Part shown: one piece after another, positions 1 through 64,000 of the stretch
Position numbering within the stretch: the first letter of the stretch is position 1
How the letters are laid out: each line of letters opens with the position of its first letter
Source of the DNA: Cliona cf. orientalis
Lineage: Eukaryota > Porifera > Demospongiae > Clionaida > Clionaidae
Direction of reading: 5' to 3'
Assembly: GCA_963930775.1 (NCBI GenBank)
Contig: OZ005689.1
Span: 11,191,079 to 11,255,078, forward strand
Length of the DNA stretch: 64,000 bases
Translations under genes and position numbers: made by a program
The notes under the pieces: generated by a model
Told to the model about the DNA's origin: nothing
Databases searched by the model: none
What the model saw: only the letters and a program-made list of their open reading frames with translations

Positions 1-107
1 TGCTTAGTGCTGAGACTAGGCTTGGATTAAGAATGACCTGTGAGTATTATTATTGTTATTGTTATGTGTGCGTTGTTACTGTTGGTATGTAATCACTTTT
101 CCCATAG

Positions 108-436
108 GCAAGTCCTTTGTGGAGCTCGTGCAGTACATCTTTACAGTTCCTGGTGTCCAGTCCTTCCTAAGTCAGAGAATATGCCAAGATCCCCTGGAAA
201 ACTTCTTTGGTTGCCAGCGCCAACGTGGGGGAGTACACGACAATCCAAATGTGCAGGAGTTCATAAAGAACACGCAAGCTTTAAGTGTGATCAACTCCTT
301 CTGCAAGGAACCAGCAAAGGGGAATTGCCGAGGTAGTCGCAATGACAGCTCCTTGGAGAAGGAAAACGCTGCTGAACCACTACCAAAGCGTCCCCGACGC
401 AAAAGTAGCACGTCTAAACCGTTAGGACTTTATTAA
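108..436 (+). CDS. P-element-type transposase, C-terminal exon (partial)
   Basis: This is the last coding exon of a P-element/THAP9-like transposase; the rest lies left of the window. The exon starts after a polypyrimidine tract and AG at 106-107 and runs to a TAA ending at 436. It carries the motif DPLENFFGCQRQRGG, which is typical of the conserved C-terminal region of P-type transposases, followed by a Lys/Arg-rich tail (KRPRRKS) that could serve as a nuclear signal. The enzyme would cut and rejoin transposon ends in the nucleus. A polyadenylation signal follows within 30 bp. The neighbouring gene converges on it tail to tail and may be part of the same element. Catalytic residues are not visible here, so it cannot be judged whether the whole gene is intact. 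Identification rests on the motif. Confidence 0.82.
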
Positions 437-463
437 TATTGTTTTTTGTGACAACACATGCAC

Positions 464-469
464 AATAAA
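464..469 (+). promoter_or_regulatory. Polyadenylation signal AATAAA of the P-type transposase gene
   Basis: AATAAA lies 28 bp after the TAA stop of the transposase exon, followed by a T/A-rich (tta)n stretch. The position fits cleavage shortly downstream, before the converging gene ends at 522. Confidence 0.6.
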
Positions 470-521
470 ATTTATTATTATTATTATGAACACTTTTTGT
501 CATAACACAATACAGATAAAA

Positions 522-1664
522 TTATTCTGAATCTGAATTATCTACAGCGGAAGCAGATTTGCTTTTCTTTGACTTTGAAATCAGCTGTTTGCGTACTCCC
601 TTAGATTTTTGTGTAGTCTGCTTCTGTGCAACCTTGTACTGTTCTACCCAAGCACTGGCGTATGAAAACCCCCTGATTTTTACCCACTGATTGACGACCA
701 TCTGTAGCAGTTCTGATGCACTACTGTCTTCCCAATCAGCACTAACCAGTGACCATAGAAAAAGTACATCTTCATTTTCAGTTATTGCAGTGGTGATGTG
801 CTCCAAATTCAGCGTTTGTCCTCGATGGATGTGTTTGCGTAGTTCGTATTCCATCGCTACGAACATTTCAAAAGTGGTATGGTTGACACGAGTGAGCCCT
901 CCTCGATTAATCAGCTGTACCTAGTCCTGTGAATCATTCGTTTCTTCATCACCATCATCTAACGAATCGAAAAGGCATAATTGAATGTCATCTTTCAATG
1001 AATGACGTGATTTTGACAGCTTCTTCCTAAGAGCTCGAGGGATATAGCCAGCAGCATATCTCAGCGCATTCGTTTCTTCATAAGTTAGGGGTTGACTTGA
1101 ATTGCTCTTGGGTGATTCGGTGATGGGGTGATGTACTCGTATTAGTTCCTTGAATATGAAGTCACCAACATATTGGCAAAAGATGGGTGACACTTTTGAG
1201 ACGGAAATACTGGAGGCCAAGAAGGTTTGCCAATCACTACGATACTCTGTTGACGTACGCAAAGCGTGGTAACTTGTCCACATCTTCTCTCGACGTACTT
1301 TCTGAGATTTGGCTCTTGCTTGCATGCATGTGCAAAGGGATGTCACCAGTTTTTTCTCGAACTTTGCCACCTCCTCTTCATGTCCAGGAATCCAGTCAAG
1401 TAGCTGCTCAGCAGTATTATGAGCTAGCATAGCTGGGTCTGTCTTCAAGGAAAATGATTTATCTTCTAGTAGTGCTCGTACTCCTTTGAGAAGCAGACCA
1501 GTACATGCAGTAGTCGTACCTGTTCATGTAAGCACACGCAAGATCATAATCTTATGCCATATATAAACTTGTGACTAGTAGCATGATAACAGTATCTATG
1601 ATGACTATACAAATTTGTGATCATCCAAGCTTTGATACTTACTTCCTTCGCCTCCAGTAGCCAT
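522..1664 (-). pseudogene. Transposon-associated protein of unknown function, broken by one in-frame stop
   Basis: Two exons on the minus strand. Exon 1 (1643-1664) holds ATG and seven codons and ends at a GTAAGT donor. Exon 2 runs from 1519 down to the stop at 522, and the split codon joins in frame. One TAG at 921-923 interrupts exon 2; the frame continues open on both sides for well over 100 residues, so this is a single nonsense change and not two genes. Recognisable features are the stretch ALRYAAGYIPRALRKKL before the stop, GFSYASAWVEQYK after it, and a Lys/Ser-rich C-terminus (KSKGVRKQ, SKKSKS). From memory, this family recurs in sponge gene sets beside transposon genes, but I know no function for it. 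It converges on the P-type transposase, so it could be a second gene of the same element. A selenocysteine or read-through origin is unlikely because the stop is TAG. Confidence 0.7.
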
Positions 1665-1810
1665 ATATTCACCGCCAATACCTCGCGACTGTCAGGGTTT
1701 GCACAAGGAGAGAGGAGGGACGCCTAATAAAAGCGCACTAATCCGACGCTCCACCCATCAATTGGGAAGCACTTCCGTCTTACGCGGACTGCCCGTGTGA
1801 CTCGGTGTTA

Positions 1811-1847
1811 CAGTTGATTTCGTTTCACTTGGAACGCGCGGGCCCGG
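1811..1847 (+). repeat. Left terminal inverted repeat of the Tc1/mariner element
   Basis: 37 bp that match the reverse complement of 4556-4592 with one difference (G versus A at position 12 of the repeat). It is the likely transposase binding site together with the GC-rich block next to it. Confidence 0.85.
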
Positions 1848-1997
1848 GGCGGATCCGGATCCCGGGCTGGCCTGGCGCGCGCCCACGGCCGGCCATGTAA
1901 CGTAAGTACGTACGTACGTACGATTACGTATGACACGTGAATTTGTTTGAATCTGGCCCAATTTACCGCGAGCGCCAAATTTGAAATTGGGAGTGAA

Positions 1998-2981
1998 ATG
2001 ACCTCCGCTGAACCAAAAAGGACATCGGCATACAGCCAGGATATTGCACTAAGGGTGGTTTGGATGAGAATCGGCATGGATCTTACCTTTAGAAGAATCG
2101 CAGACAGGTTGCAAATCGGACTTGGTAGTGCCTATCGCCTGTACCAACGCTATGTACGCAATGGAAAGTTCACTGCATGCAAACGCTCCGATAGGCCACA
2201 AAGCAGAAAATTGGATGAACATCATGAGCTATTGATACTTGGGCTTCTGATAGAAAACCCAGGGCTATATTTGATCGAAATTTGTTCTAAGATACAAGAG
2301 GTAACTGGGGTCACAGTATCAGCAGCAACGGTGTGCAGGCTTCTTCAGAAGCACGGGTACACTAGGAAGAAAATCAGGCAGGTGGCAAAGCAGCGTTGTG
2401 AAGAGCTGAGAGGATTGTTTATGGCAAGAGTGCTCAATTTTCCACGTGAATTTCTAGTGTGGTGTGATGAAACTGGATCTGATCGGCGTGATCAGATACG
2501 CAAGTTTGGCTACTCTCTTAGGGGACAAACACCAGTTTATCATCGGTACCTAGTGAGAGGCACTCGAATCTCATCAGTGCTTGCCATGACTTCGAGTGGA
2601 GTACTAACATACGAGTTTCATACAGGTACCATCGATGGTAACAAGTTCTTTGATTTTGTCCGGGGTAGCCTTATCCCCAACATGCAACCTTTCCCAGGCC
2701 CACACTCGATACTCATCATGGACAACTGCTCGATCCATCATGTGGACGAGGTTAAACAGGAATTGGAAGCAGCAGGAATGCTAGTTATTTTCCTTCCTCC
2801 CTATAGTCCAGATTATAACCCGTGTGAGGAATTGTTTAGCTATGCAAAATACTACCTCAAGGATCACGACCAAATACTACAGTGCACTGAAAAACCAGAG
2901 GAAATTTTAAAGTCTGCATTTGATAATGTAACAGAATCACAGAGCAATAACTGGATTACACATTCAGGATATGGATTCTAA
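1998..2981 (+). CDS. DD34E transposase, Tc1/mariner/IS630 superfamily
   Basis: Single-exon protein of 327 aa starting at the first in-frame ATG (1998). It would excise and reinsert the element at TA sites. Residues about 12-70 form a helix-turn-helix region (LTFRRIADRLQIGLGSAYRLY) and residues about 72-125 a second winged-helix-like region, as in paired-type Tc1 DNA-binding halves. The catalytic core has D157 (WCDETGSD), D242 (LIMDNCSIHH) and E277 (YNPCEELF), with 34 residues between the last two. LPPYSPDYNPCE is the usual DDE_3 signature. No stop or frameshift is visible, and length is normal for the family. Open frame, intact triad and clean TIRs together suggest a possibly active copy. Confidence 0.93.
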   Translation: MTSAEPKRTSAYSQDIALRVVWMRIGMDLTFRRIADRLQIGLGSAYRLYQRYVRNGKFTACKRSDRPQSRKLDEHHELLILGLLIENPGLYLIEICSKIQEVTGVTVSAATVCRLLQKHGYTRKKIRQVAKQRCEELRGLFMARVLNFPREFLVWCDETGSDRRDQIRKFGYSLRGQTPVYHRYLVRGTRISSVLAMTSSGVLTYEFHTGTIDGNKFFDFVRGSLIPNMQPFPGPHSILIMDNCSIHHVDEVKQELEAAGMLVIFLPPYSPDYNPCEELFSYAKYYLKDHDQILQCTEKPEEILKSAFDNVTESQSNNWITHSGYGF

Positions 2982-3020
2982 TTATTATCATTAAATTTTG
3001 TTACTTTGAATTCTTTGTTC

Positions 3021-4371
3021 TCAAAATTTCTTAATATCACCCAAGATTGTCTTGTGCATGTCTTGATACTCCTCCAAAGAGATAACTCCATCATCCATCA
3101 ATTTGTGCCACTTGGTAAGTTGATCAATGCATTCTGATCGTAGGTGAATGCGTCTACCGGGTGAGACAGCTCCAGGAGCACTTGCTGCAGCCTTTTTAGT
3201 CACGCCAAAGAAGGGCTTGTTGGGAGGTTGATCATACGAGTTATGATGACCCAGCTGAATTGTATTACCCCAGCAATGAAATTGTGCACTAGAGAAGTGG
3301 GAGTATTGACTTTCCTTGTGCTTTTCCTTCAGCTTGTCGACAATCTTTTGCAGCTTGTCCATTTTCTCCAGATGAGATTCACACGCCTTAGCTCGTTTGG
3401 TCTGTGAAGCCGAGGGTGTATCCAAGCACTCATTCGGCCGTTTTTGCTGCTTAGCCTTCACTTTCATCCAAAGATTAATACTTCTTCGTCCATGTTCTTC
3501 ATACATGTTGAGGACGTCATCATCACATTCTAGCAAAAACTGCTTTCCTTTGAAACCCTTCCCAGGAGTTAAGTACCCTAGTTGAAACTTGGCTTCATTC
3601 GTGTACTTGCCAAACAGTTCAATCAACTTAGATCGCACAGATTCTATGGTAGAAAACTTAGTTTCTTGAAATTCTTGGGAGATAAAGCCACCTTTGTTCT
3701 CTGGATTTATTATTTTCACGCAATAACGCAATAGGGTCACCTTATGATTTCTAGCCTGTACATACAAGTATTAAAATTTAATTTTGATACCACAATATCA
3801 TAGCCACACATAATATTATGTGGGATACTGCCTGAACTACATGTACACTACATGTACACTAATAGTATCACATAGGTATACTGTCTATGTATGCACATGC
3901 AAGTAGCCCCATGCAAACACCTACAGTACACACAGAAAGGCACCACATGTTGCATGGTATATTCTAATTAAAGCTCCCTTAGGAAGAAAATAATAGTCTC
4001 TTCAAACATGGGCCTGTAATGAGCAAATTACCCTGGACAGATCATCATTTTTTATGCTTCCACCTGGCATAATCGTCAATTACTAACAATAGATTCAAGT
4101 GGGCCCCCAACCGTGTGATAAATATGTGAGCTCATTTCAGTGTACAAAATTTAATGTGTAGCTATAACACGCATATACTCACAATATCAGCTGTGTCCTT
4201 TGATCCATCTGGGCCAACAAGCGACGCCTGTGATCCATTTTTGTCCGCCTTCCAGCGCATCATCATCGGGTTACTCGAATCGCACACAATTCTGGAGGTA
4301 GAAGACTCTGAAGTAGAGCCATTTTCAAAATTCGACTCAAAGGTTGCCTCCCAACTCTCCAGTTCCATCAT
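3021..4371 (-). CDS. Accessory protein of the Tc1/mariner element, PB1-like N-terminal domain and coiled coil
   Basis: Two exons: 4183-4371 (ATG at 4369-4371) and 3021-3755, joined in phase 0 by a GTGAGT donor and a TACAG acceptor, giving 307 aa. Residues about 64-160 look like a beta-grasp/PB1-type domain: a basic start (HKVTLLRYCVKI), then FSTIESVRSKLIELFG, and an acidic end (ECDDDVLNMY). Then come a basic linker (KAKQQKRP), a predicted coiled coil (EKMDKLQKIVDKLKEKHKE) and a C-terminal helical part with DDGVISLEEYQDMHK. I do not recognise a named family. Its place between the TIRs, opposite the transposase, implies a role in transposition or regulation, perhaps by binding the transposase or host proteins. 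Both exons are fully open. The alternative, a host gene caught inside the element, is less likely because it ends 40 bp from the transposase stop. Confidence 0.75.
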
Positions 4372-4555
4372 CAGTTGTACCCAGGCCCTTCAAGCAGCTA
4401 CATCCGAACGTTCAAAGGCCTACAAAATTAATTATCACAAGCTTCCCCAGTGAAAGGCGCGCAATTGCCCAGTGGCCCTATCTGATCATGGTCCGATACC
4501 GGGGTACCCGTACCCGGGCGCACGCGCACCGGCGCGGTCCAATCCGACCGGCCGG

Positions 4556-4592
4556 CCGGGCCCGCGCGTTCCAAGTGAAATGAAATCAACTG
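4556..4592 (-). repeat. Right terminal inverted repeat of the Tc1/mariner element
   Basis: Inverted partner of 1811-1847. Beyond the matched 37 bp both ends remain GC-rich but differ (GGGGCGG against GGCCGGC), so similarity stops there. Confidence 0.85.
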
Positions 4593-4596
4593 TAAC

Positions 4597-6478
4597 GAGC
4601 TGCGTTTCCAATCCCGGGGCGGGTGATATATAATCTATGAGCTGAGGCCCTGAATCGTGGACATGACTGCTGCGAATATCAAGATCAAGTCTCTGTTGAC
4701 TATTTAGATCGAAAATAGTTGAGATTAGGCTACTTTAGTGTAGTTATCATGTATCAGTAGCTAGATTTAGCCGTCAAGTGTAAAATATTGTTGAACTGCA
4801 CTGATCTGCTGTGGACTACATTATTTTATCACTAACGGCAACTGAAGGTACTATCTAGCTATTTTACATTAAAATACATTGTAGGAACCTACAAAGGCCT
4901 GATTAGGCCAAGCAAAGTTAATTAATAGTTTCTCAGGCCCGCCCGCATCAAATTTTGAGAAAGGAAGACTTTTTTATTTATTTTTCACGTGAGCAGTCAC
5001 GTGCTAATTAATTTAATTAATAGACAAAAATTGGAACATATAGTAAAGAGTTCATGAAACTAACTGTTTTCTGGCATCTCGAGACAGTTTGGTTGACATC
5101 TCACAACTGAAGTCCCCGTGAAAGTGGTATTTAGCCAGCAGCTAGCTAGCTATTTTCTTCAAAGATGATGACGTCATCTGGTTCAGGCTAAATCTTGTCA
5201 TCTTACAAGGTTAGTACAACTGATAAAACTTTTCTCTACTAAATAGAAAGCTAAACTTGATTGTTAGGCTGAATATTCTCTCTGGTTGGACTTCAATACT
5301 TGTATTTCAGCACTAGCTTGTGTATCAACCACGTGCAGCACTAGCGAAAATGGGCGTGGTCACTATCGACACGCCCATTTTTCATTAAAAAATAAAATAA
5401 AAAGCCGCCTCCCGCATGGGTTTTGAAATTTGAAAGCCTGAGAAACTAGTAATTAAGTTTGTTTGGCCTTATAATGATAAATAAGTTGATTTTTGTCGAT
5501 CATGAAATTTATAATGATATTCATGACTTCTTGTAATGATATTCATGACTTCTTGTACGCTTGTAATTAATTGAAGAATGCCACTATGCGACGAGAAGCC
5601 CCGTGACCTTTGACCTCACGGTAACCCCTTTAGCTACCGCACAAAGTTCGGCAAGCGACTTACCAGACCTGGCTTTGATGAGCAACTTAAGATTACGGGA
5701 TAGTGTTCCGCCCACGCATGGTCAAAGTTCACATGAATAATAAATGAGAGAGTTATATTCCAGTTTTTGTCCACGTTCTTTGCACAGTCAAGGCACAGGT
5801 AAGTAGCTCTCCTGAAGGCTGCCCCGTGGTCCACAAAAACGAAAAGCAAACCTGCCACTGTCCGTCTGCAAGCGCGGGTAAGTTTTGCAATTTTCTGCGT
5901 CAATTTTTGCCAAGGTAAACAGCCTCTATGTATTGACATCGATAGCTTACGAGTCTCTACAGGGCCAAGTATAGCGTTTGAACTCTATCGAGTTACACGA
6001 ACAGAAAGCGAACATAAAAACTTACTGCTCAGCTGCCATGTGACTCGCTTAATGGCGTCCCTCCAGGACAAAACCTTGTCGGACGACTCACCATCTTAGA
6101 GTTTTCGAAAAAGCGCTATACTTGGCACTGCTCCGATCGATGGACTAGCGTGAATCACAGCGAAGTCAGTTCGTTCGAGTCTCTAGTCTTCAAAACTTGA
6201 CGCAGAAATTCGGACTTTTAGTTTACTTCTGGAAATGGTCGGCACTCGTTCACGTTTCTGACAAAACCACATTAAAACATACGTGAATTGTGTCCGTGCG
6301 CAATCATTTATAAATAGCGCGTTGAATACTATCCCGTAACCTTAAGTGTACTGGTAATTTCATCACCTCATTTAATCATTTTGATGCCAAAATTAAAATT
6401 GCTAATGCAACATTCGATTTGTTATACTATATACAGCGAAAAATATTAATTTTTTCAGAGCGACAATTTTCTTACATA
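4597..6478. other. Non-coding interval with one MITE between two transposons
   Basis: No convincing exon chain. Besides the MITE at 4906-5468 it holds two imperfect inverted copies of a 22-bp word (5686-5707 and 6325-6346, core TTACGGGATAGT), possibly the ends of an old element, and a CpG-containing stretch at 5580-6270. The 101-codon reading frame at 5634-5939 on the minus strand has no recognisable domain. Confidence 0.5.
4906..5468. mobile_element. PIF/Harbinger-type MITE with TTA target duplication
   Basis: Ends are inverted repeats beginning GGCCAA and sharing the words TTAATTA and TAGTTTCTCAGGC; TTA precedes and follows the element (4903-4905, 5469-5471). Interior is non-coding and includes CACGTG words. 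The 3-bp TTA duplication is the PIF/Harbinger signature. Confidence 0.7.
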
Positions 6479-6483
6479 GTCCA

Positions 6484-6627
6484 TGTATATGTGTTTATGA
6501 TGATCTTTACCTAATATCAAATTTTCATGTACGTATTATTAGAACAAGTATTGATAAAAAGTTTTAAGATGTCAATTTAACGTGGCGTCTAAATCTATTC
6601 GCATCCGAGAGAGAAAGCGCAGAAACA
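6484..6627 (+). repeat. 5' LTR of the BEL/Pao element
   Basis: 144 bp, starting TGTATATGTG and ending GAAACA. It is repeated at 13078-13359 with only a few substitutions when the nested insertion there is ignored. It is short for a BEL LTR, but the target duplication GTCCA and the following primer site fix the boundaries. Confidence 0.88.
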
Positions 6628-6628
6628 T

Positions 6629-6645
6629 TGGTCTTTCGAGCCGGA
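6629..6645 (+). promoter_or_regulatory. Primer binding site resembling the 3' end of tRNA-Tyr
   Basis: TGG begins one base after the 5' LTR. The 17 bases are complementary, with one mismatch by my recollection of animal tRNA-Tyr, to its 3' end (...GGCTCGAAGGACCA). This is where a tRNA would prime minus-strand DNA synthesis. Confidence 0.55.
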
Positions 6646-6793
6646 TGCATCCTTGAACCTTTTTGCTACATACTTTCTCTACTTGGAACACTTGCTCTCA
6701 CTCGAATCGGTATCTATTTTGAAGCACTATTTCGGTGCGCTCTATTTGGAACATCTCGTGCTCGGCGGTGTACTCTATTTGGAATTTCGCAAC

Positions 6794-8119
6794 ATGACTG
6801 AAGACTTGAATTTCCACAAGAAGCGAAGAAAGGTCATAAGAGCCTCCTTGACAAAACCTGGTACCAAGGTTACAGACCTTGAAGGCACCCGCCCCATCCC
6901 TGGACTTCTGGAGACTGCACAGAGTTTATCAGGAAAGTTAAAAACTCTGCAAGACGATTTCAAGACACACCAGTTGAAGATAATCGACCTCACTGATGAA
7001 GAGGAGACCCTTTTGGAGGAGCAACAAGCTCTCGATGACAATGATGACATCGTATCTGAACTAAACATACGGATTCAACGACTAATAGTATCAGCCACAC
7101 CCTCAACAGACGCGGATGTGATGAAAGTTGCTCCTAAGCAGTTGAAGCTGCTAACAGGCAAGCTGAAGGATATTGAGATGTCTGTCAACGCGTTAGAAGA
7201 CGATGATGACGGTATCTGTGCGTTGGAGGAGTACAGAGACCAAGTGGGGGAGTTGAACGGGGTCAAAACCTCCCTTTTGAAGTCTGATGTAGCAACAGAC
7301 GATTCTATCATGCAAGATCAGACCCAAGCAGACAAATTGGCTTTCGATTGCCTTGTCTTGATCAAGAAGCGCCTCCGTTCGAATACTGCCTCTAAGACTA
7401 CCTCCAGTGAAGCCACCGCTACCAAACTCCCCAAGCTTGAGCTTCCGACACTCCATGGGGATATACTACGGTGGAAGAACTTTTGGGAACAATTTTGTGT
7501 TTCTGTACATGAGCGGTCGAGTATACCCAAGGAAGAGAAGTTGATGTATCTACAGAACGCCATCAAAGACAAAACCGCGAAGAATCTGATTGCTGGCCTC
7601 ACAAAGTCTAGCGAGCACTACGATGAAGCGATCAAATGTCTTCAAGAGAGGTATGATCGTCCTCGTCAGATTCACCAGACCCACGTACGTCGCATCGTCG
7701 AGGCAGCCCCCTTGAAAGATGGTACGGGCAAGGAAATTCGTGCACTACATGATGTTGTCGTCCAGCACCTAAGAGCTCTCAAATCGATCGGCCACGAGCC
7801 ATCGGGATCATTCATAACGTCCCTGTTGGAGATGAAGTTAGACCCAACCACTATGTTCGAATGGCAGCGACACAGTCAAAAGTACGCAGATGTCCCCGAC
7901 TGCCAACTTCTTCTCGACTTTCTGAACCTCCGTGCGCAGGCTGCCGAAGCCGCAACCGAGAAGAAACAACGCACCCCTGCTGGAAGGTCAGTCAATTCAT
8001 TGCATACTAATACCACTTCGTGTGATAACTGTATTGCATGCGGGTGTGAGAAGCATCAGCTCTACACATGCTCCAAGTTTCGCGCCCTGCCACATTCCGA
8101 AAGGCTAGAATTGCTTTGA
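6794..8119 (+). pseudogene. BEL/Pao gag segment (DUF1759), ends at premature TGA
   Basis: The likely start is the ATG at 6794 (MTEDLNFHKKRRKVIR), which matches the usual opening of BEL polyproteins better than the upstream open codons. An acidic coiled-coil-rich part is followed by a DUF1759 domain (LPTLHGDILRWKNFWEQF and QERYDRPRQIHQTHVRR), the capsid-like part that packages the RNA. The frame ends at TGA 8117-8119. The same frame then continues directly into the zinc knuckles, so the stop is a point change inside what was one polyprotein. Confidence 0.85.
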
Positions 8120-10030
8120 TCCAAAAATCATTGTCTCAATTGCTTACGCCCAGGGCATTTCGTAAAGAAGTGCAGGTCACTGAATCATTGTAAAATTTGT
8201 CAGAAGCCACACCACACTCTGCTTCACACGGATAGTAAAGGCGACACTGTTGGTAAATCTAGTGAGCCTTCCGCATCAGCTTCGGTCGTGACTGTTAACT
8301 CAGCCGTGAGTGTCCCAATTACCTCTAACGCACTGTTAATGACTTGCCAAGTCATCGTTGAAACGACCCATGGAGAGGCTAAGGCTCGCGCACTGCTAGA
8401 CACTGGATCATCGGCGTCATTTGTGTCAGAGCGTCTTGCTCAAACACTGAAGCTACGCAGATTTACGCAAAACGCAAGAATATGCGGTATAGCTGGTCTA
8501 TCGCACGGTAGTGGGAAGCAATCCGTGACCCACTTCCTCGTTTCATCTATACACTCGCCTGTAAGGAAGCTCAACGTTAGTGCATTCATTGTCCCCCAAG
8601 TCACGTGCGACCTACCAGCGCATCCAGTCACTACCAAAAAGAGTTGGAAACACTTGGAGAGCCTGAAACTCGCCGACCCGGAATATAACAAACCCGGAAG
8701 GATCGACGTCCTACTCGGAGTCGAAGTATTCCTTGAAGTGCTGCGCCAGGGCCGGCGGTGTGGTCCTTCCGATTCACCCACAGCAATCGATACCGAGTTC
8801 GGGTGGGTACTGGCTGGAAGTGTGGGTGACATAACACAGACCTCCACGGTGGCAACTCACGTAGTCTCAATCTTGAGTGGAGATGACCTACTCCGACGTT
8901 TTTGGGAGTTGGAAGAGAAGGTGGTTGTGAATAGTACACTTTCCTTGGAAGAACACACTGTACTCACTCACTTTGAAAAGTATCATTCTCGTGACACAAG
9001 AGGCCGATTCATCGTGCCATTGCCCAAACGTTCTTCGACAACTGGCCTTGGAGAATCTCGGTCCCAGGCTGTACGAAGGTTCCTATCCTTTGAACGATCC
9101 CTGCAGGCGAAAGGGATATTCTCAGAAGTACGAGTAGTCATGGACGAGTACTTCACTGACGATCACGCCGAAGAAGTCCCCTCAGCTGATCTGGACAAGC
9201 CTATGCAGGAAGTGTTTTATCTCCCTGTTCATGTGGTTCACAAAGAATCAAGTACTACTACCAAGATACGTGCCGTATTCGACGCTTCTGCAGTCACTTC
9301 TACCGGCATTTCACTCAACGATACCTTGATGGTTGGTCCAACTGTACATCCTCCCTTAATCGATGTTTTGTTACGATTCAGGACACACCGAATTGCATTG
9401 ATCGCCGACGTTAGTCGAATGTACCGAGCTATACTCTTGACACCGTCTGATAAGGACTTACACCGTTTTGTTTGGCGTGATGATCCTAAATCCAAGCTTA
9501 AGGATTATCAAATGACCCGCATCACATTTGGAGTTTTAGCGTCCTCGTTCATCGCAAACATGTGTGTAAAGCAGAACGCAATCGATTTTGAATCACAATT
9601 TCCCAACGCAGCTAAGGAAGTTCAGAAATCATTCTACGTGGATGATTATGTGGGAGGAGCTGACTCTACGGAACAAGCAATCCGACTACAAGAAGAGATG
9701 TGTTCTTTATTTCAGATGGGTGGTTTTCTGCTCCGTAAATGGAATTGCAGTGATGCTAAGGTGTTACAAAGCATTTCTCCTGAACTGAGAGATTCTCGGC
9801 AAGTCATCACGTTGTCTGACTCTGAGCAGTACACCAAGACACTCGGAATCGAATGGAACCCCCAGGATGACCACTTCAGAGTATGTATCGTTGATCTCCC
9901 ACACGTACACCAAATGACGAAGAGATCCTTAGTGTCTGAAGTTGCAAAAATCTTTGACGCATTGGGCTGGTTTTCTCCTACTATCATTAAGGCGAAAATC
10001 CTCTGCAATCGCTGTGGTCTGCAAAGATAG
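8120..10030 (+). pseudogene. BEL/Pao pol segment: zinc knuckles, protease, reverse transcriptase
   Basis: Same frame as the gag segment, after the TGA. Two Cys/His knuckles come first (CLNCLRPGHFVKKC, then CKICQKPHHTLLH). The protease active site is LLDTGSSASFV near 8390. The reverse transcriptase runs from about 8900 to 9900, with the catalytic YVDD near 9634-9645 followed by YVGGADS. An apparent 1-bp deletion close to 10000 shifts the frame and leads to TAG at 10030. It would have processed the polyprotein and copied RNA into DNA; this copy cannot make the full product. Confidence 0.88.
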
Positions 10031-10540
10031 GATGGGACGACCTAGTTCCTGACAACATAGTGGAAGAATGGTCCAAGTGGAAGAGTCAGCTACCGATGTT
10101 ATCAAACCACCACATTCCCCGCTGCTACTATCCAAAGGGCGCAAACATCACCTCGGCCCAGTTACACGGATTTTCGGATGCATCAGAGAAAGCGTATTCT
10201 GGCGTCGTGTACCTACGGTTGGAAGATTCTAATGGTGCTGTCTATACATCTCTGATCATCTCCAAGACTCGAGTCGCGCTGATTAAGAGGCAGACCATCC
10301 CACGGCTGGAACTATGTGGGGCTCTGACACTAGCTCACATACTTGCTCACAGTAAGAGCGTCCTAGCGATGCCAATGGATTCCATTCATGCATGGACTGA
10401 CTCTACGATAGTTCTTTCCTGGATCCAGGGCAATCCACACCGATTCAAGGTATATGTGGGCAATCGTGTCTCCCAAATTTTGGATCTAATCCCAGCAGAT
10501 CGTTGGAACCACGTGGTCAGTGAGGACAACCCAGCAGATT
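10031..10540 (+). pseudogene. BEL/Pao RNase H segment
   Basis: Continues pol in the next frame after the frameshift. RNase H acidic residues are visible in FSDASEKAYSG, PRLELCGAL and AWTDSTIVLSW. The segment stops at NPAD, where a non-LTR element is inserted; the duplicated target CAGATT is at 10535-10540 and 11233-11238. Confidence 0.85.
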
Positions 10541-11232
10541 TTTTTTTTTTTTTTTTTTTTTTTGTGTATAATAATTTCTGTCGTAAAATATACAGAGGTC
10601 ACATGAATAGCAAGTGCTAACAAAAACATGAGACCCGACTTATAACTAATGAGAAAAATATTAACTAATAACTATAATAGGTTCGATTTGAAAACATAAA
10701 CAGAGGGTGAAGAGGCAGTGCTGCAAGGCAGGGTGTTCCATTGTGCAATGGTCCTGGGGAAAAATGAATTATGGAACTGAGAAGTTCTAGCCGCTATGTT
10801 TTGAAGCTGCAGAGCATGAGAAAACCTGTTGTTGTAATTAATGATCCGATATTGGAGAGGTGCTTCAGGAAAGACAGTCAGATCGTTGACTATTTTGAAC
10901 AAGTGACTCAGCCTACATTGCTTACGCCTGTCAGAAAGAGCAGGGATTTGACTCTGTATATACAATTGATTATGATCAGAGGACCAGTTCTTGAGACATA
11001 CACGCAAGGCAAATCTCTGAACCTTCTCAAGAGCATCAACATCCCTAGCAAGATATGGGTCCCACACAATGGAGCCGTACTCGAGGTGGGGGCGGATGAA
11101 AGACTTGTATAATGTAAGGAGGGTGGTAGAGTCAGCATGCTTGTAGAACTGACGATATAAGAGACCAACAAGCTTCCTAACTTTACTGCAAAGTTTAGCT
11201 ACATGAGGAGACCAAGAGAGGTCACAATTGAT
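10541..11232 (-). mobile_element. 5'-truncated non-LTR retrotransposon inserted in the BEL pol gene
   Basis: 692-bp insertion in antisense to the host element. The run of T at 10541-10563 is its poly(A) tail on the minus strand, and CAGATT is duplicated at 10535-10540 and 11233-11238. Only the last part of its second reading frame is present, as is usual when reverse transcription stops early. The BEL protein frame is continuous across the two insertion sides, which dates this event after the BEL insertion. Confidence 0.9.
10672..11232 (-). pseudogene. Reverse transcriptase C-terminal part of the nested non-LTR element
   Basis: The minus-strand frame is open from the truncated 5' end (11232) to TAG at 10672. 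It carries the thumb-end pattern common to CR1/Jockey-like elements: LSWSPHVAKLCSKVRKLVG, then LYKSFIRPHLEYGSIVWDP and LEKVQRFALRVC. The catalytic FADD part is missing by truncation, so this is a dead-on-arrival copy. CR1 versus Jockey/RTE assignment is uncertain. Confidence 0.85.
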
Positions 11233-11237
11233 CAGAT

Positions 11238-12975
11238 TGTGCTTCTTGTGGCATATTTCCTTCAGAACTCCTGAGCCATGAGTTGTGGTGGAATGGGCCA
11301 CACTGGCTGAAGCTACCGGTACATCGGTGGCCTAAGACAAACAAATCCCAACCCAGTGATGTCATGGAAGAATGTGGCGAATTACGATCCATCGTTTGCA
11401 ATGTCTCGATTATACAGGATCCTCTCATTTCATTTGATCGATTTTCCTCCTTCAATCACTACAGAAGAGTCATTGCATGGGTGATCCGATTTATCGACAA
11501 TTGTAGAGCCAAGACGAAAGGGCTCAAACCTGACAATGGCCCCCTGACCATAGAAGAGTTGGAGCAATCGGCCCGGTACTGGTTCTCCACCATTCAAGCA
11601 TCACACTTCTCAAGAGAGCTAGATTTGTTGAAGGGATCACCAAATGGCACTGAAGTAACTGATAAGACCTCGACGGATGCCGATCGAGGAAGCCCAATTC
11701 CATCTTCGAGCACTCTCTCTTCACTCAAGCCCTTCCTTGATGCTAAGGGCCTGTTACGTGTTGGAGGACGACAGCAGAATGCAAAGTTTACTTATAACAG
11801 TCGTCACCCCATAATACTTCATTCGAAGCATCCACTCGTTAAGATATTGATCAGGTCAGAACATGTGCGTCTTTTTCATGGCGGATCTCTAGTCGTCTCC
11901 TCGTCTTATCTTTCGTGATTTTCACATTGTTGGTGGACATGGAGCTATTCGTTCTATCGTCAGGAGTTGCATCACTTGTAGGCGTAGAGCGCCCAGACCA
12001 AAACCACAAATGATGGGGCAGCTTCCCCTTGAACGCGCCACACCTGATGCTGTTTTTGATCATGTTGGCCTCGACTACGCTGGTCCGCTGTACCTGAAAC
12101 TAGGTTCCGTTCGTAAACCCACCATCATCAAGTCTTACGTCTGTGTTTTTGTGTCCATGTCTGTTAAGGCGGTACACTTGGAGCTTGTCTCCGATTTATC
12201 TACCGACTGCTTCCTTGCTTGTTTGAGAAGATTCACTGCCAGACGAGGAAAGCCTTCCTCCATATGGAGTGACCACGGCACTAATTTCGTGGGAGCCAAC
12301 CGTGTCCTGAAGGAGCTCTATGCATTCTTGCTTTCGAAACAGACCGAGGAAACCATCTCTACCTTCTGCTCTAGTCAAGGCATCAAGTGGCACTTCATCC
12401 CGGAAAGAGCACCTCATTTCGGTGGCCTCTGGGAGGCAGCAGTGAAGAGCTTCAAACGTCACCTAATTCGAGTCGTTGGGACTACCAAACTTAACTTTGA
12501 AGAGATGAGTACTGTTTTGACACAAATTGAAGCGTGCCTTAATAGTCGCCCCCTAGGAACCTTACCCCACAACGATGACGGTATCGAGATGTTGACTCCA
12601 GGACACTTCCTGATCGGCAGACCACTACAAGCGATTCCTGATCACCCCAAGTCTTATAATCCAATGTCAGTCCTCAAGAGATGGTATTTATGTGAAGCAC
12701 TCACGCGACACTTCTGGGAGCGTTGGAGTCGTGAATACTTGATCGGTCTCAGACGATATTCGAAATGGAAACGTCCAGAAAGAAACTTTTGTGTAGGAGA
12801 CGTCGTGATCCTCAAAGAAGACAACTTAATCCCCAATCAATGGCCTCTTGCCCGAGTCACAAAAATCACCCAGGGAAGTGATGGACTGGTTCGTGTAGTC
12901 CAACTTAAGACAAAGGATGGGTCATATACCAGACCTGTTGCCAAGGTTGCCCTCCTTCTACCTTGTGAGAACTAA
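11238..12975 (+). pseudogene. BEL/Pao integrase and DUF5641 segment, frameshifted near 11900
   Basis: After the nested insertion the pol frame resumes directly at 11238 with PSELLSHELWWNGP. A frameshift at about 11890-11910 breaks it inside the HHCC zinc-binding part (HIVGGHGAIRSIV, CITC). The rest is open to the TAA at 12975: integrase core with GLDYAGPL, WSDHGTNF and GGLWEAAVKS carrying the D, D and E residues, then DUF5641 (RPERNFCVGDVVIL). The integrase would have joined the cDNA to the genome. Confidence 0.87.
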
Positions 12976-13077
12976 CTCTTGCGTTATAACACTAACTCAA
13001 ATATGACTCTTATAGTTGATTCTTTTGTATAGGCTGATTTTGTCATTGTTAAGACATTATGTCTTGGCCGGCGGTTA

Positions 13078-13359
13078 TGTATATGTGTTTATGATGATCT
13101 TTACCTAATATCAAATTTTCATGAAAATTCAGTAGGTTTATCTTCTACTACCAATCCAAACCTAAGGGGAAAACCGTCTCACTGCCTGCTCAGGCAAACC
13201 TAATTTAAGCAAAAGGCAGAGCCACATAGGTGCCTAGCCTTGAGAACTAGGGGTGGTCATGTACGTATTATTAGAACAAGTATTGAAAAAAAGTTTTAAG
13301 ATGTCAATTTAACGTGGCGTCTAAATCTATTCGCATCCGAGAGAGAAAGCGCAGAAACA
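13078..13359 (+). repeat. 3' LTR of the BEL/Pao element, interrupted by a 133-bp insertion
   Basis: Matches the 5' LTR on both sides of an insertion at 13124-13256. It is preceded by GGCCGGCGG, a purine-rich stretch in the place of the polypurine tract, and followed by the target duplication GTCCA (13360-13364). Confidence 0.88.
13124..13256. repeat. 133-bp SINE-like insertion in the BEL 3' LTR
   Basis: Interrupts the LTR between two copies of TCATG (13119-13123 and 13257-13261), so it is a 5-bp target duplication. It starts AAAATTCAGTAGG and has no terminal inverted repeats and no obvious poly(A). A related copy lies at 18300-18415. It contains short self-complementary words (GCCTGCTCAGGC, TAGGTGCCTA). 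Class unknown: SINE or other small RNA-derived element is possible. Confidence 0.65.
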
Positions 13360-13364
13360 GTCCA

Positions 13365-16300
13365 TGTCATTACATGAGGGCATGGATACACGTCTTGGAT
13401 GCACCCGGTTGCTATGAACACACGGCGTGAGCGGAGAGAAACTCCGCACTACAGGTCCTCACATTTCCAGACAACACAACCAGCAAGACTACAATGTCAT
13501 ATTATGCATGCAGCTCTTGATAAACAATGCCATTATGATTACATTATTAATACTGTGCACGTGCATACAATGGAAGGCATGACAAGAGGGGCATACAATG
13601 TTATGTTTAGCATCTTGCATGAGTTCTTTCATTCTGTAAGACTTCAGGTATACCATTCCTATAAGATATTATTATTATGGTTGTAACCCAGTACATGTTT
13701 TGCCAGTACTGGGTGAAATTTGAATACTGTGATTTGGAAAGAGTATTCTCCATAATGCCCAATACACGTAGTTGTACTGTGGTTTTCTAAATAGGGTGGG
13801 TTATACAGTGGGGTACATTATTATGGGCTGAGGGGTAAACCCAAAGAACACCATTATTATAATAATATTATTATCCCACAATACTAAGTTTCTGCCACAA
13901 ACTATACATTATTGAGAATATTATTTTTTCTTAGAACATGCATTGTGCTGCACCTAGGGTGTACTCCCTGCAGTGTGAGAGACTACTAGAGCATAAATTA
14001 ATATTCACTACTCCAGCATAAAATTTAATATTCATGTACACAAATTATGTAGCATCAGTAGGTTATTGGAATCTTCCCTGAAGCATAATATTATTAATTT
14101 TGACTATGTACTAATTATTATAAGATAATGGATAATGCTTACTATGTACATACCGGTAATAATAATATAATACATGTATCATGTACTCGGTAAGTATATT
14201 ATATTCCTTTCCAGGCATTTCTTTGCCCTAGTAATAATATATAGCTTATTTGTTCATGTGAAGTTTCATGTCAATGAGTAGCTAGTCTCAGCTAGCCAAT
14301 GCTCACAATGGAGCACTGAATGGAGAGTGTTGTATGTACCCTATTCAACTCTCTCTAGTGAATGGATGTAGGAGCATTTATGAACACAGTTCTTGTATGT
14401 GGAGTGATTATGTTAGAGACAAGATTGGAACTCATCAACAAAATGCCATATCTAAGAAATAATTACCAACCTTGGGTGGTGCATAATTGGAGCATGGAAA
14501 TAACATTCTAGTCCGGGTGGTGCATCTTTTTAGATAGTCACATTGCAATTACCATATTTGAGCTTTGCCGAATTTTTAGCATATGTACACTCGATGACCT
14601 AGCTTTACCGAGAATATTTCAATTATTAAATTTTGTAAAGGTGCCGAATAATTATATAGAGGAAGTACGGTAGAGCGAAAGCGTGGCTTCCAGTACTATC
14701 GAATCATTGTAAGCTATAAGTATATATACCAGTACCTCAAACATGCTTGGAAAACATGACCACATAACACAGCATGAAAATTAAGTTAGGATTCCGGTGC
14801 CAGTGTAGGTTGCCAAACGATTACAGCAACCCTCCACCCTCTGCCTACGCTTTGCGGTGAGGGATATTTTTGCATCATAGGGCAGGGCTAAGCTGTGGCT
14901 ATAGTTATTGCGTATAGAACCTAAACACTATTAGGGGCAAACAGCTCTTACCACAGTTACTGCCTCTTTGTTTGTCATGTTAGTCACTCCCTAATTAATA
15001 CCTCGATCTGCCCAGACTTGTTGAATTATGTTGTGTATTAGATAAGTGCCTCTGTAGACACATGTAGCTAGGTAGTGGTGCAGACAGAGTGACATGCATT
15101 CTGATTATTGCGTGGGTACAAAATAATGTGATTGTGAACTATGTTAGGAATCTTATTTAACACTATATGTAATTAGCCAAATAATCCTGCCGAGATCATT
15201 TCTGTATGCATTGCCAAGTTTATATCTGAGAGTTACAGTTCATGTAAACAGTGAATGTACAGTTGTCAATTTCTCCCTCCAAAAACCAAGGTCCCAAATC
15301 TTTAATTTATTTTTCACACTGTGTCACATGTACAAGCAAAACAAGAATAATTTATACGCAGAGATTAGCCCCCTGAAGTCTGAAAGTTCAGATTTGCCCC
15401 CATCTGTGTTTACATAGCACCTACATCAGCAATATGAATGATTATGTGCTTCACTGGTCAGTTTTCAGTTGTCAGTGACAGTGTAAACAGACACTGGCTC
15501 TCATCAGTTTAGGTATGTCACAGAAGCTTTCAGTTTATAGTGACATAGCCAGAAAGAGCACCATCCTACCATAACCATGTTCAGGTGCTGGGTACTCTAT
15601 TCTTTATCATGGGTATACCATGAATGTGTACTTTCTCTCATGCAGACAACCCTTACCATTAATTGAGGGTTCGGACGGATGGACAAAAATTGTCAATTGA
15701 TTGCAATAACAAATTAAACCCTCCGCCTATGCTTCAGTTAGTAAATAGTTTAAGAGGAATCATTAGAGATCAAAGCTTTAGCACAGTCATACGTATACGT
15801 GTACGACTCACTAACTGCAAGGGCCATTACCCACAACACAAATTTGAATTGCCCATGCAATAAACTGACCAGCTTTGTTTATGTGCGTCCATGTTGGCAT
15901 GTGTGCCCATGCCAGGGGATTCCCCTGCACACACGTGTGCACATACACACTCGTATTATAGAATACCAATTTTCAATAATGTACACTTTTCTATGCACAA
16001 TTTCAGTCATCAAGTGGTGTTTATATTATATCACATTATGGTACCATTGCAAAAATGCTGAACAATAATTAAAAATGTATCAATAACGTCTATGAAAATA
16101 TAATCCTGTTTATATATCATCAGTGATTCATTATTACTTCAGTATTAAATTTTATCAATTAATTCAGTACTAACCAATAATTGTAACGTTGCTGATGTTC
16201 AGCTCCTTTTAATGGAGCACATACGATGTCACACATAATAATTATCGCCAAATCACTAATCTTTCCTTGATGAGTACACACGGATACCTGTATATGTAGC

Positions 16301-17262
16301 TGTGTACATGTACCAGTGTATTAGTGATTTGGTAATAATAAACAACCAGATCATTGCCTACTTGGGGGGTCTTAACCTGAGGATCATGTCATTCTGATTG
16401 GCCTAATTGTCTTTTATGTGTATGCACCCTTGGGAAGTAGACAGTTTGCTGATCACTAGAGCCTAGTTTCCAGTAAATTTGCACACCATCCTTTCAACAG
16501 GGCATTTTGGAGTAAAGTGAAACCACTACTGTATATAGTTTGCAAATTCCTGGTTTCATTGTGTGGCCAATCAATAGATTTCTTTCCTTTCACAATTATT
16601 TCCTTTCTTTTTTCTTTTCTTTCTTTTCCTTTCACAATCACAATTCATTGTGTGGCCAATTATTAGTTGTTTTTTTCCCTAGCTTTCACAATATTACTGT
16701 TTCCCTCCTGAAATTCAGGTGCTCTGTTGCTTCACAATTAATAATATTCTTTGTTAGATGTTACCCAGGTAACTAGTGACAGAATATTCTCCAATACAGA
16801 GTAATATCAATATTATAGTCTCAAACAGGTTCATGTCAGTGTACACAGTAACACTGGGCAACATGCTCAATGTAAAAGAATAGGTGCTAATTAAATTCCT
16901 ATGTCAACATCTAACAAGTCAGTTGTATGGCAGCTAGGCACAGCCTTGTACCAGCCTGCCATACAATATAACCTGTCAAGTGCTTCTCTGGTGTCCCTAT
17001 ATACACATGAAGATTTCCTCTACTAATTGGATTTTAGGATACCACCACTAATGAAATTGTGTCACCTCATGACACAAAGGTTCAATCTTTATGCTGTTTA
17101 GGTAGGTATAATTATACCTTTCAACCATGCAGACCAATAGGAATGTCCATTAATATCAACAGTGTCTGTGTTGATCTTCCCCAGCCATCATGATGCATGA
17201 CAGAAAGGCATATTTGGTACAATAAGGAAAGTTTTTCAATTTGCAATATCTGAAGGCTTCTT
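13365..17262. other. Non-coding interval, no gene recognised
   Basis: AT-rich sequence with scattered microsatellite-like (taa)n words. A polypyrimidine stretch at 16578-16638 lies between two copies of TTGTGTGGCCAAT. No exon chain with splice sites or known domains was found on either strand. Confidence 0.5.
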
Positions 17263-17528
17263 GATCAAAAAGTACACAAACAAGAGATAATCGTATCCAC
17301 TATACATCCGTATACACTTGCTTTTTGAAGGGTACAAAAATAACCAGTAATAATGCGATTGAATCAAAACTGATAAACTCGAATCATTGTGACAACTAGG
17401 GAATAACCTGAATATCTCCCAAATACTACACTCAACAAACATAATTAATAGGTGCATAATAGTCGAGAAAAGCAAGCGTAGGGATGTACAGTAGATACGA
17501 TTATCTCTTGTTTGTGTACTTTTTGATC
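17263..17528. mobile_element. MITE with about 60-bp inverted repeats
   Basis: Both ends begin GATCAAAAAGTACACAAACA in inverted orientation and stay alike for about 60 bp (shared words AGATAATCGTAT, ACATCC, AAGCAAG). The interior is about 150 bp and non-coding. No clear target duplication. Part of one arm recurs near 63558-63606. Confidence 0.65.
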
Positions 17529-17656
17529 CTGCCATCCCTACTTCATCCTTCAATTATAATCAATTGTTTTTTTAACCAAAGTTATCCCATATTTGTTGTA
17601 TTAGCTCTGACAATAGTCCTTTTCACGTAGATCAATGGAATGTGGAAGGCTTATTA

Positions 17657-17972
17657 ATGAAACGTGACGTCACGGCTGGGGTACATTTTTCCGCCATTTT
17701 GGGGTACTTCAACATTACAATCTATGGGGACAAAGGGCATAATCGGAGCGCTGCCGCTCCATGACATCACCGAATATTCTAAATACACAAACATCACTGA
17801 AAAGTTGAATGCAAACACTGCACAACAGTACAAACCCCATTGTTGTACGGTGAGCTGGACCCAAGATACAGCCGCTCGAAGAGACCCGTTTTTTCCATTG
17901 AAAATTAGGCTTTGCTTCACAGCGCAAAGAGGTGGGTGACAGAGCGATTGATAAACAGCTGCTAGAGCTGTG
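17657..17972 (+). repeat. Left long terminal inverted repeat of the PIF-like element
   Basis: 316 bp nearly identical to the reverse complement of 22239-22555. Similarity ends after GCTAGAGCTGTG. The open frames read across it on both strands are a by-product of the repeat and not genes. Confidence 0.88.
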
Positions 17973-18112
17973 CTGCTCTGTTTAAGCACCTTTACTTAGA
18001 GTGTATGCATGTTATAAGAGTCTGATACCCAAGAGGCTATACTATTACCAGGTGGGGTGGTACTCTGCATTTACTACCATACATTAGAGTATGTATTTTA
18101 ACAAAGGTTGGC

Positions 18113-20277
18113 ATGGATGAATCAACTGTAGAAGTGAAGTTGACAGAAGAAGACATCCCTGGGGCTAAACTTGAGGAACCAATGGAGAAGTATACCAATC
18201 CTGAACTCAAATGGTGGCTATTATGTCGTGGTATCTGTGTCTCTTCTTCTTTGAAGAAACAACAACTCTTAGACAGGTAAATTAAATGCTACATGTATGA
18301 AAACTCAGTAGGTTTATCTTTCACTACCAATCCCAAACCTAAGGGGTACCATCCCATTGCCTGCTCAGGCAAACCTAATCTCGGCCACAGGCAGAGCCAC
18401 CTAGGTACCTAGGGTTGTGTTAGACTTCTCCATGTTAATCATATGTTCAATACTGAATGTACAGGATAAGGGAAGCTCAAAAGTCACAAAAGGAGATAGT
18501 GGATGTTGATGGTTCCTATCTTTATCGAAAACACCAGCTACCTCTATCAAAGGGCAAGTCTGTTGTGCCCCTCTCTTTACCAGGTATACCCCTGAGTGGA
18601 TGGGAACGGGTTGATAAAGGAAACTACACGCTTATGGCTAAGAAAATACCTTGTGTTACACCCGGTATGTTGTGCTATATGATTGTATGCAGCATTAGTG
18701 AGTTCATTAACCTGCCACATGTTGCTACAGGGTTGCTTTATACGTACCTAGCAGAAGGAACTGGAAAAACATCAGGGAAAGGAGCATTCCGTGCGCTTCA
18801 AAGGGGATTTCAGCATTGGTCATGTGGTCGTCTGAATAATTTGGAGATCAATGTCCAGCATCCTAAATTCTGTCATATTAGATGTGAAGTAACACCGTCC
18901 ATGAAGGCAGGGCTATACCACGTGATGATGCTTCTAGCACGCGATGGTGATTTGGCGGTCATCGAATCTGCTACATGTGAATGTGTTGCAGGGTAAGTTT
19001 GGCACTACAGTGTACATGTGCATGCAGAAGAGTGTGTTTGAATTATTCTCTGCAGAAAATCAGCTTCTTGCACTCACGTGTCAGGTCTCCTACATGCACT
19101 GGTATCGATGAGTGAAAGTGAAATTCACACATTCAGGCGACCTGATATGACGGTGAGTGCATCAAATGAGGAGGAAGTACTACCAGTGACATCGTATGCT
19201 TGTAAATGGAATGTTCCTAAAAAACGCAAAGTTAGCACACTACGTATGTCAGAGGCTACATTTGAAAAGCATGTTTATGGAAAGGAAAAGAGACGATCGC
19301 TAAAGCCACTCGAAGAATTTGATCCGCGCCCAATTGAACTCAGGGGCACTGCAAATGAGAGATTGCCCGAGTTATTACACAAGCTGCGTGGGAAGGGTTT
19401 AAGCATATCATTGTCACTTGATTCAAAAACTAGGTGCTGGAATTTGGAAGGTCACCCAGATGACAAGGATGCAGTATGCTCTGAACTACCTTCTAAAAAA
19501 AATCTCCAAAAACGAGTTGCAGAGTTTAAAAAATGCCTCAAACAGTCGCCTGAAAAATGTAGGGAGATTGAGTTTAAAACTCGTGAACAAGCTAGTTCTC
19601 CTTTGTGGTATTCTGCTCGTAGATATCGATTAACTGCATCTTACTTTGGAGTAGTTCGGCAGAGACGACCTACCACGTCCCCTCACTCTCTGGTATTACA
19701 AATTCTTGGTAAATCTACATTCTCATCACCCGCTACTGACTGGGGAAAAGCCAACGAGAAAACGGCACTTCAGCTCTACCAGGATAAGCAGCGTGAAAGT
19801 GGTCACAAGGACTTGTATGCCTGCCCTTCTGGTTTTGTTATTTCTGAAGAGTATCCCTTTCTTGGAGCCTCTCCTGATGCGGCAGTGTATGACCCATCTG
19901 TGCCCGACCCTTTTGGATTAGCAGAAATTAAATGTCCATTCTCTGTTTGCAACTTGACGCCTGCTGAAGCATGCTCAAAGCCTAATTTCTGTTGCACACT
20001 GAAAGTGAATGGTACTACCCACCAGTTGGAGCTAAAACGGAATCATCCTTATTATGCCCAAGTTCAAGGACAAATGGGTGTAACACAGCGAAAGTGGTGT
20101 GACTTCATTGTATATACAGAGAAAGGACTAAGCATTCAGCGTATCTACTTTGATGAAGTATTTTGGAAGGATCTTTTGACAAAACTGGAAGAATTTTATG
20201 ACAATTGTCTTGCTCCTGAGATTGTTAGCCCAGTACATGTGTTAGGTCTTAAAGTTCGTGATCTACGTTTGATGTAG
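18113..20277 (+). CDS. SAP/SWIM/YqaJ-type nuclease encoded by the transposon
   Basis: Three exons, 18113-18276, 18465-18992 and 19056-20277, join in frame to give 637 aa. Near residues 33-60 is a SAP-like motif (PELKWWLLCRG ... QQLLDRIREA). A SWIM zinc finger follows with C226-x-C228 and C236-x-H238, split by intron 2. The C-terminal half is a YqaJ/lambda-exonuclease-type domain: E465 (ANEKTALQLY), D505 (GASPDAAV) and E521-x-K523 (AEIKCP), then YYAQVQGQMGV. These are the metal-binding residues of that nuclease fold. It probably trims or recombines DNA during transposition, alongside the THAP-DDE transposase that converges on it. Intron 1 has received a SINE-like repeat. All sites look intact. 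Confidence 0.9.
18300..18415. repeat. Second copy of the SINE-like repeat, in intron 1 of the YqaJ gene
   Basis: Similar to 13124-13256 from AAAACTCAGTAGGTTTATC through CTGCCTGCTCAGGCAAACCTAA to the end, with small differences. It lies wholly within the intron 18277-18464 and leaves both splice sites intact. No target duplication could be fixed. Confidence 0.7.
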
Positions 20278-20336
20278 CTGCCCATTTTCTGTATGTTAAA
20301 CTATATTATTACTGCTATAAATGAATAATTCATTCT

Positions 20337-20354
20337 ATCTCTCTCTCTCTCTCT
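20337..20354. repeat. (TC)n microsatellite between the two transposon genes
   Basis: Short run of TC repeats followed by C-rich sequence in the 180-bp gap between the stop codons of the converging YqaJ and THAP genes. Confidence 0.7.
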
Positions 20355-20456
20355 CCCCTCTCTCTCCACTCCTGTTTATAATTAGGTTTAAGTTGTAAGG
20401 GTCAATAATAATAAAAATATGTCAATTACATAATATTATACATTACAACAAATGAT

Positions 20457-21986
20457 CTAATCATCTTCACGATCACTTTCATCTGCATCGTAGTCTGAAT
20501 CGTCCAGAGCATCAAAGTATGACTCTACATCTGAATCTGCATCATCATTCTGTGGTGGAGGAACAAGTGATGGTTGGAAGCAGGTGAGCCAAGCACACAC
20601 ACAAACTATTTGGTTTGCCAAACGAGCCATGCTTAAGGGTAGATTTCCTTTGAGGATCGCAAAGTTTTTGATGCGTCCAATTGCACGTTCAACATGGATC
20701 CTAACTGAAGCGATTTTTCGCGTATGCAGTATCTCTGCTTCTGTTAGCTGCTTGCCACCTGTTACAAATGATGGTATGTTCAGATCCACACCAACTGCAC
20801 GTAGCTGATCACGGATAGTGAACCCCTTGTCAGCCATGATGGACATTTTTGTATCATGACTTGTGGGTAGACTCTGTATGAAGCCAGACACTCTAGTAAG
20901 TTCCACGTCTGAAATTGACCCAACATACAGAGGTGATACAAAGCACACAGCACCATTAGGGGTACAACCAATCAAAGATTTACTAGTATTATGGTGTTTG
21001 TATTCACTCCATGTAGATGATTGCATCTGTAAGTCACTGGGGGTCTCGAGGAATATTTCAGTTCCATCTATTATGGCATACGTTGACGGATACTTTTCTT
21101 TAAATATATGTGGCAGATTTGCAGCCACTTGCTCCTGTGATGGCATCCATTGAATTTCCTTGAAATGGTGATATAAAAAATAAATCCAAGTTGTGATGTA
21201 TCTGGAGGTTAACCCAATGGAGATTCCAAACCTTATAGACAAGTCTTTTACTCGAACGTTAAGACGTAATCGCATCAATGTCAAAAAAAACTGATTCTTG
21301 GGGTCTAATTTCATGTTACGCTTGCCACTTCGAACAGCATCAGTACCCCAATAGTGAAGCTTATTAACAGCTGGGCCAAGGAAATCAAATACAGCAACAA
21401 AAATTTCATATGAGGGAAAACCGGTATAGAATCGGACAAGCGAATCATCATTTGCGATATCATCAAGTCTAAAGTGCTTTGGTCGTGTTATGCTTGCACT
21501 CTCCTTCAGTTTTTGGTTTTCAGCTTCCAGATACTCAATACGAGCTAACAATGCCCTATTTAGCACCTCTTTCTCAGAAAAACTAAGGGAATATGTGTCT
21601 TCAACATGTGGTAACTCCTGTACCACATAATCTGTAAGCAATGGCTCCCCTATTGATGCAATAAGTGATTCCTGGTCGGTATTATTATCTTCTGATGGTG
21701 ATGGTGATATAGAAGCAGAGCGTGTGCTCCGTTTGGAATGCAACTTCTTTGGTGAGGCGAAACGCTTTCCAATATCAAGTGATGGTACTTGACTTGAGTC
21801 ACCATTTAAGAAATGTCGGCTACATATGCGTGAATTTTTTGTGATATCACTTGCCTTCAGCCCTAGTGCTTTCAACCATTGTTCCTTTCGTGATTGATCA
21901 GCTGGAAACCTAAACATTGATACATCTTTAGTTTCACCAGGAGCTTTTGCTTTAGTATGCCCACAAATAATGCATGTATTTGGCAT
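20457..21986 (-). CDS. THAP-domain DDE transposase (DDE_Tnp_4 type)
   Basis: Single-exon protein of 509 aa starting at ATG 21984-21986. An N-terminal THAP zinc finger has C5, C8, C55 and H58, with W37 and a FRFPAD motif; it should bind the element ends. Residues about 137-166 form a coiled coil (ARIEYLEAENQKLKE). Residues about 228-275 are a helix-turn-helix of the DDE_4 type (LSIRFGISIGLTSRYITTW). The catalytic triad is D307 (IIDGTEIF), D386 (IMADKGF) and E433 (HVERAIGRIKNF). The tail is strongly acidic (DDSDYDADESDREDD). Nothing is missing, so the protein should be functional. The gene converges on the YqaJ gene of the same element. Confidence 0.95.
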   Translation of the reverse strand: MPNTCIICGHTKAKAPGETKDVSMFRFPADQSRKEQWLKALGLKASDITKNSRICSRHFLNGDSSQVPSLDIGKRFASPKKLHSKRSTRSASISPSPSEDNNTDQESLIASIGEPLLTDYVVQELPHVEDTYSLSFSEKEVLNRALLARIEYLEAENQKLKESASITRPKHFRLDDIANDDSLVRFYTGFPSYEIFVAVFDFLGPAVNKLHYWGTDAVRSGKRNMKLDPKNQFFLTLMRLRLNVRVKDLSIRFGISIGLTSRYITTWIYFLYHHFKEIQWMPSQEQVAANLPHIFKEKYPSTYAIIDGTEIFLETPSDLQMQSSTWSEYKHHNTSKSLIGCTPNGAVCFVSPLYVGSISDVELTRVSGFIQSLPTSHDTKMSIMADKGFTIRDQLRAVGVDLNIPSFVTGGKQLTEAEILHTRKIASVRIHVERAIGRIKNFAILKGNLPLSMARLANQIVCVCAWLTCFQPSLVPPPQNDDADSDVESYFDALDDSDYDADESDREDD

Positions 21987-22238
21987 CCTTTTAGACCTTT
22001 AAGCAGCTGTGGACAGAAAAAAGCAGTAGTAAGTTGTATACAGTATGTATATCTAGACGTTTCAGTAACTGTATATCATTTTGGTCGCCACCAAGGGGCC
22101 GCTGAGCTACTAGTGTGCATCATAGATCAATAAAAGTAGTCTATATGATAGTATGGTGGCATGCAGCATGGGTGGCTAACCCTAGATCACGGATCTACGC
22201 CCAAGTTAGGGGCCCCAAGGCAGCTGGCTAGTGAGTTA

Positions 22239-22555
22239 CACAGCTCTAGCAGCTGTTTATCAATCGCTCTGTCACCCACCTCTTTGCGCTGTGAAGCAAA
22301 GCCTGATTTTCAATGGAAAAAAACGGGTCTCTTCGAGCGGCTGTATCTCGGGTCCAGCTCACCGTACAACAATGGGGTTTGTACTGTTGTGCAGTGCTTG
22401 CATTCAACTTTTCAGTGATGTTTGTATATTTAGAATATTCGGTGATGTCATGGAGCGGCAACGCTCCGATTATGCCCTTTGTCCCCATAGATTGTAATGT
22501 TGAAGTACCCCAAAATGGCGGAAAAATGTACCCCAGCCGTGACGTCACGTTTCAT
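22239..22555 (-). repeat. Right long terminal inverted repeat of the PIF-like element
   Basis: Partner of 17657-17972. The two arms differ by scattered single substitutions only, which suggests a recent insertion. Confidence 0.88.
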
Positions 22556-22719
22556 TTACAATTAATGCATTCTTTAGTGCCTACAGTGAAAAGGGCTATT
22601 GGTTTACCACATGAAATTCACGAACAAGTGTAGCTATAAGGCATGTTCTGCTTATCTTACTGCTTACTTCTCACTGAATCTCAGTCAGAAACACTTGCCT
22701 GCCTCCCCTAGGTACAAGC

Positions 22720-23118
22720 AAGAGTAAATAATAAGGAGGGGAAGAGAGTATCGAACGCGCTATATACTCCGTACAAGATGTTTTCGGAAAGTCACGCGCC
22801 AGGAATTCAAAAATTGACCAATCAGAGCGCTCGATTCAAATGGTACGTTGTGGGCGTGGCCTCGAGTGCAGGCTAACGCGAGCGCGATTTCGACCGAAAG
22901 CACGAGCAGATCACAATATAAAATAGGCGTTTATGAAGAATCTAGCATAAAACTCATGAAAAACGCCTCTATTCTTCTCAGTTTTAAGAAAATCAAGAGT
23001 TTAGCCCCTTGGGCTAGTCACGTGCGCACGGCTGCAAGTCACGTTACTTGCCGAAAACATATTACACGGGGGATATAGCGCGTTCGACACTCTCTTCCCC
23101 TCCTTATTATTTACTCTT
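22720..23118. mobile_element. MITE with 46-bp inverted repeats and 9-bp target duplication
   Basis: Ends start AAGAGTAAATAATAAGGAGG in inverted orientation and match for about 46 bp with one or two differences. The 9-bp word GGTACAAGC precedes (22711-22719) and follows (23119-23127) the element. A 9-bp duplication points to Mutator-like or Merlin-like transposition. The interior holds CCAATCAG and CpG-rich sequence. Confidence 0.75.
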
Positions 23119-23291
23119 GGTACAAGCTACAGCCCCAATAGTGTAAAAAAATGGGCGTGGTTTGAAAGTAATGTGGGTGTGATCAAAAAATTCGCACACG
23201 CTACGTGCGCAACCCTATATTCTGCCCCCACAACCTGTAGCATCTTCCTACACCTATGGAGCACCACTGTTAGACAGCTACACAGTCAATA

Positions 23292-23645
23292 CAGTGGCGT
23301 AAGAACCACGGGTGCGCCGGGTGCTGGCGCACCCCCATTGAATGAAAGGCACACAGAAGGCTCGTAAAGTGGCATACTGGAAAGGAGTGGCCCAAAGGCT
23401 GCTGCCTTCTCATCTTAGGCCAAACCTGACTAAGAGTTATCTCATAACATAACAAAGTAGCTAAGCCCAGGGCCTCTGCTTGACTGACCGCTCGTTTCTT
23501 CGCTGAGAAACTAGCCAGCAACCTCGTTTACGCAAAACGGGCGGAGTTTTTCGATCGAAAGTGGGCGTGGTCTATTTTCGCGCACGCTCCGCGCGCTATT
23601 TCATAATAGTGCACCCCTTTACTAGAGTAGCTTCCTACGCCACTG
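23292..23645. mobile_element. hAT-like MITE, CAGTGGCGTA ends, 5-bp target duplication
   Basis: Starts CAGTGGCGTAAGAA and ends TTCCTACGCCACTG; CAATA flanks both sides (23287-23291, 23646-23650). 354 bp, non-coding. A relative with the same ends is at 54865-55113. Confidence 0.7.
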
Positions 23646-24067
23646 CAATACACGATAGTTTGTAAAGCTTCCCTGTACATGTTAGTGTGTGTGGTGCAGA
23701 TGTGTATGTATGTGTATTACGGGGTATCTATTGTTTACTACTGTTCACTATAATGTATGAAAACAGTGCTACATGTATTATCATTTAAAAGGAAATCTCA
23801 TGCATCTTCACATTCTGTATTGTGCCAGTGTGTGGTGTGTGTGTGAGTGTGTGTACATGTGTGTGTTAGCCATTGCCTAGCAACCGAATTAAGTTGTTGT
23901 AGGCAAATTGCCAATATACCAGATTGTAAGGGTGATCATACGTAGGATAGGCCAGTGATGAGAGGGGTCCCACAAAGTAGTTGCAAAACCTTAACTGGGG
24001 TGGATTCGACCATCTATCTGAGTCATGCATCCCAATTGAGGTTATGCAACTACAACTTGTGTTGGTG

Positions 24068-24089
24068 AGTGTGTGTGTGTGTGTGTGTG
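24068..24089. repeat. (GT)n microsatellite
   Basis: Uninterrupted GT run; the stretch around it (23868-24000) is a diverged copy of the repeat found at 37842 and 44261. Confidence 0.7.
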
Positions 24090-24297
24090 CATGCAGGTGC
24101 GTGAGTCTCAGGGAGAGAAGGCGGCTGTATTCATGCACTGGTGAATAGTACAATACAATTAATGGTAGTACTGTAGTTTATAGTATGTTATGTAGTGTTT
24201 ATCACTAATTTTAGAGAACATCTGTGCAGTCACATGATACTTAATTGGTCAGCATTTAAATTGCTGCACTATAACAGAACAGTTATAATGTCATAGC

Positions 24298-24644
24298 CAG
24301 GGGGGGGGGGGGGCTGAAGCCCCCCCACTTTGGAAACAAGTGGGGCTGAGCCCCCCCATTTTATCACATGCCCATACTACAGCAACATAGTTCTGTCATA
24401 ATTCTAGGTGTTTGTAAAGAGTGCTAAAGTAAAAATTGCTACTAACATCAGTCCAAAAACTGCTGCCAGATTGCATAAGAAATGCTCTCAGAGAGTCGAA
24501 ATAATTTTCCAAAATTTTCTGCGGGAGCATGCCCCCAGACCCCCCTTGGTGGGCTGTGGGCATATGCCCACAGCTTAATGGTTGTCACAGTACACAGTCA
24601 AAGGTCTGAGCCCCCCCACTTTTGCTACCTGTTCTCCGCCCTTG
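24298..24644. mobile_element. hAT-like MITE fragment with C/G runs and 5-bp target duplication
   Basis: Begins CAGGGGGG and ends CCGCCCTTG; ATAGC occurs on both sides (24293-24297, 24645-24649). The interior repeats the word GCCCCCCCACTTT and variants. No coding capacity. Confidence 0.55.
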
Positions 24645-26600
24645 ATAGCCTAGCTAGGTCCATAATGTGGTAAAGACATAATGTAGATTGGAAGTTTTTC
24701 TTGTTATTGTGCTCCCAATTAATGGAAGGTAATAATATTATTCAATTGATAGCTTATTGGAATGAAATAGGTTTAAAGTTTTGGAGAGAACACTAGCAAT
24801 AAAGAATTATCAGTGAGAAAATTTGAAGTTGTGTATGCATATTCAATGAATTAGGAAGGAAATAAAATTTTGAAACTTACCTGTTGGAATATTTGAATAA
24901 TTGGAGTGACTATTTACAGAGTACGATTCACTGAAAAAAAATAATTATTGCAAATGTGTGGGATAGGGCGAACTTTTAAATTCTGCCCTAGCTATCCTCT
25001 GACAAACATGTAGAAAAGCTCATGTTTTGGTGTGTGGTAAGTTTTGGTCCAGTGATTCAAACTTTGTTTATCCATACAAACATACAAGTGTAAATAGATA
25101 TGCATGACTGGAGTACTTAATTTCATCAAGAGACCAAACACACTAAGCGGATAAAAAAATTCACCACATAATTGAGCCATAATTCAAGCAGGCATCACTG
25201 TTTGAGCTGGGTGCATTGTAGAGCCATATTATGCATCCAAGTAGCATTATGCAGAATATTCGGAAAAGGGTCGTCAACGTACTCCCGCATACTTGGAAGG
25301 GTTATTAACCCTCGGCGCATGCGCGAGGGTTACGGTAAGTCGTTCTGTGTGTGAGTGGGTGGGTGTGTGTCTGTTACCGCGCTAGCTGCTACATACCCCG
25401 TATGGTGGGTATACAAATATTTTCGTTATTTTCGTGGTTGACTTGGCAGTCACGAAATTTTCCCACCCACGAAAATTAATGTCTACCTAGTATGCGAGTC
25501 TATGATGATGGGCGTGGCCACAAACGTCGTGGCAGCGCGGCCAACACTTTTCCAGTGTTAGTAAGCAACAATAGCCACTGTCATCCAGCTGATAGTATCT
25601 TCGACACTAATATTCTTCTATCTCATGCCTTTTGTCCAAGTCTCTATAGGTAGATCGCGAGCGCGTGTATCAATTACATCATCGCTTATGCAGCAGTGCC
25701 ACGCCCCTAGACTGATTGCTTTAAAAACACGAAAATTAATTTTGACATAGATATTATAGACTACGTTTACGTAGTCTATAATATCTATGATTTTGAGGGC
25801 CTTTTCGGACTCTCCACGTACATTAGACCCCACGAAAATTACCCGCCATGCATACGGTACCTGTACATGTTTTATACATTGAAAATAAGGTGCCATTCGG
25901 CTTTTCGTCGTAGATACAATCAGGAGTACATTACTAGGAGTGTGCAACGCACACAATAGTAGTGCAAACATCTCTTTCCAGATGTGATATCACAGAATAT
26001 CATTAAGCTAAGAATCTCATAGATGCATCAATAAAGAGTGTAAAACATCAATAAAGAACAGTGTGAAACAATTATTTTCTCTTAATTGTATAATTATACC
26101 TATAATAATAACATGTATGTCTCATTCTGCATGCATTGCTGTGTATACTTGATTATCTACACGAACAAAATATAATATTATTCCACATAAGGCACACACA
26201 GAGAACCACACAAAATGCACATTCAAGTTCTGATCAGTGTTGGAATATGCATGGTAGAAACATCTACTGCACTATAGTCCCATGGGAATCCTGCCTGTAC
26301 AATAAATTCTCTCTCTTCTTACTTGCAGTCCTGGAACTAAGAATTCAGCACTAGAGAGAGATCCCACAAAGTACTTGCAAGACCTTGATCATCATCAATA
26401 GTTACTGTTACATTAATCATCATCATCATCATCAGCCATTATATTAATAGCCACAAATTTCTCTAATCACAATAATTTTGTTACATAAAAATTTACATAA
26501 TAAAAATAATTAAAATTTTCAGCACAATTATGTCAACAAGCAGATCAGACTAGATGATCAAATTCATAATGATTATTATGTGCTGACACATTAAGCTACA
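24645..26600. other. Non-coding interval with palindromic repeats
   Basis: Apart from the palindrome at 25746 it holds a near-palindrome around 25308-25332 (AACCCTCG, GCGCATGCGC, GAGGGTT), repeated CACGAAAATT words and a (CAT)n run near 26418. No gene could be supported on either strand. Confidence 0.45.
25746..25789. repeat. 44-bp near-perfect palindrome
   Basis: Two 21-bp arms (CATAGATATTATAGACTACG plus T, and its reverse complement) around a 2-bp centre. It sits in a region with several CACGAAAATT words (25420-25850) and may be the core of a MITE or a cruciform-forming site. Confidence 0.75.
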
Positions 26601-27473
26601 CTAATGACGGTTTTGAAGCTCATATATTGTCTTTATGTCATCCCCGATTTGAGTCCAGGTAGAGAGACCTGAAGTAAATACAAGGTATTAGCATGTCATA
26701 TATAATATTAATATGCCACCAGAGAGATAATTAATATACTAGTTAGGGATCCGGAGTAACCAGAATTATGTAGGATTTTAATTTATGAGGGAAACACTCT
26801 ATCATAATTATTATTATTATATTATGGGTTGATCCACTTATATCCTCAGTATATTCTACCCATAATAATAATAATATTATAGCCTATATACCTACCTTGG
26901 AGAGAAGTGGGTGCTGTACAGTCCATATTCAGGTCCATAGGTGTAGTATCACTATCACAGTTTCTGTGTATATCAGCATTCCCTGGGCCAGCAGCAGCCC
27001 CTGAGGTAGTAATGCAATAAGACAGCTGAAGTATGTAGTTAAGCTATAGAGCCACCCTTAGGCTAGCTGTTGGAGCCTGAGGCATACTATTTTGGGCCAT
27101 TAATTTATCTGCATGTAACAACATCACATCTTAACATCGACGTTAAACTTAATAATATACTCTCTTCCCCCCCCCCCCCTTTTAATTAATGCTACAGCAT
27201 TTCAGGCAAGATTTAACATTGAAAGTCTGATTCTGTTCCATTTAGCCCACACATTCATGTCATAACCTGAATAAAATTTTTTAATTATAATTATATGCAA
27301 TGTTACATGCACAAGAATTTGTATAGGGTACCTTCATTGAATGATGTCTCCTCCTGGGGCTCTTGCTGAAGGTTGCTATATTGTGTCATGGTCTTATGAA
27401 TTTGAAGGTCATCATGACCCATCACCCCGGATGGTGGACCCAGGTTAACATAAGTATGGATTACTGTAACATC
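26601..27473 (-). CDS. C-terminal exons of a receptor-like gene with tyrosine-based tail (partial)
   Basis: Three minus-strand exons join with consistent phases: 27332-27473 (phase 0 in, 1 out), 26896-27000 (1/1) and 26601-26668, ending at TAG. All have GT donors and pyrimidine-rich AG acceptors. The encoded tail of about 104 residues has YVNL, YSNL and YELQ, the YxxL form used by SH2-binding immune-type receptors. The first exon resembles in phase and opening the tail exon at 55721-55921 (xxIYxxL). I infer the cytoplasmic end of an Ig/FN3 receptor like the one at 48420-51816. Upstream exons, including a transmembrane segment, were not found in 27.5-30 kb, so the gene may be a fragment or the exons may be too diverged to see. 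Confidence 0.55.
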
Positions 27474-30313
27474 CTGTACAAAACAGTACATACAATGCAT
27501 GTATCAACAAATTATATAATAATAGGTGTTAGCATCAACAGATATTGACAAAAGCCCACAGAACCATCAGCTTTAGGCAATATATTATGTACTTACTATT
27601 AACAGCATCGATGCCACCACTGCAGTTTATGTTATTTTACTTATAATGATCGATGAAACATGTTTGATGATGCTTAGAATTGTGATATTATTATGCTTTG
27701 GGGGAAGAATGGTATTTTAAGTTTGCAAAATAATAATAGCTATTCTCTTGTTATCTTCCATCTCCCCAAACCGTTCCCCCCCCCCCTCCCCCACAATGCT
27801 CCCTCTATTGACAACATATCTAAATATAGCACATGTAAAGCAGCAAGGAGCCTACCAGGAAAATTTTAAAGGTATCGATCTAGTAGGTTTTGGCAGAGTT
27901 TGTGTTGCTCAGTTAGGGGAGAATGATGATGTGTACACCTACAAAATGTAGTATGATGGGTACTGTGTGAATAAAACTTCTTAATTTAAGTGTCCAATAT
28001 AATAGTGTAAGGCTTTGTTACAACAGTTACTCTTCCTGTAATCTAGTCAAGCTACTGACCTTCATTCTGTCTGGTTACAAAAGTACCATCAATATCATAC
28101 TATGCTGAAGTAGCAGGTTATTGCAATCTTAATTTCTAGACTGAGGCGTTTGTAGCTTCATCTCCAGGCTCTTTATATGTGTGAATGATCTTAATAATTA
28201 CAAGATTATAAAACTGTACAGTTTGGGACTTTTTTTAAATTGCTCAACATATGCACCATAGTAAACTTGGTCAGAGTGTATTATTACCTTGACAACTTCG
28301 GGAAATAATGTGGACCATGAAGAAAAAACACTGATTTAACCCATAAGCTACATGATATAATTGTGTATTTGCCTCATACTCTTGATGTAGACAAACTGAG
28401 TTAAGTGCATGGTTATCGATAGCTATTGAAAACAACATTATGCTCACAAGCACTTAGCACATGGAACAGCATATGGTGTTATGTTTGGGAGAAGAACTCT
28501 ATTCAAAAGTTGCAATACTCTTGAGGATTATTCTCTTCCAATTATTCAGAATATCCCCTAATCTCCTTTTCTCCCATGTTCCTACCCTCTCTCCTTTTAT
28601 CTTGCCCCCAGGCCACTCCTAATATCACAATACATGTAACATTAAAAATCGTGAGAGGGCCTGGGAACACTCTCCTTATAAAAAGGGGATTGAAAACTTT
28701 CCATCAATGCATGCCCTACTAGCATTTTATTCAGTTTCCCTGGTTAGGAGATGTAACCTATGGTGAAATTATGAGGTAATCTGTGAGACATTCACAATTA
28801 TATTATCATGAAAATTTAATGCCTTTCTGAGACTTGAAAATCAATAGCTTAAGTATGTAACCAGCGAATACTATATAAGCTGTGTGCTATATGCTTTTTC
28901 TGACAAGTATGACTGGTCAAATTAATTTTCTTGGTTTGCATAGTCCCTGTAGATAGCGTGCGCTATAATATATAGCACACCGACCAATCTGAACTTTGGA
29001 AACTGTACTGTGCTGTCAAATTCATTTCGAGTTAATACCTTGGCCTAGTCCATACTTGTAATTATGATTAATAAATTTAATTAAAGTTGCATAGCTATCT
29101 GTGATATGGTGTGATTATTAATTATTATGTGTATCAGAAATTACTAACATATATATACTAAATCCAAAGGAAATAGCACAAGTATCAAATTACCAAATAA
29201 AGTATCAACTAATCAGTCAGTAGCTTACAGTTATTTGTTGTGCCCTCCTCTAGACATAACAAATGGGGAGTAACTAGAATACGATCTTACGAGGGAAATA
29301 CTCCATCTATCAGTATGGTAAACCAGTTTTTACGACAAGAATGACAGCATTCAGCCAGTACAAAACTTCCCTTGTTGTACCAAGACCATCTCATAATTAA
29401 TGTCAACACTACCAATATTCAATCTCAATCTATATGTCATGCATTCAAGATTGCCGGGAGAGATTGAATATTGGTAGTGTTGACATTAATCCATTGGTTG
29501 ACAGTAGTATGAAACAAAGTCGTAACTGTGTTTCCTACAAATGTAGTAAGTACAGGGCAGATTGCGCAAACATTAGTTACATTACTCCATAGTTCCAAAA
29601 TAATTGTGACATATCCAGTGTAGCAGGACAGTTCCATGGAATGTTCTCTACTGTTTTGAGCCATTCTGATTTAATTATATAGATCCCCCCTCGCCTTCCA
29701 CAAAAGAAGTCAAGAAAAGGGAGAGATCATCCTTCATCATCACTGGTGACCTCTGCCCCTGGCTCTACATCCAGCCTGGACACTTTTAAAGTATAAAATC
29801 AATGGAAAAATTTTTAATACCTATTTATATATCCGAATCATTTTTATGGCTACAGCTTTGTACATGATAGTTATAAAATTATGTGTATTCATTTTTTACC
29901 ACATGTGTTATGTATGCCTGTTAAACTTTTTATACAATTCAATTGACCTCTATGGCTTTACTCAAGAGTACATAACTAACAATCTTTACTACAGTATTGC
30001 AACCCTACGTAGCTAGGTGGTCTGCAATAATGCAAATAGAAGCTAGACAAGTGAGATAAGGTGATACAAGGTTGCACCAATAGAATAACACTGGTTCCCA
30101 TGGGTGATAATTGATATGAGTGACCTTCAATAACATAACGTAAACTTGAGAGAGTAATATTATCAGTACTAGTTAATTATTACTGTAATACTTAAGATAT
30201 CTTCACAGCTATAATATATCATATATTTCAGTAGGGGCGCGGCCTATGCATGAGCTATTCATGCTCATATAAAACCTAAAGTTCCTTCAAGCAGGTCATG
30301 TAATGTCATACTA
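27474..30313. other. Interval without a supported gene
   Basis: Possible small minus-strand exon at about 28070-28110 (YDIDGTFVTRQNE, flanked by AG and GT) and a short plus-strand frame ending DDVYTYKM at 27948 near an AATAAA; neither is linked to other exons. A 30-bp perfect hairpin is at 29396-29490. Copies of a GAGGGAAA(C/T)ACTC word near 26788, 29301 and 62152 mark an old dispersed repeat. Confidence 0.4.
29396..29490. repeat. Perfect 30-bp inverted repeat with 35-nt loop
   Basis: 29396-29425 is exactly the reverse complement of 29461-29490 (core AACACTACCAATATTCAATC). Exact identity in AT-rich DNA suggests a recent duplication-inversion or selection for a hairpin. Confidence 0.8.
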
Positions 30314-30760
30314 ATTGAAATTTACACTTGTGTTGATCAAGGTGGACGTGTGCATGTACATTAATTTTTTATGACAAGTAATCATTATTATCCCTCATGT
30401 CTATTGATATTGATGCTTTTGCTTTAATAAGCTAAGACACATAATATATATATAATAATAATATTATTATTATATATACACAATGTACATCTTCATGAAT
30501 GAATACAATAATAATCATTCTCAAGTCTCAAAAGGATTCTGCATCAGAGATATATAGCCCATCCTTGGGAACCAAAATGCATTGAGCATAGCCTCATCCC
30601 AAACTCAACACAATAATAATAAATCTGATCCGATTGATTTTTTTTATTTAACTTCATAACAAGCAATGCCATGGACACAACATCAGATACATGTTCCACA
30701 TTTAGTTAGCATTTTACCATAAGTGATAACAGACATGATTGAGTGTTGACCGCAAAAATT
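30314..30760. repeat. Receptor 3'-end repeat, copy 1
   Basis: Direct repeat of 36115-36560 and 46840-47220: starts AATTGAAATTTACACTT and includes the words CTTCATGAATGAAT, GCATAGCCTCATCCCAA and AACTTCATAACAAGCAATGCC. In the later copies the repeat runs into the terminal exon of a receptor gene on the minus strand, so this is probably duplicated 3'-untranslated sequence. Confidence 0.75.
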
Positions 30761-31019
30761 GTGAGAAACGTACTGAAGAATTTGAATCATAATATAATTT
30801 CTGTAGGGGCCCATGAGCTATATATTCATGCTCATGTAAAATGTTCAGGTCAAGCAGTGTCATAAAATATGTGACCAACTGTGAGAAAAAGGACCATTTG
30901 GGACTTTGTGTTCGTCGTATGTAGCTGTGTAGCTTGTACTAGTATGCATATACTATCACTACTGGGAGTCATTTGTGTTAAATTTATGTGGAATATGTTT
31001 GAAAAGCATGTGACCTACT

Positions 31020-31420
31020 CAGTTAGTATGTGAAAACTGTTTGATATGATTCACTCTGTCATTCAGTAGATGGTTGAATTGGATTGAAAATTATGTGAAA
31101 TTCTGGTATCATTTTATGTATGTTTGAAAATGTGTGAATATTATTTTGCATATTGTGTAAAAATATTGTGAAAATTATGTATGTTTGAAAATGTATGAAT
31201 ATTATTTTGCATATTGTGTAAAAAATATGTGAATTCTTTCCACTGTTTTTAAGAATGTATGAAATTGAATACTATCATTTGAAAAGTATTTGAAATGAAT
31301 AAGATTTCATATAGTATGGAAATATGTGTGGATTTGTGTGACTATTTCCGTTATAAAAATATGTGAAACGATATTTGTAGTAAAATATGTGAATGTAGCT
31401 GTGCTATATCTAGAATATAG
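31020..31420. repeat. Array of degenerate TGTGAA/TTGAAAA words, with a 61-bp tandem unit
   Basis: Dense occurrence of ATGTGAA, TTTGAAAATG and ATGTATGAAT words. A 61-bp unit is repeated in tandem at 31116-31176 and 31177-31237 with few changes. The same words in reverse complement fill 35540-35920, on the other side of the gene at 31628-35455. Confidence 0.6.
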
Positions 31421-31627
31421 TAATAAATAGGAAAGTGTGATTTGCACAGTTTCATATAAATTATTGCACGGTCAATTGCAGTGCAAGCCACACCCTTCAA
31501 TCTCAAGGGAACTGGGTGTGGCTGGTCGTACGCGAGTTTCGCACATGCATGATGTAATATCACGTGGCCAGTTAGATTCAAAATTTTGCGGGATGACATC
31601 GACTGTTCTCGTGCAGATAGGTTCGAC

Positions 31628-34600
31628 ATGGTTCGAGAGCAAACAGAAGTTTCAATGGAAGATATCCTGAAAGAGCTGGGGACATGGGCAGCACTGAGAA
31701 AATCTAGACGCCATACCGCAAAAGTTCCGGGAGGCTTTACAGCAGCGGAGGCCACTGCACGCGCCGGAAGATTCGTCTATGAGTCAGACGCTATCTCGAG
31801 CTGGGCCGAGTCAAGGCTTACAGTGGTAAGCCAGGAAAAAGTCTGATGGATATCGTAGGTACCTATTTAAATTGTACTGACCTGTGAATTTGGTGGGTGA
31901 ACTACTGAAACGATGTTACAGGCTAGAATGACTCCCCAGTAATTCCGAGGCTAACCTAAGGATGAAATGACTGCCCCAGATAATTGGCATTTTGAAGTTG
32001 TCATCACATCCCTGCAGCTGAGCAGCTGCCCCTGTGCATGCAAAAATGATGTACATGATACAAAAAGAAGCCTCAGACTCCCCTAAATAAGTTGCCATTG
32101 GCCTTTGCCTATAAAGCCCCGAGTCTCTCACTTTCGCTGAGCATCCCTCCTTTTTTTTGTGGTTTCAGGGCCGGGGGAAGGTAGAAAATTATGGTGAGGC
32201 GAAAGTAGCAGCATATTGTGGAGTAGTCTCGTGCCCAGCCCCCTTCATGCACACGCGAGAAAGGGTCTGGTCAAAAGGGTCGCACTTCCTTGTCCTCGAG
32301 GTACGTATATTGCGGCCCAATCAGGTTGCAGAACCATGGTCACATGACATTAGTGGAATGTAATTATGCGTGATCCGTACGTACGCGCGTGCGCTCAGTC
32401 TATGCATATAGCGCATGCGCATGCACACGGTACGGAAGTTGCGGTTAGTTTCTATTATACGCACACCTGAATTGCCAATTATTGCATTCCAGCCGGACGC
32501 GTAAGTGCGACCCTTTTGACCAGACCCTTTCTCGCGTGTGCATGAAGGGGGCTGGGCACGAGACTAATTGTGGAGGGGGGGGGGGTTGGGGCCTAGCATC
32601 TCCTTTCCCCCGAATATTTCTGAGATGGACACTTTCAGCAATATTATAATTATTATTAACTCTCAGTTCATGAATGATGCCTGCTCGCTAAGATCACTAA
32701 AGACCAGGACTGTATAGCTGCTATTACAATAGCTGCATATGCATGTGGTTGTTCAAGCGTGCACTTAAGCGCCTGCGCAGAACACGTGGTAGGCGTGGTT
32801 CATAGTTACAGCATTGCAGGAACGTCCAACTAGCGCATAGCCACTATACAAGTACGAAAATCAGACCAAATATTGCTCAGGCCATGGCCTGAGCAGCCGG
32901 AGCGGCTCCCCCGGCCCTGGGTTTGATGTGCAGCAAAGGTCAATGATCTCTTGAACATTGATTCTCAAGGCCTGTCAAACAGCACCTAGCCAGGGTTTCA
33001 TCCAGAAAATAATTTGGGGGGAGAAGTGGGTGTGGTAGTTTCACGCATAGTGTCCCCCTCCTCTCCCATTGTCACTGAGTTATTACAATGTCATGATTTC
33101 ATCTAGTGTTTTTAAATAATTATTACTGATCACTTGCACCGCAGTGCAAAAAAATAACATGCTTCCCTCCCCCACTACTTCTCTCTCTATCCTTTCCCTT
33201 TTTTCTTCTTCTCTCTTCCTTTTTTTGGGGGGGGGGGGGGGGGGGGGTGAAACCCTGCTAGCTATAGCTAATTCAGAAGAATACACTGCAAATTTTACTA
33301 TGATAGCTACATGGAAGAAGTAAAAAAAAAAACATCTCAGTCAAGAATGCAAGGTACCCAGAGACCTTTACAAGCAAACTTTCGACGTAAAGTATGCATT
33401 TGTGAGTGCCCAGACACTCTGAAACACATGGTGGCCTGTGATGGCTGTGATCACTGCATGGTTCTATGGCCACCTTGCATATGTCAATGTGCACCACAGA
33501 GTGATTGGTATAATATTGTTCAAACTGAAGAACATGAGTATAGCTACATGACATTAGTATAGTGACAGACAATAATATTATTAGTTACATTGATTTTGTA
33601 GGGGAGTCATTTATTCCTTAGGTGAAAATGACTGGGGTATTCATTTCTACCTAGGTTAAAATGAAGTGGGGTCATTTGAGCCTATAGGCTAGAATTACTG
33701 GGGAATCATTTTGAGGGGGAGTCATCTCGTGACAACGGACAGGGTGTGCACCAAGATGGTCATGGATGTATCTGGACTGAGCCTGAATGTATAAATGATC
33801 ATACACCTACTTGCAGTGGTTCCCCAATTCTAGAAATGTCGTAGCCATATTATTGGAGATTATCACTGAATTTACCAAAGGAGTACTGCTGAGCAATGAC
33901 AAAATAATTAATATTACTCCCAGAAGTAGTAGCCAGGGTGGAATAAGTTCAGCCATTGGCAAATTTGGCAACTGATTGTGGAACCACTGTACATGTACAT
34001 GTAAGCCGCCAAAGCCTACTTTTGATTGCTTACTACATCTGACATGCACACATATAAAATTCATACTTATACCCTTTAAACTACACATACCGCCTGAATG
34101 TTTGAGGTCAACTTGAGTGGCAGAGACAATAATATAAGAGCAGTATAGCTACCGATGTTGTAAATTATGGCTAATCATATTATTGCATAATGGGATCTGG
34201 AGGTGCATATTATGCAATATTATTATACACTCAGCTTTACTCTACAGTAATTAAGTAGGTTTATATTAATTTTGTGTGTGAAAGGCCAGATTTGAAAGAG
34301 TGAGAGAGCGGAGCGAGATTTTTCCTCTTAGTATGGTACAAAATTGTGAATAGCCTACTCAACTACAGAGTCAAAGGATGATACTGCTGAAGGTGGATAT
34401 GAAATTGAAATATTGGATGATGATGATAATTTTGGATTAGCTAGCTGTGAAAGTACCAGCGAAGCTACAATAGAAGACACCCAGCCACCAGAGGACGTAA
34501 GAACACAGTGTGCATGCTGCAGAATAATAATAAGATTATTACTATAACTCCAAGCATGCAATAATTTATTGTATATACTGGATGTACACAGGATACATGA

Positions 34601-35455
34601 ATAGTCTGAGGCTAATATGTGTTAGGGTACATACACGTATTAGCCTCAGGATATTCATGTGTCAATACATGAATATTTAAATACTTAGAACTCTTTGGCA
34701 AATGGTCCCCTTAGTAATGACTGATACCCTTGCTTCACTCTGCAGGTGACATCAGGAATTGACATTGTAGATCCCGGAGAGTGGTCCACAAGCAAGGCAA
34801 GTATACTAAAATTAATTCCATCTCTTATGGACTGATACTTATATTCTCAGTCAATTCTTTCTTACAGTGATAGTGTTATAGTCCTCAATTCGGAAGGGGT
34901 TGAACTTGCAAATGCCTTTTATGTCACAGGAAAGTTGACGGTAAGTTTAATCTTATCATGATTATGTCTACATGCAAAATTTACTTGCAACTTCAACTAC
35001 GTACCATAGACATGTTCTCAGAACTGATATTTGTGGAGGTGCTGCAACACGTGAACGTTGCAGGTGTTCAATTGACTCCCAGCGGTGGTGATGGATCAGT
35101 CAGGACAAAACGGAACTGGGTCAATTGGAGGTACGAAGTTTATGAATTGTACTGGGTATACATAACAATTTCCTCCAATGGTTGGCTTGTCACCCTAATG
35201 ATATCCCATGTCTTTTATTGTCGGATTCAGTATAGAGGGAGGCTAGATAGACACATGCCAATTTTTGAACCCATGGCCAAAGCATGAAGGATGATTATCT
35301 ATAATATTATGTGTAAGTGAAGTGTTTATTGTTGTTATTATCTTCATCTTTATTAGAACAACGACAAATTCATCGGGAAGACTGAAAAGGTGAAAACTAG
35401 TAGACCTGTCAGACGTTCACCAAGACCATCTCATCCTCCAGATCGATTGTGCTAA
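31628..35455 (+). CDS. Novel six-exon gene, 196-aa protein of unknown function
   Basis: Exons 31628-31825, 32169-32193, 34369-34496, 34746-34796, 34851-34940 and 35357-35455 have compatible phases and join into one frame of 196 aa ending in TAA, with AATAAA ten bases later. The fourth donor is GC rather than GT (AAG/GCAAGT). Exon 2 is only 25 nt and is the least certain. The protein has a basic N-terminal part (LRKSRRHTAK), an alanine-rich helix (GGFTAAEATARAGRFVYES), an acidic middle (IEILDDDDN), a possible beta-rich module (SVIVLNSEGVELANAFYVTGKL) and a basic Pro/Ser/Arg tail (RPVRRSPRPSHPPDR). I recognise no family. No signal peptide or membrane segment, so it is probably nuclear or cytoplasmic. 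MITEs lie in intron 2. Confidence 0.65.
32224..32566. mobile_element. MITE with about 65-bp inverted repeats and 9-bp target duplication
   Basis: Ends start TAGTCTCGTGCCCAGCCCCC in inverted orientation and match almost perfectly for over 60 bp. ATTGTGGAG flanks both sides (32215-32223, 32567-32575). 343 bp, in intron 2 of the gene at 31628-35455. Ends differ from the 9-bp element at 22720, so it is a separate family with the same target size, probably Mutator-like. Confidence 0.82.
32991..33256. mobile_element. hAT-like MITE, CAGGGTTTCA ends, 5-bp target duplication
   Basis: Starts CAGGGTTTCA and ends TGAAACCCTG; CTAGC flanks both sides (32986-32990, 33257-33261). The interior is pyrimidine-rich with a run of 21 G at 33227-33247. 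Lies in an intron of the 196-aa gene. Confidence 0.72.
33380..33550 (+). other. Cysteine-rich PHD-like coding remnant in an intron
   Basis: An open plus-strand stretch reads RRKVCICECPDTLKHMV then ACDGCDHC, with further CxC pairs and PQSDWYN, the cysteine spacing and MVACDGCD core of a PHD finger. No splice donor in a usable phase was found at its end, and it is not needed for the surrounding gene model. It may be a transposon or gene remnant, or an alternative exon. Confidence 0.35.
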
Positions 35456-35464
35456 TGTAACTGT

Positions 35465-35470
35465 AATAAA
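35465..35470 (+). promoter_or_regulatory. Polyadenylation signal AATAAA of the novel 196-aa gene
   Basis: Ten bases after the TAA; it supports the end of the gene model and its strand. Confidence 0.65.
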
Positions 35471-35539
35471 TACTAAATACTTTCTTACTAATACTTATAC
35501 TTGTACTTTCACGCTGTTAGTTTAGTTTATAGCACAAAA

Positions 35540-35920
35540 CTTATTTTGACCTCTGATTCATACATAATATTTCATACACATTCACATTCATTTTAGCCCC
35601 TGATTCATACATTTTTATATACCTTCACATTCCTTTTGACCTCTGATTCATACACTTTCATATCCCTGATTCATACATTTTTATACACTTTCACATCCCT
35701 GATTCATACATTTTTATATACACTTCATCTATATTACTTCACATAATTTCAAATCATTTGCACACACATTTCAATGACTTTTCAAATAAATTTCAATGGA
35801 ATTTCGCACAACATTGTTCACGCAGTTTTCGCTGACGTTTCAAATACATTTGAAAATGAGATTGATTCAAGCATTTTTAAAATAATTTTCACATAGATTT
35901 GTCTAGTAGTGTATAGAGTA
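35540..35920. repeat. Array of degenerate TTCATACA/TTTCAAAT words
   Basis: Repeats of CCTGATTCATACATTTTTAT and TTCACAT (at least five copies at 35558-35720) followed by TTTCAAAT words. The words are the reverse complement of those at 31020-31420, so the two arrays flank the 196-aa gene in inverted orientation. Confidence 0.6.
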
Positions 35921-36114
35921 TAATGTATAATATTCTGTAGGTGTATATGCTATAATATATTAATAATATGATACAAGAATATTCACTACTACATTTGTAA
36001 AAATCAAGTTGGAGATTATCATGATAAAAATTGACCTTGTTTCACACTACAATAATATTATTATAGCATGAATGGTCCGGGCCCTTTTGTCATTATATAG
36101 CAGATCACTATTAT

Positions 36115-36894
36115 AATTGAAATTTACACTTATGTTGATCAAGGTGGACGTGTGCATGTACATTAATTTGTATGACAAATAATCATTATTATCCCTCATA
36201 TCTATTGATATTGATACTTTTGTTTTAATAAGCTAGGACACATAATAATAATAATTAATATATTATTATTGCATCTTCATGAATGAATGCATGATGAAGA
36301 TCAAAGCTGATTCAGAGATAATCCCATCCTTGGGAACCAAAATGCACTGAGCATAGCCTCATCCCAAATTCAACACAATAATAATTATTATAATAAGGTA
36401 ATCTTAAAAATTAATCTCATCTGATTGATCCTTTGTTCAACTTCATAACAAGCAATGCCATGGACACAACATCAGACACACGTTCCACCATGGCATTTTA
36501 CCACAAAGTGATAACGGACATGTTTGAGTGTTGATTACACAGTGTATGAACTAAAATGGCTTCAGTGAGAGAGACAAGGGACTGAGGTCTGAAGTTACCA
36601 CTAACAAGTATGCTGATGCTTGAATTGTCCATGCATCAATGACAAGTAGCACCTGTATCCGTTAGTGCCAGTACCTGTAAACAAAACAGTGAAAATAATA
36701 AGATCACTGACTGCTACGATAACATCTGTGTCTGTTACATCATAGCATAAACATGAGTGTTGACTGCACAGTGTATGGCTTCAGTGAGAGAGACAAGGGA
36801 CTGAGGTCTGAAGTTATCACTAAAAAGTATGCTGGTAGCTATGTGTTATGAGGCTGCCACAGGTAATTACAGGTGCTATATGTATCAATGACAA
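36115..36894. repeat. Receptor 3'-end repeat, copy 2 and start of copy 3
   Basis: 36115-36757 repeats copy 1 and continues into sequence corresponding, on the minus strand, to a terminal exon (GGTACTGGCACTAACGG after TTTACAG) and its preceding intron. A further partial copy starts near 36758 (TGCACAGTGTATGGCTTCAG) and is cut at 36894 by the EnSpm-like element; it resumes at 46791. Confidence 0.7.
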
Positions 36895-36899
36895 CACTG

Positions 36900-37050
36900 T
36901 TAAAATAAGGGTACTGCAGTTATACCCAAAGGGGTCTTCAGGCGTATGTTTTTATTTTATACCCCATGGGGTATTAATAAAATACCCTTCAGGGTATTAG
37001 CACAATACCCTTCGAAGTACCACCAGAATACTGCTTGGGGTGTTACTGGA
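36900..37050. repeat. Left subterminal repeats (GGGTATT clusters) of the EnSpm-like element
   Basis: Several copies of ACCCCATGGGGTATTA, ATACCCTTC and AGGGTATTA within about 120 bp. CACTA transposases bind such clustered subterminal repeats; the right end has matching ones. Confidence 0.6.
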
Positions 37051-37344
37051 AGGCTTTGTGGTATGCAACACACCCCTCCCCATACTCATAATTTCTATTA
37101 TTATTAGTGAGATGATTAAAATTATATAATAATAATATAATAATCTTCAGGTTGTTAAGTAATCACAAATAATATATTATATTAAGTAGCTATAGCTGTA
37201 TACACGAAATAAATAACAATATCTAAGAGGTATAAAATAAAAAGGATAAAACAGTTAGCGTATGGTTGCATGCATAAACAACAGTTACTACCATAATAAT
37301 TATTAAATGGTGTACAAGTGTCTGTACAAGAGTTACATGATTAG

Positions 37345-40300
37345 CTACTCTTCCAGTTTATCTACAGAACTAATAAAACGCACAATAGCTGGAGGAAGGC
37401 TCTCTTCCTTGATGGAAAAAATGAAATGTTGAATAAATATTAGCGGTGTACTCAAGGCTTTTGGATACTCAATGTTGAAAGCATAAAAGCTTGCCATTAG
37501 TGCTTGAAATGCTTTGAAAAAACTGCCTGTACTCAGAATCAACAGCCGTTCAGTTATAACACTGAAGGACAGCGAGTCATCACCAGCTACAACTCCAATG
37601 TAGGGGTGATTGTTGGGCACCTTTTTGGCTTGCTCAGCAATGTTGGATGGACTCTACAGAAAAAAGAAATGTTGCAATGATCAAAACTGAATTCATAACA
37701 CAAGCTGACACTATAAGGCATCGTACATACAATGTGGTGTGTGCATACACTTCGTACACACACATTGGATATACACTCTCGCACATAAAAGTTATCTGGG
37801 ATGCATGGACGAATGCACCCCAATTACTGTCAGATAACTATTTTGTTGGTAGTTGATCTCTGTTCATCATTGGCCTACTTTATGATGACCCAACCCCTTC
37901 CCATAGCCGGCAAATTGCCTATAAAAACTTTGGTTGCTAGGCAACTACCAACAAATATATGTGTGGTGTGTGCAAACACTTGTACACACACATTGGATAT
38001 ACACGTAATAGTTATATCACGGGCGCGAGGGATGTATGGCATTTATTGCACCGAAGCACGAGGGCGCGAAGCGGCCCGAGGGCTGAGTGCAATAAATGCC
38101 ATACATCCCGAGTGCACGTGATATAACTATTTTATATCCCGTGGGCATTAGCTACCATGGATACTGAAAAGAAGAAGAAAGAAAAACTCATCTTGGTCAT
38201 ATCAGACCACTAAGCCGCTCTCTGAGTCAGCTCTCGAACGTCGATCGTTCCTTAGAGCGCCTCGTGACTGAGGGGTGTGGTCAAATCGACACTAAACTCG
38301 ATCGCGTGACAAGCACCATCAAGTTCAGAATGTCGCTCAAGCTGTTACCCAGCACAGAAGCGAATACCTATTGCCATGCCAAAGCTTCTACGTGATAAGC
38401 TTACCTTGGTAAGTCTCTGTCTGTGTAGACTTGCGATCGACCGACCGATCGACGATACGACTCCGCCCATTGCCTCGAACGCTTTGTGGTTTCTCCTACC
38501 ATTCTTCCCGCTGTACGCTCCATTGATATAGCTTTACAGAGCCCCACAGAATCGCTGAAGAAGCGGCTAGTTCTTTGATCCTCGGCAATACTTTTGCCTG
38601 AAGCGCGTTTGACAGTGCAATATCGTTGCGGTTAGTGCAATATGAGTTTGCGGTTAGTGCAATATGGCATATATTTTACTTAGCAACAACATAGTAACGG
38701 GATATAATCTCTCATACATACATGTGTGGTGTGTGCGTGCATACACTTTGCACACACACATTGGATAATTATACACTGTTTCTTTGTACATCACTTACAT
38801 CAAAGTGGTGTATTAACGAACACTTTGCTCGTGGTGCCAGCATGAAGATTAGATATTTCAACCCATATAGTTGATGAAGCTGTCGACCTGCATGTACATG
38901 AAACTTATATTCAATAACATTATCATGAATCACATACAACCAAGAGTAATACTTGGGGCAAGGCTGAGCGAGCCCCACACTAATCAGTACTACGAGAAAA
39001 TGGCTGTACTTATGCATGTATGTAGCGATATGTCGTCCACATGTTCGCTAGCTCATAGCGCATAATAGCTACTTGTACATGTACTTTGGATCGAAGATAG
39101 TAGAGGGGGCAACCCTTTACTATGCTGTGAGCGAAGACTTGCCCCCTCGATCACCCTAGTAAAAGAGAGAGGGAGAATTATGCTACTTCACCTACAACAT
39201 TTTACGGGGTTCATGACCTTAATAATAATATTATATTATAAACTGGCTTCATAGGTTGTCCAACAATATTTGTACAATCACCCCCCTTAAGGACTGTAAC
39301 ACAGTACCATAGTGAAGTAGGACACTCATACCTAAGTTTGAGGAGAGGGAGGAGCAAGGGCCTGGTACATACTGGTTTCGCATGCATTGTCAATCATCCG
39401 GAAATTGGGTGATCTCTTAGACTGCTTACTTACAACTGCCCTCAAGCACTCACATGCATTATGTACAATACACTCACCACCAACTTCATCCGTATAAATT
39501 GTCTCCTCTTCCTGTTGCTGTTTCCTAATTTCATCTAACTTGCTCCTGCCACCTTCAATCTCAACTTTACGGAACAGTTTCACAAGAAAGTTGTCCCATG
39601 CTTCCCTAGCCTGCTTCTCATCATGAAGATCACTATTGGTTGCAGCTGCCAATTCATTCTGCATCTAAACACAAAAATGTAGATAAATAATTGCTAAACA
39701 TCATGATTATTTCAACTTACATATTTTATTCCTAGAGTCAAAGGAGGAAATTTCTCCAGAATGTCCGCCACTGATGGACTTTCGTCGTGTATCCACTGCC
39801 TGCGTTTAGCCACCGTACTCTCCATTGCAGCAATCAATTTCGACTTCTTTGGTTTTTCCTTAGCACATTCCTCCTGCAGGAATTGTACTCCGGCATCATA
39901 TTCTTCTTCTTCTTCAGCTGTAACCACAACGTGGTTTTTTCGTTTGGATGGTGTGTTGAGTGGTGGTTCCTCGTTTTCTTTATCCTCCTCCCTTGAGCGT
40001 TTACGGCTGACAGTCTTTGGAGGAGCTCTGAGATTTTTGAACTTCCTTCGGATCTGCTGTTTCCATGATCCCTACAAATATAATATAGAGAAGCATTACG
40101 TACAGTATGCCTACCCACACTCACACGTACACACAACACACTTACATATCCATTCCCATACGAATCTTTCAAAACTGGGTACTTTTGGACTAGCTGTTTG
40201 CAGACAGCTGTGTAGTCCTCTCTGCTTGGATATTCACAATCCTGGTACCAAGGCACACAGATGGAGGTGACAACTTCACACCTGAGAGCATCGGTGATTT

Positions 40301-40721
40301 CTCCCTTCTCTAGGCGTTCCATGGTTGCTCTGGAGAATCTATCTGGGACCTTAAAACTGCAGCTATCACCAACACTGTGATGTTGAGGTGGAGCAACCTA
40401 ACATACATGACAAAAATTAATGACATTGAGTTCAAAGGATAGGGGTAATACCCTAACCTATTCTGGTATGCTAAACTTTTTCAGACTTACCTGACCTACT
40501 TTCGGTTGGGGCTTGAAGATATCAACCACTCTTTGCACTGCCTTTCTATCTCCAAGTATAGGGAAAAGCTCTTTGATATCATTCTCTGTCAGCTCAATCA
40601 AAGTTCTCCCATTCACCCTATTGGTCTCCAGAGTGTCTAAAATATCTTCAGTAATGTCATCTTTTGTTTCCAGCCAATCACGAAGCTCTGGTGCACTGAG
40701 GAGTATGATCTCATTTGCCAT
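37345..40721 (-). CDS. SAM-domain protein (SAMD3-like) encoded by the EnSpm-like element
   Basis: Five coding exons, all in phase 0: 40491-40721, 40146-40397, 39721-40071, 39434-39664 and 37345-37653, giving 457 aa. The ATG (40719-40721) follows a TGTGCAG acceptor, so a non-coding 5' exon lies upstream. Residues about 8-72 form a SAM domain (LRDWLETKDDITEDIL, LTENDIKELFPILGDRKAV). The middle has a conserved block (YPSREDYTAVCKQLVQKYPVLKD then GNGYGSWKQQIRRKF), basic/acidic linkers (RKRSREEDKENEE) and helical segments. The last exon has YIGVVAGDD, FYAFNIEYPK and FIQHFIF, as in SAMD3-like proteins. Those are often listed as ordinary genes, but here the gene is inside a transposon next to a transposase. 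A role in assembling transposition complexes through SAM oligomerisation is inference. No defect seen. Confidence 0.82.
37842..37955. repeat. Short MITE, TTTGTTGGTAGTTG ends
   Basis: 114 bp with ends TTTGTTGGTAGTTG and CAACTACCAACAAA, in the last intron of the SAM-protein gene. A close copy is at 44261-44363 and a diverged one near 23868-24000. It shares the internal word CCCATAGCCGGCAAATTGCC with the 44261 copy. Confidence 0.7.
38008..38130. repeat. Long hairpin repeat with about 44-bp arms
   Basis: Left arm ATAGTTATATCACGGGCGCG and right arm in inverse, enclosing GCATTTATTGCAC / GTGCAATAAATGC and a GC-rich middle (GAAGCACGAGGGCGCGAAGC). It resembles foldback MITEs whose whole length is an inverted repeat. 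In an intron of the SAM-protein gene. Confidence 0.7.
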
Positions 40722-40965
40722 GAAGACAGTAAATGCCTGCACACAAAATCAACACAAGGTTCTCATCATCAAGCTCATAGAAGTGATAAAATGTGACGGT
40801 ATCACTATACACATAATTCTGATGTCAACGTTTACTTTGTTAGCACCTAGTCTCATGTACCAGACCACTCCTTCCGCAGTACTAGATGTACTGCATCACT
40901 AGCACACGGGACGGTGATGGAATACATCTGCACTGCAGAGGGCACGGTCTGGTATATATTAGTTA

Positions 40966-41202
40966 GGCCACTCCAATATGATTAACCGTTTCCCATTTCC
41001 CGCCCGCATCCTTTCCACAATTTCCAGATTTTATTCATTATAGTGTATTAGTATACCCGCTCTTGTCTAATAGTAGCTTTGGAATGGGTCATCAATGTTG
41101 CCGGCGCTCTAACACGTATAGTATAATGAATAATGAACCGCCCGCCCGCATGCCCCAGGCTTTCTGATGAAAGGGGAAACAGTGAATCATATTGGAGTGG
41201 CC
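40966..41202. mobile_element. PIF/Harbinger-type MITE in the divergent promoter region
   Basis: Ends GGCCACTCCAATATGATT in inverted orientation, matching for about 30 bp; TTA flanks both sides (40963-40965, 41203-41205). 237 bp. It lies between the SAM-protein gene and the transposase gene and could alter the expression of either. Confidence 0.8.
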
Positions 41203-41205
41203 TTA

Positions 41206-42139
41206 GCGCCAAGGTTGAAGGTGCGATTTGTGCCTGGTAAACTCATGTTGTGTATTATGAGAGAACAACTTCGACGACCTGTATTGAAAATTGCATACCT
41301 GCTATAGCTCTAGGTCATGGCTTTGAGGATTCCACTAGATAAGGTCTTTGTACGAGGAATTATGTATTGCGGCAATGCCAAGATAAGTAAACGTGTATCT
41401 GCACACGCGCGCAAATTCTAATTATCGCCCGGGTGTCGTGGACTGCAGCTGCACGAGGAGCCTGTAAATTTTTGCCTTTGCACTCATGTTTAGCCCCCAA
41501 AAACAGGCTCTTTGACATAGATATATATCGATATGATAAAAATGATAAAAATAATACTATGATAAAAGACAGCTTAGATAGCTAGTTCTCGCCGGACCGC
41601 ACATAGATTGATGCCACTAAACTATGGGTTTTCTAACAAACTTAATCATATTATGACCTTATTGTAGCTACCTAGTAAATTTTTAACTTACAGATATTGA
41701 AATACTTGAGAGGGAGAGAGAGTGAGAGAACAGAACGGGATAACAGCACAGAAAGCTTGACCCACTTTACGGTTCACCTGCAACTGCAACGCAGATCTAG
41801 ATCGAGGCGCCAAAAAATCACGTGACTAAAACATGGTTACGCATAGCGCGGTAAGCCTCTGATCACGTGATTAGTAATTAATTTTAATCAGCGGCAGGCT
41901 GCAAGTACATTAACTCTCTACGTGCGAAGAAAAGGCGATTTTCATTTTCTCGAGATCTCAGTACTGAACTACGTGGATACCGTTCTTACAACCTTCGAGC
42001 TTCATTACTGAACGTCACATCATCGGCGCCAGGTATGATAATAATGCTCAGCTGCATGCCCAGCCCCTCCTTCAGTTCGTAGGAGGGGCTGGGCTATGCT
42101 CGTACCCATGCCTAGTTTATCGTCCTCTTTGTACAGGTA
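41206..42139. promoter_or_regulatory. Probable divergent promoter region of the EnSpm-like element
   Basis: Lies between the two divergently transcribed genes. Two TCACGTGA E-box-like palindromes occur 45 bp apart (41818-41825, 41863-41870) in a locally CpG-rich stretch, and an acceptor TTGTACAG at 42129-42136 shows that the transposase gene has a 5' non-coding exon here. An inverted repeat around 42050-42090 (CCCAGCCCCTCC / GGAGGGGCTGGG) could form a hairpin. No TATA box is evident. Confidence 0.4.
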
Positions 42140-45100
42140 ATGCCGCATGTGTGTCCTTTGTGTGGGGATGTGACTGTGGCTAAACATGCCCAACTAATGA
42201 CGCACATCAGACTTCTACATGCAGACGATCCAAATTTTCTTATACAATGCAATCGTCAGGGGTGTAAAAGGACTTTCCGGAAGTTCACTGTATACAAGAA
42301 TCATGTTTACACCTTTCACGATACAACAGATACTGATGACCTCAGTGCATCAGCCAGAAGTGGTATTGTTCCTGATCATGAGCACACAAATTTTGATATG
42401 GGTATATAGCTAGCTTTTTATACAGTGGCATCTATTCATATGCATATTTTTCAACCACATTTTTGTAGATGAATCTGACCAAGACAGTGAGCATGAGCAA
42501 TGTGAAACCATTACAGAAGATGATCTAAAAAGAGCTGCTGCTAAGTGGATTCTAAGACATCGTGAAGCCCATAGGATCCCTCACTCGGTCATGGAGTCTA
42601 TTGTATCTGGTGCGAAGTCATTGTATGATATTGCACTTCTCGAAGTTCGGCATCAAGTCATCCAAGCAATGAAGGACGCACATACTACAGCTGATGCTGT
42701 TACTTCAGTATCTAGTATCTTTGATACCCAGAGTCAGTACACATGTGTTTTCAAAGGGCTTGAAACAACACACAAACAAAATGCATTCATCAAAGATACC
42801 TTTTCCTTTGTTGTAAGTCATATGAAGTATAAACTACGTAGCATCACACAGGGTTGTAGCCAGAGGGTAAAATGGAGGGCGGCCACCCTCCTTTCTGACC
42901 TCAATTTTGTTTGATATGGTTTTTAAAACAACAATAATACTTTCATCTTTTAACCACCACACCCTTTAAAATATGAGCTGGCTATAACACTTTTACTTCC
43001 CTTTTACAGGAACCTGTACCTATTCTTTTGGGTACTCGCACGCAGCCTGGCAAGTTTTTAAAGGATGGTACTGTTAAAGAAACTAAAGATACTCTGGTTT
43101 ATATTCCAGTACTGAAGACCCTTGAACACCTTCTACGAAACGAAATGATTGTTTCCGAGGTAGGTGCAAGCAAGTGTAGTGCTAGTTTCACAATTTACAT
43201 TGGTATAATAATATTGTTATGTGTAAATTTTTATTTATTTTGTAGATTGAGAGGGGACACACTACAAGGCAGCCTGAGGTGTTAAAAGATTTTTGTGATG
43301 GGCGTGCTTCTAAGGATCACAGTCTCTTTTCAGTGCACAGAAATGGTTTGCAAATCCTCCTCTACTTTGATGATATTGAAGTAGTGAACAATCTAGGCTC
43401 TCACAAGAAGGTGCACAAGTTAGGTATGTGGTGCATTATGTTACTGAGCGTGTGGTATACGTGGTTGTGTACAATCATATACATGTATAGGTGTGTTTTA
43501 CTTTACACTTGGAAACCTCAGACCCAAGTATAGATCTCAGTACTCAAGCATTTATCTGCTAGCAATTTGTAAAAGAAAGCTCATCACAATGTACTCAATG
43601 AGTGCTGTACTTCGACCAATGGTTGAAGATTTTAAAGTCCTTGTAAGTCAGTGATTGAGTGCTGTTCATACATGTGCTGTTACATGCATTGGACGTCACT
43701 AACCCTAACAGGAGAAAGGGCATACATTTGATGTGCAAGGTCACCCACAAACATACTATGGTACTATTACTGTTGTCTCAGCCGATAACCCTGCTAGCAA
43801 TGGTCTAGGAGGTTTCAAAGAGAGTGTCACAGCTCATCGGTTCTGTAGACAATGTACAGCAACAAACTCAGAGACAAAACATGTGGTAAATCCATAAATT
43901 AATACAATGTCAACTAAATCCGTAAAATAATACAATATCAACTACACTTGTACACATTTCACTATCATCACTACATGTATCTGATTTTTGGTAGTTTGAT
44001 GAGAAAGTATTCATTCTACGCACTCGAGAACAACACCTACTGGATTGTGATGAGCTGGAAGCTGATGATACAGGTGACACTTCAGTGCAATTGGGTATCA
44101 ACTCTCGTTCTATCTTGTTTGAATTGCAGCACTTCCAGGTATGGTCATATAAATACCATACACATGCACACACCAAGAATATTGTTGTGTATACACACAC
44201 ATACATATGCACACTCGTACATCCACACATATGCATCTCATGCACCTCAGATAACTAATTTTTGTTGGAGTTGACCTCCGTTTATCGTTGGCCTACTTCA
44301 ACCCCTTCCCATAGCCGGCAAATTGCCCATAAATACTTTGGTTGCTAGGCAACTACCAACAAATATTGTTATGTATGCACACATACACACACGTACATGT
44401 ACACACACACACACATGCATATACAGGTAGAAACCTTGCTACCTGATGTGATGCACGATTTGCTGGAGGGTACATTGCAGTTTGAAGCAAAACTTATTCT
44501 TCGGCATGTGATCACAGAAAGATACACATCATACCCAAAATTTGCACGACTTCTAGCTGGACTGGAGTTAGGGTATATGGAAGCTGACAACAGACCATCA
44601 GAAATAGCTTCAAGTACCATATCCTCTTCTGAGAAGACTCTCGGGCAGAAAGGTATACTTGTAGGCAGGGTTGCATACAGGGGGGGGTAAACTGGGATCT
44701 CCCCCCCACCAGCTTGATTTTCCCCCCTGAATTCCATAATAATAATTATACATACATTATATACAGCACAAATAATGTGATTACATACACAAGCAAAAAG
44801 AAATCATTTATTATCACAGCATTAGTGTGTGATTTATTTACTAGTATATACGAATGGCAGCAGCGCATATACATATGTAAGTCATCCAGGAGATCCCCCC
44901 CCAGAAAAAAAATCCTGTATGCAACCCTGGTAGGTACACATACACGTGTGTATGTAGCAATGTCTTGTGGAAGTACTATACACACAGCTCATTATTTATG
45001 CTTCCAATCTCTCTCTAGCGGCTCAAATGTGGTTGCTAGGCAGGGTCATACCCTTTCTAGTAGGAGAAGATGTTCCAGAGGAAGATGAAAAGTGGAAGAA

Positions 45101-46415
45101 TTATGTTCAGCTCATGGAGATAGTGGATTTGCTGATGGCTCCTGCTATATCAGAGGACGAAGTTGCCGAACTTGGTGTATTGATTCATCAACATCACACT
45201 CTCTTTGCACAGCTCTATGGCAACTCCAGTGTGCTTCCGAAGCATCACTTTATGATTCATATGCCACGCCTCATTTTGAAGTAAGCTAATATACAATAAT
45301 ATCATACACATACACACATAATATTATTATTACATGTGTGTGCATACACTTTAATAGGAGTATTATTGTACTATGTTGAATGTGCAGGTATGGTCCACTT
45401 GTACGCCACTGGACAATGCGCTATGAGGCTAAGCATAACCACTTGAAGAAATTGGCTCAGAATATAGGTAATTTCATCAACATAGCATGGACATTGGCCT
45501 CTCGTCACCAGTACTGGCAGTGTTACAAGTGGCAGGAAGGTGATGTAATGGATGATGAGCCTGAAATTGGACCAGGTACATACACCGTAGTATCCCAGAT
45601 GAGTATCCATGGGCGCTCAAAAATAATTCACACATTGTACTTAGGATAATAATATTATGGGATTTATTACTTAAAATATTTTCGGACAGCCTGGCTTGTG
45701 CAAAAACTAGACGCACAAAAATACATTCGCAATATTAACGATAATGTGGTACAGGATCGTTTGTCCGAAAACTATTTATTTAAATATTTTAGACGCGAAA
45801 TATTTGTGATTTACGGTACATTGAATTATTACTGTAGTACAAACATGCACATAATGTACTTGGCTCAAAAACATAACAGTGGTACATGATACATCATTTT
45901 ACAGGTGATTTGGTGGCCTCCAGGAGTAGACCTTGTGAGATATCAGTCTATGAAGACTGCTTCAGGTCAGTCACTAAAATGGTAATGTAGGCTAGCTATA
46001 CTCGTAAGCTCATAAAAATTAATTATAATCACTAAAAGGTGTTGATATTGTGCATGGTTAGGTGTTTATCTTTCCATTCTATAGAACCTCTTGGATTAGA
46101 CGAAATGGTATCTTGTTCAAGCCAGGGTGCGTGCTGACTTTAGGAGTTGAGAATGATGACCCTTCGTTTGGGAGAGTGGAGGCCATATACATTGCCAACT
46201 CAAACACCGTGTACTTTCACATTGAAGTGATGTGTACACTTCAGTATAGTACACACCGCCATCTCTATATCGTTGAAAAGACACACAACTTCAAGACAAT
46301 TTGTTTTGAATCTTTGTACTCTGTGTTTCCTCTTCATTTACGTAGAGTGATAGTCAATGGCTCAGTTTGTTTGTGTGTTATACCCAAGCACCACATTCTC
46401 AATACACTGCAGTAG
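42140..46415 (+). CDS. EnSpm-like transposase with C2H2 zinc fingers (tnp2-like)
   Basis: Twelve coding exons: 42140-42401, 42469-42812, 43010-43159, 43246-43423, 43491-43642, 43712-43885, 43995-44138, 44427-44652, 45019-45280, 45388-45575, 45905-45965 and 46085-46415. Phases agree throughout and the product is 823 aa. Residues about 4-60 contain two C2H2-type fingers (CPLCGDVTVAKHAQLMTHIR, then CNRQGCKRTFRKFTVYKNH). The central region has LPDVMHDLLEGTLQFE, the motif that marks this transposase group in animals. It also has KHHFMIHMPRLILKYGPL and VRHWTMRYEAKHNHLKKLA. The protein should bind and cut the CACTG ends. It is divergent from the SAM-protein gene, about 1.4 kb between start codons. 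Several introns hold MITEs without harm to the splice sites. Catalytic residues cannot be assigned by eye. Confidence 0.86.
44261..44363. repeat. Short MITE, second copy of the 37842 family
   Basis: Ends TTTGTTGG and CAACTACCAACAAA; shares CCCATAGCCGGCAAATTGCC and TTGGTTGCTAGGCAACTACC with 37842-37955. In intron 7 of the transposase gene, beside (CA)n microsatellites. Confidence 0.7.
44666..44929. mobile_element. hAT-like MITE, CAGGGTTGCATACAGG ends, 5-bp target duplication
   Basis: Ends CAGGGTTGCATACAGG and CCTGTATGCAACCCTG in inverted orientation; GTAGG flanks both sides (44661-44665, 44930-44934). 264 bp in intron 8 of the transposase gene. Confidence 0.8.
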
Positions 46416-46654
46416 ACTACAAAACAGTGTAGTGTACTTTTTATTATATGCTGTGTGTATTATCATTGTATTCAGTCAAATTTAAAATCTGTTCCTAAGC
46501 TAAGCGCTGATCTCATCTCCTATACATGTAGACATGCAATGTTATTATTGCATGGACAAACCAGAAACTGATAAATTAGTCGTGTGATAGGGGTTGGGTA
46601 GCTATAATATGGTTTAGATTACTAGTAGAGATCATTAGAGCCTTTGGGGGATTA

Positions 46655-46785
46655 GAGCATGATAAGGGTATCACATCAATACCCCATATGGTAAGGGTAT
46701 TACATCAATACCCTCATGGTACTCTCATAATACCCCTGCTATTTCAGCTGAGAGTTGGGGTATTCCCACAGTACCCCTATTTTAA
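46655..46785. repeat. Right subterminal repeats of the EnSpm-like element
   Basis: TAAGGGTATTACATCAATACCC occurs in near-tandem form, followed by further ATACCCC words and the terminal GTACCCCTATTTTAACAGTG. The word family is shared with the left end. Confidence 0.6.
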
Positions 46786-46790
46786 CAGTG

Positions 46791-47440
46791 AAGTAGCACC
46801 CGTATCCGTTAGTGTGCGTGTACATGCCATAAAAAATAATCACTATTAGGCTTCATGTCTTAGGCTATTGATACTTTTGCTTTATTAAGCTAAAGCACAT
46901 AATAATAATATTATTATGCATCTTCATGAATGAATGCATAATGAGAATCAAACATTATTTAATGCTCAAAGTTGAAACCTCAAAGGGCCGATTCCAAAAT
47001 GCGCTGAGCGAAGCCTCATCCCAAGTTTAGCACAATTGATAAGGTAATCTTTAAATCCTATCTAATTGATCCTTAATTTGTTCAACTTCATAACAAGCAA
47101 TGCCATATGCATACGCACCGACACAACATTTGAAAAATGCCCCATCATAGCAAATTTTTACTACAAACACCACAAAGTGATAACAGACATGATTGAGTGT
47201 TGATTGCACAGTGTATGAACTAAAATGGCTTCAGTGAGAGAGACAAGGGACCGAGGTCTGATAACAAGTATACTGGTAGCTTGCATTGTCGATCATTATG
47301 TTATGAGGCTGCCACAGGTAGTTATAATTGCTATGTATCAATGACAAGCAGCCATTAGCGAAGTACCTAAAATAATGATATTTAGATCAACTGTTACGAT
47401 AACATTTGCGTCTGTCACATCACAGCATAAACATGAAATT
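46791..47440. repeat. Receptor 3'-end repeat, copy 3 continued and copy 4
   Basis: Resumes the sequence cut at 36894 (AGTAGCACCCGTATCCGTTAG, also at 36645) and then repeats the words of copies 1 and 2 (CTTCATGAATGAATGC, CATAACAAGCAATGCCAT, GCTTCAGTGAGAGAGACAAG). It merges into the alternative last exon of the receptor gene at 47338-47366. Confidence 0.72.
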
Positions 47441-47597
47441 ACCTGTAAGTTTGGAGTAGGAAAATGTAACATGAGAGACAACAGCACTGTAGGTTCCTGC
47501 ACTGGGATGACTACTAGTAGAGGCACCCCTTCCACTTTCAAATTGCCCATCATTTTGGTTGCTACTCTCATTCGGCTCATTAGCTTGCTCATCAAAA
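47338..47597 (-). CDS. Alternative cytoplasmic-tail exons of the Ig/FN3 receptor gene
   Basis: Two minus-strand exons, 47443-47597 (phase 2 in, 1 out) and 47338-47366 (ending TGA), with clean splice sites. They fit in phase after exon 9 of the receptor gene at 48659-48722, skipping exons 10 and 11, and would replace its short tail by about 61 residues with Ser/Asn-rich sequence and the tyrosine motifs TYSAVV and YSKLT. The alternative view, that they belong to a neighbouring duplicated gene whose other exons are lost, cannot be excluded. A degenerate copy of the first exon lies near 57346-57409. Confidence 0.6.
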
Positions 47598-48419
47598 CTG
47601 CTTGGATTATTACACATAATATTACATGCGTAGTACATGTACATGCACATGTGTAATAATATTATTATTATACATGCTAATGTACAAAACTTAATATTGG
47701 CTTTATATCTAAAATACTCTAGGTCCACCAGAGAATATTAGTTTCAGAATATTATTGCAAGAATAGACGGTCATGAGGGAAGCAGTGGTATTGCAAACAA
47801 AAATATTAATTTTTATGACATTCATTGGTTATGCTATAATTATACGTAGTCATTAAATTTTTTATATACTAGGTGTGAGAGAAACTAGGATATGTACTAG
47901 CAGCTGTGACTAATCATACTGAATAATGTACATAGTATAAGGATAATTAAGTAATTAATTAGAACAGTAGTTCTTGGTTATTCACACTTAGAGTACATCA
48001 CCCACCAATATTTACTAGGGAGATTTCACTGAATCTTTTTCAGTTGATTAATTATAATCCCTCAATATATCTATAGATGAATCAGTCAATTTTCTCCTTA
48101 CCATAAAATTTGATGTGAAAGCTGCAATTAGTACCTAGTTAGCCTATGGGGTCGGACATAATATTATAATTAATACGTACCCTCTCATGGACATTTCAAC
48201 AGCTACCCACCATGTTCAAGATGTTTCTTCAATCTATCATTATGACATAACATATTGATCGTTAAATTAGCCATGCAACTTCTCGAATCATAATAATTAT
48301 TATGTGGTATAAAAATTTCAGCATAACTATATCAACAGACTAGCACTTACAATTAATTATTTAAGCCACAACAAATAACAGAGTACTTTATAATAATATT
48401 ATTATAGATAAAAAACTTA

Positions 48420-51400
48420 TTACACCACAATAACCTCAATTACATGTTCATCTGCTTGAGGTGAGTCAGTAGAGAGTTGTTGTAATATACTACTAACATG
48501 ATACTTCTTTCGACACTAGAAAATAAAATTCAACCATTGCTCTCATATTAGTTATACCACAACTTACATTATGAATGGACTGAATTAAGCCCACTATTCT
48601 ATAAAGATACACCATTTATCATAAAGTACAAAATAATGATGATTAGATAGAAACAAACCTTTTCTTGCAACCAATAATTATTACAGCAACAAGTAGAATA
48701 AATAATATTATGAGCAACACCACTACAATGATCAATAAGTATATAAACACACAAATTAATGCATTTTGATCAACCTTCTATCATGCAATGTATACCTTAC
48801 CCACAATCAAGACAATAATTATGCCTATATCCAATACACCATCTGGACCTTATAAAATATAATTATAGTTTATGGTGAAATATCAACCTTTATACACAGA
48901 AATATATATAATGATGCTTACTTGAAGGTGGAGTAGGGACTACTTCCACAAGACTAAAAACACCAATCTGGTAGTCAGTCAGGTTGACTCCTTCAAAACA
49001 TCCATAAGCCGTGTCATCAGATCTGTTGAACTTGTGACTTGATTCAACGTTCATCAGTCCGCTAGAGCTGAGCTGAGAGACTCGCTGATGTACCACTGCT
49101 ACACAGCCAGTGGAAATATTATCCAGGAAGGTACAGTTGACACAAACACCAGTTGAGGTGTAGTGGAGCTGATAGTCAAAGGAAGGTTGTACATCACCAC
49201 CTAATTATAACATTCCATAATTATAGCTAATTGTTATTACGATAATATTATTATAATAATAAAAGTATGTAACTCACGTTCAAAAAGGTATAAATCTCTT
49301 GGTGTTGTGGCACTTCTGCTAAAAGGTAATCCATTTTCTTCCATCACAAAGACTGACACCTTGTATTGGCCTCTAGGGAGATTAGTCATGGCAATAGTCC
49401 TGCGTAAATTTGAACGATGCATGAAGTGGTATTTTGTCGTAGTAGAGTCATTATCTGCCGAATAAACCACAATGAGTATGCCAATGGCTGATGAGCCAGG
49501 GATGAAATCACCAGTCACACTGATTCCTCCAGCCCTGGATGAGTACACAGTGACATTTTGGAACGCGTGACTACCTGGAAAAAAATAATAATAAGAGACA
49601 ATGTATAACTAGCTAGGGTGAGGACACTTACTAATTTCGAATAAATTTGTGATTGGATGTTCACTGCAACCCAGAGCCAAAACTTGACAGTTCCACAGCC
49701 TTCGATATGGAAGAGACTGACTAAGAGTTGTGCTGTTAGCATTTGTGTCTTGTGTATTAGTCATTGCAAATATTGTATTGGATAATTCTTCAGTTCCATC
49801 AACAGTAGTTAAATTAAGGAAATATGAAGCAGGTTTAACTCCAGTACCCTGTGATTAACATTCGTGATAATTAATGTAATTAATATAGCCGTGCATGTTG
49901 TGACTCACATCATCTCTGAAATGGATTACCGCAGTAACCATTGTTGATCTACTACCGAACAATGCCATGATGCTTGTCTCTGGATCAGTGAGTGATATGA
50001 ACATTTCTGGAAAGAATAACTCATTTATAGTATACACTATACTAAAGCTAAAAGATCAATTGTCTGCCCATTAGTAACAATTATATACTGTGGTCATACC
50101 CAGAGGGTTGCATGTAAGTTAAGCAACTGTATAATATTATATTGCTGCAAGCAAATACAATGTTGTAATACCTTCCTTAGTGTTACTTGTTCCATTTTGT
50201 GCATCCTGTCCATTACTCCTTGGAGTGATAGTGATGCGATAAATGCATCCTTGCTGTAGTCTGTTGTCAACAAAGCGTGGCTCAGTCACATTACAGTCAC
50301 CAATAACCAGATCATCCACTCCACAAGTGATGTTGTACACCTCCACACAGTAGACAATGTCTGGATCAACACCAGTCAGGTCCAGGGAAAATGGAGGCAT
50401 CCAAGTGATGGTGGAGGAATTTCGTTTAATCTCAGTCACCATGTTCAATGGACCTACATGACATTGTACATATATACTGTACTACTGTAGTTAAGAAATT
50501 TTGGCAGATTAGATTTATATAGGAAGTTGCTCAAACAGATTGCCAATTAAACTGCTGAATATCATTATCTGGCAATCTTTCTGATTAGATACACACCATA
50601 TCAGGAGCTTGCTCACCTTGTATTAAGAGGTTTACTGGTGTTGTGTCGTTTGAGCCACCACCTTGAATGTTTGCTGCACACACAATTATAGTCTCATTGT
50701 ATTTTTCCTGAGCATCTATGCTCAGAAGGTTCACTACATCATTATTTTCATCCAGAGTCGTGCTAATTGTGATACCAGGATCTGGATGGAGCTTATTGAA
50801 AGTCACTGGTGTTTCATTCATCCTCCAGAAAATGTTATGAGCATTTTGATTCTGACATCTGAATACAGCCATCTGCCCAACTCCAACCACTTGTGAAGAT
50901 GGAGATATGGTGAAAGCTACAACATGGACATAAAGCACACCAGTTACATCTAATTTTAATATAGAATCACATAATATATTTATACTTGATGTGATATAAT
51001 GTAGTATAGTTGCAGATAATAAGTAAATTACATAGCTATAGCCAACCATGCACAGCATGTGTGCAGAATTTAACTTTATGTGCCACCTGGCCTTGATTAT
51101 ACTGCAAGAGTCTGCCTATTGTCCCAGCCCTTCCTATGTTAATGGTACTCCTACTCAGATTGGCTCTGACCTTTTTTGCAAGGTGTACATGAAGCATCCC
51201 TGTATGTACACTCATGTAGGTCAACATAATTTGAGTTTTAATTAATGGTTTGGCCTGAGGATGGTTGATGCTTACTTGTTAAACATGCATGTACTAGAGA
51301 ATGATTCACCATGGCATGGGATTGGATAAGCTCTCATATTCAAATACATGCAAAATGCTGCAGGCATGACATTGTTCAGTGGCCAGAAAGAGGTTGTTAC

Positions 51401-51816
51401 CAGTCTGTACGTGGCAGGGCTGCCATATTATAAATCTTTAAATTTGACAATAAATCCTATGAAACATACCCCCCAAGTCCTTCAGATAATCACTGTACCC
51501 GGCTTATGGGAGTAGACGGCTAAGTAATATATTATTCCTAATTATGCTATTGAAATGAACGGAAAGTGATGCTCAATAATGCTAATAATATAAATATTAA
51601 GATAAAATCCTAATCTTTGGCGGCACTCAGGCTGTAGTCTCGTTGACGCCTGCATAGACCGCGATGCCTGTTGAATTGCCACGGCTCACCATTGCATGCA
51701 TAGAAAACTCAACACATATCAATGAATGTCGCGGCACTTATATTACCTTGGCCAGAGACAGCCGCGGCGAATGCTATTAGGAAGAGCAAAGCCTCCAATG
51801 GAACTCGGAGAGCCAT
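48420..51816 (-). CDS. Type I membrane protein with Ig and FN3 domains (sponge-type receptor)
   Basis: Eleven coding exons with agreeing phases: 51747-51816, 50617-50916, 50172-50453, 49909-50006, 49632-49848, 49278-49574, 48922-49200, 48801-48848, 48659-48722, 48568-48598 and 48420-48515, total 593 aa from the ATG at 51814-51816. An in-frame ATG at 51864 would add 16 residues before the signal peptide. Residues 1-23 are a signal peptide (LEALLFLIAFAAAVSGQG). Exon 2 is one Ig domain (AVFRCQNQ, W, YNETIIVCAAN), exon 3 one FN3 domain (STITWMPPFSLDL, YRITITPRSN). Exons 4-7 form further extracellular modules rich in N-glycosylation sites. Exons 8-9 encode the transmembrane segment (VVLLIILFILLVAVIIIGCKK). 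The tail is short (about 45 residues). Adhesion or recognition at the cell surface is likely; the ligand is unknown. No defect found. Confidence 0.86.
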
Positions 51817-51864
51817 TTTAGAAACGGAAGAGGTCCCACTACTAGGAGCGAGGGAGAGCCTCAT

Positions 51865-52727
51865 CTTCGATCCCTGAAATTCACAGGACACGTAATTTCT
51901 ACAATGGGACTTACACGAGTCTGATCAGTGCAGCTAGCCGTGGGTACGGTTTTATGTCTGCCCAGCTCGTGCTGCTCCACCCACCCCATACAAATCTAAG
52001 TCCTTACTGGTATCGCACTAACGCAGGTACGCGTGGGCGTACGACCCTTTACCAATCCAGTCCCTACATTAAACAGCATTGAATAGTCCTTAGTATCAGA
52101 ATGTAATATATATATATATACATCAACCACTGCCTACTGTAAGATCACGTTCTCTTCTTCTTTGGGCTTACTATTAAATTTTTGTACTATCATGATGATT
52201 ATATGGTTATCTACTTGAAAGTGAGAGAGCATGAATCTGGAATGGTGAAAGATGTGAAAGACAAGATACAAAGTTATACTCAATAATTATGATGATGATC
52301 AGAAGAGAATTATTATAATTATTGCTTACAGGAGGATATCATACCATAAATCATAGATATCATTGAATATGGCAGCATAAATACCATGAAGCTTAAGGTT
52401 CAATGAAACTAGTTTCCAAACACCATGAAGAGTTAAGTAGTATAACCCACTGCATGTGGTACCATTAGAAAACCACAGCATAGCTGACTTGTATATACTG
52501 TGATGCCACAAACCAGATATTAGGGAATCCACAAGCACCACCTTCTGGGGTGTATGAGACTTTTACAGTACCTATATACTGTACATGTACATGGGGTTGG
52601 TTAGCAATTTATATTTCCTTTGAATTGACACGTACAAGGACCAATTTGCTCTGCCCTCCTTCGTGTGAGCCCCACCTTCTCTGCCACTTCTGCACATTAT
52701 CTGATCCTCTTAATATGCAAAGCGTTA
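51865..52727. other. Upstream region of the receptor gene, no other gene seen
   Basis: Contains the likely promoter (no clear TATA within the first 100 bp upstream) and a short AT microsatellite near 52109-52122. No further exon supported. Confidence 0.45.
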
Positions 52728-54045
52728 TACCGTAGGACAGATTTTAATTGCACAGTTTAATGATTGCGTTCTAGTCAAGTCAGGCCAAATTGCGAATCCA
52801 ATAATTGCGAAGGACGACCCCGTACCGTACTATAGTTAGGCATATTACATCAAAATTTTAGGTTATCCCTTACACTTTCTTTGCTACACATAATAATAAA
52901 GGAGGCTTCAAGATACAATTTAGTCTTTGTTCCGTAAAATTTTATTGAGTGGTTGCGGAGATATGGCTGTTTTAATATTTCTAAACATCACAATTTTTCT
53001 GCCAGGCTTGTATGTACTATTCCAATAGGGGAATGGCACGTAACATGTTGATTGCTTTAGAGGCCTATATATAACTCAAAACGTATATTACTGATTGACT
53101 CCAAACTTGAAATATAGCCTGTAAGTACCTCTCTACTTATTCTACTGATGAATTTAACGTGCATTAAAAATTTGGTGTGCATACCGGTTTGACTGCTATT
53201 GTAGCTAATACTTCACTGCCTCAGAATTCCAGAAGCTGACTTCATGTTGAAATTTCCAGTTTAGATGTCCACTCAAACACATACATAAACTCTCATAGTG
53301 GTACACACACATGTTCACACATGTACATGCACATTACGCACATATTAATATTGTTTTCTGAAGTGGAATCTATTCTTAAAGTGTAAGACAAGCCCCGAGT
53401 TCCTTAGAAGCAACAAAGAGTTTAAAGTGCGTGCACTTTCTATGTAGCATATTTTTTGGCAAAAATAGTTTAACTAGGGGTAGTTTGAGCCAAAAATTTC
53501 ATTTTTCATATTTTCAACGTATTTTCTCATATGTACACATGCTATTTTACACAAAGTAAAATGCCGATTGACCTCTTTTCGACCGAACACTTCAAAAATG
53601 GTTGAAACTACTGAAAAATTTGAAATCAGCACCTTGAAGTACCCCTAGAAGCATAAAATGCCCTGGAAAAGTGAGCAGCATGGAGCAAGTTGAAGTTATC
53701 CATCAGCAATATTTGTGTGCCACAGTAGTTGAGTATGTGGAGTTTTCCTGAAGCCCTGCAATGCCGGAAGTGGTTACAACCCAACACTTTGGATACTGCA
53801 GTGTAGTGCTATCTTTGCTGAAGCCTGTGGTGCAAGTTTGGTGTTTGTAGCACATTGTAGTGAGTAGTTATGATCCCTGAAATTTCATAATATTTAAATG
53901 TGTGCAGGTTATTTATAGGCAATTTTTGTGTGCCTACTATAGTATACGTGCACGTTTATGTTTGTGAATCTATTAATTGCGAAACGTAGAAAAACTCGCA
54001 ATTCACAATTAATAGATACTCGCAATTAAAACCCGACCTACGGTA
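52728..54045. mobile_element. TIR element with CCGTAGG ends, interrupted or full-length version
   Basis: Ends CCGTAGG...TTTTAATTG and inverse, with TA on both sides, as in Tc1/mariner-type MITEs. Compared with the 207-bp copy at 57109-57315 it carries an extra 1.1 kb between two copies of TACTATAG (52828-52835, 53935-53942). The extra part is non-coding. Confidence 0.7.
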
Positions 54046-54554
54046 CTAGTGCATTCAGATTGAATTATTATACTGTTCCATTTTTGGGGTTTTATGCCTT
54101 AGGGCTACGATTATTTGCGGTTACAAAATAATATTTAGCGGATTTTAGAATTTAATACTCGCAGGTATAATAATATAATATTTATAGCGAAAATTGGGTA
54201 AATTGCTAATTTTGCTAAATTCAGTACCCACAAACAAAGTATTATTCCTGGCCATGAAAGATTAGTAAAATTATATTAATTCGGACATACTCGATACACA
54301 CATACCCCACAAATGCATAATGTATTTATAATAAAGAGGAGCTGTTTGGGGTAGTAAAGTGCTCATTACTAATAACATTTTTGCAGATATGTGCATGTGG
54401 CTCTGCTAAAATGCTACCCCATAGTCGTTAATAACTGGCAACGAGGTGAATAAATAAAAGTAATAGCAATCACACTCATAAATTTAATATACTGTTTGTC
54501 GTACTTCAATAATATAAGTGATGCTGAATAATAATTAACTTTTTGCTGCATTAG

Positions 54555-54834
54555 CTACTGTGTGTAATTCTCATCACCATCTGACACAACAGCTCTCTTC
54601 TTATTGCCACCCTGCGGATTTCCCGGCAAATCTCCCACCAATACCACATCCTCGTCCTTTCCATACTGGGGTGCACCAAAAGTGGAATTTCCCGACTCAC
54701 TCCCATTGAGAGTGAGTGTCAGGTGGAGCTTATTTCTCTCTTTTCCATTCTTCTTCAAACCCGTGACCCTAGCTGCTTGTGCACACACAGTGCTTGTCGA
54801 TCTTGGATTGTTATTGCATGTCAGGTACGTGTGC
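54555..54834 (-). CDS. Terminal exon of an unknown gene (partial)
   Basis: Minus-strand exon from a TTGCAG acceptor (ends 54835) to TAG at 54555-54557, 93 codons after one carried-over base. It reads HTYLTCNNNPRSTSTVCAQ, then basic GLKKNGKERNK, LHLTLTLNGSESGNS and an acidic end (DGDENYTQ). YLTCNN with C and STVC could be the last strand of an Ig-like or other disulfide domain. No upstream exon was found; a MITE (54865) lies right before it. Function unknown. Confidence 0.42.
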
Positions 54835-54864
54835 CTGCAACCAAAGAAAACATTGATCGTGAAT

Positions 54865-55113
54865 CAGTGGCGTAAGAAGATGTTTTTGAACAGGGGGGGC
54901 TGTAAATAAAATTGCGTGCAAAGCACGAAAAAATTTATTTTGTATCACACGATACGCCTTCAAACCATGTTCATTATTATGCTAATTTGGCTGTAAAGTA
55001 GACTTTACATCACAAATCTGAAGATGTTACAGGCCCACTTGGCAGACAAGATGGGGGGGGGGGGGGGGGGGGGGGGCTATAGCCCCCCAGCCCCCCTGCT
55101 TCTTACGCCAGTG
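54865..55113. mobile_element. hAT-like MITE, CAGTGGCGTAAGAAG ends
   Basis: Starts CAGTGGCGTAAGAAG and ends CTTCTTACGCCAGTG, the same end family as 23292-23645. It contains a run of 24 G (55053-55076) and repeated GCCCCCC words. No target duplication is evident. Confidence 0.62.
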
Positions 55114-55720
55114 TAATGTATTGCTCAACACTGTACAGCACCTGCTTCTATCCAAGGTAGGTATAGGCTAGCTAGTATAATAATATTGTAGAGTACGCTA
55201 GTCAGGTGAGGATATAAGCCATATGTACAGCTGATCAAATCCCAACCTCCCCAGACCTCTGATAATTAATACTTTCTAAGCCAAGGCCACTATAATTGTA
55301 TACAGTGCTTCAGAAAGCCTCCCCCCTCCAAATTTTAATTAATGTGGAGGGGTAAAAGTGATCAAACCATGCATGTGTACCCGTCATGTGAATTGTTACA
55401 AACCATAAGATGCATGTTAGTTTAAATAAAACCCCATGGCCACCAGTCCTTATTAAGTCAAGAGCAACTAGTAATAGTTACTGCCCAGTTGCCCAGGGTT
55501 TAGGGCAACCCAAACCCGAGGGTGTAGCCCGAGGACAAGGGTGGTTTACGTTGCCATAAATCCCTGGCAACTGAGTAATTTATATATCCCGTCTGATTAG
55601 TCCACAGCGCGGTGTGTGCGTTTTCTTCCATAGCAACACTTTTACAGTAAACAAAACTAATCATGAAGTATGCACAGTGATATAATTTATATTGATCAAA
55701 TATGAAGTGAAACAGAGATT
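55114..55720. other. Non-coding interval with a foldback repeat
   Basis: 55470-55580 folds on itself (CAGTTGCCCAGGGTTTAGGGCAAC against GTTGCCATAAATCCCTGGCAACTG, unequal by a few bases) around CCCGAGGGTGTAGCCCGAGG, a foldback-type repeat like the one at 38008. No gene seen. Confidence 0.45.
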
Positions 55721-55921
55721 CTAGATCTGGTTGATTGGAATTACTGCCAGTGGGAGGGAAAGAATCTGATGGTCACATTCATAAGACTTATAGCAATGTT
55801 TAGAAGCAGAATCTTGTGCATCATCAGAAGTATCTTTTGTTTGCAGGGGATAACTACTGGTACCAGGACTAGTGATTCCACTAGGAGGTCTCTCTGGCTC
55901 CAACGTGAAGTAGATGTGATC
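55721..55921 (-). CDS. Terminal exon of a receptor-like gene, tyrosine-based tail (partial)
   Basis: 67 codons (phase 0 in) from the acceptor ATTCCAG to TAG. It opens DHIYFTLEPERPPSG, comparable in phase and layout to the tail exon at 27332-27473 (HTYVNLGPPSG). It has IYFTL and YPLQ motifs, then an acidic Ser-rich stretch (DTSDDAQDSASK). Interpreted as the cytoplasmic end of a receptor paralogue; no transmembrane exon was found next to it. Confidence 0.5.
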   Translation of the reverse strand, partial: DHIYFTLEPERPPSGITSPGTSSYPLQTKDTSDDAQDSASKHCYKSYECDHQILSLPLAVIPINQI

Positions 55922-56292
55922 CTGGAATTATTGTGTGTATGTACACAGTAATTGTGAGCACAGGAGATAGTTATGATAATAATATTATTATACAATTAAA
56001 CATGACATTGTATATACTGCAGATCTAGCACACATGCACAAGTAGTGATCTATACTTCAATTAAATTTTTGGCTTTCTTCCCAATACCTAGGCTATAATA
56101 GGCAATAGCTGCCTTGTATGAGCAGGTGCTTTGGAAGAGAGTTATGAAAATAATTATTATACAAGCATGAATGCAAAGTGCCAGTGAATCTAATTATCTT
56201 GTGTATCTTGTGCAGTGGTGCGTGTGCACATTTAAGTGGCTATGAAGAACATCACTATTCTATTAATGCTTACAGTGGGTCATGACAGTTTA

Positions 56293-56293
<1 letters not shown>

Positions 56294-56327
<34 letters not shown>
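56294..56327. repeat. (GT)n microsatellite
   Basis: Seventeen uninterrupted TG units; nothing else of note around it. Confidence 0.85.
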
Positions 56328-56329
<2 letters not shown>

Positions 56330-56639
56330 GGGAGGGGCTATTGCCAAGACATCCCATGCTCTGGCTAATTGGCAGGAATGTTGCGAACTGTAGGGCAATA
56401 TAGTTTACGAGTAGCCTGTTTTTGCAGTACACATGCCAATAATATACCGGTACCACATTTGTACACGTTCAAGTATGGTTGCTTTCAGTAACAATCACAT
56501 CACGAATGCAATATTGCTGCTCTTGAACATCAAAACTCTTGTAATGATGTGCATTATTATTACTACTATTGTGTTCTCCCACTAATATTATTATTGTAGC
56601 AGATCCTCTGTATACATTTACCTTTAAGTAACTGTTATT

Positions 56640-56752
56640 TTATTCTTCACATCCAGTATGGAACGGCAATGGAGCATAGATGTTGCTTTGATGAAGTTCA
56701 CTCTTATTTGTATTACAAACTTTTCTGTTATCACTTGTTATAGAAGCTGTTT
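56640..56752 (-). CDS. Possible terminal exon of a receptor-like gene (partial)
   Basis: 37 codons after the acceptor CACTGCTACAG (phase 1 in), ending TAA. It reads ETASITSDNRKVC, then SELHQSNIYAPLPFHTG, with a YAPL motif near the end. Its position among other tail exons on the same strand supports a receptor tail, but no adjoining exon was identified. Confidence 0.35.
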
Positions 56753-56930
56753 CTGTAGCAGTGAAGGCCCACAAAAAACAGTCAGAACGTAACTGCCCAT
56801 CAACAGCTAGGTAAAAGTTAACATGTACATTAATTAGCATGTATAATAATAAGCACATGTGCATGTACTTATACTGCGGGTAAGCGCCCATGGCATACAT
56901 CGCGATTTTGGCCCGCATGGGCGCTTACCC

Positions 56931-56970
56931 AGGACATAATTTCCATAATATGGAAACTATGTCCTGGGTA
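56931..56970. repeat. 40-bp palindrome ACCCAGGACATA...
   Basis: ACCCAGGACATAATTTCCAT and its near-perfect inverse around AATAT. TTACCCAGGACA occurs again at 57071-57082, and the adjoining sequence to 57020 is a fragment of the CCGTAGG-ended element, so this marks broken or nested element ends. Confidence 0.6.
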
Positions 56971-57108
56971 ATTATTGGATTCGCAATTTGGCCTGACTTG
57001 ACTAGAACGCATTTATTATGTTTGTATAGAAGCTGCTACATTGACTCCTTGAAATGAGGTACATGGGTGCTTACCCAGGACACTACGGTAATTGTACGCA
57101 CACAAGTA

Positions 57109-57315
57109 CCGTAGGTCGGGTTTTAATTGTGAATATCTATTAAATGCGAATTGCGAGTTTTTCTACGTTTCGCAATTAATAGATTCGCAAACATAAACGT
57201 TCACGTATACTACAGTACGGTACGGGGTCGTCCATTGCAATTATTGGATTCGCAATTTGGCCTGACTTGACTAGAACGCATTTATTAAACTACGCAATTA
57301 AAACCCGTCCTACGG
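57109..57315. mobile_element. 207-bp MITE with CCGTAGG ends, related to 52728-54045
   Basis: Ends CCGTAGG and CCTACGG with TA on both sides (57107-57108, 57316-57317). It is in inverse orientation to 52728-54045 and matches its two outer parts closely, but lacks the 1.1-kb middle. Confidence 0.78.
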
Positions 57316-57345
57316 TATGTACCTAAAACAGGAGAGCTAGGTACC

Positions 57346-60300
57346 GTTTCCACTTTCATCATCTTAGTTGCTACTCTCACTTGGTTCATTAAATTACTCG
57401 GATAGTCTACATTATTATTAAATTACACATACATACATGTACGTACACACACACACACACACAATTACATACACTGTCATACACATAGGCATACCAGATA
57501 TGCTGATCAATTAATCAGGTGAGGCATAATTTAATTTTCACTATGACTGCCCTAAGGTACTTCACCTGTACATGCGTAGTATTATTGCATGTGCCTGAGT
57601 TCAATCACAATATCAATTTTTATCAAAATTAAGAAAACTACTACCAGTTTCATGATTTAATCTCTTGATACAATTATTAATCTTTATTCTTTGTTTAATG
57701 TATTGTAGTTGTGTATTTAAAACTATTTAGGAGTGTATAACACTATAACAAAATTAAATTTCCTAAAGTTGACTAAGGCAAACATAAATGCTAAGAACAA
57801 CAGTTAAAGTAGGGTTGGGAAGCACAGTTTAAACACTGACCTGTACATCAGACTAAGTCATTTGGGGTGCAGTTACTATACCAGGAACAATATATCCAGT
57901 AAATTGGTGACAACTACGTACCTGGATATGTGCCAAAATTAATGATACATATTATTATACTGAGTCAATTAGTGACTAGCAATTACTAATGCTTGTACTG
58001 TAGTTGGAGCAATTCTTAGTAACTCTATATACTCCCATGCTTTTTGTGCTATATAGTCCAAGTATGATGCTTATCTTCTGTTTATAATTCCCTATGCTCT
58101 TTTTCTTTTACCTTTTCACTACAGGATAAAGTAACTTATGATGTCTTACAATAATATAAGGCCCAGCCAAGTAATCGCAAACTACAACTAAAGAAATAGG
58201 TATTTTGGCAATTTACCATTGTGACCCTTAGAAAACAATAATAATTAAATCCTACTATACTATAGCTATAGATACAGTGATAGTAAAGCTTGAGACAGCT
58301 ATATTAATTGTGGGTTATGCTGTTAGTGAGAGTCATTGGTTGTGGTCACTAGCTAGAGACTTGTGGATATATATTAGATCACCAATCATTGTGGCAGCTC
58401 GATCATATCAAACCTTGAATATTCGAATAAATAATAATGTTCTAACTATAGTTTAACCAACTATAATACAAGATGACATTAATAATATTATTATTGTATG
58501 TAATAAATATAGAAACCAAATAGCATGATGCAGAGCTTATGAGTGCATGTGTGTCTGTAGATGGGTGCATGAAATGATCACAAACTCTTACTGTATGTGT
58601 TCCTGGTAGTGTATTACAGTAGCTATAGAGATCAATATTAAATACAGCCTTCATTGCTCATTCAAGGATCTGAAGTCATTAATTCTTAACTTAAGGAGTG
58701 TCTTAATACAGGGGCAAGGTTAGCTATTGGGCTAGAAGTATCAAACCATTGGAAATCAAACACCCATTTTGTGCATTATACGTAGTGACGTACTATGATG
58801 TTGACAGAGGGGGGAATTCGGACATATCCAATATTTTCGGGACTGTACGTCCTGCCGGTTTCGGGACAGTTGGCAACTATTATGAAAGCCACAAGAGTGT
58901 GTGTCATACACACAGGCACACCAGAAGGCTTTTCCAAACCACTGTGTTTAAGTAGCTTGTCTTCGTGATGTGTGATATGTCCGTGGACATACCATCCCAC
59001 ACTGGGTCAAAGAGCCTAATGGGTGAAGTAAATTGTGCTTATCCCAGACCACAGACAGAATGAATTTTACCACAGTGTATACAGGCAGCTGCTGAAGACA
59101 ATGAATAATTGGGCTAATGCAAATGTTAATGATATTCATAGCTTGTGGGAAGAGGGAGTGGGGTTAGCTCAGTATGTCTGTGGTTGAGTTGAAAGTCCTG
59201 TGTGTGGGGAATGGTGACCTGTTCAGGCTGGAGGAGTATGAACACTCAGTATCCCCTCAAAAGATCCACATATTACACAATAAATGAACTTTCACCATGC
59301 ATTGAATATACCTCCAACAATAGGACCTATAGCTGGTGCTGAAGAACCTGACACTCCACCTACTGATGGGGAATCTACAAAACATAGACTCAGTATGCAT
59401 AATCAAAAATAACAATAAGTAAACTACCTGAGATTGTTCCTGTTGGAGCTATAGTGGGAGTGATGTTTAATTGTAGTTCAACTGTTCTTCTAAAGAGAGT
59501 CACGCTACCATCATTCTCAACTTCAGCCACATTTTTGACAGTGTACAATCCAGGCTGAAGTCCTGTCAGTTGCCCACTTTGCTGAAGATTCTCCCTAATG
59601 ATGGTTAGATTCATACAGTATTCCTCCATGCCATTCTCCAGTCTGCACACAGTGAGTATACAACTTTGTGCTTGAGATCCCTCAGCAAATGTACAGTCCA
59701 GCTCCAATCCACCAGGTATAGCTCTATCACTCACAGACTGGACATCATAGGTATCTACATCAATCACAATTATTGTTTAATCTTTCATAAAAAGTTAAAA
59801 GTTATTTTTTACCAAATTCCACGGTCACACTGATGTTTCTTTCCCCATCAGCGTTAATGGCAGTGATTGTCGCTAAATACATCTCATTATAGCCAACAGG
59901 TCAGAGTCCACAGTTAGGCTTAAGTCTACACTTTACTGGGAATACTGAACAACTCGAGGTATTTGAATGCCATGGTTGGTTGTATTTGCTCTTGATAGCA
60001 GTGTAGTTTTAATTTCATAAACTAAGAAACAAGTCATTCCACTGTCTTCTGATAACTAGTGAAAAATAAATTAATAGGTATCTATTTTAGGTGAGACAGA
60101 GAGCTAGTAGTAACTGCGCATGTGTGCGTGGGTACAGACTGAACTATCCCCCCCTCCCCCCTCCCCCCCTCCCCCCACACACAAACACAAACCTGTTGAA
60201 ACAAAAAAAACTTGCTGTTGGATTGTAGTCTAAGAGAGAAAAAGATGCTATATAGACTTCATCGGCACTGACAATAGATGGGACTGCATAAGAAAAATAG

Positions 60301-60620
60301 ATATAATAACATTATTATTGTAGTAATAAACCAGTAGCTACATGTAAATCACACCTGTGGTACTGGTACAACTGCATCCATCATGAAGAACTGAAGTAGC
60401 TTAATTCTCCCTCTCCTACTACATTGATAGCAGACACAGTGAAGAGAAGCGGAACACTAACACAGAGAAATGTGTACTCTGTTTGATTCACACACGTGCA
60501 CTGGGATTTCTCTGCTGTTACATTGACCAGGCTGTAGCACACATTGTAACACTCTATGTCCGGATCAGTATCAGTGATATCTAGTGAGAATGGCTCATCT
60601 ATTCAAGGTTTGATATGAGC
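57346..60620 (-). pseudogene. Remnants of a second Ig/FN3-type receptor gene
   Basis: Scattered minus-strand exons related to the gene at 48420-51816. 60370-60620 is an FN3-like piece (EPFSLDITDTDPDIECYNV) with a stop shortly after. 59813-59900 ends an FN3 domain (ATITAINADGERNISVTVEF). 59428-59754 is an open 109-codon exon (phase 1/1) with N-glycosylation sites (MNLTII). 59312-59374 is a Gly/Ser-rich exon (phase 1/1) in the place of the membrane-proximal exon. 57346-57409 is a decayed copy of the alternative tail exon. The Ig and signal exons and a good transmembrane exon were not seen. Some exons are intact, so this could instead be a diverged gene that I cannot fully assemble. Confidence 0.55.
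60149..60180. repeat. C-rich low-complexity run
   Basis: CCCCCCTCCCCCC-type run ending in CACACACAAACACAA. Not informative beyond low complexity. Confidence 0.7.
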
Positions 60621-61297
60621 TACCACAATGAGGTTGTAAACTGGTGGTCTAAGCTATCCACAGGTCTCTAGCTAGTGACCACAACCAATGATTCTCATAA
60701 ACGGCATAAACCACAGCATGTCTCAAGCTTTACTATCACTGTAGCTTTTATACAATAACAATAACACATAATTATCATAGGCACTAGTTTTCCTAATTAA
60801 TGGTAATTACCACAACAGTCTCTCCCTATTAATTATTGTTACTAGGTAATGTGTATACATACTTCTTCAGCTGTAACTTGCAATTGCTTGGCTGGGCCTT
60901 GTTGTAGGACATCATAAGCTGCTTCATCCTGTAGTGAATAGATAAAAGAAAAATAGCTTAGGGAACTATAGCAACAAACAACAAAGTACTTTATATTATC
61001 GTAGGTCAAAAACTTTATCTTATACACAATAACACAATAACCTTACATGTACATAATATTATTATGAGCAACACCACTATTATAATAATGATCAATAATT
61101 ATAAACTTAATTAATGTATTTTGACCAACCTTCTATCAATGTACCTTACCCACAAGTAGGAAGTTGCTCAGACAGAATATTGTACCAAACTGCCAAATTT
61201 CATTGTCTGCCATTAACCTTTTCTGATTAGATATATACACTTGTATTAAGAGTTTTAGCTTTGTATGGCCTTCTTATGCATGCACCTATCAATTGTT

Positions 61298-61606
61298 TGC
61301 CCCACCTACTCCACCTTGGGCACACAGGTGGGGGGTGGGTGGGGATTTGACACACTTCTGAATCAGTCGTACTAGCCCAGGTCACCCCTGGGAGAAACCA
61401 ACAATGACAAATCCCGAGATGAATTGAGCAGTTTAAGTCTTCTAGTTGACAACACACCCCTGGTAGATGACAAGAACAGTTGTCGGCATGGCAGCTGCTC
61501 AGGTACACGTGACATTTGCCCCACCCCTCGGACCATACTTTGCCACGGTATGTGTCATACCCCTTACCACTCCCCCATCTTTGCCCCAGGTGGGATAAGT
61601 GGGGCA
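61298..61606. mobile_element. MITE with TGCCCCAC ends
   Basis: Ends TGCCCCACCTACTCCACC and the inverse of TGCCCCACTTATCCCACC match at about 21 of 25 positions. The 126-codon minus-strand frame across it is a by-product. Target duplication not resolved. Confidence 0.55.
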
Positions 61607-63161
61607 ATTAAACAATACTAGATGCATTACAAATAACTGTGCAAACTTGACATTGAACTGCTCATCACGGAATGGCTAACTCCTCTGTAGAGAACAAGAA
61701 TCAGTGACCAAATTCTCGTGACGACCATTGCCTATTAGGGGTCGAGAGATGGTAAGGGGTCGCTTACAAGAATACTATTATGTTGATAGAAATTCCTTGC
61801 CCGTGGATCAACCTACTTTAGTTCAAACTCCTTGTCCGTGAGTATGCAATGTTTATATTAAAATAATGCTCGAACGTTTTACAAGAGAAACCCTTTACCC
61901 GCTGGAGTTCTTAGCAAGGTATCAGGTATAAATTTTTGATAAATCTATCCTTGACACATGTTGAAAGTAACCCTATATACCCTGATAAACAATTTTACCC
62001 AAAACCCAACCCCTGATCCCTCTCGTAAATGGCCTTGCAATTACTGTCACAATATTTATTTTTCATGGTAAAACCATACCATAATATTCATGGTATATTC
62101 GCGAGTAAGTGATCCCATAAAATGTTAGGGAGAAACCAGAATATGATTTTATGAGGGAAACACTAATATGGTATAGCAATTACAAAATGAAATGAAATCT
62201 ATATTATTGGAAACCTTGATCTATACATATCAAGGACTAGTATAGGATCTTTCCCCCTTCAAAGTGTATATACATGCATAGAATCAAGCAGCTAACACAC
62301 ATGATTATCCGACAATGCTGAGAGCATGCTCTAATCAAAAATATTTGTGAGGTCTGAAGGGTGTGTTAAATTTCTATCAATGTTCCCCCGCTTTAGACAA
62401 ATTTTAGAAAAAAAAAAAACTCTAATGATTGGTTAGTTACCGTTAGAGGCCTCTGACAAAGTTTCATTGTTACATGCAGAAATAACACTTGTGGGATCGG
62501 TACACATATGTATCAGGAGCATATAAGCTGCCCCAATATGCTCCCTTGCTTTACTACGTGCACAAAATTTTGTGATTTTGGATCAGTCTATAGAAATGTC
62601 AAATAGTATTAGACCCTGCATAGTTGAGACGGACAATAGGAGAATTGTAAGACTTAAGCATTACTACAGGTTCTGCTGTTGCTTTCGTTGCTGTGTCATT
62701 GGTACTTGTGATCACTATTGTTGTTTATACCAGGAAAAAGTTGCTTCAGAGGGGTAGCTACTAGCACCTGATCCAAAAGGTATACACTTCACATGGCATG
62801 CATAATTGTTTACAGGCCCTCGGAATCAACTTTGTCCCAAAACTTGATAAATGTACAGATCATAATAATAATATGACATTGTCTGATCACGGAACTGGAA
62901 TGAATGGCATTATGCCCTGTTTGAAAAGATTTACCTACTTACTAGTTCATGACATGTAGGTATGACATTATCAGTGCTCATAATCATGTGACACCATAAT
63001 AGTTTTAAAAAATGATCAGAGGTGGTCTATTACAGTAATAATTTAATAGCACTGTGATAAAATTAAGCATATTGCACGTCTGAGTCGTGATCATTGATAT
63101 TAATTTTATAGAAGAATTAAGGATGAATGAAGTAGGGATGGTTACCAGTAGGACCAAAAAA
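61607..63161. other. Non-coding interval, no gene recognised
   Basis: AT-rich sequence. A diverged copy of a dispersed repeat word (GAAACCAGAATATGATTTTATGAGGGAAAC) is at 62132-62161. Nothing codes on either strand with splice support. Confidence 0.45.
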
Positions 63162-63550
63162 TGTGACCTGCTCTGAGAAAAGGGACCACTCGGGATATTT
63201 CATAAAAATTGAGTTTTTGGCATGGAATGATAGCTCTGTGTGTGCTAAATCCAATGGTGCAAGTTTAATCACTAGTGGAGTTATGACCATTTTTATGCAC
63301 TAGGGTAGGTACATTCGCTTTTCGGAAAATGCACTTTTAAATTAAATTTTGTATTAAATTGTATGTGTTCAAGCAGTTGTTTACGCCCATAACGTAACCA
63401 AAGCATATCAATATGAAGGCAAAATCCTATATTTTCTGGTAGAGTAAAAAACAGAAAAATGAAAAATATCAATTTTCCCCACATTTTAGCAATTATCATT
63501 AGAAAATGAAATTTTATCCCGAGTGGCCCCTTTTCTCAGAACGGGTCACA
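63162..63550. mobile_element. MITE with TGTGACC(T/C)G ends
   Basis: 389 bp; ends TGTGACCTGCTCTGAGAAAA and, inverted, TGTGACCCGTTCTGAGAAAA match for about 35 bp to CACTCGGGATA. A diverged single arm lies at 30868-30902. No coding capacity. Confidence 0.78.
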
Positions 63551-63897
63551 AATATAGGGATAATCACATTAACTATACATCCCTACGCTTGCTTTTTATC
63601 GAGACCCCAAGAATATTACATTATTGACATCAACGACAAATAATTATTAGTTCCTGCAAAAAAACGAGGAGAATTATAAGGAGTAGGAGGTACGAGACTA
63701 AATAATCGTTTGACATTCTTCATTGATGTATCAAATTTAATTGTGCTGTGATCTCAACTTCACACTAATTAGGTGTAATTAGTTCTACATCATAACTGTG
63801 CACTCCTCCAGCTCTCTACTGGACATTTACTGTATATCCTCAACTGAGTAGCGTACGTACTGTACCCTATCCCTACCTTGGATTGAATGAAAGCAAT

Positions 63898-63915
63898 TAT
63901 TATTATTATTATTAT
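63898..63915. repeat. (TTA)n microsatellite
   Basis: Six TTA units near the right edge; the last 100 bp hold no feature. Confidence 0.7.
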
Positions 63916-64000
63916 TGATTTTATTTACATACCACAATAGGTGCAGCAGTAAGGTACATTAGATTAAAATTAATTATTAGCTAACTAAATCCTAACTATG

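What the first reader, a model, noticed from the sequence alone, without database searches (positions are those of the whole stretch)
36895..46790. Apparently intact 9.9-kb EnSpm/CACTA-like element carrying a divergent SAM-domain gene
CACTG ends, subterminal GGGTATT clusters and a 12-exon C2H2/tnp2-like transposase define the element. A five-exon SAMD3-like gene lies inside it, divergent from the transposase, and both spliced frames are free of stops. SAMD3-like proteins are usually listed as host genes; here the sequence shows one as transposon cargo or as a working second gene.
Basis: partly seen in the sequence, partly recalled or inferred. Interest (0 to 1): 0.75.

Follow-up and report, generated by a model that had tools for sequence, protein, structure and literature searches.

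The report
Transposon with a conserved SAM gene
This stretch is an intact, recently mobile jumping gene of the CACTA kind that carries, besides its transposase, a second conserved gene for a SAM-domain protein, and the same two-gene pair recurs in other jumping genes of this genome, so a gene type usually listed as a host gene is here part of the transposon.

Summary
The finding holds. Window 36895-46790 is a complete CACTA-like element: 36-bp terminal repeats starting CACTG, 2-bp target duplication (AA) with an empty-site paralogue nearby, clustered subterminal GGGTATT, a 12-exon transposase (823 aa) and a divergent five-exon SAM-domain gene (457 aa), both without stops. Two more full-length copies (C2, C3; 99.95% identical) carry both genes intact, with duplications TA and TG. 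A second family (C9, C15; transposase 72%, SAM 61% identical) has the same layout. In incomplete genome-wide hit lists, 19 of 28 transposase clusters have a SAM cluster within 15 kb, all 19 head-to-head (about 0.2 expected); nine have none. SAM and transposase trees of ten loci agree in every split with support of 96 or more. Between C9 and C15 dN/dS is 0.24 and 0.25. So the SAM gene is an old, selected second gene rather than a passenger. Its likely role, inferred only, is as DNA-end-binding or assembly partner of the transposase, comparable to TnpA of maize Spm. Relation to SAMD3, DNA binding, expression and need for transposition were not testable. Ten paper searches (top listings) showed no such gene in CACTA elements; Repbase was not searchable.

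The parts
36895..46790 (.). complete two-gene CACTA/EnSpm-like element, 9896 bp
   Evidence: CACTG...CAGTG ends; two further copies of 9901 and 9899 bp with different flanks
36893..36894 (.). target site duplication AA, left copy
   Evidence: empty-site paralogue at 36631-36667
46791..46792 (.). target site duplication AA, right copy
36895..36930 (+). left terminal inverted repeat
   Evidence: 36 bp, 83% to the right end
46755..46790 (-). right terminal inverted repeat
36922..37010 (.). left cluster of subterminal GGGTAT/ATACCC motifs (six)
   Evidence: positions
46666..46763 (.). right cluster of subterminal GGGTAT/ATACCC motifs (six)
   Evidence: positions
40491..40721 (-). SAM gene exon 1 (SAM domain)
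   Evidence: SAM domains in PDB
40146..40397 (-). SAM gene exon 2 (most conserved SAM exon, 86% to C9 over the 70 of 84 residues aligned)
39721..40071 (-). SAM gene exon 3
39434..39664 (-). SAM gene exon 4 (donor GTAAGT chosen so that the frame stays open)
37345..37653 (-). SAM gene exon 5 (conserved C-terminal region) with stop
40722..42139 (.). spacer between the two start codons, presumably holding the two promoters
   Evidence: inference from the layout
42140..42401 (+). transposase exon 1 (two C2H2-like fingers, read by eye)
   Evidence: below-cutoff Pfam finger hit
42469..42812 (+). transposase exon 2
43010..43159 (+). transposase exon 3
43246..43423 (+). transposase exon 4 (first D, D294)
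43491..43642 (+). transposase exon 5
43712..43885 (+). transposase exon 6 (second D, D387; C407-x2-C410)
43995..44138 (+). transposase exon 7
44427..44652 (+). transposase exon 8
45019..45280 (+). transposase exon 9 (H620-x3-H624)
45388..45575 (+). transposase exon 10 (E644)
45905..45965 (+). transposase exon 11
46085..46415 (+). transposase exon 12 with stop

Best explanation
An autonomous, recently mobile two-gene DNA transposon of the CACTA/EnSpm kind. The transposase (C2H2-like fingers plus a CMC-type catalytic core) cuts and pastes the element with 2-bp target duplications. The divergent SAM-domain gene is an old, functional second gene of this transposon lineage, inherited together with the transposase. 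SHOWN: ends, target duplications, intact frames in three copies, pairing in several families, matching trees, purifying selection. INFERRED: recent mobility (from near-identity of the copies), and that the SAM protein works with the transposase. Most likely its SAM domain makes oligomers and its conserved middle region (exon 2 to early exon 3) contacts the element's subterminal repeats or the transposase, gathering the two ends and perhaps regulating the shared promoter region, a role like TnpA of maize Spm. The confidence below is for 'conserved functional second gene'; for the TnpA-like role alone I would give about 0.35.
For: Three full-length copies, 5, 5 and 8 substitutions apart pairwise, different flanks, duplications AA, TA, TG, both genes intact in 3 of 3. 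Second family at C9 and C15: CACTGTTAAAA ends, duplication TA in both, same layout, 0 stops in the 423 SAM and 779 transposase codons aligned. C4:7.07M (CACTGTTAAAAAAAGGG) and C1:35.79M (CACTACAAAAAA): both ends, TA duplication, same head-to-head pair. 19 of 28 transposase clusters have a SAM cluster within 15 kb, 19 of 19 head-to-head, 0.18 expected. SAM and transposase trees of 10 loci share every split with support of 96 or more; distance correlation 0.97 (10 loci) and 0.94 (8 families), permutation p 5e-5. dN/dS C9 against C15: SAM 0.236 (8 synonymous, 7 nonsynonymous changes, p 0.006), transposase 0.245 (22 and 18, p 1.3e-5). SAM_1 in 4 of 6 SAM proteins, best 3.6e-9. Transposase_21 (tnp2) in 3 of 4 transposases, best 4.5e-7. 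The subterminal repeat is family-specific: GGGTATT in the window element and C9/C15, GGGTGTT at both ends of C4. Precedent that maize Spm needs two element proteins, TnpD interacting with TnpA and stabilising its DNA binding: passages of PMC1636069.
Against: 9 of 28 transposase clusters have no SAM cluster within 15 kb and 23 of 43 SAM clusters have no transposase nearby. The lists are incomplete (candidates scored: 55 of 404, 93 of 120, 81 of 116). Of 6 unpaired SAM clusters that I looked at, 3 have the transposase and 3 show none in the stretches held. One of the 19 pairs is 12.8 kb apart, and one further SAM cluster near a transposase (C1:30.67M) is not head-to-head. A strict pattern scan of ten transposase rows merged from held pieces found all five CMC motifs in 4 of 10; the other six lacked one or more of them. 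No known DNA-binding family matches the middle region. The subterminal repeat in C1:35.79M does not clearly exceed shuffles, and in the window element the top 7-mer (9) stays below the shuffle maximum (10). No expression or transposition data. The transposase's own C2H2-like fingers could be what binds the repeats.
Confidence: 0.82

Rival explanations
1. Passenger: a host SAM gene was captured once and is carried without function for the transposon.
For: Transposons do capture genes (general knowledge); SAMD3-like genes are listed as host genes in fish (one mention, samd3-like among regulated zebrafish genes, PMC7037442, passage seen). Some transposase and some SAM clusters are unpaired.
Against: Present in families whose transposases are 34-45% identical to that of the window, with matching trees, head-to-head layout in 19 of 19 pairs, dN/dS like that of the transposase. 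A functionless passenger would decay.
Confidence: 0.07
2. The SAM gene is under selection, but for the host or for stealth (for example silencing control or germline targeting), not for the transposition reaction.
For: SAM domains are frequent in chromatin proteins: the profile's best PDB matches are Sfmbt and Polyhomeotic SAM domains. Fungal EnSpm and other transposons carry TET/JBP genes thought to counter silencing (abstract and passages of PMC12730594).
Against: Only the SAM fold is matched; nothing else found here points to chromatin. It overlaps with the best explanation in treating the SAM gene as a functional second gene.
Confidence: 0.3
3. Artefact: two unrelated neighbouring genes or assembly duplication taken for one element.
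For: None found.
Against: Empty site beside the element; three copies with unrelated flanks and different duplications; seven two-gene elements with both ends and 2-bp duplications.
Confidence: 0.01

Closest known systems
CACTA (EnSpm) superfamily, maize En/Spm
   Same: CACT[AG] ends, subterminal repeats, Transposase_21 (tnp2) relatives, CMC motifs D..D..C(2)C..H(3)H..E, and a precedent of two element-encoded proteins (passages of PMC1636069)
   Different: 2-bp target duplication instead of the 3 bp usual for EnSpm (3 bp given in a passage of PMC12730594, and recalled); second protein comes from a separate divergent gene with a SAM domain, whereas TnpA and TnpD come from one transcription unit by splicing (passage)
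Animal CACTA relatives (SmTRC1 and TRC elements)
   Same: Transposase_21 domain, 2-bp direct repeats reported (PMC1636069, passages)
   Different: CCC instead of CACTG ends; no SAM gene in the 12 of 33 passages shown; the word start 'sam' occurs 11 times there and was not resolved (it also matches 'same')
Plavaka and other CMCT transposons
   Same: one relative has a weak Plavaka hit (0.0033); shared C(2)C and H(3-4)H motifs (PMC12730594 passages)
   Different: Transposase_21 scores better; the fungal elements of that paper carry TET/JBP genes, and the word SAM does not occur in its main text
SAMD3 and SAMD3-like animal genes
   Same: recalled only: N-terminal SAM domain followed by conserved regions
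   Different: not compared, no sequence of it available here; they are annotated as host genes

Membership tests
CACTA/EnSpm superfamily | terminal inverted repeats starting CACTA or CACTG | tested here: met
   CACTA form in C1:35.79M
CACTA/EnSpm superfamily | target duplication (3 bp usual; 2 to 5 bp in the wider CMCT group, PMC12730594 passage) | tested here: met
   2 bp in 7 of 7 two-gene elements whose ends I located: AA, TA, TG, TA, TA, TA, TA; met for the wider range, not for strict 3 bp. Duplications of the short derivatives were not checked
CACTA/EnSpm superfamily | tnp2 (Transposase_21) homology | tested here: met
   3 of 4 members of alignment A2, best 4.5e-7; the window protein itself gives no such hit but aligns with those members at 35-38% identity
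CACTA/EnSpm superfamily | CMC motifs: two D, C(2)C and H(3-4)H between the second D and a final E | tested here: met
   D294, D387, C407/C410, H620/H624, E644 invariant in 4 of 4; visible in the 8 aligned sequences (some near-identical copies). A strict pattern scan of ten merged rows found the full set in 4 of 10. The catalytic role is inferred from motif order
CACTA/EnSpm superfamily | subterminal short repeats at both ends | tested here: met
   above all shuffles for 8-mers in the window element and for 7-mers in C9, C15 and C4; not clear in C1:35.79M
SAM domain proteins | SAM fold or profile match | tested here: met
   SAM_1 in 4 of 6 members; exon 1 against PDB: best whole-chain E 1.8e-4 summed over repeats, best single-domain chain 0.015; profile 6.5e-6. 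Window member alone gives no SAM hit in Pfam.
TnpA-like second proteins | binds subterminal repeats and is needed for transposition | not testable with these tools
   no DNA-binding family match to the middle region
SAMD3 orthologues | sequence homology along the whole protein | not testable with these tools

The most novel reading that the evidence does not exclude
The SAMD3-like gene family of animals is at root the second gene of an ancient animal CACTA lineage (the counterpart of plant TnpA), so that many annotated SAMD3-like 'host genes', perhaps vertebrate SAMD3 itself, are transposon genes or domesticated from them.
Probability: 0.35. Interest if true: 0.8.

Novelty: new variant of a known kind. 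Interest (0 to 1): 0.62.

Why it matters
Maize Spm needs two proteins (passages of PMC1636069), but the passages that I saw on animal CACTA elements name no such partner. Here a conserved SAM-domain gene tracks the transposase through eight families read in one genome, and more by position. If general, it corrects gene annotation in animals (SAMD3-like genes counted as host genes), gives a defined candidate for end binding or assembly, and offers young intact copies whose two-protein need can be tested directly.

Tried and rejected
Assembly artefact or chance neighbours: rejected. Simple passenger: disfavoured. Short pattern CACTG-N10-GGGTATT genome-wide: 22 hits against 18 of the backward control, uninformative. 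Relatives in viral contigs: 19 pattern matches, none confirmed as a relative. Terminal repeats for the pairs at C1:15.50M, C1:23.73M, C3:7.72M and C6:5.95M: none convincing in the stretches held (shuffled control 2 and 1 pairs of 13 of 16 or better per 20 shuffles); none at C1:29.72M either, whose SAM side is cut. Known family for the middle region: none; one weak MADF hit in one member (0.078) not seen again. PDB relatives of the transposase: none credible. Structure prediction of exon 1: tool busy, then switched off. Search with a second transposase query: 13 tries, never answered. An own-genome search for small-subunit rRNA to help name the organism: busy. Literature: ten searches listed no paper on a SAM gene in CACTA elements; listings only, of which just the top rows of the longer ones were shown, plus passages in PMC9004415, PMC12730594, PMC1636069 and PMC7037442.
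Full report
OBSERVATION. The element has sharp ends at 36895 and 46790. The terminal repeats match over 36 bp at 83%. It lies between AA and AA, and a tandem host repeat at 36631-36667 reads through the same site without the element (joined flanks 94.6% over 37 bp). The GGGTAT/ATACCC motif is heaped at the ends: 12 of 37 window sites in 400 bp, 0.23 expected. Against dinucleotide shuffles of the outer 300 bp, the top 8-mer (5) exceeds the shuffle maximum (4), the 7-mer AATACCC (9) does not exceed the maximum (10, mean 4.0).

GENES. The transposase model has 12 exons (42140-46415, +), the SAM gene 5 (40721-37345, -). All introns are GT-AG and both frames are open. The models are supported by exon-by-exon conservation in a second family. 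The transposase has two C2H2-like fingers at its start, read by eye (Pfam gives only a below-cutoff finger hit), and the motif order of the CMC group (D294, D387, CRQC, HHFMIH, E644). Pfam does not name the window protein as tnp2, but the three other members of alignment A2 match Transposase_21. The SAM protein's first exon matches SAM domains in the PDB; 4 of 6 family members match Pfam SAM_1 and the family profile matches Sfmbt and Polyhomeotic SAM domains.

COPIES. The genome held is 216.8 Mb in 149 contigs. Two more full-length copies lie on C2 and C3, 9901 and 9899 bp, differing from the window copy by 5 substitutions each and from each other by 8, plus a few gap bases, with flanks that do not match each other or those of the window copy over 500 bp, and duplications TA and TG. 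Both genes are intact in all three; the only amino-acid change is V376I in the SAM protein of C2. End searches (8 of 8 and 6 of 6 candidates scored) add an older copy with only a left-end hit (C1:25.11M, 96%), with damaged SAM and transposase pieces 4 to 13 kb further on; a truncated right part (C1:4.056M, 99.5% over 1969 bp, no SAM gene and no left half in the 6 kb held); two diverged end pairs about 0.8 and 1.1 kb apart at C1:2.275M and 2.323M (left ends 78-80%, right ends 72-73%), read as short derivatives; and three left-end-only hits at C1:2.269M (76%) and twice at 5.547M (82%).

OTHER FAMILIES. C9 and C15 hold 8.7- and 8.9-kb elements with the same TIR start, TA duplications and the same divergent pair. 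C4:7.07M and C1:35.79M do too, the latter with CACTA ends. C6:5.95M, C1:29.72M, C1:15.50M, C1:23.73M and C3:7.72M show the pair without terminal repeats found in the stretches held; C1:29.72M was fetched on one side only. The SAM gene at C3:7.72M was recognised from its open frames and a later search hit, not from the first tblastn. With the window these make ten loci, which I group into eight families. By position, 19 of 28 transposase clusters have a SAM cluster within 15 kb (18 within 10 kb), 19 of 19 head-to-head; 0.18 would be expected for random placement. Nine transposase clusters have none. Of 43 SAM clusters 23 have no transposase nearby; I looked at six of these: C4:7.07M, C1:29.72M and C6:5.95M do have it, C1:25.46M is a SAM-half copy without it in 12 kb, and C1:13.74M and C1:20.28M show none in about 4 and 6 kb upstream. 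The hit lists are lower bounds.

COMMON DESCENT AND SELECTION. Trees of the two proteins from ten loci agree in all splits with support of 96 or more and differ only at weak nodes (54-78). Distances correlate at 0.97 (ten loci) and 0.94 (eight families), p 5e-5 by permutation. The rows are merged from pieces; SAM coverage is only 171 of 505 positions at C1:29.72M and 328 at C6. Window against C9: synonymous sites are saturated (0.78 SAM, 0.75 transposase) while nonsynonymous differences are 0.23 and 0.16. C9 against C15, unsaturated: dN/dS 0.236 (8 synonymous, 7 nonsynonymous changes) and 0.245 (22 and 18). In the SAM protein exon 2 is the most conserved (86% to C9, others 42-60%).

MECHANISM. 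Shown: three near-identical copies at different sites, and a SAM gene kept by selection along with the transposase. Inferred: the element moved very recently, and the SAM protein acts in transposition. The subterminal repeat is the same (GGGTATT) in the two families whose SAM exon 2 (86%) and transposase finger exon (85%) are alike and is changed at both ends of C4 (GGGTGTT), which suggests a sequence-specific element protein; whether that is the SAM protein or the transposase fingers is open. Maize Spm gives the precedent of two needed proteins (passages of PMC1636069). There they come from one transcription unit; here from two divergent genes.

LIMITS. Homology to SAMD3, expression, DNA binding and the presence of this pair in other species could not be tested. 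Repbase, where such second genes may already be listed, was not searchable.

Noticed in passing
window 37797-37954 and 44248-44391: Two related short repeats with inverted ends (TTTGTTGGTAGTTG...CAACTACCAACAAA, read by eye) nested in introns of the element; related copies occur in the C9 element.
   Followed up: partly
window 38000-38130: A fold-back stretch (TATATCACGGGCGCGAGGGATG ... CATCCCGAGTGCACGTGATATA, read by eye) inside SAM intron 4, perhaps another nested insertion.
   Followed up: no
window 30376-30749, 36177-36894, 46791-47436: The host sequence around the element holds diverged copies of one repeated unit; one copy preserves the empty insertion site.
   Followed up: partly
window 6593-12975: Open frames that read like a BEL/Pao-type retroelement (naming by eye); only listed.
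   Followed up: no
window 1941-2981, 19042-20277 and 20457-21998: Open frames that look like an IS630/Tc1-type transposase, a YqaJ-type exonuclease and a THAP-finger plus DDE transposase (naming by eye); the window is rich in mobile elements.
   Followed up: no
L065+L061 (C1:25452500-25464500) and L066 (C6:5945500-5955400): The C1 locus shares at least 3.6 kb at 99.9% with the SAM half of the C6 element but lacks its transposase half: a SAM-only piece; an open frame like a pogo/jerky-type transposase (by eye) lies further upstream.
   Followed up: partly
L057 about 2550-3637, - strand: Pieces like the start of the transposase on the opposite strand to the rest of it (26.9% hit; frames): a rearrangement or a second nested element.
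   Followed up: no
L043 8490-9255 and L044 8467-9393: A tandem array of about 180 bp units near the right end of the C9 and C15 elements (repeated partial matches).
   Followed up: no
L059 515-547 and 7765-7797: An inverted pair TACCGTATCCTCCCGAAAATAAGCCCC a few hundred bases outside both ends of the C1:35.79M element, perhaps separate small repeats.
   Followed up: no
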